Assembly: GCF_007655135.1 (NCBI RefSeq)
Contig: NC_045127.1
Location: forward strand, 40,435,538-40,499,537
Length of the DNA: 64,000 bases
Direction: 5' to 3'
Source: Punica granatum
Taxonomy: Eukaryota > Streptophyta > Magnoliopsida > Myrtales > Lythraceae
Of this stretch, positions 1-64,000 are shown one piece after another (position 1 is the stretch's first letter; each line of letters opens with the position of its first letter). Under the pieces are notes generated by a model. That model was not told the origin of the DNA. It did no database searches and saw only the letters and a program-made list of their open reading frames with translations. A program made the position numbers and the translations under genes.

Positions 1-2220
1 ATGCAAATAAACGCACAAACATGATAATTTAACGGAATCGATAAAATGACACCGGTTCATGAAACAGGAAAATACAAAAGCACGGGAACCGACTTATTTC
101 AAGGTGGAAGAGGCCTCCATGAACCCAAGTGATCCAAGGGAGCTCTCGGCCACCTCCCATGAGAAGTGGCCGTGAGCTCCCATGGCTCACATGGGCCAAG
201 ACGGCCTCTTCTACCTCGATCTTAGTCGTCTCTCGTCATGCTAGCATACACCACGACATTATACATGCATAATAATGAAGTTGAAACTCATTAAATGATT
301 ACATGCATATAACCGGTCATGGACCGCCTTATCGCCCCATAAGCCTAAGAATCTAAGGGACCTAGCTTCTCTAAGTTGTAAGAGAGTTATACCTAACCTC
401 GAGGCTTGAAGGGGAGTCAGTGAAGAGGATAGAAGAGCTGCTGGAAGCTCGAGTGCTTGTCTGGACAAAGCTGACCCGAGAGGAGCAAGGAAGGCACCCA
501 GGTAAAACTCAATTGGATTGCAAGGCTCGAGATGGCTTCTCCAAGTCGGCATGAGCCTTCTCGGCTCCTAAGAGGCTACTGGAGGTAGCTGTGGGTGGCT
601 CACCGCATGTGTGCAGCTGTGCTACCCTGGAATCAAGGAAGAAAACCGGTGAGATGAAATGAAACTCGGGAAAAAAGAAATAAAGGAAAGAGCGGTTGTG
701 CAAGGTCGAATGACTCTCAAACCGCGACCTCCTCGTCACAGGGAGAGTGAGGGTCATGGGTGGCCCGTCCAAGGGTGTTAGCACGACTCACCTTAGTCGT
801 AGGAGGGAGGAATTTGTCTAGAAACCGAAAAATGCTTGAGAGGGCCCATTCTGGACAGTGATGGTTTAGACTGTTGGAGGCTTCAAACGGGAAAACTAAG
901 GCTAGAAATGGACTTGGGAAGGTGGAAATATGGAGAGTGTGTAGTTTGTTTGGTGTTTGGTTGAGTCGGGTGGGCGGTCGTCGGAAAATAGTTGGTTTTC
1001 CAGCAAAAATGGCCTAGTTTATGGACAATGCTTGGGTTGCGCGAATACTGAATCTAAGGGGGAGTTCGAGAGAGAATGGCTTGAGAGAGAATGCAAGAGG
1101 TGAAGTGATTAAATGCTCTTGTGCTTAGGTTTATATATGGATGCTTAATGAGACAAATTAAGTGAAACTAAGCACGATTAAGAGGATGATGATGAAGAAC
1201 CAATGTGGTTGAGAGGATTAGGGAGGGAGAATGTCAAGTTGAGTGTAGGGGAAGTTAGAAGAAAGGTGATGGGAGTTGATGGATGAGAATGTGTCTAAGA
1301 GATATCTTGAACTTATGGTGGGAAAGGGAGGAGCCGGCTAAAGGAGAGGCTTGCAGCTGGTTGCAGCTTCGCTTGGCTGGCCGTGGGTCCCACTTGGCTT
1401 TGGGGAGAGTCGGGGGAAGCTCGGGTTTCAATCGGTCGCGCGTTCGAGCTCCGTGGCTCGCATGAACAGCGAATTGTCAATGCGCGCACAAAGATGATTC
1501 CAATAAGCCCAATATTACTATGTTTTGCATAAGAAAATGAATGGATGGCCTAGAGGCTCAGAAGCCGGTTTTGCTCGACTTGGATGATCGGAGCGAAGTT
1601 AACTGTTTTTGTCGCCTATTCGTGTGTCTGCACGCTGTACTGCTTGCATTGGCATGCTTTGTGCTTTAGGCGAAACAGTTAACTCGTCGACCTCTGTTGG
1701 AGATCGGGAACCGGAGACATCCCAAGAATCTGCAATCGGAGTTCTCTCAGTATTTCCCGAGTATTCTGATGTGTCCGGAGACCACTGTATTCGTCATTTT
1801 TCAAAAACAAACCTCGAAGATTTGCCAGGGGACGTTTGAGACCACTTTAAAGCTACTTGGGCGACCTTGATAAGTTGTGCAGTTTGAGCCGAAATGATTT
1901 CTCGGGCCCTAGGGGTTGTTGGGAATGGGTGAACATTTCTCAGAACAAGCTCTGAGCACGAGATTCCGCTTGAAATCACCATAAATTATTTGGACAAGCA
2001 TAACACAACAGAAGTAATTGTCATAAATTTAAAAAATTTATGCACGATTACTCGCATACAAAAGGTTATAATATCCACTTTGATTAAACTTACAAAATAA
2101 GTACTTACCTAATGTACTTAATATAAATAACGTAACAATTAGATGAGACAAATCTTCATAAAACACAATCCTAACAGGTACACTTTTTAAATCAGAGCAA
2201 TTGTAATTCTTTCTTCTTCT
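1..2220. other. Gene-free region, probably degraded retroelement sequence
   Basis: No open frame here resembles a protein I know; those present are short and unsupported. Base composition is moderate to 1970, then becomes strongly AT-rich. The moderate-GC block with scattered short frames resembles old LTR or leader sequence of a retrotransposon, but I found no terminal repeat, primer-binding site or coding domain. Its class is unknown. Confidence 0.35.
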
Positions 2221-2639
2221 TTTTTTAATTTTCGGTCAACAAAGAAAGTCCATAGATAAAGTATGAAAAAATAAGAAGTTAAATGAAAGAATTCATGTAG
2301 TCCCATTAGCAAAAAGAGAAATTAATACCTTTCAGTTCTTAGCGAAGAATTTGTGCCACTGCACGATATTTTTTTTTTCTCGGAAAGTAATGAGGATATA
2401 TTCATTAAGGAAAAAGTACACAACAAAATACCCATGAAAATGAAAATTAGAAGATCGAAACAATCGAAGGAATCCTCCTGGCAACTACATAGGAAAGGTA
2501 GGTGAAAAAACACCAAGCAAATAACTACAAAACTATACAGTAGCAATCTGATTGCCCCATCAAAATCCCCTGCCATCCCACATGGATCCTGGTATAATCC
2601 AAGGAAGAGGGTCCTCAAGCCCTATCAGAGCCACTGCAT

Positions 2640-5600
2640 GATACTTTCTTCTTGGCAATATAGGTGGCATTTGGGTCGTAGGAAAGTTCAAATTTTCCCA
2701 GGAATCCTAACTTTTCCACCCATTTTTAGATGTTTGGGCGAAAGGTTTTAATCCAGGAAAGTGTCGTATGGTTAAAACTTTCCAGCCATAAGTGGAAAGT
2801 TTTTCCTTCGGAGACACATCTATGTATTACTCAAATTCATTTGGGTGTATAAGATGGGTGCATAACAAATAGAATAAAAATGGGTGCACAATAAATGCTA
2901 TAAAGAAACTGACTGCGATTAACATGAATGTTTACGAAATGTAGCACTCTTACTTTAACTTGGGTGTATAAAATAGGTGCATAATAAATGCAGTAAAATG
3001 GGTGCATGAGAAATGTACCTCTCTTACCAACTACAATTCGAATAACTTTGAAATAAAAGAAGCTTTAATTAACAAACAAATACCAATATGCCTTCTTTTG
3101 ATGGATATAAATAAATGACTGCCTTATAGAAAATAAAGAAATGAAAAAATAAATGTTTGCCTTCCAAATTGAACAATTTTGAAAATAAAAGAAAAATAAT
3201 ATCTGATCTATTACAAATAGTAAAAAAATAATAATTTCATCATTAAATGTCAAAGTGTTGTTAATAAAGAAATAAAATCAACCAATTACAAACTGTCCAT
3301 TTCATAAAATATAAGAAAGAAATTTTATAGAAAATAAAAGCATGTTTTACTCTTTCAAGGGAAACAATAATTGAATGTCTTATAAAAAACAAATGAAACG
3401 AAGAAAATAAATGCTCGTCTTCCAAATTGGATAAATTTGAAATTAAAAGGAAAATAATTTCCGATCGGATAGAAAAAAATAAATAGTAAGTAATTAATCA
3501 TTAAATAAGAAAATACTATTATTTAAGAAAGACAAACTATGGACAATTTTTTTTTTGATGGATAGCAAAGAAACAAAGAATAAATTGCCGCCTTCAGATT
3601 TGAATAATTGGAAAATAGAAAAGGAAAAAGTTTTATAATCGATTAGAAAACACGAACAATAAAAGTACGAATAATAAATGCCCACCTTATAATAGAAAAC
3701 TCAACTAAAAAAATAAAAGGAAATAGTAACTAATAAAGAAATGAAAAAAGTAGTAAGTCCGATCGAATAAAAGGAAATAATAAGTAATTAAAATAAGTCC
3801 TTATAAAAGGAAATAAAAGTCCTTTGAAATTCAATATATTTGAAAATAAAAGGAAAATAATTTCTAGTCAAATACAAAAGGTAAATAGTAAGTAATTAAT
3901 CAATAAATAACAAAGTATTATTAACTAAGAAAAAAACTATGGACGGAAATTTTTTGGAGGAATAACAAAGAAACAAAATATAAATTGTCACCTTCCGATT
4001 TGAATAAATTGGAAAATAAATAAGGAAAAATTATGATCAATTAGAAAAACCGAACAATAAATGCACGAATAATAAATGCCCACCTTATAATTGGCAACCG
4101 TATATATAGAGGCTCATACTATTAACAAACCCGTATTATATCTAAAATTTTGACTCATATTTGGATTACATCTAAAATTCGGGTTAAATCTAATTTTATG
4201 ATCAATGGCTTCCGCTATGAAGTACCTAAATAAGTGCATTCTTACTAATTTCAACAAATTTTCAAATTCGACCATTTAGTTTATGTAAGTGTAGTTAATC
4301 ATTAATTAAAATAAATTTGTTTTGCTCTTTTTTATGATTCTACAGGAGAAAGGCATCAAGTGATAGCCAATATTCCTATCTTGACGAGCTATCTCTAGAT
4401 AGAGAGGATTGTAAAATTAAATTACGTGTTTCTAGACTATTTGATACCTTAAATCTATATATTACTAAAATTCACTTAGGTGTATAAAATGGGTGCATAA
4501 TAAATGAAGTAACATGGGTACATAAGAAATGTACCTCCCTTACTAACTACAATTTGAATAAATATGAAATAAAAGGAAAATAAATTACTACATTATAAAA
4601 AATAAAGAAACGAAAAAAATACTAAGTTCAGTCGAATAAAAGGAAATAGTAAGTATTTAAAATAAATTCATTATAAAAGGAAATAAAAGTCCTTCCAAAT
4701 TGAATAAATTTGAAAATAAAAGGAAAATAATTTTCGTTCGAATACTAAAGGCAAATCATAAGTAATTAATCATTAATTAACAAACCAATTCCAATCTGCC
4801 TTCTTTCAAAAGAAATAATAAATGACTACCTTATAGAAAATAAAGAAACAAAAAAATAAATGTTCACCTTTTAAATTGAACAAATTTAAAAATAAAAGGA
4901 AAATAATTTCCGCTCAAATAAAAATAGTAAACAATAATTATTTAATCATTAAATGTCAAAGTGTTATTAGTTTAGAAAGAAAATCAACCAACTCTAATAT
5001 GCCCATTTCATAAAATATGAAAAAGGATCTTTAAAGAAAATAAAAGCATGTTTTATTCTTTCAAGGGAAATAATAATTGACTGCCTTATAAAAAACTAAA
5101 TAAACGAAAAAATAAATGCTCACCTTCCAAATTAAATAAATTTGAAAATAAAAGGAAAATAATTTCTGGTTAAATACAAAAAGTAAATAATAAGTGATTA
5201 GTCATTGAATGACAAAGTGTTAGTAATTAATAAAGAAAAACTATGGACGAAATTTTTTTGGACGAATGTAAAAAAAATATAAATTGGCACCTTTTGATTT
5301 GAATAAATTGGAAAATAAAAAAGGAAAAACATTTTATGATTGATTAGAAAAAACAAACAATAAATGCACGTATAATAAACGCCCACCTTATAATCGAAAA
5401 CTCAACTATACATATAGAGACGCACACTATAACAACCTGTATTATATCTAAATTTCGGACTCAGATTCAGATTACATATAAAATTCGACTTATATCTAAT
5501 TTTCTAATCAATGGCTTCTGCTATGAAATGCCTAAATAAGTGAGTTCTCACTAATTTCAACAAATTTTCAAATTTGATCATTTGGTTTATGTAAGTGTAG

Positions 5601-5760
5601 TTTAATCATTGATTAAATTAAATTTGATTTGTTCTTTTTGATGATTCTGTAGAGAAAGGCATCAAGTTATAACCAATATTCATTTCTTGAGGAGCTAGTT
5701 CTAGATAGAGAGGATTGTAAAATTAAAGTATATGTGTCTAGATTATAGGATACCTTAAAT
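2640..5760. repeat. AT-rich noncoding region built of nested duplications
   Basis: Several long blocks recur with divergence. A block at about 3065-3470 reappears at about 4786-5170 (offset roughly 1.7 kb). A block at about 3520-3700 reappears at 3930-4090 and 5230-5400. A block at about 4081-4440 reappears at 5388-5755 (offset roughly 1.3 kb). The phrase gggtgcataataaatg also recurs near 2840-3010, 4490 and 5875. No coding potential is visible. The different offsets suggest more than one duplication round. The underlying unit may be an old transposon or a decayed satellite-like sequence. Confidence 0.7.
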
Positions 5761-6450
5761 AAAAATAAAAATAAACAATTTATCAGCGTAAATGTGGTTT
5801 TAATTGATGAAAAGGTGCGCGAGTCTCTTCCTATAATTTTTACTATAATTTGTAAATAACTAAAATTTAATCGGGTGCATAATAAGTGAGATTGAGTGCA
5901 TAATAAATGCTAAAAGAAAATTTTAAAACAAAGATAATAATTAAAAAACTTTTAATAAATGCAATTAATGTATCTAAATCTCCCACTCACTATATAATAA
6001 TTTAAAGAAAAGAAAAAGAATATGGAAAAAAAAAACAAAGAATAATAATTAAAAATGTTTAATAAATGCAATTAAATGTACTCAAATTTCTTACTAAATA
6101 CAAATAAGAGAAAATTTTTGATGTAATTACTTAATTATATATAAGTGATAAATGTATAGAAACAATTCAATTAACGCGACATTATAAAAATTGAGCCTAG
6201 TTTATAGAAATTGAAATAAAATTTTTGATATTCTTACGAAAATTAGTGAAGTATATATATAATTCATCATAAAAACTAAACATATAGACGTACAGGCATA
6301 TTGAAAAGTACTAAAATTTAACGTGTTAAAAATAAGAATCATGAATTATAAAAATAATTACCTTTTAATAAATTCTAAAATAATAAGAAATATATATAAA
6401 AAAAAGTATGTATATAAACTAGAGTTAATATACATATATATAATATATAT
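5760..6450. other. AT-rich intergenic sequence, no feature seen
   Basis: Very AT-rich sequence with many short A and T runs and no plausible coding frame. It continues the repeat block on its left and ends at the foldback element at 6453. Nothing else is supported. Confidence 0.5.
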
Positions 6451-6452
6451 AA

Positions 6453-6797
6453 AGGGTTTTTACCTAAAATGGCCCATAGTTTGTCCGTTTTGTCAAATCT
6501 ATCATATGCTTTTTTTTTGTCAAATCTATCCCATGGTTTACTTTTTGTATCAAATCTATCACAGCGTTATCTTTTCCGTTAACATCTAACGGCCGTGCTG
6601 ACGTGGCACGTGGAGAGATAGTGGGCCACACTTGCCACGTAGGCGCCACGTCAGTACGGCCGTTAGATGTCGACGGAAAAATAACACCGGGATAGATTTG
6701 ATGCAAAAAGTAAACCATGTGATAAATTTGACCAAAAAAAAGCATAGAATAGATTTGACAAAACGGACAAACCATGGGTCATTTTAGGTAAATACTC
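6453..6797. mobile_element. Foldback MITE with GC-richer core (Mutator-like?)
   Basis: The two ends are inverted copies. The left end contains tttacctaaaatggccca and the right end reads, in reverse complement, tttacctaaaatgaccca. Pairing continues inward for more than 100 bases, including the motif gtttgtccgttttgtcaaat. The centre (about 6570-6680) is GC-richer, with several ACGT-core motifs (gacgtggcacgtgg, ccacgtaggc, ccacgtcag) also in inverted arrangement. There is no transposase, so it is non-autonomous. Flanks are TA-rich, so the target duplication (perhaps tatataa) cannot be fixed. Short open frames on both strands are by-products of the inverted repeat. Confidence 0.8.
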
Positions 6798-6799
6798 CT

Positions 6800-7370
6800 A
6801 TATATAATGTCTCATTATATAGAATAATAACAAACCTTACCCACAAAAGAAGATTATATAAACTGAAAAAATAATAATATATAGAATAATAAAAATCTTT
6901 ATCCATAAGGAAGATTCCTTAAATATGAAAAACTATAAAAGAATAAAAATATTTAAAATAATATAATTATATTTAACACAAACTAAAATTGTGAAAGAAA
7001 ATAAATAAATTTACTAGACATAATACGAACGTTGATTATAAAATTATAATTGAATTATTCAAAAGCATTCATGCAACTCTATTGAAAATTATTTTTGAAA
7101 ATTGATTGTTCAAAACTTTTATTTTCAATAATAAAAATAATAATACTAATAAGTAAATTCATATCTTAAACTGTGATAATTATTATTCGTACAACATATA
7201 ACCCCTGCAATGTATGGGATTGAACACTAGTTGTATTCTTAGAATATTATTGTGGGTTTCACGTGTTGACTCACATAAATAAATTAAATATTATATTATT
7301 ACTCACTTTTCCAATTATGCACGAGGGTTATCAAACACAACAGTCTCATATTTTCTTCCTATATTCCTAG
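6800..7370. other. AT-rich intergenic sequence
   Basis: No gene, RNA or element ends could be recognised. Composition is extremely AT-rich. Confidence 0.4.
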
Positions 7371-7377
7371 ATAATGA

Positions 7378-7616
7378 TTCCATGGTTAAAATTTTGAGAG
7401 ATTTTTTGGTAATCCTATCTCGTCATGTGGCGTAAGGAAGTACTAATTAAATTGTAATAAACTAAATAATAAGTGTTAATTATTTGATTAATTGCAATAA
7501 TTTTTTTAATTGAAGCAATCTTATTAGTTTTTTCACATCACATCATTATGAGATAGGATTATTTAAAATTTTCTCTAAAATTTTCCTTACAATCTTAAAT
7601 TCTCATAACCATGGGA
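7378..7616. mobile_element. Small foldback element (MITE-like)
   Basis: ccatggttaaaattttgagag near the left end and a related inverted sequence near the right end (ctctaaaattttcc, then aaccatgg) can pair. An inner pair reads taatcctatctcg on the left and, inverted, gagataggatta on the right. No coding sequence lies inside. Family unknown. Pairing is imperfect, so the call is moderate. Confidence 0.5.
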
Positions 7617-7722
7617 GAAATGTTCATCTATTTTTTTTCCTTTTTCTTTTTTCTGACTTTTGATATAGAATGTGACGTGAAAAAAGAAGAACAAATAATT
7701 GCGAAATCCTGTTAATGAGAAT

Positions 7723-7967
7723 TGAGCATAGCTGCTATAATATTTATTTCACTCTATCAAGTAGTTTGAAATTAGAAGAATATATAAGAACATATATAGA
7801 TATATTATATTTTGCTGAAAGAAGCATTATAAGATCACTGAGCATCGAATGTAGCTGTAACAAAACTTATAATAGTTATTTCGCTCTATTAAGTTATGTG
7901 AAATTAGAAGCATACTATAATATATATATATATTGTACTTTGCTGAAAGAAGCATTATAAGAAGCTG
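7723..7967. repeat. Tandem duplication of about 120 bp
   Basis: Two adjacent units share gagcat near the start, the phrase tatttc-ctctat-aag, gtgaaattagaag or a close variant, and end with tttgctgaaagaagcattataag. Units are roughly 7723-7840 and 7841-7967. Noncoding. Confidence 0.65.
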
Positions 7968-8039
7968 AATAAAAAAAAAAGATGAGAATATATAAATGGG
8001 AAAAGGAAAGGATAATCCACATGTCGGCATTAATCATCG

Positions 8040-8834
8040 TGCCGGAGTGACGAAAACACCCTCGGTTAAGCGCGGGAGACGAGATATTTTGCGGTAGCTG
8101 CTAGTGTCAGTTTGGTAAAATTGCAGGCAGGAGAAGGAATGATCAAGCAAGAGTGAATACGGAAGAAATGTTCTGCTGCTGCGAGAGTGAAGGAAGAAAC
8201 CGACCGCCATGGCCTACCCTTCTTCAACTTCAATGCTCGCTTTCCCATCCCATCCCCATGTTGGAGAGTGGAAATGAAATCATAGCCATATAACCCCATC
8301 GACCCTTCTTCCCTCTCTCTCTCCCTCTCTCTCGTTTCTCCATTCCCGTCCGTATGGTCTGAACGTTCCGTTTCTTCATCGCCATCGATCCAATCTCTCT
8401 CTGTGTGCTTGATCGAATCTCTGATTCCACTATAGCTTTTGTCCTTTGATTCTACTGTAAGTATCTCCCTCTCTCTCCCCTTTTCTCCGGTCACTTTCTG
8501 TACACAGTCGGGCGTGATGATTTGTGCGGGTCTGCGTCGATGCATTGCTTTCTCGTGATTGCCATTTCTTTCTTCTTTCTTCTTTCTTTGTTTTTTTTTT
8601 GATAAGTCGCGATTTTCATTTCGCGCTGGCCTATGCCTTCAGCTTAAGTGTGTTTTACGATGCTCTGTTTGTATGAAAATGCATGAAAATCCTTTTTACT
8701 GTAGCTTAATTCCTCGTGTATGTTGGCATAGCGGGCGTTTGTCGGGTTGACCTTAGTTCGGGGAAGTTTTCTGTGGCGTTTATTTGCTGATTCGTTTGAG
8801 ATCTCGGGTGAATTCGCATTGGAAGGTAGGGAAG
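8040..8834 (+). promoter_or_regulatory. Probable promoter and 5' leader of the SYT7-like gene
   Basis: GC rises abruptly from the AT-rich flank. A pyrimidine microsatellite (CT repeats, about 8307-8337) and C/T-rich stretches resemble plant 5' UTRs. A good splice donor (ACT then gtaagtat, at 8457) and candidate acceptors after pyrimidine-rich tracts ending at about 8642 or 8704 suggest an intron in the leader, but the acceptor cannot be chosen by eye. No clear TATA box was found. Open frames on the minus strand here are low-complexity by-products of the CT tract. Confidence 0.5.
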
Positions 8835-11800
8835 ATGGGCCTGATTTCGGGTATTTTCATGGGGACGCTCTTCGGGGTGGCGCTGATGGCGGGGTGGCGC
8901 CACATGATGAGATACCGCAGCAACAAGCGCATCGCCAAGGTACTTAATTCTCAAATGTATTTTCTGCTTCTTTTTTTTGGCGATGTTCTGGACTGTGGTT
9001 CTGCCTTTGGGATTTGAAAAGATATCCATATGAATTTAACCATCTAATCCTTGCAATTTCGGGCTGAGGTTTTGGGCTTCTCTGTGGTTTATAATTGATA
9101 GATTAATTACCGTCGGAAGGAAGCCGATGAAATTCTGCAGTAGTAGCATAAATTACGGTGCATTCTGCTGTACTAGTGCTACTTATTGGTTAAGGTGTCC
9201 ATTTTCAGCAAAGTTTGAATTCTGATATATCTTGGATTAAGCAGCAGGCGGTGCTGTAATTGGTAACGTGGCCAAGTGCCAGGACTAATATCATTTATGA
9301 GGGACGTCTTCTGGCTACATAGAGTATAATGGGGGTGGGCAATTGTCTGCAGGCAACTTGTTTCAATTAAGCTTAAAAAGTTTTTAGTTGAAATTTGTAA
9401 AGTGGAAAACTTTGTTTTAGCAGGGTGTACTTATTATAGGAGATAATACTGTGGAGTTGCTTGGTAATAATTGTAGTCAAGTTATTTTTCAGCATGTACG
9501 TTGAAATTCAATTGTCAATATTAGTTACGTTCATTGTGCTGGTTGGATTCACTGTCGTACAGGCAGCTGATGTCAAATTGCTTGGATCTCTGACGAGAGA
9601 CGATCTAAAGAAGATTTGTGGTGATAACTATCCTGAATGGATATCTTTTCCTGTTTTTGAGCAGGTCAGGTTTATTTCCAACTATCATCACATGAGGAAA
9701 GTTTTTTACTGCTTTAATTTATTCCCTGCAGAATCTTTCCCTTCATGAAGAGCATGGGAATCCTTCCAGTTGAAAATTCTTTTCATTTAAAACTTAATTG
9801 GTGTTGTTAAAGGTATGAGCATGTGGTGATCAATGGAGCATGATGGTTCAGAACTGTTAATGTAGTTTACTCTACTTCAATGAGATTTTTCCCCAATAAA
9901 CGTGTTTTTTTTCCCCTTTTTCTGTTAGACAGTCATGCTTGTGTCTTGAATGCATGCGTAGATAGGATCACTAGGCATTTTTAGAGCAAGGGTGATGATA
10001 AGGTGATAGAACATGGCAATAAATAAAATATCAATGTGATTATCCTCCATGTAATGAAAACTATGCCATTTTCTGTCCCATCTAAATTATCGTTTCTATT
10101 AGGGAAGGAAGAAGGTAGGTTGGGATATAATGTTTCGAACTATGTCTACAAATTTAACAACAAAATAAATATAGGCTTGATTAGTCTCTCACTTTATGAA
10201 CCTTATTCTTGAAATAAAGAAGTTGCTTTGAAAGTTTTAAATAGTGAACCTTTTACCCCATCCTTTTTAGGTATCCACCTTATCTTGGTAACATTGCATA
10301 TATGTTTCCCATTCTGCGCACTGAGTTACCACAATGGCTCTTATTTATTTATTTATTTTTCTATATAATCTTGTTTTTGACTTCATATAGATTATATTTT
10401 AGATATTATGACTTGACTTGGTTTATATTCCTGCTGTAACAGGTGAAATGGATGAACAAGCAACTCAGCAAGTTGTGGCCTTATGTTGCAGATGTAATCT
10501 ACTTCCTTTGATAATCATATCTATCATCAAGTTAATTCACTATATTCTTTTGAAAAAAGGTTTGATGGTTATTCTGATCTAGAAAGACTAAGCTAGGGTG
10601 AGTATGAAGATCTAGAAAGACAAGGTTTTGCTGTATAGGGAAAAGGTCTTCATTTCTGATTCTGAAAGAGTAGTAGTCGAAGAACCACTCTTGCGGCATA
10701 TGTTCATCAGTTAAGGCTGTTCTTTCCCTTGGTTTTCCATCCACTCAGAACTTTTACTTTTATCACACTACCAGAAAAACCTTCTCTAGATGTTCTTACT
10801 TTTAGGCTTGGTGTTGAAGATAATTTGTTTAACTCTCCTATGGGCATGATAGCAGGTTTCATGATTTGATAATTGTGAGCACTACATCGAAGAAAGGCTT
10901 ATGTTAAAGCAACATTGGTACCTGCAGATGTTAATAAATCGAAGATGAGAAAGTGTGAAAAGAATTAACCGTTTTGTCAACAAAGATTTGACTTGGGTTC
11001 TTAAAAATTTCAATATTTTCATGTGTCATGTTTTATTAGTATTCCATGAGATGAGTACAATTGGAAATTGTGTAAATAACTCCCAAAGTGACAAATTTCA
11101 CGAGGTCAGTGAAGTAAATAACTCCCAAAGTGACTAATTTCATGAGGTCAGTGAAATACAGTCCCGGCAGAGGAATTGATTTCAGATATGATTCTTACTT
11201 TTCCGTTTTTCTAAAATTTGCCTGTATTTGTTCTTAGGCAGCCACACTGGTTATCAGAGAATCTGTTGAACCCCTGCTAGAAGAGTATCGCCCTCCTGGA
11301 ATTACTTCATTGAAGTTTAGCAAGTTGTCTCTTGGAACAGTGGCGCCAAAAATTGAAGGTATCGATATGAAGGGGCCTTTTCCATGCCCACTGTCCCCTT
11401 TTCACTCTTCATCTTGCTAATTCTTTTTTTGCGTAGTCAGCTTAGTGGCTGTTGCTTGGAGTTCCTTGTACTTGGATAACTCTTTTAGCCTGGTGGGTGC
11501 AATGTCCTTGGCTTCTGGCACAATAGCGCTTCATGGCCCATGATAATCTCTACCTTTGGTCTTTGTCAATGTTAACTAGATCTAAACTCTTAATAGGAGA
11601 AAATGGTATGATTGTTTGTAAATTTTTAAGGATTGACACATGTTTTATCTGGCAAAAAATTATCCACATTAGAATTTGGATTAAAAAATTGGTTTAAACT
11701 TCTAGTGATCAGTGCCCTGTGATGACTCTTACCAATCACACTACTCCAGATATTGAAGTAGTGTGATTCTGTGCGAGCTTTTCTGATGCTTTTCTCGTTT

Positions 11801-14800
11801 TAACATGTATGGTTATGGGGAATTCACTTCTTTAACGTTGAAGATCCCTATCATGCTACTCCCGCGTGTATATTATTTACTTATTTATTTTTTTGGGTTG
11901 AATTGGTGCCCTTAGAATCAGTTGCAGTTCGAGGAACTTTGACTTCACTTAATGTCTTTTTATTTTTCTTTCGGTGAAACAATTTAGTCGCTTAAGTGTG
12001 CATCTTCTTCTCTAAAACCTTCTCATGGTTCTAATGAGGATATTAAGTAAAACCTATTAATTCTGTTGCGGTGATCGATTCCATCACAACTTGGTGATGC
12101 TTCAGTCACTTAATTGTATTGCTATGTACACTGTTTTTCTTTTTGTATAGAGGTATTGCGTTTTCTATGAGCAACTCTGCTTCCTCTAATTACCCAGGCA
12201 TTCGCGTTCAGAGTCTTAAGAAAGGTCAAATTACAATGGACATCGATTTTCGCTGGGGAGGTGATCCAAGCATTATTTTAGGAGTTGAAGCTGCCATGGT
12301 TGCTTCAATACCCATCCAGGTTGGTGTGAAGCAGCATTACTTGGTTATTGCATTTCAATGGTGTAATAGTTTATTTAAATTTCCTTCTTTTTTATTTTTC
12401 CCTATTTATCTGGTTTCACAGGAATTGCAAGTCTCTTTTGGAAACATTATTTTACTTCTGAAATGGTTTCCTCTTTCCAACAGTTGAAGGATCTCCAAGT
12501 TTTTACTGTCATCCGTGTTATTTTTCAACTTGCGGAAGAAATCCCTTGTATCTCAGCTGTTGTTGTTGCGCTGCTTGCTGAGGTAAGTCTGGTCAAATTT
12601 GATACAATCCTGCTTCTCATTATTATGCTAATCGAAGTGATATTACATTGTAATGACTACTGTAAGTCTTCGTCCATTCTTCTGTTTGATTTGTGTTAAA
12701 TCTGTCAATTGTATCACCTGTGATTCAGAGAGTTGTTTTTTTATGCTGGGACATTGCAGTGCCTAGTTCTTTTCTTAGGGTTCACTGGTGGTAGTCCCTA
12801 GAGACAGAGTTGGCTACAACTATAGTGATTCTTTTACTGATTTGTTTTTGTAAATTTATTTCTCAGCCCAAGCCTAGAATTGATTACACTCTTAAAGCTG
12901 TTGGTGGAAGCCTTACTGCCATTCCAGGTCTTTCAGACATGATTGATGTAAGTTCATCATTATTTCGTTCTTTACTTCTCTTTATCTTTTGTTAAATAAC
13001 ATTTTTTTTTTTGCAGATCCATTCATTTTCTGACGTAATCTTAACTAATCATCTGCATTACTTGAATTTTGTAGGATACTGTCCATTCCATTGTTACAGA
13101 CATGCTTCAGTGGCCTCACCGAATTGTTGTTCCAATTGGTGGTATACCTGTGGACACAAGGTTAGTATTTTACTCCAATTAGCATATGACTGTTATGGCT
13201 GTTGGACTTTTGGTTCCTGTAATAGTATTTACTAGCATGTTGATAATTTAAAAGTCAATCCTTTTGGCTAGTTTCAGGGTATTCATAATTAGTGAGGAAA
13301 ATACTTTTTTTTCAAAAAAAATCTTTTCCATTGGTTCCTGTCATATCATCTACTAGCACGTTGACCATTTATCACATTGATCCATTTTGCTAGCTTCAAG
13401 TTATTCACCGTAGTGTGGAAGGTACTATGTTTTCGATCATATACGTTATTTGATTGATGGCACAACTGCACATGTAATATGCTTTTCCTTCTTCTTTTTT
13501 TTTTTGTTGAGTAAGTACAAGTGATCTCTGCTATATAATTTCTTTTTTGGTTTATAGATATTAATGGCATATCTGATGAGTTGTTTTGACTGTGATTCAG
13601 TGACTTAGAGCTTAAGCCTCAGGGGAAACTGACAGTGACGGTGGTAAAGGCAAATGACCTCAAAAACATGGAAATGATTGGAAAGTCTGATCCTTATGTG
13701 GTTGTGTACATCCGCCCTCTATTTAAAGTTAAGACAAAGGTTGTAGAAAACAACCTGAATCCTGTTTGGGATCAGACGTTTGAATTGATTGCAGAAGATA
13801 AAGAGACACAGTCACTTGTTGTTGAGGTTAGGGATACCACTTCATCTTTCATGCTAATTTAAAGATATTTGTTCTTTTTCTTGGTCGACCTAGTGAGCAT
13901 CTTTAGTGTGATGTTTCCACAATTGTACCCTCCCACATATGCTTGCGACCGGTTGCTTCGTTGATATTCTTCATGGTTCTCCTTTGAAAGAGAAATATTT
14001 AGCAATAGGAATAGGGCATTCATTTTGTTGCACATCACACCATTAATACATCCTTGAGTTTCTACTAGTTTGATTAATAGTTATAGGGATAGTGAAATTT
14101 GCAGTATAAGTTTCAGAAAATAGAATTTTGCTGGAGAAGTTTCAAGGAATGTTGAGGAGGTCCGGATTTGCTTGGTTGGAATCACAGGATGTACATTGCG
14201 CAGTGATTGTCTAACTTCCACGGACAGGAATCCAATTGTACTCCATGTGTAGTCGCTTCCCCTGCTGGATGTTGACACGGTTAAATATGAATTGGTCTTG
14301 GTCTTCTTATGTTCTTTTTGACTGTTAAGTCAAATATTTAGGATAAAGTCCTTTTTTGATGTAACTCTGATCTCTCCCACCCTTGACTCTTTTAGAGCTG
14401 GCTGTTTGGGATGATCAGCGGCTTATCTCTTTCTTATGCTTGACATTGAGGTATTCCATGAATAGGTCTTTGACAAGGACATTGGGCAAGACCAGCGGTT
14501 GGGAATTTTCAAATGGCCTTTGATTAATCCTCCTTTGGGACGATTAGCGGCTTATGTCTTTCTTATGCTTATCTCTTTCATATTTAGAGCTGGCCCTGAC
14601 ATTGAGGTATTCCACGTATAGGTCTTTGACAAGGACATTGGGCAAGACAAGCGGCTGGGCATTGCCAAATGGCCTTTGATTGAGCTGGAAGCTGACGCTT
14701 TGCAAGAGAAGGAGCTGAGATTGCTTCCATCACTTGACATGCTGAAGATAAAAGACAAGAAGGACAGAGGCACTGTCACCATTAAGGTATTTGCCAATTG

Positions 14801-15770
14801 GTTAACTTTACAAATCTCATCAACTAATGATATTATACACCCTCTCTGTGATCAGTTTACTGATGGAAAACGTGCAGATAAAAAATTTGCCTACTTTTCT
14901 GTTTTGTTTTAAATGTTTGTCCCCCCCCCCTTGTATTTGTTTTTGTTCCAAAGTGTTAGATAATAGTTCTAAGCTCGCCTTTAGATAATATTTCTAAGCT
15001 CGCCTGACCATTTGGTTCTTGTGGCTAATATAGGAAATTCATCACGGGTGTAGAAAGTTCCTTGAGATTTAGGATTGAGAATCATACTTGTCAAGGAAAT
15101 TTGTGTCGATATTGTTTTTTCAAATTTTTGATGCATCCTGGAGGTGTAGGTATTTACTGCACTTCGATACAATTGCATAAATTTCTATTGTTTCCTGCAT
15201 TATCCATTGTACTTCTTCTCCTAAGCTTGAAATCCTAGTATGTATCGCTTTCTGGGCCGGTCTTAATGGAACTTAGTGGTTTGATATATAGAAGAAACAA
15301 TATATAATTGCTGCCTATGATTATACTGGTGCTGTTGAACAATCCAGGTTGTCTATCACCCATTCAACAAAGAAGAGCAACTGGTGGCTCTGGAGGAAGA
15401 GAAGAGGATCTTGGAGGAGAGGAAGAAGCTGAAGGAAGCTGGAGTGATCGGAAGCACGATGGACGCTATCGATGGGGCTGCATCCCTGGTGGGTTCTGGG
15501 TTTGGCATGGTGGGCACAGGCATAGGAACTGGGGTCGGCCTTGTTGGGAGTGGGATTGGAGCCGGGGTTGGCCTCGTTGGGACCGGGATCGGGGCCGGAG
15601 CCGGCTTCGTGGGGAGTGGCCTTGGGGCTGTTGGGAGCGGGCTGAGCAAAGCTGGGAAGTTCATGGGACGGACCATCACTGGCCAGTCCAGCAACCACAA
15701 GAAGAGCAGCAGTGGAACAACTACCCCTGTGAACAGTGCGCAAGAGAATGGTGGTGCGAAGCCCCTCTAG
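8835..15770 (+). CDS. SYT7: Synaptotagmin-7-like / calcium-dependent lipid-binding protein (SMP-C2)
   Basis: Eleven exons join in frame to 526 aa: 8835-8939, 9563-9664, 10443-10493, 11238-11358, 12198-12319, 12484-12582, 12867-12947, 13075-13160, 13601-13826, 14622-14786, 15348-15770; all introns are GT-AG. The protein starts MGLISGIFMGTLFG, a hydrophobic anchor (about 3-20). An SMP lipid-transfer domain (about 65-250) carries FRWGGDP and PRIDYTLKAVGG. One C2 domain (about 262-375) has GKSDPY, NPVWDQTF and VFDKDIGQD, with acidic residues expected to bind calcium; the first loop position is Glu (NMEMIG). A charged coiled coil (about 398-425) and a glycine-rich repeat tail (to about 490) follow. 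Sequence memory places it with Arabidopsis SYT7/AtCLB (NTMC2T4), a single-C2 relative of the ER-plasma membrane tethers SYT1-5. It probably acts at ER membrane contacts. A broken copy of exon 10 lies in intron 9. Confidence 0.93.
14406..14685 (+). repeat. Tandem duplication that copied the start of SYT7 exon 10
   Basis: Intron 9 contains an earlier copy of the exon 10 acceptor and the first 60 or so coding bases. Copy 1 exon sequence begins at 14466 and reads VFDKDIGQDQRLGIFKWPLI. The true exon begins at 14622 and reads VFDKDIGQDKRLGIAKWPLI, so the period is 156 bp. Upstream intron sequence (tttggga-gat-agcggctta, ttcttatgctt, gacattgaggtattcca) is duplicated too. Copy 1 diverges after ATTAATCCTCC and has no visible donor, so it should act only as a pseudo-exon or decoy acceptor. 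Confidence 0.85.
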
Positions 15771-16260
15771 TGTGCTGGTTTCTTATCCTTAACTAGTTCC
15801 GAACAAACCTTCGGTTGTTTGGAGCACAACTGAGTTCTGCGTATCTGACGTCTGTTCTGCAACAGGTCTACTAGAAATTTAGAGGGGATATGGGGCAAGA
15901 CTTAGCCCGGTATGTATGTGAATATAAGCTTTGGTAAATGTTTCATTTAAGCAGGGGATAAGTCTCCTTTTCACTACTGTAATGGTCGGGGTTTTGCACG
16001 ATTTGATTAGATGTATTTGCTTCTTTCTGTTTGCTTTTCCTTTTAGCTTATCATTCAATATGTTCAATCTGATAAGGGATGATAAGAATGCTGTTAATTC
16101 TCACTCTAGATGGCCGTGTCACTGTGTATCGTTCGGGTAATGTAGATTCCGCATGACTTTTGAGCATGGATTGTGCCTGGTAATACATTGACTCTCTTTA
16201 CTTCATCTGTGCTTTCATGTAGAACAATATTTAGGAGACGTACAAAACCATGGGCGCTTT
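15771..16260 (+). other. 3' UTR and downstream flank of the SYT7-like gene
   Basis: T- and A-rich sequence after the TAG stop at 15768-15770, with no further coding exon. No canonical AATAAA was chosen with confidence, which is normal for plants. The transcript end is not defined. Confidence 0.4.
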
Positions 16261-16460
16261 TTTTTTTTTTTTTTTTTCCAGTGTGAACCCTGATATCCGG
16301 TCTAATTGGGTTCCAATTAATCCGGTCGAACCGGATTGGCCTATTAAGAGGTAAAGTTCTCCCAATATGGATTTTTTGGGTTTACAAGGACTTGAATCCG
16401 AGACTTTAGTTAAGCGGAACGAGCGCTGAACTATTTAAATCAATCCATGTTGGTAGGAAT
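16261..16460 (-). mobile_element. Possible tRNA-derived SINE remnant
   Basis: Read on the minus strand, aaatagttcagcgctcg resembles a Pol III A box and ggattcaagtcct resembles a B box, about 40 bases apart, as in the tRNA-like head of plant SINEs. On the plus strand the region begins with a T run (16260-16277), matching a minus-strand A tail. The boxes are degenerate. No target duplication was confirmed. Confidence 0.4.
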
Positions 16461-17850
16461 CGAGCCTTTAACCTACACGGATCGGTTGTTTGTAATCTTG
16501 ATAGTAATGCAAGCAGTCCTTGAGAAGTCCAGAGGATTGAACGTACAGTAGCTGTGAATTCTTATGCAACCATGCCTGCGGTTGAATTTTATTGATGGTT
16601 GCTCTCTTGATTGTTGTAATTTTTCATTTGCCAGGAAATACCGCTAAGCTGGAGGTATCGAGGACAACAAATACGGGCTGGTATTTTACTGCAAATACGT
16701 CGGATTATAGTTGAACTTGATGCAACATTATATAAACCCAGTTAAATTTCTAATTTGTAGGCAGTATATCGGTAATATATGAAACTAGAGCTGAGGTGGG
16801 TTGACATGATATAAGAATTACGAGATTAATGAATAGAGTTTTCTTGAATTTTTCAAGTTTTAGTTTGTAAGTATTGTTTAAAAAATCTAGAAATTTGGTT
16901 ATATTTTTCTATTTTCCATAATATTATGCTATAAAATCCCAATTTTTTTAAAATAATTAATGTTAAATAAACATCTTTGGGTAAAATGTGATAAGTAATT
17001 TAATTTGATTGACACCAAATCAATTAGTCAAGAGAACGCCAAACCTTGACCATAAATTTGATGCTGGCATGTGCAGAAGTTCTTAGAAGTCTTCACCGCG
17101 TCTCATTTATGATGCAACAACCAAGGCGGCTCTTTTTCATGTTATCTACCTGTCTACCATCCGAGCAATTATGAAGCGAATATTATTCAGACATTTGGTT
17201 ATGTAACATCCAATCAAAATGTTTAAAAGTCGAAAATCGGCCCTACAACAACCAATATTTTTTCCTATCATCAAGGATTGGCAACGAGAAGTTCAATGGG
17301 AGATCTCAAGTTTGAGTCTCATATGGTTCTTTAAATCCCCGGTTTTAGTAGAGCCTTTATAAAGCTGAGCCGAGCCCTTGCCTTGCCTCGCTACCTCCCA
17401 GAACCCTTAGCCCCCATTTTCGGTCGATGAACATGAGAAATATAGAGAGTTACAGGATATCGGAGCTTTTCCCGGGAATTAATTAGACATGCGACCTATC
17501 GAACCCCTTCTTTTCTCAAAAAAAAAATGTCTAGCTAAGTTAGCTTGTATTATTATGGGATATAGACAGCATGCTAACAACACTCATTAAAGACCACAAG
17601 GTCCGGACTAGCCTGATGAAGGAGCTTATCGGTTCAGGGGCGGAACCGGTCCAAATTTAATATTTGAATGCACATTTTTATTTTTTATTCATCTGGATAT
17701 GAATAACGGACCAAAAAAAAAAAGCAAAGAAGATAAGCCATGCATATGAACGCTTGTGGACCTTTGTCTTTATGTATGATTTATCAATAATTTACATATA
17801 TATTGATCGACTGTGGTATTTGTCTGGGAGACACTTCACTGGACGGATAA
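16461..17850. other. Intergenic, SINE-like and unclassified fragments
   Basis: No gene recognised. At about 17280-17345 the plus strand reads gagaagttcaatggga followed by aagtttgagtctca, an A-box/B-box-like pair hinting at another decayed SINE head. The rest is AT-rich and featureless. Confidence 0.35.
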
Positions 17851-17856
17851 TTGATG

Positions 17857-18082
17857 TTGCGTTTGGTTTTAAAATAGAATTTTAAAATCAAATTTTGATT
17901 TTGAAAAAGAATTGTATAAATGGGGTTCACCCTTTGACTTTGTATGAGTTATTTTGTTTTGTCGTAAAAAAAATGATATAAATGGGTCTATTCTTTGACT
18001 TTGTATGAGTTATTTTGTTTTGTTGTGGGTAAAATTAGGTTAAAGTTGTGATTTTAAAATTATATTTGCAAACCAAACAAGT
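17857..18082. mobile_element. MITE, copy 1 of a family present twice in the window
   Basis: Ends are inverted: ttgcgtttggtttt on the left and aaaccaaacaa on the right. The interior repeats tttgactttgtatgagttattttgtttt twice. A second copy in the same orientation lies at 53436-53678 with the same ends and interior. No coding sequence. The superfamily is not certain. Confidence 0.75.
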
Positions 18083-18293
18083 CATGAATTATGCTGTCGA
18101 AATCAAGTGAGTTTTGGAGTATCTACTAAAAAAAGAGAGTCAGTTTTAGATTTGATGTCTTAATTTTTGCATTGGAAATAAAAATAAAATAATAAATAAA
18201 AATAATAAAGAATAATAACATGATATATTTCATTGTTTAGTACTTTTCTTAGATTTATCATATGATTTAAAAATTATTTAAAAGGAATCATAA

Positions 18294-18462
18294 TTTGCAT
18301 GTTATTTTAGATTTATCCGGTATTACTTTATTAGTTAATGTTTGACAGAATTGCTGACGTGGCTCATGGAAGTAATGTGGGCCCATCCTTGTTACGTCAA
18401 CAACTCCGTCAAACATTAACGGAAAAAGTAACGTCACGATAAATCTGGAATAATATGCAAAT
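18294..18462. mobile_element. Short foldback MITE
   Basis: Left arm tttgcatgttattttagatttatccgg, then gttaatgtttgac, pairs with right arm gtcaaacattaacgg, then cgataaatctggaataatatgcaaa. The loop contains tgacgtggctcatgg and gtgggccc, echoing the core of the element at 6453-6797, so the two may be distantly related. Noncoding. Confidence 0.7.
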
Positions 18463-18469
18463 CATGAAA

Positions 18470-20610
18470 TATATGGTGTTAAAAAAAATCACATGTACTT
18501 GGTCTTATAAACATCATATGTAGACCATAAGAATTATCATTTTCAAGACTGTTTTATCTTGGAGAAACTCTTTCGCATTTGCATTAGTTGTGATGACTTC
18601 TCCTTGAAAGAGAACTAAACAGAGACTTGTACTTGTACTGCGCATAGAGTAAAAAAATATAAACAATTAAATTATAAATTAAAATAACAATATAGAAACA
18701 TATTTAAGAAAATAAATTTTATTTCACATTGACGTCCAAAATCAACTTGCTGAGTTCAAAAATTTGTTGTGCAATAGCAAAATTTTAATTTAGTGAAATA
18801 TAACTTAAAAGAAAACTTTCAAAATGAAAATAAAGAGATAAGATGGATGGGAGGGGAAAAAGGTTGGGAGGAAAGAGAGTGAGCGAGTGTGAGTGAAAGA
18901 GAGAAAATAGGGTTGAAATAAGTAGTTATTTATGTGAAATTATAATTACAAATACAATTTTAACGGTTATTATTAATTGAATGTATTTTATTAAGGGTAT
19001 TTTTAATCGAAGTAAAAGTGCGACGAAATGTAAAAAAGATAATATATATATATCTATATATTATATTATATTATATTATATTATATTATATATATACATA
19101 TATGAAGAGACTAGTACAACATAGTAGAAACGAAAAATAGAAGGTTAAATGATAATGCAAGGCGAAGGCAAATTTTATGGTGAAAGCTCGAACAAATATG
19201 AGTTTAATTGCTCCACAAATACATGATCATGCAAAGATAAAAGGATAAATTACATCATCGGTGAGCTGACAGGCACATTTGCGTTTGCGGAGTATGCTTT
19301 AACAACATTGTTACAAATTTCGGTCTACTTTCTCAGTTTGAAAAAATCTATATATATTATGTAATTCAATATACTCTCACGAGAGTCTCTCAGAGCTTTC
19401 CTTTGAATCGACGAGAGTCTTCCAATTGGATTGATGAGAACGTGCCATATCAGAGTCCTTAACTCCTCAGGAAAAGTTTCTTCATGGTCTTGCATTAAAC
19501 ATGCACATACATTTAACTAATGCAATATACGAAAAATTTGAAAAACCATATTCCACTGAAATTCTAAAATGTCTCACAAAAAATAAATAAAATACATAAT
19601 TGAAATTGCTCGCGCAACGCACGGGAAAAAAGATAATTATATATGTAATCCATATATATAAATAAAATTGAATCCTATTGTAATAAATGCTCCATCATCA
19701 ATGTAACAAACTTATTAAAATAATTTTTTGAAAAGATAAAACTATTAACCTCATTTTTATTATAAGATTAAATCATTATAATATAAACTTGTAATAGAAT
19801 AAAATTTTGAAATTTGAAATAAATATGTCATAAAATTTTATATTTAAAAAATATGAAATCGAGTTTGTGTATATACATATATTTATGATAAATCTGGTTA
19901 CTATACAAACAATTAAATAAATATAAATTAAATTATTCAAAATTAGTCTAATTTCATTAATTTATCATTGTATAAAATGTGAAATTCATTTTAGAATTTT
20001 TTATTGTGTTAACAAGGAATATATATTAAAAAAATCAGAATAATTTTTATAGAGGGTGTTAAATAAATGTGCTAAAACAAATATTTACAACACAATATAT
20101 ATATAAACACCACGAAAAAAATTCAATTGATCATATATATAGAATTTTAAAAACGATAGTGGACATAAAAGAAAAAAAATTATAATATATCACTATGTAT
20201 TTTATCTCATAAATAAATAAAAATAAAATGTAAAAGACAACAAAACGCCATCTTAGAAAGAGGACAAAAAGAAATTCGATTATAATTATTAAACTTAATT
20301 AATGTAAGTGACAAATCTATATTAACAATTAACTTAAATATCATATACAACTTATTTTGATCATAGTATAATAATCAACTTACTCTAAATTTTAACAAAA
20401 AAATATTGAATAATACTATTTGAAAATTACAATTATTAATTGAAAATATTTTTGATAAGATATAATAATTATAATAAGAACTTATACAGCTAAATATAAA
20501 AGAGAACCCGTGCAAGGCATGGGAAAAGAAGACTAGTGCACCTTAAAACTCCAACAACCAACTCTCAATCAAGAAAAAGGAAAGGGTGAAAAAAAAACGA
20601 AAAAGGAAAA
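18470..20610. other. AT-rich intergenic region with TATAT microsatellite
   Basis: No gene seen. An ATATT-type microsatellite occupies about 19045-19100. The rest is AT-rich with no recognisable element ends. Confidence 0.45.
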
Positions 20611-20826
20611 AAAAAAGAACGGTTTAATAGGCAATTTGGTCCTTCAGTTTGGTAAGTTGCATCAGTCGGGTTCTTGACTTTTTTTTACATCAATTTGGTC
20701 CCTTACTTTTCATTTTATATCAAATAGGTCTGTTTTATATCAACTACATCCTCCACTGAAGAAAATTATATCAATTACATCATCCACTGAAAAGAAATTA
20801 TATAAATAAATCTATCGTTACATCAG

Positions 20827-22680
20827 TGTTGGGAAGTGGTGTATACCCTAGAGGCAATCTGTCATCAACTCTGTAATATGACATGCATTTCGTTATAATA
20901 CGAGGTTTTCTGTTATTGTGTAGATTACGTTACATATTAATTTTACACAATAACTTCATTGGAATAGTATATTCAATAGGCATCAAGTGTGATTTGATTG
21001 TGAGATCCTATAATTACTGAACATTATTCCTAAACGTTTCTAGTCGAAGTATTATCGTTAATTAGGACAACGATAATGCGGTTAGACTAGTGTGGGTACT
21101 CATTGATGACCAAGTCTTTCAGATCATGGATGTGGAGATATCAAGTCACACCACAAGTATACATTAAGAGTATGTGTATTGGACTGACCCGCCATGAGAT
21201 TGCTACATGGATTATTACGTGACTGTCATTAGCAGATCTCATAGTGACTATAGTGTAGTGGTCCTTTGACTTGAGGTCACCATGGATTCCTACATGTAAT
21301 GTCGTATACTTTGGTATTGTCAAACTCCACTGGAACAAGCAGGTTATAAAGACAGTTATTGGGTATGCCACAGAGCATGAAAGGACTGTAAGTGATCAAG
21401 ATAGGATTTGTCCCTCCTATATAATGGGAGTGATAGCTCACGACCGCTTGGTGGGTAGAGTCTAAAAGTGTATGCATACCCAAATGAGTTGATATAGGGA
21501 TATCGAGCTCATTTGTTCTGATAGACTTACCCGGTAAACCAATAAAAAGAGATTGAGTCATACAACGATGATATCGACCATGCCTTGGGCTTAATAGAGA
21601 TATAAAGGACAAAGGGATTATACTGCACGGTAACATAGGTCACAAGGTTCGTTGAAAAATTGACTTTTTGATTACTTGAGTAACAGTGATGCATTGCTAA
21701 ATACTACTCATTGTTTGTAATATTGAAATAGGGATTTCAATATTACTGTTAACGTAATCGAAAACCTACAGGGTCACACACGATGACTAAATCGACGAGA
21801 TATTTTGAAACAATAAAATCGTCAAATAGAGATTAGATGATTTAAGATGCGACCAATTAATCAAATATTTAATGAGATTAAATTTACTGATTAATTAGAT
21901 CCAATTTATTAGATTTAATGGTGTGTTAAGTGGTTATTTTCTGTGGAGCCACTTGGAACTAATTTTGTGAACACACATGGGCTAAGAGTTTAATGACACT
22001 TAGCAATACACATTGCTCATGGAGAGGTTATTTTCTTCAATCCCACATCGGTAGGGACTTTAATTGTTCCCTCCCCCGTTGCTTATAAAAAGGGGGCAGA
22101 GGAGATACATATATTGTGTGTATGATTATATATATGTGTGTATATACATATACATATATGTATACGTGAATGAGTGTTGTGTATATTAGAAATTCAAGTT
22201 GAATTGTTCAACTTGAATTAATCTTACTAGTCTAATAATTTCGGGTGTTGTACCGGTATTTCTTTCGAGCATTGGCCGCTAGCGTCGCTTATCTCGAAGA
22301 CCTGTCGAGAAAGTTGGTGTGGACACCGATAAAGGCTTCACGCTGAGGACGTTTGGTCGACGATTTTAAAATTCCATGTACGTTTTATCTACTCCTATTA
22401 TTCTAATAGTTCTTGGGATTAGTTTCACAGGTAATAAACTTTGAATTTCTATGCATTCTACCTTTTCGTAGGCTCTGTGAAACTAACAATTGGTATCAGA
22501 GCCTAACTAGATAGAATTTGAGTAGATAAAAGTATGAAATATGATTATATGCTTGATATTTGTGTGATTATGATTGATATTTGCGGTCCATGACTGTTAG
22601 ACATGAACTAGGTCTTAGTTGTGTTAGTATAATAATTATACGTGCGGACTATTATGTAATGGTTACATAAAAAAATTAAA
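20827..22680 (+). mobile_element. Copia-type LTR with primer-binding site and truncated leader
   Basis: The segment 20827-22488 begins TGTTGGG and ends AACTAACA. It is followed two bases later by tggtatcagagc (22491-22502), complementary to the 3' end of initiator methionine tRNA, the usual Copia primer-binding site. A TATA-like ttataaaaaggg (about 22083-22094) suggests the LTR promoter. About 180 bases of leader follow, then unrelated GC-rich sequence, so gag, pol and the second LTR are missing. Insertion into the left arm of the foldback element makes it younger than that element. Confidence 0.8.
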
Positions 22681-22684
22681 AGAA

Positions 22685-23110
22685 AGACCAGTCGGGGAGC
22701 TCTGGTGGGGCTCCCTCGCCGGCGACCTCCCCTAGGGCGAGGTCACCGGAGGGTTCAGCCCCACCCGAGCTTCCCCTCATTTCAAGGGTGGAGCCCCCAC
22801 CGGAGCACCCCCATCAATTTTATTAACAACGGAGTTTGAGTAATGGATTCGAAACAACGTCGTTTTATTGTTTCAAAAAAAATTTTAAATGATGTCATTT
22901 TGAGTCCATCACTCAAACGACGCGTTTTGTCATCTTAAAAGAAAATAAGGGGATCATTCGTTCTCCTTTTGAAAGAGAGAGAACAAATGGGGGAGCTCCG
23001 ATGGGGGCTCCCCCACCAGTGACCTCCCCCAAGGCGAGATCGTCGGTGGGGGACCCCACCAGAGCTCCCTCTTTAGGTGGGGCTCCCCACTGGCGCTCCC
23101 TCACTGCTCT
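22685..23110. repeat. GC-rich imperfect direct repeats
   Basis: Two blocks (about 22690-22830 and 22985-23110) share ggggagctc, ggggctccc, gacctccccc and related C/G-rich phrases, inside AT-rich surroundings. Each block is internally quasi-palindromic (ggggagctc versus gagctcccc). They lie inside the Mutator-like element. No coding function seen. Confidence 0.65.
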
Positions 23111-23492
23111 TGTTTTTTTATTTTCTTCTGTTAGAAAGGTAAAAAACAAAGAAGGGATTTGAGTGATGTAATATTTTCTCCTCAATTAACACCGTCCGAC
23201 TAATTTTAATGGAGTGATCTAATTGTTGTACCACAAGGAACCTACTTAATGTATTTTGTGTCAAAAAGGACCCAACTGATGTAGTGAAAGACGTAATTGA
23301 TGTAATTTCCTTCCGTAAAGAATGCAATTGATGTAGTTTCCTTTAGTGGAGGATGTAATTATGTAATAAGGACCTATTTGATGTAAATTAAAAAATTCAG
23401 GGATCAAATTGATGTAAAACAAAGTCAAGGATCAGATTGATTCAACCTGTCAAACTCAAGGACCAAATTGCCCATTAACTTGAAAAAGAACG

Positions 23493-24480
23493 TAAACACC
23501 AGCCACATGATAATCATATATATTTTACTTTCGGGTAAGGGAAAATCTTTTCCTATCGAAAAAAGATTGCTCCGAACTGTCGAAATACGAGGAGAAATAT
23601 AATTGCCCCTGTTTTCCAAAATTTACAAACCCGGCCATCCTCTCTATTCGGCAGTGCCGATTTCGGCAGAAATAGCACATCTCTTTCGGGTAATTATGAT
23701 ATCGGAAATTCGTAGGCTCCCTTGCACTAACCACATTAAAGTACTCCTGTTATCCTCTCCCTGCCGATCAAGAGAAACCCATAACATCATTTAATGGCCC
23801 ATTTGATTTAATATAATATAATTCGTTCTAGATTTAAAATTACGACATTTTGACTCTATTTTGTTAATAAAGTTAAAATTGTGAGAGACAATGACTCTTA
23901 TAATTTCGTCAAATTAAATATTAAAAGTTATTATTCTCCTAGTAAGTTCACTATTCAAAACTCGAATTCATGTTCTCCTTCTTGCAAAAATTGAAATTGC
24001 TTATGACTCCACCAATACTTTGATGAGACGTCATACCGTATTTATTTTCTCTCTTTATCGTATGAGTCTTTATAGCAATCAAAAAAATAAAAATATCAGT
24101 GAAATATAACTTGACAAAGTTTAATGGGCAGTCTCCATCCACTTAGAGCCATATTATTTTTTTCATTTACAAGAAAGGCTTATCGGACTAGTATATATCA
24201 ATCAAAAATTAAATAAAGGAGCACGAATAGTCTCGTCAACGAGAATCAAACTTGAAACGTCAAAATTATTAGGCGAGAGTTTGTGCAAGGCAATATGTCC
24301 CCTCCTAGAACCATTTTACTTCAATTTCTAATTTTTGTATCCATTTATTTCCTTTTTCTCGATCAGTATCAGATTCATGAGCCTGTCATAATTATTAGGG
24401 AAAAAAAAGAGAAGGAAAGAAAATTGCTATAATTACTTTGAAGCCTTCCCCTTCCCTTTTTCCTCTCCAAATAACCCCAC
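23493..24480. other. Intergenic, upstream of the carboxylesterase
   Basis: No gene recognised. The last 60 bases before the start codon (about 24445-24528) are pyrimidine-rich and lie just upstream of the coding region, which suits a 5' leader. No clear TATA box was chosen. Confidence 0.4.
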
Positions 24481-24528
24481 TTCTCATTCAGAGCCTTTTC
24501 ATTGTATTACCCCATTCTTCTCCTAATA

Positions 24529-27500
24529 ATGTCCGATCAGATCCCTTCCTCCTCCTCTCCAATGGACCCCTATGAGTTCCTGAAGATCTCCCCAAACCCT
24601 GATGGCTCCCTCACCCGCCACTCCCCGCTTCCTTCTGTCCCCGCCTCGGAGTCCTCCTCCGGCGCTGCCCGTTCGAGGGACGTCCTGCTGGACCCCGCCA
24701 AGCAGACCTTCCTCCGCATGTTCCTCCCTGCCACCCATGCTGCCAATGATACCGGCAAGCTGCCCGTGGTGATCTACTTCCACGGTGGTGGCTTCATCCT
24801 CTTCAGCGTGACATCCCTGCCATTCCATGAGTCATGTGCCCGCTTGACCGCCCAGCTCGGTGCCATCGTCCTGTCGGTCGAGTACTGCCTCGCCCCTGAG
24901 CACCGACTCCCAGCCGCATACTATGACGCGGTGGACGCGCTCAACTGGCTCCGCGACCAAGCGAGGTCGGGCGCCTCGGGCTGCGATGCGTGGCTGTGGG
25001 AGCATGCAGATTTCTCCAGGTGTGCGTCTTCAGTGTTTAGTTAATTCCCTTAAAACTAACTCTAACAATCCTGACTACCAGGAGCTTCCAGCGAAAAAGA
25101 ATACAATGAAATAACATTATTCCTCCAAACCCATTCGGTCTAAATATTTTTGTCCAAATAAAAGCGGTCAATACAAATAAATTGCCATTTATCGGCGACT
25201 AGTTTCCATCAGTAAAAACCCAAAAAACCATCAGTAAAACCCTTGTGGTGCTATACTGACGGTTGAAGGAGCTATACCTCTAGTTTTTATGACAATCAGA
25301 ATAGGTCTCGTGGCTATAGATATATACCGACAGCGTCATCATCAGTAAATGCCAAGTTTTTACCTCCAGTAATTTCCGTCATTACAAACCTTAAAAGCAT
25401 AAGTAAAACGACTGCTTTTCTGACTGACATTTCATCAATATAACATCATTTTAAGGCCAATCCTCTTATTTTCACAACTTTTACCGACGATTACTCGTCA
25501 TAATAGATTTGACTTGACTAGAGAGTTCCACTGATGGAAATCTATAGTGATCATAAAAATTCAAAATAAGCAACTTTGTGCATATTTGTTTGTTTCAGTC
25601 ACTGTCCCTATTTCTATTGAGTAATGGAGCAAATTAAAGCTCCCCCATTATCGAACCGGATGGAGAGAACCTGCTCTGCCTCTTGACAAGTTTGTCCCTC
25701 TCATAGAACCAACAAAGGCCTAAAATGCAAATGAAAAGGAAAAAAAGAAAAGGGAAAAAAGTTCATCAGCTCTAGCAAATTTATTTAAGCCCCATTTGAG
25801 ACTATACAAGATTAGAAAATCATGCTTATATTGCTGAGAAACTAAATGCCATGAAACTAGACATGTAAGATGATGAAAATTTCTTTAAATTGGCTTAAAT
25901 AAGAAAAGGAAGGAATGTCTAAATCAAGTCATAATGGAGATTCATAGATGGAATAAAGAACTTACATGTAAATAAACTACTTCCCAATTTTCAGATGAAA
26001 GGACTTGACCTTTGTGATCATGGACTTCCCGGCATCAGTAGAAGCACTCTTTCCCAACAATATCCTCTTTGCAAGATCTTTCTTATAGAATGCCTCAACT
26101 ACATCTTTGCCCTGTAAATTCAGAAAACACAAATATCCAAGTTTTCAGTTCAGTAAAACCAGAAGCTCTCTGTTTCTCTCTCTTGGGCTCCTCTCTGAGT
26201 CTCCATATCTCATTACAAAGTCTAGTTTTAGCCTCAGAGAAACAAGATAACCCACCTGAATAAAACCTGAACAGAGCCAACACCCTGTCAAGTGTATTCT
26301 CCAATTCCTCTTCTGATGTTCCTTTGTTACCAGCACGAAGCTTTTCATCCAGAAAATTTGCGATAAACTCAGCAGGTTGGTTCTGTCAAGTAAAGCAGTG
26401 AGAGATAGATACAAACTACGACCCTGCAAAATCATAAGGATTTCGTTTGAAAGAATCCAGGGTGCTCAAAGATGAAACAATATTTCAGTCATAGAATGCA
26501 AAAAGTCCAAACTACTCCACCCAGTCTATCGTAGCTCACACTGGAATGCCTTGGAAATAGGTCTGAACTTAGTATTTCACACGCTATGTTCAAATTAGTA
26601 AATGATCAAAAAGGAAGAGCACAAATAATGAACAATTACTAACCTGACAAAGATTAATTTGATGTTCAAACGATCCCTTAATGGTATTTGAGAAAAGTTG
26701 ACACGTTCTCTAAAGGTCTTCAATATGGTTCCCATCTATTAGCATTGTAAAGCCCTAACACATCAGACAAAGCAAAGCATTGTTTAGCATAATCCAATAT
26801 TTAAACCATACATGACTCTGCAAGTTGCCTAGAAATGCAAATGTATGTGCAGGAATGATTGAAATATCAAGTATGTCTACTCATAAAAGCACATACACCA
26901 TGGTTAACATTGTTCAAAACCAAATGGAAAGATATTGATATCAATACACAAAATCACGTGACTAACTGCCACATATTAGCTGTCAGCATCCAGCGGATAT
27001 GATGAACCAAAGACAATTATGGATGCATATATTTGAGCCAAAATTTCATATGCACAATGAAACAGTTTCATATATCCGCACCTTATCAAGGATAGCTGGG
27101 ATATGGCGCTTGGCGAGCTGTTTTTCTGTTGTTGCAATTAGAGGCTTCCTAGTACTCGTGTCTCGGTAAAGCAAGCACATCTCGTGTTCCTCATGCAATC
27201 ACACCTGCAAGAATATTTCATCTGCAATTTCCCATCAATCCACTAAAGACAGCTACGTTAAATTACACAAAGCACTAGCATTCATCTAAATTATCATTGC
27301 TACAAACACCAATTGCTTTACTTTGTTTGATAATTGTTCGTTACTTACTCAAGACTACCATAACAATCAACCAGGGTTGTGCTAAATCTGAATAATGACA
27401 GTCCAAATGCAAGCACTATTGTCAGGCAGAAAGATCAATGCACCTCCACATGCTTCGGATAATCTGGAACATCCGGTGGTTGCATGTGTTTCATGCATTA

Positions 27501-29392
27501 AGCACCATAAAATTCAGACATGCACTCAAGGAAAGGCTTCTCAAAGCTTTCTGAGTAAATTCCAAGTGCGGTAAACGGAAGTTTGAGAACCCAATTCTAT
27601 AAATGAGCCACGAAAGAAAAATATAATCTCCTGCCAAAATAACCTAGTAGTGAAACTGCTCAAAATTGAGTACATAATTGTGTAAAATTTATTCTAAGTA
27701 AATGGATATATTATGTTATAAAATTGATCTAAGCTAACGCCTTAGGCATCATTTATAACCCAAAAAAATTTATGTAACCTACATTATTTTTTTATGTATG
27801 ATTTTTTTTAAGACCACAAGTTAAAATTAATCTCATTTGGGCATCGACTTGGCACCGTCTGTGAGGTAGATTTAATCGAAAATAAAAGGAAAGGTTTCAG
27901 TGAAGGGAACTCTCTTATTCACCTCTATAGTTTTTTACCCTTGGATATATTATAGAAGGCTTTCTATAGAGTTCCATTGCACATAAAAAGAGAATCAAAT
28001 CGTAACCAAAATTAGTCAATATCAAATCATAACAATATCAACTCCTTATTTGACTGATAATCTTTCCTTATTTTTCTAGGATCAAATCTCATTGATTACA
28101 TTCAATAGATTTAATTTTATATTTCAGTTAATCTTTATTTCATGCACAGTAGATCAGTGATAGTAGATTAAAAGAGCATGGCAACCTCAAATTAATCTGA
28201 TTGTCTAACAGATGATGCTTTGGTCATTTTTAAGGGCGAGGCCATGATATCTCGTGTCGAAAAGCAAGATATCCATCAAGAGAGGAAGAAAAAGAAAATA
28301 ACTGATGGAAATACTATAAAACTACTGACGACTGCTTGTGCCATCACAATATACACAAACGGATACTTTGTTCGTCAGCAATACAATCTATAGTAACAGT
28401 TGATTTTGTCAGTATAGGTAATCTATATTGACGAGAAAATTTATCGTTAGTAAGTACCTACCTACAATGCTGCTTTGGTGGACTGTAGGTAAATGAGCAA
28501 CCTATAGCCTCAGATTTCTATTGCCGTCACTGAAGGGATGGCTTTTTGTAACAGTACCAGCCCCGAGTAAAAGATCCGTCACTGGAAGACAATTATTTTG
28601 TAATGGGTATATACTTTTTCCGAGGTAGTGTTACTCATCTCGTAATGTCCAATAAGATTTACTGGGAATACGTGGGAACGCTGTGGGCTTACTTGAGCTA
28701 CGTGTCATTAAACTACATTATAAAAGATCGATTGCGTTAGTATTAGACTACCATTCCTTCTTTTCTGGACCCATTTTTTTCCTTTATTATTAGATGTGTT
28801 AAATCGAATTTGAAAGTACAAAATTGCTCCAGTATTAATTAGGAATTTTTAGCACATCATGTATCTCTCATCGTGTTGCAGGTGTTTCTTGATGGGAAGT
28901 AGTGCGGGCGGGAATATTGTCTACCATGCGGCCCTACGTGCACTCGATATCGACTTCTCCCCGGTACAGATTAGAGGGCTGATAATGAACCAGCCCTACT
29001 TTGGTGGTGTCGAGAGGACAGGGTCCGAGACGAGGCTGGTCAACGATCGCATCTTGCCACAGGCAGCAAACGACCTGATGTGGTCGCTCGCGTTACCGCA
29101 AGGCGCCGATCGAGATCATGAGTACTGCAACCCGATGACTACCATGGAACACGAGAAAATCAGCAGGCTACCAAAGTGCCTAGTCCGGGGATACGGTGGG
29201 GACCCTCTCGTGGACAAGCAGAAGGAGTTCGCCAAGGCACTGGAAGCACGAGGGGCGCATGTGGTGACCCGGTTCGACGAGGGAGGATTCCATGCAGTGG
29301 AGCTCTTCGATCCCACAGCAGCCAAGGCTTTGTTCGAGATTATACATGAATTTGTGCATGTTACCTGTGCTTCTGTGAAATCAACTATGTAA
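24529..29392 (+). CDS. Carboxylesterase of the plant CXE family (CXE8/CXE9-like)
   Basis: Two exons, 24529-25019 and 28882-29392, join through a split Arg codon (HADFSR, then [10 protein letters not shown]) to give 333 aa, close to CXE family length. This alpha/beta hydrolase family hydrolyses short-chain esters and is probably cytosolic; the natural substrate is unknown. Visible signatures are HGGG (oxyanion hole, about residue 88), GSSAGG (nucleophile Ser), GYGGDPLVD (Asp) and the late His in GGFHAVELF. The sequence resembles my memory of Arabidopsis CXE8/CXE9 (DPYEFL-, [28 protein letters not shown]). The start is the ATG giving [18 protein letters not shown]; the later Met before DPYEFL is an alternative. 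Coding GC is far above the flanks. The 3862-bp intron carries an antisense CUL4 pseudogene and CACTA-like sequence, which may lower splicing efficiency. Confidence 0.92.
25140..28628. mobile_element. Candidate CACTA-like non-autonomous element in the carboxylesterase intron
   Basis: The right boundary (28607-28628) in reverse complement reads CACTACCTCGGAAAAAGT, like the CACTAC-AAAA termini of CACTA (En/Spm) transposons. Inside it (28300-28600) and near the left side (25200-25560), short motifs related to catcagtaaa, actgacg and ccgtcac recur, on the two sides largely in opposite orientation, as in CACTA subterminal repeats. Sequence between the two zones includes the CUL4 gene fragments. I could not find the left CACTA terminus or a convincing 3-bp target duplication, so the left boundary is only the start of the repetitive zone. 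Confidence 0.5.
25994..27577 (-). pseudogene. CUL4: CULLIN4 pseudogene fragment, introns retained
   Basis: Five exon-like blocks on the minus strand match the middle of plant CUL4, the scaffold of DDB1-linked E3 ubiquitin ligases. In gene order: 27577-27442 ([17 protein letters not shown]), 27206-27081 ([19 protein letters not shown]), 26757-26644 ([13 protein letters not shown], then [15 protein letters not shown] with the part between deleted), 26384-26256 ([20 protein letters not shown]) and 26112-25994 ([18 protein letters not shown]). Introns with recognisable splice borders separate them, so it came from genomic DNA, not mRNA. Stops (the Arg codon after HVEV is now TGA), an internal deletion and a frameshift before the GKDV block make it non-functional. 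Both termini of the cullin are absent. It lies antisense inside the carboxylesterase intron. Confidence 0.88.
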
Positions 29393-29900
29393 TAGTAATA
29401 TCATAGTGAAACAAATTAAACCAACCACCTAATAATGTGATACTGCTAGTTCCTTTGGTTTTGCCTTTTCTGGTCCCGGTTCTTTTGAGAGCCCAAGGAG
29501 AACCCAATTGGCATAAGCAAAGAACGCAACATCAAGAAAACATATATCTTTTCTAGTTTAAGGACCTGTGAGATGCATGTAACTTAACTTTTAATGATAT
29601 ACGTGCAATGATAGTTTTCAAGCAATAATTTGATTTTGTGATTTTTTTATGTTTGTATTTTCATTATCATATTAACTTTTGTAAGTATATAAATAGACAA
29701 AAGTAATTATAAGAATATCTGACACTTTAATACCAATAAAGAAGTTAGTCCTTCATGCAATTACTGCTTCATTACATTGTAGTAATTTCTCAAGGATGGT
29801 TTTTGAATTTTTATTAACTCATTTTATTCCTTGTAGTTTTTAATTTAATGTTGTGTGTTAATGAGCAAAAATTTAAACTAACCTGTTGTTTTTGAGTAAA
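29393..29900. other. 3' flank of the carboxylesterase gene
   Basis: AT-rich sequence after the TAA stop with no coding exon. The polyadenylation site is not defined. Confidence 0.4.
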
Positions 29901-29924
29901 AAATGAATGCACATGATAAATTTC

Positions 29925-30540
29925 GAGTATGAAATAAGACAGAAAATTTACACGATAAATATTGATTGAATTTTATGAGTTACAACCTGTAATTGTACTC
30001 TTGTAATTACAAGGAAAAAATTCTTTGATTCTTTTCGCTTATCCTAAACGCCGTTAGGAGGGTATTTGGGACTTGATCTCGAAACTTTGCGATTAGGCTT
30101 CGATTTAATGTTGCGTTACTGTATCTCCGGGCTTTGTGCTTGTTCTGAGACTTTCCCTTATACACGAACACCTTTAAAAATCATCAGCATGTGCGATTGA
30201 TCCGATCGATTGTGAAGCTAGCAGGAGTTGCCGTGACTTTATCCGCGTTCTTCGTGTTCTTCGTGTCTTCCTTTGAATCCGAAGTGTTCTTGAAATCTTG
30301 AAGCCTTTTGATCTTCTCTCACTCCATTAATTTACAGAGCACATGTTCTTTTCCTCATAGCTCTCTGAAGTTTCTGCTCTCCAAAAGGTCCCTATTGTGA
30401 ATGAGGACGGCTCGTATTTATTGGTGGAGAGGAGGGAGCCATCAATTTTTGCACATGCACATAATTGGTCGGTTCAAGATAATGATCTAATTTTTTCTCA
30501 TTTAAAAAAATAATTTATTATCCATTTAAGAGATACTAGA
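29925..30540 (-). mobile_element. Solo or partial LTR, second copy of the element at 50.8-51.4 kb
   Basis: This block aligns along its length, same orientation, with 50818-51433: gaaataagac-gaaaatt, ttacacgataaat, acgaacacctttaaaaatcatc, gaagtgttcttga-atcttgaag and ctcactccattaattt-cagagcac all recur. At 51.4 kb the same sequence precedes a Gypsy-like gag on the minus strand, so this is read as an LTR of that family in minus orientation. No gag is attached here. Target duplications were not checked exactly. Confidence 0.7.
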
Positions 30541-31249
30541 GGTAACTCGTGTCAACAGTTTTTTTTTTATTGTTTAAATTCTACAAATATAAAATATAAT
30601 AATTGATATCGTGGATGGACATATAGTTGAAAATTACATATTTACATGCTGACCTATATAAGAAACATTCTTACACATATTTATACTCGTAATTTATTAT
30701 ACGAAGGTGAGAATTTTCTTAAAGAATGAAATACAATAAAAATAGTGAGCTTCATATAAACTGCTAGCGAGTTAAGATAATAAAATGCATAGTTTTTTAG
30801 GTCAATACGTAACTGTAATTGTCAATCCCTATAATCCAGAAGCATGAACTGTATATGAACAGTTCTAATAAGATTTCTGGCCTTGTCCTCATAGTCATTG
30901 CTAGCAAGAGCAGAGAGATCAAAAGCAAGGGCTTTACCACCACATCAGTCTTTGCTATTGGAGCTGGCAGTGCAATTGAAGAAGATATGCTCTTACTATT
31001 TTAGTAAGGCCTTAGCCATATCCTACCGTGACATCTTCGCTTATTGACATCTCCTCTAGTTCGATTCTAAAACAGGAAATCATACAAAAATTATATGAAA
31101 ATGGATTTAATACACTTACATAATTTTATAAAATGCCATTTCATATTTCATAACTAACAAATTATTTGAATGCGTCATTCTTAATAGTTAAGAATATGAG
31201 TGACGAAATAATTCGGTAAGAATATCTTTAAATTGTTCACGATCGTAGG

Positions 31250-32905
31250 AGACTTAACTGGACATTATTTCTCCAGATAGATCATCACATCTGTCTGTTT
31301 CCATGATTAATATACATATACTAATAAAGATGGAGTAGTGAGTATCATGCTATCTGATAACTGTTATCATGACATATACGTGGATATTTATATGATAAGT
31401 AGTCGAACGTGACGTGCAGATAATATTCATTCGGTAATTTATTTGTGTAGATAGTCCTTAGACCTGAGATGGAACGCTATCTCAAGTATAGGTGATTAGG
31501 ATTTACTACTGCTAATATATTTGTAATTAGCATGAGTATTTGGCAGATAATGGTCCTAGTTAGTTATACTTGGAGTTAAGTGTCCGATCAAGACGGAATT
31601 CACTAACCGAGTAAACAGGGAAAAGGTCCTATGGATATGAGTTTTGTTATGGATCGAGAAATTCTCGACCGGGGTAGATAAACTCGAATAGAAAAGAGTT
31701 TTTGTTCAAGTACTACAGATCTAAGAATTAAATTAGAGAATTCATATAATCGGCTATAGAGTTTGACATTTACCGTAACTCTGGCTAGATCGGGATTTTA
31801 TAGTGAAAGGATTCAATGTATAGCATATACGATCAGAGGTTCATCAGAATGTTTCAATTATACATTCGTCATCATTTGGATAGTCACGATATACTGCTAG
31901 ATGTCACTCGTGAACTTTGGGAACCAAGGGCATTTTGGTAATTATACTTTTGGTTACAAAAAGAGTTTCTGATAGTGTCAAATGAGTTGATACCATAATC
32001 CCATTGCCATTTGATGATGAATTTAGTTAGTCACACACATTGAGCGTGTTTAAATCGAGAAAAGAATTAATTCTAATTAAGGAAGTTAATTAGGAATTAA
32101 TTATCGAACGAGGCTTGCAATGTGGTTGCAAGGGTACTAGCATATCCTGAAGCCGAGTTCAATATCAATGATAAATCTAATTAAGGAAATACAATAGTTT
32201 CCTTATTTGGAGAGTTTCTATAAATAGATTGTCTATTGATAGAAACTCGTATCAAGGACTTGTTTGATCTTTCTTTCTTACAACAAGGGCAAGTCATTGA
32301 ATGACTTAAGTGTGAGGACTCATTTGTGATTTATTAATTAATGTAGATTAATTAATAATTGCATTTTAGTCCCTAGGGTAAAGATATATATAGATATGTT
32401 CTTACAGATAACCATAGAACGTAATCGATCATCAACCGATATTAGAGAGAAAGAGAGAAGGTTTCGACTGAGGCAATAACAGCAACTCAGCCGCACAAAT
32501 CCCAAGGCTAATAGGGTTTCTTTTCGGTTCCGGTTCGACGTTTCGGTGTTGTCATTGACGTCCTTGAAGAGTTCCTTTCATTCCGTGACGATTCTATTCG
32601 AGATCGATGACCTAGATGGGAGTGTACGGGTCAAGAGGAGTCTAATCATGGTGGAGACGTGCTCGTGTGGACGAACTAAAGACGGGACACTTGGACGGTT
32701 AGTTTGATCGACTCGAATCAACAAGGTTAGTATAAAAGTCTAAACTTTTCTTGTAGATTCGATATGTGATTTTATCTATTCGTTTAGAAGGCGATTCTTA
32801 TGTCAAGATATGATCTTGAAGTTTTCGATTAAACGAACACACGATAAAAATTTGATTTTTACCGTAATTAATTTTTCCGCTGCGTACGTGCTCGGTTTTC
32901 TAACA
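31250..32905 (+). mobile_element. Copia-type LTR (5' boundary approximate)
   Basis: Noncoding sequence ending ttttctaaca at 32905, immediately followed by leader and a Copia gag remnant. It has the same style as the LTR at 20827 and a TATA-like ctataaataga near 32218. The conventional primer-binding site is not intact after the end. The 5' TG boundary could not be fixed, so the start is an estimate. Confidence 0.6.
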
Positions 32906-32984
32906 ATAACATGAAGAGCGATCAAGAGATTTTGAAAAACCTCAAGGAGTCCTTCAATCTCTCCCGAATTATTTTTCAGGGTTC

Positions 32985-33364
32985 ATTGTGAACTTTTACA
33001 TGAACAAGCTTTCATGTTTATTGCCTATGCTGCTGAATATGTTGGTCACTACCCAGAATGCTATGGCTAACAAGAGGAAGGATAAGGAAGTTGTTCTCGT
33101 GGATAATGCTTCTTCCAATAAGACTGATAAGAAGAAGAAGAAGAAGTCCAAGAAAGGTTTTGTCCCTCTGTCTTCAGATGGGGTCTCCATGAATAAGGGC
33201 AAAGCAAAAGTTGCTGCGGATAAGGGAACTTGTTTCTGCTGCAGCAAGGATGGATATTGGAAGAGGAATCGTCCTCAGTACCTCGCCTTGCTGAAGGCGA
33301 ACACGGGAAAGAAATATTCGGAAGGTATGTCTATCTTTTATACTCCAATGTTTCTTCTCTTGTG
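32985..33364 (+). pseudogene. Copia gag remnant with destroyed zinc knuckle
   Basis: The frame FYMNKLSCLLPMLLNMLV, a Lys-rich linker, then CFCCSKDGYWKRNR matches the C-terminal part of plant Copia gag. The nucleocapsid knuckle (normally C-x2-C-x4-H-x4-C) has Tyr in place of His and Arg in place of the last Cys, so it should not bind zinc. The N-terminal gag half, protease, integrase and reverse transcriptase are missing. It follows the LTR ending at 32905. Non-functional. Confidence 0.85.
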
Positions 33365-33369
33365 ATAAT

Positions 33370-34825
33370 GAAATTTTTACAACCCTTAAGATCGCGTCCA
33401 GATGAACGATGCTCCATGCAAAATTGGATTCTTGCCCCAGTGTAACGCTTCACGATCTTCAACAAGAGTTAACTTTTTAAATTCCCAAGTCCAAGATCGA
33501 CATTCTCTTTAGCTGCTCTATTATGTTAGTCCCCACTTATATTTTTTTGGTATAAATCCTGGTATTTGGAAAGTACAATAGGTTCCCACTTATATTTGGA
33601 GCACTGACTTTGCTTTTCTTTTTCCTTCTTTTGCTGCAACCGGAATCTGATTGTGGGCCTTGGCAAGAAGTAATTGAAGCAGGTTCCTTTGCCACCGCTT
33701 CGACTTTTGGTTTAATCAGCCCCTTTTTTTTTTCTTTTTCTATGCCTCTGTCCATGTATATATATTCCACTGTTTGGTCAAACCTTGTACCAAGAAGTTT
33801 TTGCTTGCAATTTCTTCCTTTCTTTAATTATAAAATAGTTATATAATCTGCACGTTTCGCGGGCATTTGTTGATATTATATTTTTATAATACAAAATATT
33901 AGGAATAAAAAAAATATTCGAAGTAGTTATATTAATTAGTATCCCGAAAAAATTATAAAAATATCATTAGGAACATATAATAAACTTGTAAATATATTAT
34001 GAAAACTTAGAAAATAATTGCAAAAAGTCTAAATTTATATTAACTATCTTATATCCGTGCGCTGCGTGGTATTTTTTTTTTATCAATTTTTGTATCACAA
34101 AATTAGCTAATTAACACATGGCAATATACGAACTATTATAAATAAAACAATGACATTAAAACTACGTAGTTTATCGAACAAACATAATAAACGCATATCA
34201 TGAATTAGCATCAAAGAATTAAAAATTGTGACTTTGACCAATAAATACGTATAATAGCATTATTAAAATGAAATAACCTATATAGTAAGAAATGATAAAT
34301 CTATAATATATATAGGTATATACATACGAAGAGCAAATGATGTCACGAGAAGTTATAATATAAGAAAAATTACAGTGATCAATAGAAAAATGACGTATAA
34401 AACGAACTTTTGTGTCTCCTTTTTATAGGATATTTAGCGTATTGAATTTAAATATGTCAAATCTTTTCAATTATCAAGAGAAGATTTATAATTTTTCAAA
34501 ATATTCTTTTATTATATAATTACATGCAAACGATATAGACATATATTTGAAATACGTTGAATATGATGCAAATAAAATATATTAAGAGTTCTTTTAATTG
34601 GAATTGAAAAGTCAATTGATGTGGAGTTGAGGGTTTGTGATTTGGCTTACGTAGTGAACCCACGTCTTTGTTTGTCGGCTTTTATATGTTATAATTGATG
34701 GGGCGACCGGAAGAGATGGCTGCTCACGAGCTAGGCAACACGAATGAAAGAATTTCGTGAGTCCAATATGCTTACGTAGAAAATCCTTGTTGGCCGAATT
34801 GAAAATTTTCATGAAAATAGGCTAA

Positions 34826-34856
<31 letters not shown>

Positions 34857-35250
34857 GTCATCCATACATGCAAAATTGCGATTTTGTCCCTTTTAAAAGC
34901 AAATCACTGAACCCACGTCCTTCAAAGGCGTCTCTTACTCGCAAGATCCTATTTCGTGACGCGGGTAAGCATCCTTTCTGCCCCCTTTGTTTTCTTTTTT
35001 TTAATAATACATGAGTACATCTTCTGGTCTTTATGTCCTTTTGTTTTAAATTCATGCCCACGTGTTCTCGGTTAGGCAAAATTGTTCGCATCGAGCTATT
35101 ATGATTCGACGGAATAATTTGACTTTGGTTCAACCGCACAAAGTTAACAGAGCGAATGGAACCGGAAGCTGTGATTTATCTTGACGGAGAATTCTCGAAG
35201 TCAACTACTGGTTCAAGGAGCATTCTTGGAATTGTCGGCTAGTTAACGGA
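33370..35250. other. Intergenic, AT-rich, no gene seen
   Basis: Contains a short duplicated phrase (cccacttatattt at about 33533 and 33587) and a TA dinucleotide microsatellite (about 34831-34855). Short open frames are unsupported. Confidence 0.4.
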
Positions 35251-35251
35251 A

Positions 35252-35700
35252 CTAGACAACCCTGACCGGGATTGCCATGTCTCCTAGTGGCACTAATGTG
35301 GAGGTAGTGAATTTGACTTCATCTCCATGTGAAATCAAACTCCGGATCCCGTGAAGAGTACCTCCAAGGCTATCGCCGATATCCATACATCTCGCCCCAA
35401 CTTCCGGTGTGGCATCTGGACTAAGATCAGTAAGCAACCGATGACCACCTGCAAAAGTGAGAACACTCAATCAGTTTCTACATATTCTAAGAAAGATATA
35501 TAAATCCACCTAAGGGTAATTACGATAATTATCAGAGTTGAGATTACCCTACCTGAGGCAATGTGATGATAGCACAAGGCCCAGGGAGAAGTCGTAAACT
35601 GCGGTGCTTCATTAGGCAGAGTGAGTCAGATTTCACGATGAAACCCCATCCACTTGCGACCAAGAAATACTGTGTAAAGAACCACATAAGTAACGTGGAC
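35252..35700 (-). pseudogene. Unidentified gene fragment, two exon-like pieces
   Basis: Minus-strand frames at about 35555-35670 (FLVASGWGFIVKSDSLC) and 35252-35455 (GGHRLLTDLSPDATPEVGAR, GDEVKFTTSTLVPLGDM) look protein-like. A donor (CCTCAG then gtaggg) and acceptor (tttgcag then GTGGTC) lie between them. The reading frames on the two sides do not join in phase through those sites, so the fragment is probably broken. I do not recognise the protein. It is cut off by LINE sequence at about 35708. Confidence 0.45.
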
Positions 35701-35707
35701 CTTTTTG

Positions 35708-37823
35708 TCTGATTCAAACAGCTTTTGTGAAAGGGAGGAGGATTTCTCATAATGTACTTCTTGCTCATAACTTAGTCAAAGGTTGCCATAATGGCTCCAT
35801 TTCCCCGAGATGCTCTGTCAAAGTGGACCTTATGAAAGCTTTCGACTCTCTTCATTGGGATTTCATCTTCTTGACATATGAGGCTATGGGTTTTCCTTCC
35901 AAGTTTGTGAAATGGATAAAAAGGTTGTGTTTCTTCTCCTTATTATTCTGTTTCAATCAATGGATCTCTGACTGGTTTTTCTCCTGGAACTAAAGGTGTG
36001 AGGCTGGGGGATTCATTGTCCCCTTACCTCTTTTTTATTGCAATGGAAGTGTTTTCTCAAATTTTAAACAAGGGTACTGAGGAGTGATGTTTGGGTTATC
36101 ACTCAAGATGTAAAGCCATCAAGCTCATGCACGCACCTTTGTTTTGCTGATGATATCTTTATTTTCACTAATGGGAGTAAGGATTCATTGCATGCTGTTA
36201 TGAGAGCTTTAAAGAAGTTTTATGGCTGGTCCGGAATTAAGGTTAACCATGATAAAACCGAGATATTTTGTGGTGGAACGGCTGAAGCTGACACTGAAGA
36301 TCTGTTGCAGTTATCTGGTTTTAAAAAGGGCTCGCTACCAGTTAAGTATCTCTGTCTTCCACTCACTCCAAAGAAGGTGTTCTTTAAGGATTGTGAGGTT
36401 TTTGACTAAGAAGATTATTAAGAGAATCAGAAGTTGGACTTCTAAGCATCTTTCTTATACAGGAAGGGTGCAACTCATTAGTTCTGTAATTTTTAGCATG
36501 TCTAACTATTGGCGTTCTCACTTTGTTCTTTCAAAGAGGGTCATAGAGTTAGTGCATTAAAAGTGTAGGGCCTTATTGTAGAAAGGATCAGACCAGCTTC
36601 ATGGAGGGGCAAAAGTTAAATGGGATGACATCTGTCGCCCAAGGAAGAGAGGGAAGGGGGGTTGCTGGGAATAAGGAATTTGGAGTTGTGGAACAAAGTT
36701 TGCATAGTAAGACATATGTGGGGTTGTGTCTTCTAGGTGCTGGATCTCTATGGGTTGGAAAATTTCTCATTCAAGACATATGTTTTTGGATACTAAAAGT
36801 TCCAAATGGTTATTCATGGAGTTGGAGGAAGTTGTTACATGCGAGACCTCTAACTAGGCCTTTTTTCCTTTACTAGTTTGGGACTAGGCAGCATACCTCA
36901 TTTTGGCATGATAATTGGTTGGCTAAATGCCCTTTATTTGCATGCTGGGACAGGTGACTTAAATGTTTCCCTACTGTTAAAGAGAATGATACTATAAGCA
37001 CCATCCTGAAGAGCGGCATTTGGAATTGGCCTCGAAGTAATGACCTGCAGGCTGCACATATACAAAGCATTGCTCAAACCCTCCAATTTGAACGCAGAGA
37101 TTGTGTAATTTTGATTCCCCGCAAATCTGGTATTTTTTGACATCTAGTGCGTGGACTTGTCTTCGACCTGTTGGGAATGTTGTACATTGGTACAAATAAG
37201 CATGGTTCTCTGGTAATATACCTAGAGCCTCATTTATGGCTTGGTTGTGAATACGCAACAGGTTGAATACTAAGTCCCGAATCAAAACCGGGGGGATTCA
37301 GGTAGGAGCTAATGAATGTGAATTATGTGACCAATTTGAAGAGAATAGGGAGCACTTGTTCTTCTCATGTCAAGTCACTGGTTCAATATGGAAGAGCATT
37401 TTGGGGGGAGTGGGATTAGATAGGCAGATTGTCGATTGGTATTCTGAGGCGAATTGGGCTTACTCTCTGGAGTGGAAGAGTCTTGATTCTACTATATCAA
37501 AATTGTTATGGACTTCCTATATTTACTGTGTTTGGAGGGAAAGGAACAATCGGGCTTTTCAAAAGTCAAGAAAGGAGATTGCTGCATCAGTTTAAGACAT
37601 AATTAGAATGGTCAGGATGAAAGTTGTATCTTTGCCTAGATTTTCCTTTAAGATCACTGGTTCGTCAGTTGGTCAAGCATTAGGGGTCTAAGTATTTTTA
37701 TTTTGATTTAGTGCATCAGTGAGTCAGTGAAATTAGTTTACTTTGAATATGTGGACTCTCTTGTAAATATTTTTTTTGAATTGAATGAAGAACTCCATTT
37801 AGCCAAAAAAAAAAAAAAACAAA
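35708..37823 (+). mobile_element. Dead LINE (L1-like) retrotransposon, 5'-truncated, with poly(A)
   Basis: Reverse transcriptase pieces appear in order but in shifting frames: GRRISHNVLLAHNLVKG and VDLMKAFDSLHWDF (35720-35870), LGDSLSPYLFFIAMEVFSQ (about 36003-36060), CFADDIFIF with the catalytic ADD (about 36135-36165), VNHDKTEIFCGG (36240-36280) and a thumb-like RIRSWTSKHLSYTGRVQL (36420-36475). A zinc-binding RVT-associated region follows (CELCDQFEENREHLFFSC, about 37318-37370). An A-rich tail lies at about 37804-37830. Frameshifts and stops throughout, and no endonuclease domain, make it inactive. Confidence 0.9.
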
Positions 37824-37834
37824 ACAAAACTGAC

Positions 37835-40176
37835 TTGGACGACCGCCAACCTAGTGCTCGCAATGATAAGCTATGCCTAATGGGTCTTCTTTGCCAAATC
37901 TGAGAGTGATGTACGTGATTCTTCCCACTCAACAACATCCATTATATCTACATCCATGAAGTCAAAGACGAAGCTGAGGATCAAAGAAAGGAAGTTGGTA
38001 GCTGCAAGGCAATATCTCTAGGAGTCATGAACCTTGTTGATGATCACACATAGGTTCATGAAGTTAGCTACAACCAATCCGAACAGCAAGATTGCATTGA
38101 AAACACGTCCTACTCATTTCTCAGTATCTGCCATTTGTGTGTGCTGGAATCGTTTGATAGCCTGCAACATTAAACGTAAACACTAAAAAGAATATAGAAA
38201 AGCATTTGTGCTTTACTTGGTCATGAGTTTGTTGCTCGTGCAATGCTTAATCACTATACCTATTTTACTTTAATTTTAATTAAATTTATAATTTTAAGAG
38301 ATTTTTAGATTTTTTTAAATTACAATCAAGATGCTTTTATTTGAAATAATTCATATGCTATTATTAAACTAATTGCAAGTAGCAGTAGTTCAATACCACA
38401 ACACTAACACATACATAAAAATGTATGTATATATACACATATATGTCCATACATATACACAAATATGTAGAGCAAAGAGAAAAAAAAGATCCATAATATT
38501 CTCGATGTTAGATATTTCAATGAAACAAATATTTCACATATTTTGTATGAAAGTTATTATAAAAGATAGATGAGAGAACACTAAATACGTATCTCTAAAA
38601 ATACTAAGCTACGTGTCAATAATATTTCAATTAACTATAAAAAGGTTAATTGGTTAACTAAACAATGAGAACCAGTTCTATTTGGTTTGATTCTTTTATC
38701 CTAAAATAATAAGTTGCAATTTGGACTTATACCCTCAAATCAAACCGAGCAACTATGTGATTCGGTTCGGTTGAGAACGGTTTCCTAAACGAAATAACGG
38801 GACCACGCCGGCCCCTACCTCATATTATTTCCTACCGTTTCAATCCACTTAAGTCACTAACTAATATAATAAATTCTTTTTCTCGAAAAAGTTTGGGGTT
38901 GTCCGACCAAGAATCACTGTGGCAACACCTTAAAAGTGCACTTCCAATGACGTGGATGAGCGACCCAACAAAGAGTAGCTTCCACAAGCTAAATCCTCTG
39001 AAAATCAGTGTGCCAAGAATGGTGCAAGCTATCCCAATATTTGTTGATATTTGCACAATCACCGTAAAACCCTTCAATCCGCTCGCCAGTACTTGCAAAA
39101 GTTCGTCTGAGGAGCCAATTTCTTGTTTGTGAAGATGTCCAAGGGAAACCACTCTAAAAGTTCATAGAGGAAACCACCGTACCAAAAACATGAGACAATC
39201 CAAATTTAGAATTAAATTTACGATTTTGTTTACCGTTGTAATTTTATTCATTATGCTAAAAAATCAGAAAAGAAAAATATATAAATAAATTGCCCGTGAC
39301 GCTCAATTGACAGCAAACAAAAGCCCTAATATTTTAGTTAACTAGAAAAGGTTAATCGGTTAACTAAACAATGAGAACCGGTTCTATACGGTTTGATTCT
39401 TTTATCCTAAAGTGCTCGGTTGCAATTTGGACTTATAACCCTCAAATCAAACAGAGCAACAATGTGATTCAGTTCGGTTGAGAATGGTATCCTAGACCAA
39501 ATAATCGGACCACGCCAGCCCTTACCTCATATTATTTCCGACCGTTTCAATCCATTTAATTCACTAACTAATATAATAAATTCTTTTGCTCGAAAAAAGC
39601 TAGGGGTCATGCCCGTAATAGAGCTCCAATTCCAAGGGCCTAGAGTGCCCAATTGAGAATTACTGCGGCAACACCTTGAAAGTGCACTCCCGATGACGTG
39701 GATGAGCAACCCAACAAAGAGTAGCCTCAGCAAACTAAATCTTCTGAAAATCAGCGTGCCAAGAATGGTGCAAGCTATCCTAATGCTTGTTGATATTTGC
39801 ACGATCACCATAAAACCCCTCAAATCCGCTTCCCAGTACTTGCAAAAGTTTTTCTGAGGAGCCAATTTCTTGCTCGTGAAGATGTCCAAGGAGAACCACT
39901 CAAAGCTCACAAGGAAACCACTGTACCTGACACATGAGAAAACCCAATTTAGGATGAAATTTACAATTTTGTTTACCCTCATAATTTTATTCATTAAGCT
40001 GAAACAGAAAAGAAAAATAAATAAATAAATAAATTACCCGTGACGCTCAGTTGACACCAAATAGAAGCCCTACTCACCACGATGGAGAGCACTAGCAAAG
40101 TGTGCGCAAGGTCGCATGGGTTCTTGTCCGGCAAGCCACTTAATAAAGAGAGTTGGATAGGGATCCAATTATACAT
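37835..40176 (-). pseudogene. Unidentified membrane-protein pseudogene with internal duplication
   Basis: Minus-strand coding-like pieces, in gene order: NWIPIQLSLLSGLPDKNPCD (about 40170-40080), YSGFLVSFEWFSLDIFTSKK followed by hydrophobic segments ending LFVGLLIHVIGSALSRCC (about 39925-39660), a second copy of that exon (about 39170-38920), and FNAILLFGLVVANFMNLCVI (about 38090-38030) leading to a C-terminal acidic stretch. Several hydrophobic segments suggest a multi-spanning membrane protein. The last piece has two in-frame stops and the second exon copy is frameshifted. I do not recognise the family. One exon and its flank are tandemly duplicated with a period near 707 bp (about 38640-39180 and 39347-39930). 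Confidence 0.6.
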
Positions 40177-40179
40177 ATA

Positions 40180-41900
40180 ATTTGCATATATACATATAAT
40201 TTTTTAAAAAATATTGATACATATTAAAGTTTGCCTTCATAACATTATATCACTTAAAGTTTTTGTTGCTCTTGTCTTCTTGTTCTTCTGATCTCTCTCT
40301 ATCTCCTCAGTTTTTCACTTCTCCAGTCTTTCTATGTGAATTATTTTATTCTCAGTTTTTTACTTCTCCAGTCTTTCTATGTGAACTATTTTATTGCGTT
40401 CATCCTAATTTGATTATTAAAAGAAAAATGCACTTAACTATAGTTTCAATATGAGATTTTGATACTTTAGTTTAAACTGCCATTAGTTAGGTCATATTTA
40501 TGTTATATCTGAGATATATTTAATTTGCATTTGGTTTGAAAGTCACAGTATACTAGGCGAACTGTCCTGCGCATATACTCGAGTTAGAGGTATATTATGA
40601 CCAATCAAATTTTCTTCTTCCTCCTATTATTATTAATATTATAGTTTAAGAAAATTTCAAAGTGTATCTGACCTAAGCGAGACATTTTTTTTCTCTTCAA
40701 TTAAAAAGTTCATTTTTTCCGAGGACATCCAACCCTAACTTGCATAGATTGAATTATGCTTTCCACTTTCATATGAGGTAATTCCCGACCAGCATGATCA
40801 ATGTACTCATGGAAAATTGTGAAACCACTTGATATTCATCTCTTCGAAAAAAATACAATAGTTTTTTTAATCGTATGATCAATAAAGCAAAATATTATGT
40901 ATAGCTCTATAATTGAAAGTAGTAATAAGACATCAATCGATGGATGAAATTCTGTCTTTAACAGCAAAATACAATAGTGACTCCCACTCTCAAGTTATTT
41001 TATAGTGCAATTTCACTGCCTTGCCCGTATCAGAGCAACTATACTCAACATCACAATATTATTCATTTCTCTTGGAAAAGATAATGAATTGTAACATAAT
41101 ATTATTCTATTTAGCCAATTTATTATATTTTAGTCTATTGTCTTTCTATGAGTATATGTCTTTTCAGTTTCAGAAGCGACGTGACAACACTACAATCCGT
41201 CACTTATCACATTTTTATTGGTGACACAGGAAAGGTCACGCAACGAAAAACTTCCTTCATCCTATGTGGCGCTCCTTATGTCTCGTTCCAGCTTTTATTA
41301 TTTTATATAGACTCTCATCAAGAGATCACCAATTAACGAAGAATTTTCGAAGTTGGAGTCCTTCAGCCTTCCCCAAAGTGTTTGGCATACGACCCTTTCC
41401 TCTTTTAATGAAGCATTCACTAAATTAACGAAGTGATGGCATCTTGATGGTGTCAGACATTTTCTTTTTTTAACGGGCTATCCAACGAATCAACGAAGAG
41501 ATCAATAAAGATCCTTTGCGAATTAACGGGACAATGGGCCATTAGGCACATCACATGTTGCTATTTAAAGAAGAGATCGCGACATGCAATCATTCTCAAT
41601 TTCATCGAGGGGCTCATTTCTTTCTCTTGACTTATGACCATAATCCATAGCATGTCACGTTATACAGTCCTGCATATGTTTTTTTTTTTTTTGCGAGTTA
41701 TTGAACCTCAGTCATATTAGCTAAAGTTGATTTCATAACCTTGCAAGGGATCAAGTCATAACATATTTCAGGTTAAAACTTTTTTTTTTTTGGTGCGTCT
41801 GAACCTTAGCCATTTTAGCTAAGACTACTTACTTACCTTAGTAAGGGATCAACTCATTACGTAGTTCATTTAGAAAAACAAAAAAAAAACAAAATTCAGG
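40180..41900. other. Intergenic, no gene seen
   Basis: A short tandem repeat of about 60 bp (tcagtttttcacttctccagtctttctatgtga-style units) lies at about 40308-40395. T runs followed by the related phrases gaacctcagtcatattagctaa and gaaccttagccattttagctaa occur at about 41690 and 41810. No protein recognised. Confidence 0.45.
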
Positions 41901-41926
41901 TGTGATTCTCCTTCATTTGCAAGATC

Positions 41927-42612
41927 TCAACTGAGGGCTTTGTATCTTATTCTCAGACAAGGGATGTTTGTGCCTTTGCGCTTGATCCGGTGCAGGGTTT
42001 CAAGTGAGGGCTTGAGCAGCTTGCTCTCAATTGAGGGAGGTTTGTGGATCACTTGGGCCTTTAGGCTTGAAGCTAATGTAGGGCCTCGAGCGATGGCTTG
42101 CATTCTCTTTGAAGAGTGCCTATTGATCATCGGGGCCTTTGACACTTGAGTCCGATGAATCCTTGGTAAAGTCCTCCAGGTCTTTGAGGAAACTAGGAAT
42201 CTCAACTTCTATAGAAGTTCTCCAGGTCTAGTAACTCATTTGATATTGTAATTGAATCGGCATTTACCATAAGAACTTGCTCACTATTAGTTTCAGTGGG
42301 AGATTTGCCCCTTTCGAAACTCAGCTCCATGACGTGGGCACGTGTCGCCAATTCCCTAAAGGTGCATGGTTTAAGTCCTTGTAGGATGTATCATAGGCCC
42401 CAATGTATTCCTTGAATGCATATGTCGATTGTCGAAGCCTCCGACAAATGATCCTTATAGTTGGTTTTGAAACTTAGCTCCATGTTATGGGCACGTGTCG
42501 CCAATTCCTCAAAGGTGCATGGTTTATGTCCTTGCAGATGTAACATAAGCCCCAATGTATTCATTGAATGCACAGATTGCCGAAGCCTCCAACAAATGAT
42601 CCTTACAGTCGA
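41927..42612 (-). pseudogene. Gypsy (Ty3) gag remnant with a tandem duplication
   Basis: On the minus strand, ICIQGIHWGL and KPCTFEELATRAHNMELSF match a motif common in plant Ty3/Gypsy gag. The piece occurs twice: about 42466-42612 and 42315-42465. The two share ctccatg, gggcacgtgtcgccaattcc, aaaggtgcatggttta, ccccaatgtattc and aacaaatgatcctta or close variants. Further minus-strand frames to 41927 (EALH, IPCLRIRYKALS) may be downstream gag. Frames are interrupted, so it is non-functional. Confidence 0.7.
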
Positions 42613-42619
42613 GGCTTAA

Positions 42620-43576
42620 GTTTCTCCACAGTTGGATATAATCTCATGAGTTCAATCATACACACTATTTGCCTAGTACTGTAAAATCTATTAGGGAATT
42701 AATGCTCCTACTGTTGCCAGCTGTCAATTGATCCAGGTTAGAGATCAGTGTACCAGTCAAAATCATTCTCTTTTAATGAATGAACAAACTACTTCACTAG
42801 TAGATTTCCTTCGGTTCCAGCAATATTAGAGGTTTCCATGCGTCAACACCCCATTTTGATCTACCAGCTCTAGAAGGGTAAAATCGTTATTTATATCATT
42901 CCATCGGAATGAAGTATTTTCAATTGATTGCTCGAGCATTCACGATTTTTGCAAATGGGGCATTTTCCTAATTCTAAGCCAATTTTTCATTTTTTCGAAA
43001 AAAAAATATTATACGGGACATCTTTGGATTTCACATGTATCAACTTAAATTTTCAAATCCGGAACAAAACTCGAGGCCGAAAAAAATATTTTTCTGCGCA
43101 ACATTGATCCCTAAATTTTTCTAAACGCAATGGTGGTTTCGGATCATTTTTCTGATACCCAATTCAAAAGGCAAGAATTTCGGGTCTTACACTCATTAAT
43201 TTCAATTTTACAAAATTCGGGATAATATTTAGGACTGAGAAAATATTTTTCCGCATAATACCGATTCTTGAATTTGTTCAAGAGTATTTTCAGATCAATT
43301 TTCAAATCATTTTCCGAATATCTAATTTTAAAGATAGAATTTCGAAATTAATATGACAATTACGATTGACGCATGTCGGAGGTTCGATGTCGACTTTTAT
43401 CTAGACTCGATTTCCGTCGACGCAAATTGGAATTCCCATGAAGCCGGTTATATTTCGAATTTCGAAATTTCGAAATTTTCATTTCGAAAATATCCACTGA
43501 TTCCGAGAAATCAATTTATCGATCGTTGGATGCCCGTACGAATAGTGTATATATATATATATGTAAAAAAATAACG

Positions 43577-43608
<32 letters not shown>

Positions 43609-44040
43609 AGGTCAATGAACAGATGGCAGTCAACCCCCATGATCTGTCGGCCAAGTTTCTTCATTTCCTTTTCTTTTTCTTTTTTTTCTTTCATTTCTTT
43701 CGTCTTCTTGCTTTGCAGGTACCTGCAACTTGGGCGAACCCATGTCCTGCCCCTCCTCTGCATATCATGACAGCAGCTCCATCGATCATTAGAATTCGCA
43801 TCATCTTCTACTTCACGGCAAACCCATACGGACGGAACCAACCATTTCTTCTTTTCCATTTTCCTTTCCTTTCGTTTTTTTTTCCTCTTCCTGTCTTTTG
43901 GTGCTTCTACAGTCGGCTATCCAGGTTGAAGCCCATGCCCTGCATCCTCTGCAACATGCGACCATCAACCTCATCTTTTCTCTCCATTTCGAAGCCATCA
44001 ACAAACCAGCTAATCCCCCTCTCTCTCTTTTCTCTCAGAA

Positions 44041-44074
<34 letters not shown>

Positions 44075-44272
44075 TTCTCTTTCTCTTTGGCTCGGGCAAA
44101 TAGCGGGAAGGGAAAAAAAAAAGAAATCAGAACAGAGAGCAGACGGGAAAAAAAAAAAGGGAAAGAGAACAGAACAGAAAGAGGGGAGCTCACCATCTAG
44201 TTTTTCCCTCAACTCACATTCACCTGGCTTCTCCTCTCACAGCTCACAGAACCCTTTCCCCGAGCTCACACA
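42620..44272. other. Retroelement-like debris and C/T-rich low-complexity sequence
   Basis: No functional gene. GAA microsatellite at about 43575-43607, CT microsatellite at about 44038-44095, and a TATA-like tract at about 43545-43562. Two loosely related segments contain cccatgtcctgcccctcctctgca (43740) and cccatgccctgcatcctctgca (43930). The long open frames over 43623-44408 are produced by low-complexity sequence and are not supported as a gene. The GC-richer, CT-rich sequence continues after the hAT-like insertion. Confidence 0.45.
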
Positions 44273-44649
44273 ATTTCACCGTGGTTATCAGAATCGTGAT
44301 TCGAATTGTAAAATCGTACAATTCTACGATTCGAGGGAGGGTAACCGATTTCGAATCTATGGGCTGAGTCTAGGACGTAGAATCGAGGGTGAATCGGGCC
44401 CAGAATAGCGGACTCGATTTTACGATTCTGGATTTAGCCCAGACGCGAGAGAAGCTCAGCTCAAAGTTGGGCCCTCGGGCGAAGGCCATACCAAAGTCGG
44501 GCCGAAGCCCAACCCATAGCCCAACGGCCTTATTTCCACCCCTTTCCCTTTCTTCTTCACCAAATCACCAACATTTGCCCTTTTCTTCTAATCTTCCAGA
44601 CTCCATTGCTCATTTCTTCTTCATTGATCGACGAATTTACCCTAATCCT

Positions 44650-44920
44650 CCCTCCGACCAGGTACTTTCTCCGTCCGAGTTTCGACCAGACCAGGTAGAG
44701 CCTTGTCTCGTTGTGCCCGAGCTTCGACCATCGAGCTTCGACCAGACCAGGTAAGAGTATTGTTGTGCCTTGAGCTTCGACCGTCCGACTTCGACCAGAC
44801 CAGGTAGAGTCTTGCTCTGCCCGAGTTTCGACCATCCGAGCTTTCGACTAACCCTGCCTAAGCTTTGACAGACCCTGCCCAAGCTTCGACCGTGGGAGCT
44901 TTGATTAGACCAGGTAATGC
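44650..44920 (+). repeat. Minisatellite of about 25-60 bp units, each ending in a splice-donor-like motif
   Basis: The phrase gagcttcgacca/gtccgacttcgacc followed by agaccaggtagag or agaccaggtaagag repeats imperfectly. accaggta occurs near 44659, 44693, 44748, 44802 and 44912. Each matches the plant 5' splice-site consensus CAG then GTA. It lies inside the hAT-like element, just downstream of a leader-like stretch. Confidence 0.7.
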
Positions 44921-45301
44921 GAATCATCGTGAGTCGTTCTTGGGTAGTGCGCATCTTCTAAATGTTTTGCTGCTAGTGCTGCTTGTAGAAGATTATCTCA
45001 GTTTCAAGTGGATAAATTCTATTTGCATTCAGAATTGAGTGTCAAATGGAGCAAAGAAATAAAATGTTTGTGTACGATGAAGCTGTCCAAATGCTTTAAT
45101 CAGTGATTGGGATATGTTTCTCTAGATTGGTACTCATACTCTCATCTATTATCTCAATTGAAAAGCGGCTCACGGAAAAAGTGTTTTGATTCGATTCGAT
45201 TCTTTTAGAAAAAGAACCTTCATTCTATTGTTGGTTTGTTAGTTTGTAGTGAACAAATATTGATTTTTTTTCTAAGAAAAGTATGCTACATATATATATA
45301 T

Positions 45302-46164
45302 GGGTAAATTGCACCGGTGGTCCAAAATGTTTTACAAATATTTCATGATGGTCCAAAAAGTTTTTTTCGCTACATGATGGTACAAAATGTTTCAAAGTTG
45401 TTTCATGATGGTACAAACCGTCAACTCAAGCTTGACGTCGTCAAGCCGACGTTGACGTGGCTACTACGTGTCACCTCCTTGCTAAAGTGGCCGAAAAATT
45501 TTAAATAATTCTAAAATTTTAAACTTTTAATTTAAAATTTTAAATAATTTTAATATTAAATTTTAAATAATTTTAATATTAAATTTAAATTTTTATAAAA
45601 TTATTTAAAATTATTTTTAAAAATAAAAAAAATTATTTAAAATTTTTTAAAAAAAATTAATTTTTTTAAAAAAATTGAATTTTAAAAAAAATTAAATTTG
45701 TTAAAAATAATTTTAAGATTTTCAAAATTTTAAAATAATTTTTTTATTTTTTTTTCTAAATTTTTACTCTTTTTTGTATTTTTATATTTTTAAAAAAAAT
45801 TTAAAAATTTTAAATTTTTTAAAAATGATTTTCAAATTTTCAAAATTTTAAAATATTTTTTATTTTTTTCAAAATTTTTACTCTTTTTTTTGTATTTTTT
45901 TAATTATTTTTTGTATTTTTTTGGACTTTTTAAAATTTTATTTTGTCTTAAATGACGTGGCGCACTATGATTGGTTCCACATAATAAAAGTGACACATAG
46001 GACGCATCACGTCAGCAAAATGTTAATGGCGTCAGCTCGAGTTGACGGTTTGTACCATCATGAAACAACTTTGAAACATTTTGTACCATCATGTAGCGAA
46101 AAAAACTTTTTGGACCATCATGAAACATTTGTAAAATATTTTGAACTACCGATGCAATTTACCC
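45302..46164. mobile_element. Foldback MITE nested in the hAT-like element
   Basis: Left end gggtaaattgcaccggtggt and right end (reverse complement) gggtaaattgcatcggtagt begin inverted repeats of about 130 bp. These repeatedly contain ttcatgatgg and caaaatgttt. Flanks are tatatatat on both sides, consistent with a 9-bp Mutator-type duplication but uninformative because of low complexity. The core (about 45495-45940) is almost purely A and T, and tgacgtggc motifs border it on both sides. No transposase. Apparent short proteins on both strands are the repeat read in frame. Confidence 0.85.
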
Positions 46165-46295
46165 TATATATATATATATACTTTTTTTAATTAAAGGTAG
46201 AATCTTACGATTCACGATTTGAATTACGATTCACGATTCGACAACCCTCGATCGATTCTAAGTAGAATCGCGATTCTAACAATCTTGATTTCACC

Positions 46296-47400
46296 CTCAG
46301 CTCCCTCTCAACATTCCCCTTCAGCTGTTGTCCTCGCCCTCAGCTCACTTCCGATCATCTCATCTCACCAGTCCCTCAGCTAACTCCCCGACAACCTCTC
46401 AGCTCAACTCTCTCACCAAAATCTGCCTCAACTCGACCTTTCCCCTCAGCTCGTTCTCTTAGACACCGAGGTCCCCCCAGCTCGCTCTCTCTCTCACAGT
46501 TCCCAGCTCACCCTCTTGGACCCGAGCTTAACTTATGACCATATCACCCGTCTCTCTCTCCTACTACTAAGCACCATGGCCTCACACCCTCTCCTTGACC
46601 AGCAAACATCCTAGATCATCACCTTGAGCACTGTCACCACTTGTGCATCCATCACCACCATCAGTTATTGTCTCTGTAGCTCTCTAAGCTCTCTTCTCCT
46701 TTCTAAAGAATGACACCAGCATGGACAAACAAAGAGCAGCCAGCCTCTCCCTCTGATGATGCACACACAATTCAAAATAGACGACCAGTCAGGCCCAGAC
46801 TACTCCCTGAGCCTCCTGCTTGTCTCCCCTCTTCGTAGTCACTGCTATTGGTGTCGATCTCCTACCCTCCTCTGAGCCCTCTGTGCAGCCATTACTTCCC
46901 TCGAGTTGTTTCATTGCTGCTGCCCCTCCTTTTCTACTTGAAATGGTCACTTCTATTTTGCAGCATTTCTGTTGTCTGTCGATGCTTTGTTTTCTTGTAG
47001 ATCATTGTCCCAACTCCCGAAGCTATGTTGTTGTTGTTCGGTCTCCATTTAGACTCCGATATCACGCTGTTGTTGGGGCTTATTCCAAGGTCGCTACGGA
47101 GCTGCCATTCCTTCCTGGGCCCCTTGCCGTTGCCGGATCGATGTTGTTGTTACTGTGCTGCCCTCATGACGCTCTGAAGCCACTGTCCAGATCGCCTCCA
47201 TGTAGTTATAGCTGCTTTGTTGCATTTTTGGGCTCTCCGTTTTGCAGGTTGGAATGCACCTAAATAGCATTTGCATGTGTCGGTTCAAGGAAAGCTCAAA
47301 GGCTTGTGTGATTCCTTCAGGCACAAGCACGGAAGAGGTGATTGACTCAAGCTCAGTGGCCTGACTAGGGCTCTTCCATTGCATAATTTTGTCGATGACG
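46296..47400. other. C/T-rich sequence, unresolved
   Basis: Continues the CT-rich, cagctca-containing sequence from the other side of the hAT-like insertion. The 147-codon frame at 46820-47263 reads mostly Ser, Pro, Cys and Leu and matches no protein I know. Probably leader or LTR sequence of an old retroelement. Confidence 0.4.
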
Positions 47401-50090
47401 TGATGAAATGTGTGCTTTAATTGAATTAAGATAGCACGAAGCGGATTATTAATTAAATCCGACTTTTGAAATTCGGCATGTTATGATCAAGACCAGCTCA
47501 AGCATGAATTTAATGTTTTATGTATCGGCCTTAAAAGCAGTTGTTTGAAACGAGAACGAACCCACACGAATTAATTTCATGCTCACTCAGCTCTACATAA
47601 ATAAAATCGATTAAGAACAACAAAACCAGCTTAATTAATCACTTGGACTTAAAACCGACAAATTAAATTTTACTATAAATCATTTTTGCCTATATTCATG
47701 TGCTTTGGAATGTTTGAATGTGTTTTTGATTAAAACCCCCACACGAATCGGATCAATCATGAAAACTCAGGTTAAAATCGGATTTAATTTCGAGACGGTC
47801 GGGAATTAAGGTTTTTATTGAACGGTCCATCAATAGCCGGCTCGACGGCCTGAAACTCGCAAACTTAAAGCATTCGGCAAGATTTTAATTAAACTCAATA
47901 ATTCCACATATGGGGTAATCGGGACATTTCACTTGACTAAGCAAATCACTCGGCTTTAAATAAATTACATAAACCAGCTATTAATTTATAATCACGTCGA
48001 CGGTCCATGAACTGTCGAATATGCCCTTTTAAAACTTACAATTTCAAAAGCACTGAGATACATGACACACGTAGCATGGATATATGGGGAGTACTCATGT
48101 GTTTTGACTTGAATCCAGGCCTGATTTGAGGGCGGCTCAAGTCAGGGTGCACGAGTCCTTCTTTAGACCACTTCCGAGATGAACGACTGGTTTCTTGGCT
48201 CTTTCGGGATCTCCACGACCCCGGTGGATCCAAGGGATAGGTCGACACCGGCTACCGACTTTCGATAGTCCGTATCACGTGGCCTCGATTTTTCCTACGC
48301 ACTTACACATTTTTCTAGTCCAAGGGCATGACCACCGGTTCTTGACCCGTCGACACACTAGGCATCAGGATGACTGAAACATACTGAATAAGGAAAGGGA
48401 CAAGCGCCTTTCAAGGTGCAATTATCATTCATACACCCTCCATTTTCTGGCTGTGTGTTTCTATCACCCTGGTGTAAATTCGGGTGCTTAGGAAATTGGG
48501 TTAGAGGCACGAGCGGGGACGGCCCGTGAAATGTTGTCCAGTCCCTCATGGGATATGTGTAGAGATCTTGGCACCCTAGTGGTGTTTCGTGCCATATTTT
48601 CCCTAAGTTTGTGCTTAGAATTGGTCAAAATACGAAGAACGGATTAATCTCAAACTCGGTTTAATCAAATACGGGCAAATAGTCAAGCAAAGATTTAGGT
48701 TTCGGGTTATAGGTGGAAACACACCTTTTGTCATAATATGTAAAAGTTGCATTGTCACAACACAGAACAATTTAAAAAAACTCACACATTTGAGACTTGA
48801 CTATAGACATCATGTTTGTTGGGTCCTTTCAATATCGCCGAATGCTACATACCCTCTCAGGGTGGTCCATGACCAATTCACATCAAATGCATCACCATGT
48901 TTCTCTATTTAGGGTTGAATTTGTCTGCCAAGCAACCTTGGTTCATAACTTGTTAATCACGTACATTCGGGGATAACACACAATTTGTTTATTTTTGTTC
49001 TATCTTGATCTGCTTTTTATCTGTTTTGTCTGTTTTCACGCAGTTCGAGCCCATGCCCATAGGATACGATGCACATGGGGTCAAATGCCCCTTTACTATC
49101 GATCATGGGGTCCAATGCCCCCACATATCGAGCGCACGCGACCTGAGTGTGATATGGGGTCTCACCTTGAGTCACTGTCTTAATTCGTTTATTATCCATG
49201 AGGAAGATGACTCTGGTCAGGACACGTGAAACGAGGTTAAACAATCACTCGAGAGCTCGATCGGTTTCACGGCTATCTCGAGGACCATTTTGTCTTCTTG
49301 AAATCCATCGGTTCAATCGGACCCAATTTCCGGCTCTCACGAGCCCGCGTCCCTTTAATTTCGATTTCGGTCTTTCCAAAACTCACGGTGAGTGCAAGCT
49401 GAATATTGGCCGAACGTGAGCCTACCGGGATTCATTTGTTATAATTTGTATTTATTATTTGAGAGTACATTGTGAGTTATTTATTTGTACATTCATTTAT
49501 GTAACGATCCGGGGCGGCAAGCATAGAGTCTGAGAGTCGGAAATGATCGGGTTGGTTTATGGGTCCCCGAGACGAGTGGGACCACATGAGTCATGGGTCA
49601 GGTCCACATGGCGAACCGGCCGTCACGGTCCGTTAGTCGAAATGTGAGGACGATGGACAGATCCCCTGACCCGAGGATCGACTCCTCTTTCGATCCCTCA
49701 ATTCAAATCGATTGTTTTCTCGAATTTACGATGTCAAAATGAGCGAGATGAGCGTAACCTATTTCACACAGTAAATGAATAAATACGGTGAACCATAGAC
49801 AGACTAGAATACCGATAGGGTGTGCGGGATATATGCCCGCATCTAACAGAACCCCCGAATTCGGAATCTCGGGTTCCGCAAGACCATATGCCTTAACAAA
49901 CTAGGTGTATCCCAGATCCCTAGACCCGGACAACTCATCGGCTCTCGATTTTCAGGTCGTAAACAAGTAGTAGCGACTCCTTCTCACGCTTGTTTGTCAC
50001 GCGTCCTAACGGAAAAGTGGACACTCCCAAGTCGTGCGATCGGTCTCACGCATGCAGGTCCCGACGAAACAAAATTCGGATCCGCACACC
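47400..50090. other. Unclassified repeat-derived sequence
   Basis: Moderate-GC sequence with no coding domain recognised. Phrases such as gtaacgatccggggcggcaag (49501) and the mixed short frames are typical of long LTR/leader regions of plant Gypsy elements, but no terminal repeats were matched within the window. It ends against the gag remnant at about 50095. Confidence 0.35.
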
Positions 50091-50094
50091 ATGG

Positions 50095-50762
50095 AATGTG
50101 CAATATATTGTCTAGGATTCCCTTTCCAATGAAACTGTAGGAACTTTGCTGGTTGGTAATTTGTAGGCATCCTCAGTAGATCGTTTGTGTGCAGGGCTTC
50201 TCATACGTCACCAAAGATAAGCTACTTGCTTTCACTTGACCTCTCATGGTTTGCTTAATGATTTCTTGCAACTGGTCTACAGGGATGGACTTAAGGGTAC
50301 TGATTTGGATGTCCTAGTTTGAGTTGGCACTCTTGGAGCATCCAAAACAATCCCCGATTCCTTTCCTTGGGCAGCAACCACTTGTTTTGCTGGTGCTGTG
50401 TCAATCACAACATCCTCAGGAGCCCTCACTTCTCTGGGCGTGTCATTGACCTGACTTGATTCTTCCATATCCTTGAGCTTGTTTATTATGTAGGCTATCA
50501 TGGCATCCCAATCTTGTACGTGCTTCATGAGTCCTTCGAGAGTATTGGCCATACTTGAGACTTGTTCCTCTAGTAATAATGTGTTCGTCACCGTCAAAGT
50601 TATAGCTCCAAGGTTAAATGCCTCATCTTTGCCAGCAATGTGAACTGTCTCCTTAGTGGATACGTTGGCTTGCTCAGCTTCAGTCTTTGCTTCGCTCCAT
50701 GTCATTGCCCCCTTTGATTGGACACTTAGAGTTGCATTAATAGTTTCTTGCTTTCTTGGCAT
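50095..50762 (-). pseudogene. Gypsy-like gag remnant
   Basis: The frame begins MPRKQETINATLS at 50762 on the minus strand and runs 161 codons. It has a probable coiled coil (LLLEEQVSSMANTLEGLMKH, about residues 67-86) and a hydrophilic linker. Past the stop, in broken frames, SIPVDQLQEIIKQTMRGQ, YEKPCTQ and then GKGILDNILHI-like sequence correspond to the region of plant Ty3/Gypsy gag that normally reads KPYT-RIDNLRMP, PPKF and FDGKGNP. It is cut off at about 50095. Protease and pol are absent. The LTR-like block at 50818-51433 lies just upstream in the same orientation. Confidence 0.75.
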
Positions 50763-50817
50763 CGTAATTTTTTTTTTTGCAAAGAGGTATGAGACATAGA
50801 GATTATCCTACCGTCGA

Positions 50818-51433
50818 GTCTGAAATAAGACGGAAAATTTTCACGATAAATTTTCAATTGATTAAATTTTATGAGTTAAAATCACTAATTGCATTCTATA
50901 ATTACAAGAAAAAAAATCCTTTGATTCTCTTCGCTTAACCTAAAAGTTGTTAAGAAGGTCTTTGGGACTTATTCTCGAAACTCTGCGATCAGGCTTCGGT
51001 TTAATGTCGTGTTAATGGATCTCCAGACTCTGTGTTTGTTTCGAGTCTTTCCCTTAAACACGAACACATTTAAAAATCATCGAGGCGAGTGCGCTTCATT
51101 CGATCAATTGTGAAGCTCGCCGGGGTCGCATTGACTTCATCCACCATTCTTTGTGCTCTTCGCATTCTCGTGTTCTTCCTTTCAATGCGAAGTGTTCTTG
51201 AGATCTTGAAGCATTTTGGTCTTCTCGCACTCCATTAATTTGCAGAGCACTTTTTCCTCAGAACTCTCTTAAGCTTTTTCTCCCTAAAAAGAGCCTACTG
51301 GGAAGAATGAGGGCTCCTATTTATAGGTGTGGAGGAGAAAGCCATCAATCCTTGTATTTGCACTTAATTGGTCAGTTCAAGATAGTAATCTAATTTTTCT
51401 TCTTTAAAAAACAGATTATTATCCATTTAAAAA
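50818..51433 (-). mobile_element. LTR-like sequence upstream of the Gypsy gag remnant
   Basis: Matches 29925-30540 in the same orientation. On the minus strand cctataaataggagccctc (about 51320-51338) resembles an LTR promoter, with transcription toward the gag frame that starts at 50762. The 5' and 3' boundaries are set only by the extent of similarity between the two copies. Confidence 0.7.
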
Positions 51434-51820
51434 ATATTATGTAAACTCCTTGATCTTGTTGGTTCCAAATTATCTGAAATTAATGATTATTTAATTAATT
51501 TCTAGATAATAATATTTGAATCTATTAACACCAGATATTTGTATGATGAAATACCACATTTGCCCTTGGATAACATGTTTAGTATTTAATGTATCGAGAT
51601 GTTCGGGCACGTGATATATTATTTGTGCACCATTAAATTCCAAAATTAACACCGAACTTAGCTGGGCACTAAAAATAATGGGGGTAATTTGTAAAATTTT
51701 TCGTGTTCTACAATGACATTTCATATATTTGTAAAAATAATCTTTAAAAATTATATTAATTACTTTTTAAATTACCAAACTTTTATATTTATACAATAAT
51801 GACTACGGGTCCCTGTCTGC

Positions 51821-52088
51821 AATCTTAGGCGAGTGGGGTGAAATTTCCCATCGGTGAGACCCCATCCTCATTTGTTTGAATAATTTTAGATTTTTTTTTT
51901 AATTTAACATTCTTTAGTTTAATTGAACACTATATGTTTTTTATACGGTAACGGTTAAGGGTCACTATCAGCAATCTTAGGGCGAGTGGGGTGAAATTTC
52001 CCATCGGCGAGAGCCCCACCCTCATTTGTTTGAATAATTTAGAATATTTTAATTTAACATTCTTTAGTTTAATTGAACAATATATGTT
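51821..52088. repeat. Tandem duplication, period about 150 bp
   Basis: gcaatcttagg-cgagtggggtg, aaatttcccatcgg, ctcatttgtttgaataatt and aacattctttagtttaattg recur at about 51821-51940 and 51971-52088. Noncoding. Confidence 0.75.
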
Positions 52089-52089
52089 T

Positions 52090-52640
52090 TTCACGGGTTT
52101 CTTCACCAGGTATTCGAATTCTACCAAGTCCCGACTAATTCACAATCGAGCCCGGTTATCTCACAACGAAGTTAACTCTTCCTTTAAAAGAAATTAGTAT
52201 TTTTAATTTAACGTTTTTTAATTTAATCAACATATATAATTTCCCGATTTGCTCAACCCGGTATTCGGAGTTTACCAAGAGTCTCGACTAATCCATACTC
52301 GAACCGGTGCCCGGGATGACTCACAACGAGGTTAAACTCTCTCAAGTATCAATCATAATTTTTCTTCATTTATAATATTTGAATTTGCTTACTTCAGGAA
52401 AATAGGTGCCAAACCAATTGAACTAACCACGCACTGTAGGGAACTATCCCGCTTATTTTTAATTAATATTTTTAATTATATGAAGATTATTTTTTCAACT
52501 GGCACCCATACGGTACCTAAAGTCCAACAAGTCCGGACAAATCTAGGTTCAAGCGGAAAGAGGTAAAGCTTTGCTAATTGTAGACTGATGAAGCCAAGAT
52601 CTTACTTAAAGGACAAAGGCATTGAAACACCTGATCCAAC
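52090..52640. other. Possible SINE-like fragments
   Basis: Related phrases tcgaccaaccc/caccaggtattcg, taccaag-tc-cgactaat and cacaacgaggttaa recur around 52100-52190 and 52245-52340. Minus strand at about 52400-52440 reads tgcgtggttagttcaattgg, like a Pol III A box. Degenerate, and the family is not proven. Confidence 0.35.
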
Positions 52641-52848
52641 CTATGTCGGTAATAATTTTTATTTAAGTATAAAAATATATTTCAATTTATCACCAATTTA
52701 ACGGCTAAATGAACGTAGAAATCCTAAAATTATGCAAAAAGTTCAACTTAAGTCGTAAATGCATTAGTTTGGCTCAATTATTCCTAAACGTTTAATCCAC
52801 TATATATTTTCGGTTCGAAACCATAACTGAAAGTTAAAGCTATTAAAT

Positions 52849-53094
52849 TGTCAAGCCAAACCACCGGCCCAAAATGCTTAAGTCCAAATTTCTGCTAATC
52901 CCATAGGTTGGTCTTTATAAACCACTCCACTAACTCCTTCTCCCACATTGTAATGACCCGACCTAATCTATGGGACTGACAGAGTAACTTGTCAAGCCCA
53001 ATCACCGGCCCAAAATGCTTAAGTCCAAATTGTTGCTAATCCCATAGGTTGGTCTTTATAAACCACTTTGCTAACTCCTTCTCCTATCAATGTG
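52849..53094. repeat. Tandem duplication, period 141 bp
   Basis: tgtcaagcc-aa-caccggccc, aaaatgcttaagtccaaatt, gctaatcccataggttggtc, tttataaaccact and ctaactccttctcc occur from 52849 and again from 52990. Noncoding, possibly the end of an LTR or foldback element. Confidence 0.8.
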
Positions 53095-53435
53095 GGATTT
53101 TAAGGTGTTACAGTTCATCGAAAGTGTTTTTTTTGGTATAAGTATCTATATAAGGAAGTTATTATAATTCTTTTTTAATTGGTGACCATTTAATTGGCAA
53201 AGATTTATTTCTCATCAATTCTATTTTGATTAAAGTTCTTTTGGTTCTCAGATAGCTTCATGATATAAATAATTAGCTAATATTTTGTGCTTCCAAAAAA
53301 GTTAATACTTGTGGTTTGGGCATAAAAATTTGTGCTTTGTTTAAATGAAGATGTCAACTTGTATAAAAAAATAACTATATATATATAATACTATAATAGA
53401 TGATTTTTCATCTTCTATAATTGAAAAAGTTTTAT

Positions 53436-53678
53436 ATTGCGTTTGGTTTGTAAGTAACATTTTAAAATCAGATTTTGATTTTGAAAAAAAAGTTATATAA
53501 ATGGTTATGTATGTAGTCCACCTTTTAACTTTGTATGAATTATTTTGTTTTATTGTGGAAAAAAAGTTGTATAAATGGGGTCCATCCTTTGACTTTGTAT
53601 GAGTTATTTTGTTTTATTGTGGATAGAATTAAATTAAAGTGTGATTTTAAAATCACGTTGTGAAACCAAACAAAGCAT
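53436..53678. mobile_element. MITE, copy 2 of the 17857-18082 family
   Basis: Ends attgcgtttggttt and aaaccaaacaaa are inverted. The interior has the same doubled phrase actttgtatga-ttattttgtttt and ttaaaatca-attttgattttgaaaaa as the first copy. No coding sequence. Confidence 0.75.
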
Positions 53679-53679
53679 T

Positions 53680-54530
53680 AGAGTTTCATAAATGATGTGG
53701 CTCAATGATATTACGTCATTTTTTTAATTATAATTGGTGGGAACTTCGAGAGTCATTCAATCATGAGTTATCTGCGTTCTACGTGGTAATATTCGGCGTT
53801 TCGTTCCATTTATATATAGATATATAGATTGTTGTTCGTTAAGTAGTTTAATTTTAAGAATTGTTTTCGATTCTATTATAGGCGATATAAATTCCTGACC
53901 CCTCGTTATATCAAACAAAAAAGAATGCTATATGGTTAGAATTTTTCCCCGGAAAGTATGGACAACAAATTATTAGGTTGGGTATAAGTAAAATATATAT
54001 CAGAATCCAACTTTGATATATCAGTTTACCTTATTTGATTTTAGAGTAATTTTTTTCTCTCCTTCACTTTAACTTAATTTATTTTCAATTTAACAATATA
54101 ATTATTACTTTTTCTATTTTATTTATTTTTTTATCTTAACTATCATTTAATTCAATTTTTAATATTAAATTCTCTCAACTATTCATTACTTTTTTTACAA
54201 TTCAATGAAATAATTATTACTTTCTCTCAACTATTTATTACTTTTTTCTATTTTTTTTAATAATTCAACGATACAATTATTACTTTTTTATTTTCTCCCT
54301 CTACTTTATTATTACAATCCAATTAGTTATATCTATATATACATAGTTGTAATGGAATTGAGTTTAACTTAACTCTATTTCCAAACAAAGACCATTTCAT
54401 TATTTATTACTCTATTGGGGCCATAAAAGGCAAAGGAAAAAAAACAAGCAGTGCATAAAAAAGAAAAATTAAACGGGAATTAATATTGATATTTAAATAA
54501 AAATTTGTTATTTCGTTAATTTGTTGCTCT
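53680..54530. other. AT-rich intergenic sequence upstream of URT1
   Basis: Direct repeats of attactttttctatttt-like phrases lie at about 54100-54290. No gene seen. The last 80 bases before the URT1 start (54530-54612) are CT-rich, as in plant 5' leaders. Confidence 0.45.
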
Positions 54531-54612
54531 TTTCTCTCTCCTCCTCGCTCCTCATACTAGTCTTTCTCGTCACTTCAGTGTAAAACTTCAGTGTGGAACC
54601 CCGCCGGTCACC

Positions 54613-57600
54613 ATGTCCGGCGGTGGAAGTGACGCCCCGCGGCCGCAGCCGCCGGGACCTTCCGACGGCGGTGAGTTCCTGTTGTCCCTACTTCAGAGGC
54701 CTCACCAACTTCAGCACGTGAAACCATCTCAACCCCCTCCGACGCAGCCACAACCCCTCACCCTTGATCCGGCCGTCGCCGCTGTCGGTCCCACCCTCCC
54801 GTTCCCTCTGCACGGAGCGCCCTCCGGTGGCCACGATCCCTCTTCTTCCAGGCCTCACGGTTTCTCCCCTCCCCGGCCTCCCTTGCCCTACCCCCACAGT
54901 TACGTCACTCTCACGGATGATTTCGCCAGATTAGGGCTAAGGTTCGGGCCCGATTCGACTGGGACCCCATCCTCTGGTCCTCAAAATCTGCGCTTTGGTG
55001 CTTTTTCACTCGAAGTGGAGCCCTCTGATCGCCTGCCAAACGGTAATTCAGTTGAAAGTCCAAACCTTGACTCTGTGGGAGAGCCTGAAATAGGTTACGT
55101 GAGTAGGGGCTATGACAGGTCCGGTAGGAATCTGAAATTTAATGGCCCGGAGAGTTCGAATTACTTGAATTCAAGCTCCAATCCTGCTGCATTCCGGCAC
55201 CGGAATTTTGACTCTCACAGCTTTGAGCAATCCAGGCCAGGATGGGGCAAGCACCAAGTCGGTTCTAATGTTGATGGTCGCAGGCCTGCGCCTCCAGGGT
55301 TTCACAGAGAGGTGGGGGATAGGGGCTTTGTTGATCGGAGAAGGGGTGACTTTGAGCGCAATGCAGGTGAAGTGAACAGCAATCATAGGGATTTGAATAA
55401 CAGGAATAATTTGAGCTTAGGAGACGGAAGTATGAGACTGAGGGGATTTAGTTCTGATGTTCAGAGACAAGTTCGCAGTGAGAGGGTGTTGGTCGGGCAG
55501 TTTGATCCTGAGGTTCACTCTGTCCTTGCAAATCATGTGTATAAATCTATGAGGGACATGAACGGCGAGTCTCCTGTGGAGGGGAATAGAGGAGAGGATG
55601 CTGGTGAAATAGATGATTTGGGTGAACAGCTAGTTGACTCTTTATTGCTTGAGGATCCACTCGACGAGAATAAGAGTCAGACTTTACACCGTGTGAGTCG
55701 TGATAAGGTAATAATGCCCCTTTGCACTTCTGTTTTTGCAGTCTTTATGTATATGCAGTTGTTTGGGGGAGGTTAGGCAATTGTAATGCATGGATGTCAC
55801 GGTGAGCTCCAGAGTTTGAGTCTTTGTTTAATCGAGCTTGTGATTATAGAATCCAGACTTTTTAAGGCTAGATCGATGTACAGTAATGTTAGGTGTATTT
55901 ATTGGTCATGGTTACCTTAGAAAAGGAAAAGCTTCATTCTCATTAAATAACAATTAAGCGGGGTTCGAGTATACATCACTTACCCTTGGGATGATTTCAA
56001 ATTACTCAGAATACAAATCCAGAAGAAAAGTTTATCTTTCTGGAGAATGTTGTTGATATCATTAATCAGAGGTTTTATGAGGTAGAATGTTAAAAATCAA
56101 CTTTACTTGTTATTCCAGGAATACAGGTCAGACTCAAGGGGGCAACAGGTACTTAGCCAGAGGATGAGGAACCTTAGAAAAATGATGGAGTGTCGAAGTG
56201 ACATAAACAGGCTAAATAATCATTTTCTTCTGATTTATGAGTCCCTAACACCACCTGGTGAAGAGAAGACTAGGCAGAAGCAATTGTTGACATTGCTGGA
56301 GAGGCTAGTCAATAAGGAGTGGCCTGAAGCTCGGCTTTACCTATACGGATCCTGTGCGAACTCCTTTGGGGTGTGCAAGAGTGATATAGATGTTTGCCTT
56401 GCAATTCAGGATGCAGAGATTGACAAATCTAAGCTTCTGGTGAAGTTGGCGGACATTCTGAAATCAGATAATCTACAAAACGTGCAGGTTAGTCATATTG
56501 GTTTGTATTCAGCAAATAGTTAATAGTGGTTGCAAGTTATCTATTGTCAGTGTTACTATGTATAGCTGTTATATTGAGCTGCACCATTGTTGTGGATAAG
56601 ATTCATATACTCTGCATTGCTAGCAGCGGAAATGGGACCATACGAACTAAGAATTGAATTCTTAAGTAATTGTGGTGATTCTTTGCTAATGTGGTATTGC
56701 ATCATTTACTTTGTCATTTCTAGTTATCAGTACTATAATTATCATTTATTCGGGCCAAAAGAAGGCATGTACCTGTTTTGTCTCTTTTGTCAGAATGAAA
56801 ATTTCAAGTTTCTCATCTGTATTGTAAATGTTATCTTAGATTACTTCATCTTGATTTACCTTTGTTCAAGCATTGATATGTAGATGGAGTCTTTTTGATA
56901 GGCATAGCTTTTCCATGCCATTGCAGGTTTATTTAAATATCTTTCTATGATGAAATTTAAGGTTGAGCTGTGTTTGCCCTTTTCCTGTCACAAGATTTTT
57001 ATTCTTTTTCTCAATCACACTGGAGACATTATAGAACTCAGTGTAGTTTCCTTGGCTTGTATAAGATCAGGTCAGGGGTTAAATTAGGGAAGTTTTTACT
57101 TTGAGTGGGCTTCCAAAAATTATTCATGGTGGTTTATTAGATATCTTGAATCCTTTTCTTGGTGGTGGAGAGAGTTGGACTAATATGGTGACTAAAGTTG
57201 TTGAAATCATACTCAAGTGTGGTAAATAATGGGGTCATTTGAGGTACTCTTCTGAGTCTGCTATGACGTTAGAGTTATTGAGACCTTCAACATAGAGGTC
57301 TGCCACCATGTCAATGCTCTTATTATTTATCTGAATACACATAATGACATAAACGATATGCTATTAACTAATTCCATCTTTACTACATGCATGCCTCCGC
57401 ATTTACTTTTCAATTTACTAGTTTTACTGCTCTCTAGTGCAATAATGATAATTTTTTTATTAGTTGTTCCATAAATTTATATTGGAACCTTGAGTTTTGA
57501 TTTCTATTTTTACAGCCGTTGGTACATGCTAGGGTCCCAATAGTGAAGTTTATGGATCCAGTGACTGGAGTCTCATGCGATATATGCATAAACAATGTGT

Positions 57601-60001
57601 TAGCAGTGATAAATACAAAGCTTCTTCGGGATTATGCTCAAATAGATGTCAGGTTGCGGCAGTTGGCATATATTGTTAAACACTGGGCTAAGTCAAGACG
57701 AGTGAACGAGACTTATCAAGGAACTCTATCCAGCTATGCGTGAGTTCTCAATTCATAATCATTTTATTTCCGCCTCATAATTTTAGAACCCATCTCAAAG
57801 ATGGCCATCTACATATTTGTAGATTAGATACAATTTCTTCTCATTTGGGCCAGATATCGTCCTTGATATATCTAAGTTTAATTAGTTGGAAATATTCCTT
57901 TTGCCTCTGTTAAGGGGCACAATGGTGCAGAGGTTATATAGTTAGTTCTGTTTTCAATATAATGTGCTTTTTGCAGATTATTCACGTCCCTTTTCTTTCA
58001 GGTATGTGTTGATGTGCATTCATTTCCTACAGCAACGTCGTCCGGCTATCCTTCCGTGCTTGCAGGTATGGATTTCTTCTAGCTTCTAATATTTGCTGAA
58101 TTGATAATTAATTGCCTTTTGGTTATGCTATTTATGTTTCAAATGGTGGCATTTTTCGTCTTTTGTACATTTTGATTTGTGTGATATACTAATAAATCCA
58201 AAAATGTGGAAATCTAATTTCTTTCCACTTTTACTTAATTTGTTTGAGATAGTGAGGTCTGTTGTGCTTTATTCTTGTTCTTTATTCAGAATGCTATTTA
58301 CGGTGTTACTACTCTGCTATCTCTACTTTGTGGACTGAGATATGTATATTTGTAGTTTTTCATGGCAACTGGTGACGAGACGCGATAGAGTATGACTAGC
58401 ATTACATGTCATTGTTGTCATACATAGTTTCTCCATAAGTTGATGGCACTGATTGAGATGAATACATATTCTTTAGTTTCAATTTGTATTTGGAAAAAGA
58501 GAGGGTCAACCTTTTTTTTAGGTTGGGTTGGGGGGGGGGGGGGGGGGGGGGGGGGGGTTTGGGAATTATCCAACTTTCCTCCTAAACATTTGGCACTTTG
58601 ACTTTGATTTCCATTAATTGACACATGGGCCATTATTATATCATAAAAATTAATAGATAACAATTTGTGCTTGTTCCTATCCCATTGGTATTTATCTGGG
58701 AGATTTTCAAATATCTTGCTTTTAACCAAATATTTTGTTCCAGGAAATAGAGCCAACTTACTCTGTCACTGTTGATGGCATAGAATGCGCTTACTTTGAT
58801 CAAGTAGAAAAGCTCCAGGATTATGGGTCTCGCAACAAGGAAACAATTGCCCAGTTGGTGTGGGCATTTTTCAATTACTGGGCCTACCGCCATGATTATA
58901 CAAATTCTGTTATATCCGTCCGCACAGGATGCTTGCTCAGGTAAGATTTCTGTGCGCACACTACTTAACATGTATAGTTGGTGGAATGATCTATTTTTGT
59001 TTAATCTCTTGAAATAGATGGATTAGAGCCACGACTTTTGTAATACCTTGATAATGTGCTCGCTATTTTCATGTGTGTGTTGATATGTTAAACCCTGTGT
59101 TATACCCTTAAATGTTTTAGGATCTACGCCAAGACCACTTAAAACTAATTGCATAGTGACAACTTCCTCCTTCAACCTTATCTTGTTATAACTTGCACCC
59201 ATATACTTAGACCTTGGCCATGAAGCCCTGATAAACAAATTTTCTGCCAGTATAAACAGGCCTCTGATAAATTGTATCCTTCCTATGTTTGAAAAGTACC
59301 TTTAGCCTTAATCATTCACCTCGTGTAAGCCAAAAATGGCCTTGCACTGCTTGGATTAAGTGGAAGGAGCTGATGACACTGGAGCTCGGCACTGTGGACT
59401 TGTAGAAATCGTGGTGGGTGGTTGATGGTGATGGTGTCATTGAAACTGCATAAGGAGATTAAGGACATTGTGCTCTCAAAATGATATTATTTTATATGAT
59501 GGACAAATTTCACTGTTGTGGGTCGACTGATCATGTAGGGTTAAAATTGTTTCAAAATAAGAATGGTGCTTTTTTTTTTTGTTTCTTGTATTGCATATAT
59601 GTGTTGAGCTGAAAGCTAATTTTCTTCTTCCTTGCCGGTTGTATATAGCTGGTGGTCTCTTTGAGACTTTGAGTTGTGTCTTTGACTCTTGTTGAAGTGT
59701 TATTTTTTGTCATTACTACCTTCTACCGGACTTCGCTATCAACAAAATCTGTGCCGAGCTCAGGCTATATTCTTCTTATAAAACGTGCAGCAAACAGGCG
59801 AAAGACTGGACTAGGAGGATTGGGAACGACCGGCACCTGATTTGCATAGAGGACCCGTTTGATACCAAGCACGACCTGGGCCGGGTGGTGGACAAGTCCA
59901 GCATAAAGGTCCTCAGAGAAGAGTTTGAGCGGGCCGCTGCAATAATGCAGCACGACCCAAGTCCATGGATAACACTCTTCGAACCTTATGTTCCATCCTG
60001 A
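54613..60001 (+). CDS. URT1: UTP:RNA uridylyltransferase 1-like (terminal uridylyltransferase)
   Basis: Six exons join in frame to 719 aa: 54613-55707, 56119-56487, 57516-57739, 58002-58065, 58744-58940, 59791-60001; all introns are GT-AG. The first exon encodes a Pro/Gly/Ser-rich, probably disordered N-terminus of about 365 aa. The nucleotidyltransferase core has [20 protein letters not shown], the GS motif with the catalytic Asp pair (DID), and the third acidic residue in SCDICINN. The PAP-associated domain contains [30 protein letters not shown] and the late [16 protein letters not shown]. This matches Arabidopsis URT1, which adds U to deadenylated mRNAs in the cytoplasm and P-bodies. Length is close to the Arabidopsis protein. 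The first intron begins inside the linker before the catalytic core. Intron 4 holds a long G run. Confidence 0.94.
58529..58558. repeat. Homopolymer G run of about 30 bases in URT1 intron 4
   Basis: An unbroken G tract follows ggttgggtt. Real tracts this long are rare; it may be an assembly or sequencing artefact or a G-quadruplex-forming intronic tract. Length is not reliable. Confidence 0.85.
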
Positions 60002-61490
60002 CCATCCGCCTGCTTCTTGTTGTTCCGACTCTTTTTATCAAACTCATATTAAGGCTTATCAAAAGGCATCTGCTTGGCATTTAATTTAGGTTTCTGTAAA
60101 GAAAGATTAGTCTTAATATCCGTTGTGGTTTGGTTATAGCTTGTGCTTAATCTATGGAGTGCTCAATTTCTAAAAGGATGGGTTGATTTCGATGTAAAAA
60201 CTGTGTACATGGCCTTCTAAGACGGGCAGTAATTTAATCATCAAGATTAATGTATAGCTGTGAATCTCGATGCGAATTGCCATTAGTTATTTGTTTTCAC
60301 GTTTAGGAACCTAGCTGAACGTTATGCTCTGTGTTAACCGGTGATCTTTATCTTGATATTTTTAGTTTATTGATTGAGTACTTGATTTATTCAGTCCTCA
60401 GATCTGCTGATCTCTTAATTGTATGAGGCCAAACGAGCTCTCTATCATGTAAAAGCTTCTCGACAAAATGAAAAGTAATTTGAAAAAATCACTCTCTGCA
60501 ATTTTCGCAACTGACAGGAATTTAACCTAGTTATTCGGCGATGGCTACTTTTATTTATATCCAAAATTTACCTGCAATAAAAGCGTAGTAATTCATGGAG
60601 ATATAGAACAGCATATAAGTTATCATGCTCGCATATCCACCATTTGCACCCGTTTTCACGGTTTAGGCTGCTCCCATTTTGCTCGTAGCTTCGACATTTA
60701 AGATTGAACTAAGGCCTATTTAATCCTTCCTCATTTTTATAAGATGTTTGGCCGCATTTCAGACCGGATAGAGGGGTGGCTAAAACTTCTTAAATCCTTA
60801 TTCGGTGTTTGGTGATTATTAGGATATGTTATAAGAGAGAATTTGACAAGACCATACATATGAACCCATAGATCAAGCTTTGGCTAAGATGACAGAAGCA
60901 CCCCGACTCTGGGATCGATTTACACATTTCCATTTGCAACGAGAGAGCATTGGAGTGGCAATGGTATCGCTCGGCCCATTATGCAGTCCACCGAAAGACC
61001 GGCTGTCGACGGTCGAGGGTTTTTCCTCGATGTGCAAAAGCGCAAAGATTTTGTATTCGAACAGTGCATGAAAAGAATAGATGAATTAATTCCTTCCAGA
61101 AAAACAAAACTTACGAATTGACGATGCTACCAATAATATATCGATACAAGAAATAAAATTTATTTAATAATATATTTGATTTTTTTTTATTGAAACGGTC
61201 ATGAAATCCTTCATATATCCACTGCAAAAACGGATACAACGGAAAATGCCCAACCATATTACAAGAGTGGGATATAAGTGTTTATTCGATGAACAATTTA
61301 CGAAGGAAAATATTATGAAAAATCACATCAAAATAAACACAAGTTCAATTGAGATTGCCACCTTGAAATTGTTTAATCCCGATCCTGATTTGTCTGTAGC
61401 ATTTCACCACGGAACCCATTGTACACTGGGAGGGGGATCCTCAGCCTTGTCCATAATCCATGGCACAATTCCACTTTCATGAAAAGAGTG
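60002..61490. other. 3' flank of URT1 and intergenic sequence
   Basis: URT1 3' UTR of unknown length, then AT-rich sequence. The 93-codon frame at 61201-61482 is not supported by any motif. Phrases at 60730-60800 (aagatgtttggccgc, tcggtgtttggtgattat) hint at a decayed MITE. Confidence 0.4.
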
Positions 61491-61499
61491 GAACAAATG

Positions 61500-62310
61500 G
61501 GGTGTCTTGGACTAGTATCCGAGCGCAAGATCTCACCACAGATCAAAATTCCTTGAAAGTCAAACCTAAGGAGCTAGAGCAGTTGAGCAGCTAGAGCACC
61601 TAGGTCGGTTCAAACCGACGATAATCAATCGATCTTAATCAACATAACCCTAAACGACACAATCCCAAGATAGTCAAACCTAAGGAACTAGAGCAGCTAA
61701 GCAACTAGAGTTCCCTCGATCGGTTCAAATGAGCAACCATCAACAGGGAAACTAGACTTATTCATAATCAACAACAGAAAGGCAAGCCACATAAATTGAT
61801 TTGAATAGGCGGGAGGAAGATTAGACCAATAGGAATTGCGATCCTATTTGTGATTGGCAGAGATGTCGTCACTGAGGAGGGTCGGAGTTGCTATAGACGA
61901 GAAGGCGCTACCGGGGTGAGGAGGAGGGCTAAACAACAAGGTCGGAGAGGTGGAGGAGGGCAGTCGAGTCGGGAATGTCAGTTGAGTCGGGTTCGTCAGT
62001 TGGGTAAGGGCCTCAATTCGGATTGGGACTATTAGTCGGGTTGGAATCCAATCAAGTCTACCACTAGTCGAAAGAACCGCTTTCCTTTGTTCCCAGGCTC
62101 CGCCGCCACATGGAGCAAGCCAACTGCCACTGCTCCCCACCACAAGGCTAGCTGGAGAGGGAGAGGGCGCGGGTCATAGGAGGAGAGGGGTGTTAACTCT
62201 CAATCTCTCGTGTATAAGTTCCTTAAACATTCGAGTGCACACTTTAATGCACACATAAATCTATCGTCTCTTGTGAATACGAGAATTCTATTCTGCAGTA
62301 TTAGTGCGGT
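61500..62310. other. Intergenic with a short imperfect direct repeat
   Basis: gtcaaacctaagga-ctagagcag, t-agca-ctagag and tcggttcaaa occur at about 61559-61615 and 61674-61730. The following GC-richer part (61850-62190) shows no recognisable gene. Confidence 0.45.
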
Positions 62311-62314
62311 AATT

Positions 62315-63045
62315 CTGATTCAACACGCAGAAGAAGAAAGGAGAGAAAAGGAAGAGATGATGAATTGTTTCTTCATTCATCAAAAGGCAACATAACCAAT
62401 TGTCTAAACAAACATTACATCCATAGGCTGAGTAACTACCAAGTTAACTATATACTATAACTTACATTTGAATTTCAAAACAACACACACATACTAACAG
62501 ACACAAACGGATAACTACTGCACTTGAACACATAAATGACACAGATCAATGACTGATCCACCCTTCTGACACTTCTCCTTGGATCAGAAGCTAATACTGA
62601 CACCAATCTTCTGTCTGAGATTATTGAACCTTCCAAAGCTAAAAGCTTTAGTGAACATGTCTGCTAACTGATCTTCTGAGCTGCAAAATTCCAACTTTAT
62701 TGAACATGTCTGCTAACTCTGATTCAACACGCAGAAGAAGAAAGGAGAGAAAAGGAAGAGATGATGAATTGTTTCTTCATTCATCAAAAGGCAACATAAC
62801 CGATTGTCTAAACAAACTTTACATACATAGGCTAAGTAACTACCAAGTTAACTATCTATTGTAACTTACATATGAATTTCAAAACAACACACACATACTA
62901 ACAAACACAAACGGATAACTACTGCACTTGAACATATAAATGACATCGATCACTGACTGATCCACCCTTCTATCACTCCTCCTTGGATCAGGAGCTGATA
63001 CTGACACCAATCTTTTATCTGAGATTATTGAACCTTCCAAAGCTA
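62315..63045. repeat. Tandem duplication (offset 404 bp) of Copia 3' flank/LTR sequence
   Basis: ctgattcaacacgcagaag starts copy 1 at 62315 and copy 2 at 62719. Both continue through gatgatgaattgtttcttc, aggcaacataacc, taactaccaagttaacta, acacacacatacta, ggataactactgcacttgaa, tgatccacccttct and tgagattattgaacc. Copy 2 runs into the Copia RNase H remnant; copy 1 diverges after tccaaagctaaaa. The joint reads tgaacatgtctgctaact, also present at the end of copy 1. Confidence 0.85.
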
Positions 63046-63620
63046 AAATCTTTTGTGACCATTTCTCCTTCCTGCTGCACTTCCCTCAGATAAAAATACT
63101 TGACTTGGAAGTGTTTTGTTTTCACATGAAATACTAGATTCTGCGAGATTGCTATGGCAGCTTGATTATCCACATACAATGTAGTAGGCTCCTTTTCCTC
63201 AAAGCCTGAGTTATTTGTTAACTTTCTCAGCCAGATTGCTTGATTTACAACAGTTGTTGCAATGAATTCTGCTTCTGCAGTAGAGTGGGCAACCACTTCT
63301 CGTTTTTTCGAGCTCCATGAGAAACATGTTGATCCTAGAGAGAAGCAATAGTATGTTGTGCTTTTCATGTCATCCATTGAACCAACCTAGTCACTATCTA
63401 TATAGCCGTACAACCTGAACTGATCACACTTGTAAAACTTCACTCTAAGTGATGAAGTTCCCTTTAAATATCTAACCACCCTTTTTGCTACTACCATTGT
63501 GAGTTTCATTGGCACAGCTCAAATACCTTGAAAGCACACTGACTGTATGCAAAATGTCAGGTCTTGTGGCAGTCAAGTACATCAAACACCCAGTCAAGCT
63601 TCTGTACACGTGAAGAACCT
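63015..63620 (-). pseudogene. Copia RNase H / pol C-terminus remnant
   Basis: Minus strand. GYIDSD then a stop codon in place of the expected Trp/Ala region, VGSMDDMKSTT, SWSSKKREVVAHSTAEAEF, YVDNQAAIAISQN and KTKHFQVKYFYLRE match the RNase H end of Ty1/Copia polyproteins. Catalytic acidic residues (E in TAEAE, D in YVDNQ) are visible. Frames above 63377 (SLTGCLMYLTATRPDI-like) are broken. The C-terminus ends FGRFNNLR. The rest of pol lies beyond a rearranged junction near 63620 and is not present. Non-functional. Confidence 0.88.
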
Positions 63621-64000
63621 GTCATAAATACGTTGATTCCGCATAATACTAGAACTACGACATTCAATTTCCTATTGATTCTTAGAATTCCTAGGAAACC
63701 AGCATCCAACTCGAATCGAATCTGAGAAAGGGCGATAGAGCACGGTAGCTCCGAAACTTTATTAGATGAAAAAAAACTGTCTTTAGCTTTAGGGCTTACA
63801 ACACTTAAATAAGGTAAACGAAATTACAACTAAAGAAATAAACTTCTTAAAATTTACAAAAACGCCCAAATAACATAAAATTGCCTGTTTGAGGCCCTAA
63901 ATGAAGGAATTAGGCCTAAATCACGTTTGGTCACGGCCAAAGGCGTGAGTTGTGCTTCGGAGGCCGTTTCCCTCGAGGCAAGGTCGTTAGAGCCTGTTTT
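63621..64000. other. Unclassified sequence at the window edge
   Basis: No coding frame recognised. Style (short frames, moderate GC near the end) suggests another LTR or leader fragment. Confidence 0.3.

Follow-up and report, generated by a model that had tools for sequence, protein, structure and literature searches.

A decayed antisense CULLIN4 fragment in a pomegranate carboxylesterase intron, probably carried by a CACTA-like transposon

The sole intron of a carboxylesterase-8-like gene of pomegranate (Punica granatum) contains a broken piece of a plant CULLIN4 (CUL4) gene. In the window (the whole 64-kb stretch of DNA that was analysed), this piece appears to be enclosed by a non-autonomous DNA transposon of CACTA-like type, 3,437 bp long, and it is very probable that such an element captured the CUL4 piece and then inserted into the intron. 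With the transposon as carrier, the presence of the fragment in the intron would be explained. One protein encoded in the window is 99% identical to a P. granatum protein, in keeping with pomegranate as the source. The features are as follows, with positions numbered from the first letter of the window:

24529..25019, plus strand: exon 1 of the carboxylesterase-8-like gene (spliced open reading frame; Abhydrolase_3)
25020..28881, plus strand: sole intron of this gene, GT-AG, 3,862 nt
25166..25168: left target site duplication, GGT
25169..28605: putative CACTA-like non-autonomous transposon with the CUL4 fragment, 3,437 bp, delimited by an end pair and equal 3-bp flanks
25169..25184, plus strand: left terminal inverted repeat, CAATACAAATAAATTG, 13/16 identical to its right counterpart
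25169..25618: left subterminal region, with CGTCA/TGACG at 4 sites
26001..26111, minus strand: CUL4 block E; homology stops without a recognisable donor site
26256..26382, minus strand: CUL4 block D, with a length of 127 nt; close to the block end lies a +1 frameshift
26644..26754, minus strand: CUL4 block C; one in-frame stop and internal loss of about 59 codons
27082..27204, minus strand: CUL4 block B; one in-frame stop
27444..27596, minus strand: CUL4 block A; interrupted by a single stop in frame
28156..28605: right subterminal region, with CGTCA/TGACG at 5 sites
28590..28605, minus strand: right terminal inverted repeat, CATTACAAAATAATTG, 13/16 identical to the left one
28606..28608: right target site duplication, GGT
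28882..29392, plus strand: exon 2 of the carboxylesterase-8-like gene, including the stop codon

The host gene was described as apparently intact in the initial annotation, and its two exons indeed join into a reading frame of 333 codons with no internal stop, the product of which matches the Pfam family Abhydrolase_3 (E = 1.6e-55). Most likely the gene has kept its function because the element is spliced out together with the intron.

Homology to plant CUL4 falls into five blocks in collinear order on the minus strand, from 27596 to 26001, antisense to transcription of the carboxylesterase. Both the homology and the orientation had been recognised in the initial annotation, whose coordinates (25994-27577) are off by at most 19 bases. 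When the pieces are joined, their best match among solved structures is CUL4A/B (E = 6.4e-47), compared with E = 9.8e-33 for CUL3 and 3.2e-18 for CUL1; in a protein-database search the best hits are Cullin-4s, with Trapa incisa at the top. Seven CUL4 proteins were also compared with the window by tblastn, which matched the five blocks and gave nothing with E <0.1 outside them. All four gaps between the blocks are GT...AG on the minus strand. Since these four introns are retained, the fragment must be of genomic origin, as had been argued beforehand, and a processed (mRNA-derived) pseudogene, which would have to lack them, can be rejected.

The terminal repeats of the element, which the initial annotation had overlooked, were first spotted by reading the intron sequence, and were tested afterwards; they were not reported by a repeat search of the intron. 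GGT flanks both ends, and each end is identical at 10 of 13 positions to a published CACTA terminal inverted repeat (TIR), CACTACAAGAAAA (PMC7210773). The target site duplication (TSD) of CACTA elements is given as 3 bp in PMC4158355, PMC8195511 and, for some families, PMC2528002, and as 5 nt in PMC8903248. Exact CACTA/TAGTG termini are absent: the left end reads CAATA and the right end (reverse complement) CATTA, each agreeing with the pentamer at four of five positions. Thus, the element is called CACTA-like and is probably decayed, rather than being a canonical member of the CACTA (En/Spm) group.

The window was scanned on both strands with a 16-nt CACTA end. The two top matches (13/16 each) are the two ends of the element, inverted with respect to each other and flanked by GGT. 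In 2,000 dinucleotide shuffles of the intron, used as the null model, an end pair at 13/16 arose in 2 and a pair with equal 3-bp flanks in none; at 12/16, the corresponding counts were 104 and 1. With the published 13-nt TIR at 10/13, a pair was found in 508 of the 2,000 shuffles, a pair with equal flanks in 14, and one with equal flanks and a TIR-TIR identity of at least 13/16 in none. If the CACTA consensus is left out, the combination of TIR and TSD is unremarkable, as three pairs in the intron reach 13/16 with equal flanks. With the 16-nt CACTA end at 12/16, one further pair in the window (5908-18795) likewise has equal flanks, and at 11/16 there are nine such pairs, 25169/28605 among them. 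Another CACTA-like 16-mer, at 10766 (12/16), was discarded, as it has no partner of at least 11/16 with equal flanks within 0.5-15 kb.

Subterminal repeats are a CACTA trait (PMC8195511), and the element has short direct and inverted ones in the form of 5-nt motifs only. The motif CGTCA/TGACG, initially noticed by eye, has 9 copies within the outermost 450 bp at either end taken together, and the 2,537-bp middle of the element has none; outside it, a single copy lies in the adjoining 450 bp on the left and none in the adjoining 450 bp on the right. An equally end-enriched 5-mer arose in 1 of 400 shuffles. Exact words of 8-10 nt common to both ends show no clear excess over all control segment pairs.

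As for coding content, the longest stop-free stretch in 25169-25985 and 27600-28605 is 65 codons, and the element contains no open reading frame of at least 120 codons (ATG, GTG or TTG start). Five reading-frame pieces outside the CUL4 blocks were searched against Pfam for a transposase at E 0.1 and matched no family, as expected for a non-autonomous element. Because no transposase domain is recognised in the pieces searched and the window holds no second copy of the ends, assignment to the CACTA class rests on the termini. An Rfam scan of the window gave no matches. What does lie between the termini, as in Pack-CACTA elements, is captured host coding DNA, namely the CUL4 blocks.

We propose that a non-autonomous CACTA-like (En/Spm) transposon took up about 1.6 kb of genomic CUL4, consisting of five exon blocks and four introns, and that the loaded element, presumably mobilised by a transposase, afterwards entered the carboxylesterase intron with the CUL4 piece opposed to host transcription. 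The insertion would have doubled the 3-bp target GGT and expanded an intron that measures 422 nt without the transposon to 3,862 nt.

It is unlikely, though conceivable, that no transposon was involved and that the CUL4 piece entered the intron as filler during double-strand break repair or by ectopic or segmental duplication. Plants do insert filler DNA and make such duplications, the kept introns are consistent with any DNA-level copy, and the outer edges of CUL4 homology (27596 and 26001) differ from the element ends; an element already resident in the intron could also have received such filler later. However, the fragment is surrounded by CACTA-type TIRs with identical 3-bp flanks and by a motif concentrated at the ends, which argue for carriage by the transposon.

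Judged by its damage, the captured CUL4 sequence is dead, outside protein-coding selection and decaying. Besides the three stops, the frameshift and the lost codons (the size of the loss in block C comes from a manual count against Trapa CUL4 P0121), the copy is altered at 21 of 128 near-invariant codons, compared with a maximum of 5 in any of 108 real CUL4 proteins. A crude model implies exon decay of about 8% per site, and under the same model the chance that a given 21-nt stretch remains exact is about 0.19.

This state of decay bears on a suggestion in the initial annotation, that antisense CUL4-like RNA could pair with CUL4 mRNA, which is possible in principle but unsupported. The fragment would then be kept as a candidate antisense regulator, with RNA from the host intron pairing with CUL4 mRNA or yielding small RNAs that lower CUL4. 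Such a role and a transposon origin can both hold. The regulatory reading is favoured by the orientation of the piece and by the precedent of maize Helitrons, Pack-MULEs and Sireviruses, in which captured sequences are described as siRNA reservoirs against donor genes (PMC13317346). Against it are the low chance of exact 21-nt stretches, the shortening of block C and, for an essential donor, purifying selection that may remove siRNA-affected individuals (PMC13317346). We regard regulation of this kind as very unlikely and give scant credence to the intron as a putative source of antisense CUL4 RNA whenever the carboxylesterase is transcribed; the fragment probably has no regulatory role. If the idea were true, a transposon insertion would make the abundance of a central ubiquitin-ligase scaffold depend on the expression of a hydrolase gene.

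That some other gene-capturing element (Helitron, Pack-MULE, hAT or PIF/Harbinger) was the carrier is highly improbable, given that the ends look CACTA-like; Helitrons are not known to generate a TSD. Gene pieces are known in such elements (PMC2528002, PMC8903248, PMC1947982), but the 3-bp GGT duplication matches neither the 9-nt TSD of MULEs (PMC2528002) nor the 8-nt TSD of hAT elements (PMC8903248), and GGT is not the TTA/TAA typical of most PIF elements (PMC8903248). The ordered blocks with splice sites might also suggest that a functional CUL4 gene lies on the minus strand, a reading refuted by the stops, +1 frameshift and internal loss, along with the lack of CUL4 matches beyond the blocks, and left with virtually no probability.

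The pomegranate case is an example of an already known gene-capture process, in which the DNA sequence by itself suffices to trace a seemingly odd nested fragment back to a transposon that captures genes. A close precedent for a CACTA element carrying gene fragments inside an intron is Tgm-Express1, in F3H intron 2 of the soybean wp allele (PMC1947982). As described there, Tgm-Express1 is likewise of the CACTA superfamily type, resides in an intron and contains host-gene segments, both exonic and intronic, and correct F3H mRNA is still made in part (PMC1947982). It holds five gene fragments in 5.7 kb, which join host transcripts as extra exons (PMC1947982). In pomegranate, there is one recognised fragment in 3.4 kb, its splice sites face against host transcription, and the CUL4 copy is decayed. 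The pomegranate genome supplies a case of captured exons antisense to the host gene, in which, by virtue of that orientation, the captured splice sites should stay silent, in contrast to Tgm-Express1. The resulting prediction is that captured exons inserted in introns would persist longer if antisense.

Among the matches listed from open-licence PMC papers, no title or abstract opening deals with this Punica locus or with a CACTA element that carries part of CUL4. Like Pack-CACTA (Pack-TYPE) elements (PMC8903248), the pomegranate element is non-autonomous, has ends of CACTA type and contains coding DNA captured from the host, but its CACTA pentamer is substituted once per end. LsC1 of lettuce is also a non-autonomous CACTA element of similar size (3.9 kb), with imperfect TIRs and a 3-nt TSD; it differs in sitting in a 5' UTR and being excision-competent, and the passages describing it mention no CUL4 cargo (PMC8195511). 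The grapevine Cactavine families, some with 3-bp TSDs, include one in which two copies contain a piece of a PPR gene, but these elements are very long (10 to 25 kb) (PMC2528002).

The gene that carries the insertion encodes an alpha/beta hydrolase, carboxylesterase-8-like, and its single intron holds five blocks with homology to plant CULLIN4 (CUL4).

Host gene exons and intron, with the enclosed CUL4 blocks
24529-25019, plus strand: host gene exon 1, ATG at 24529
25020-28881, plus strand: host gene intron, 3,862 nt, GT-AG
28882-29392, plus strand: host gene exon 2
27596-27444, minus strand: CUL4 block A, CULLIN4 homology
27204-27082, minus strand: CUL4 block B, CULLIN4 homology
26754-26644, minus strand: CUL4 block C, CULLIN4 homology
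26382-26256, minus strand: CUL4 block D, CULLIN4 homology
26111-26001, minus strand: CUL4 block E, CULLIN4 homology

The host gene is intact, as the initial annotation had proposed: its intron is GT-AG, and the spliced reading frame of 333 codons contains no internal stops and matches Pfam Abhydrolase_3 (E 1.6e-55). Among the best 120 of 4,672 protein matches, many relatives are named 'probable carboxylesterase 8', and the closest is a Trapa incisa protein (73% identity over 94%). The joined CUL4 blocks score highest against CUL4A/B among solved structures (163 bits, versus 117 for CUL3 and 70 for CUL1), and Cullin-4s, Trapa incisa first, lead the best 120 of 1,366 protein-database matches. 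These results confirm the annotated arrangement of five CUL4 blocks on the opposite strand of the host intron. No Punica carboxylesterase 8 or CUL4 appears among the respective best 120 matches; a Punica protein is present in the same database, where the window protein 54613-55773 finds a match. The long intron may have split the carboxylesterase model in public annotation, and length limits, 90% clustering or annotation could each suffice for both absences.

All four gaps between the blocks start with GT and end with AG on the minus strand, giving introns of 239, 327, 261 and 144 nt. The DNA-level origin proposed initially is correct; the mechanism was incomplete, lacking the CACTA-like vehicle described below.

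The copy cannot code for a cullin. Blocks A, B and C each contain one in-frame stop (three in total) and, by hand count, block D has one extra base (127 nt versus 126 expected from P0121, the Trapa CUL4 protein) and block C lacks about 59 internal codons. At the block C junction, '...LFS' of CUL4 runs straight into 'NTIK...', and Trapa CUL4 has '...EAFS' immediately before 'NTIK'; the missing codons may plausibly have been deleted between these two short stretches, which match one another. Conservation was scored on 108 CUL4 proteins of 700-900 residues, taken from the best 120 of 1,366 matches. The copy differs at 21 of the 128 codons, out of 199 compared, that are at least 97% conserved. When each of the 108 was left out in turn and scored likewise, the most divergent differed at 5, the median was 1, and 43 showed no differences. 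Under a simple model, 21/128 corresponds to roughly 8% nucleotide change since selection stopped.

The fragment lies within an element of 3,437 bp with matching ends.

Ends of the element
starts 25169: left end, CAATACAAATAAATTG, with GGT flank before
ends 28605: right end, reverse complement CATTACAAAATAATTG, with GGT flank after

Compared with each other, the two ends are identical at 13 of 16 nucleotides. Each CACTA pentamer has one substitution, and the element is thus called CACTA-like and is presumably decayed. The search used a 16-nt CACTA end as query. At 13/16 it matches exactly twice on both strands of the window, at the two element ends. Among 2,000 dinucleotide shuffles of the host intron, such a pair occurred in 2, and with equal 3-bp flanks in none; at 12/16 the counts were 104 and 1. 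In the window itself, relaxing the threshold to 12/16 brings in one further equal-flank pair (5908-18795; 12/16 each, AAA flanks on both sides, 12.9 kb apart), which is weaker and, having low-complexity flanks, could be due to chance; at 11/16 the total is nine equal-flank pairs, that of the element included. With a 13-nt CACTA terminal repeat, CACTACAAGAAAA, printed in an excerpt of PMC7210773, pairs at 10/13 arose in 508 of 2,000 shuffles, with equal flanks in 14, and with equal flanks plus 13/16 agreement between ends in none. Evidence from the ends without any CACTA consensus is weak, since three intron pairs reach 13/16 with equal flanks. A 3-bp target duplication is a CACTA trait according to passages of PMC4158355 and PMC8195511 and the grapevine table of PMC2528002; a passage of PMC8903248 states 5 nt.

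A line of evidence independent of the terminal repeats is the end enrichment of CGTCA/TGACG, with 4 and 5 copies in the two 450-bp ends and none in the 2,537-bp middle. Among 5-mers it shows the strongest concentration at the ends, and an equally extreme 5-mer occurred in 1 of 400 shuffles. Subterminal repeats are described for CACTA elements in part of PMC8195511. Longer exact words common to both ends were not clearly above all control segment pairs, a search of the window turned up neither another copy of the element nor further copies of its ends, and five ORF pieces outside the CUL4 blocks matched no Pfam family. At 27849-27866, the element contains TTGGCACCGTCTGTGAGG; because this resembles the sequence adjoining the LTRs of plant Ty3 retrotransposons, it may mark a second nested remnant.

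We propose that part of the genomic CUL4 sequence was picked up by a non-autonomous element, which then, so loaded, jumped into the host intron, at that time 422 nt by computed length, duplicating GGT. Host transcription would read through the element, which would be spliced out with the intron. With host transcription running antisense to the CUL4 introns, the splice sites of these introns are not recognised as such in the host pre-mRNA, and we infer that this orientation helped to keep the host gene intact. In soybean Tgm-Express1, by contrast, captured exons are spliced into F3H transcripts, as an excerpt of PMC1947982 describes. Since gene capture by CACTA elements is already documented, even in the intron of a gene still making correct mRNA (passages of PMC1947982, PMC2528002, PMC13317346 and PMC8195511), the locus is a further case of this process.

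Host transcription would also yield RNA complementary to the CUL4 exons, and part of PMC13317346 describes captured sequences in maize elements as sources of siRNAs acting on donor genes. It is nevertheless very improbable that such RNA acts on CUL4: the same source notes selection against these effects where the donor gene is essential, and decay lowers pairing, a given 21-nt stretch being exact with a probability of about 0.19 at 8% change.

Elsewhere in the window, two further coding regions can be listed.

Other coding regions
54613-56523, plus strand: probable UTP:RNA uridylyltransferase (URT1-like) gene, from ORF matches
63015-63377, minus strand: ORF resembling a Ty1-copia RNase H end, by motif; no Pfam match

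The N-terminal ORF of the former (54613-55773) is 99% identical to a hypothetical protein of Punica granatum across 95% of its length, which makes the window probably pomegranate DNA; its weaker matches include proteins called UTP:RNA uridylyltransferase 1. In the ORF that follows, similarity to the MTPAP-like central palm and TUTase domains is seen. At 38620-40072, a segment of about 0.7 kb is duplicated in tandem, the copies sharing 82% identity. Two copies of a dispersed repeat (29923-30538 and 50814-51439) share 79% identity, one of them just downstream of the carboxylesterase gene.
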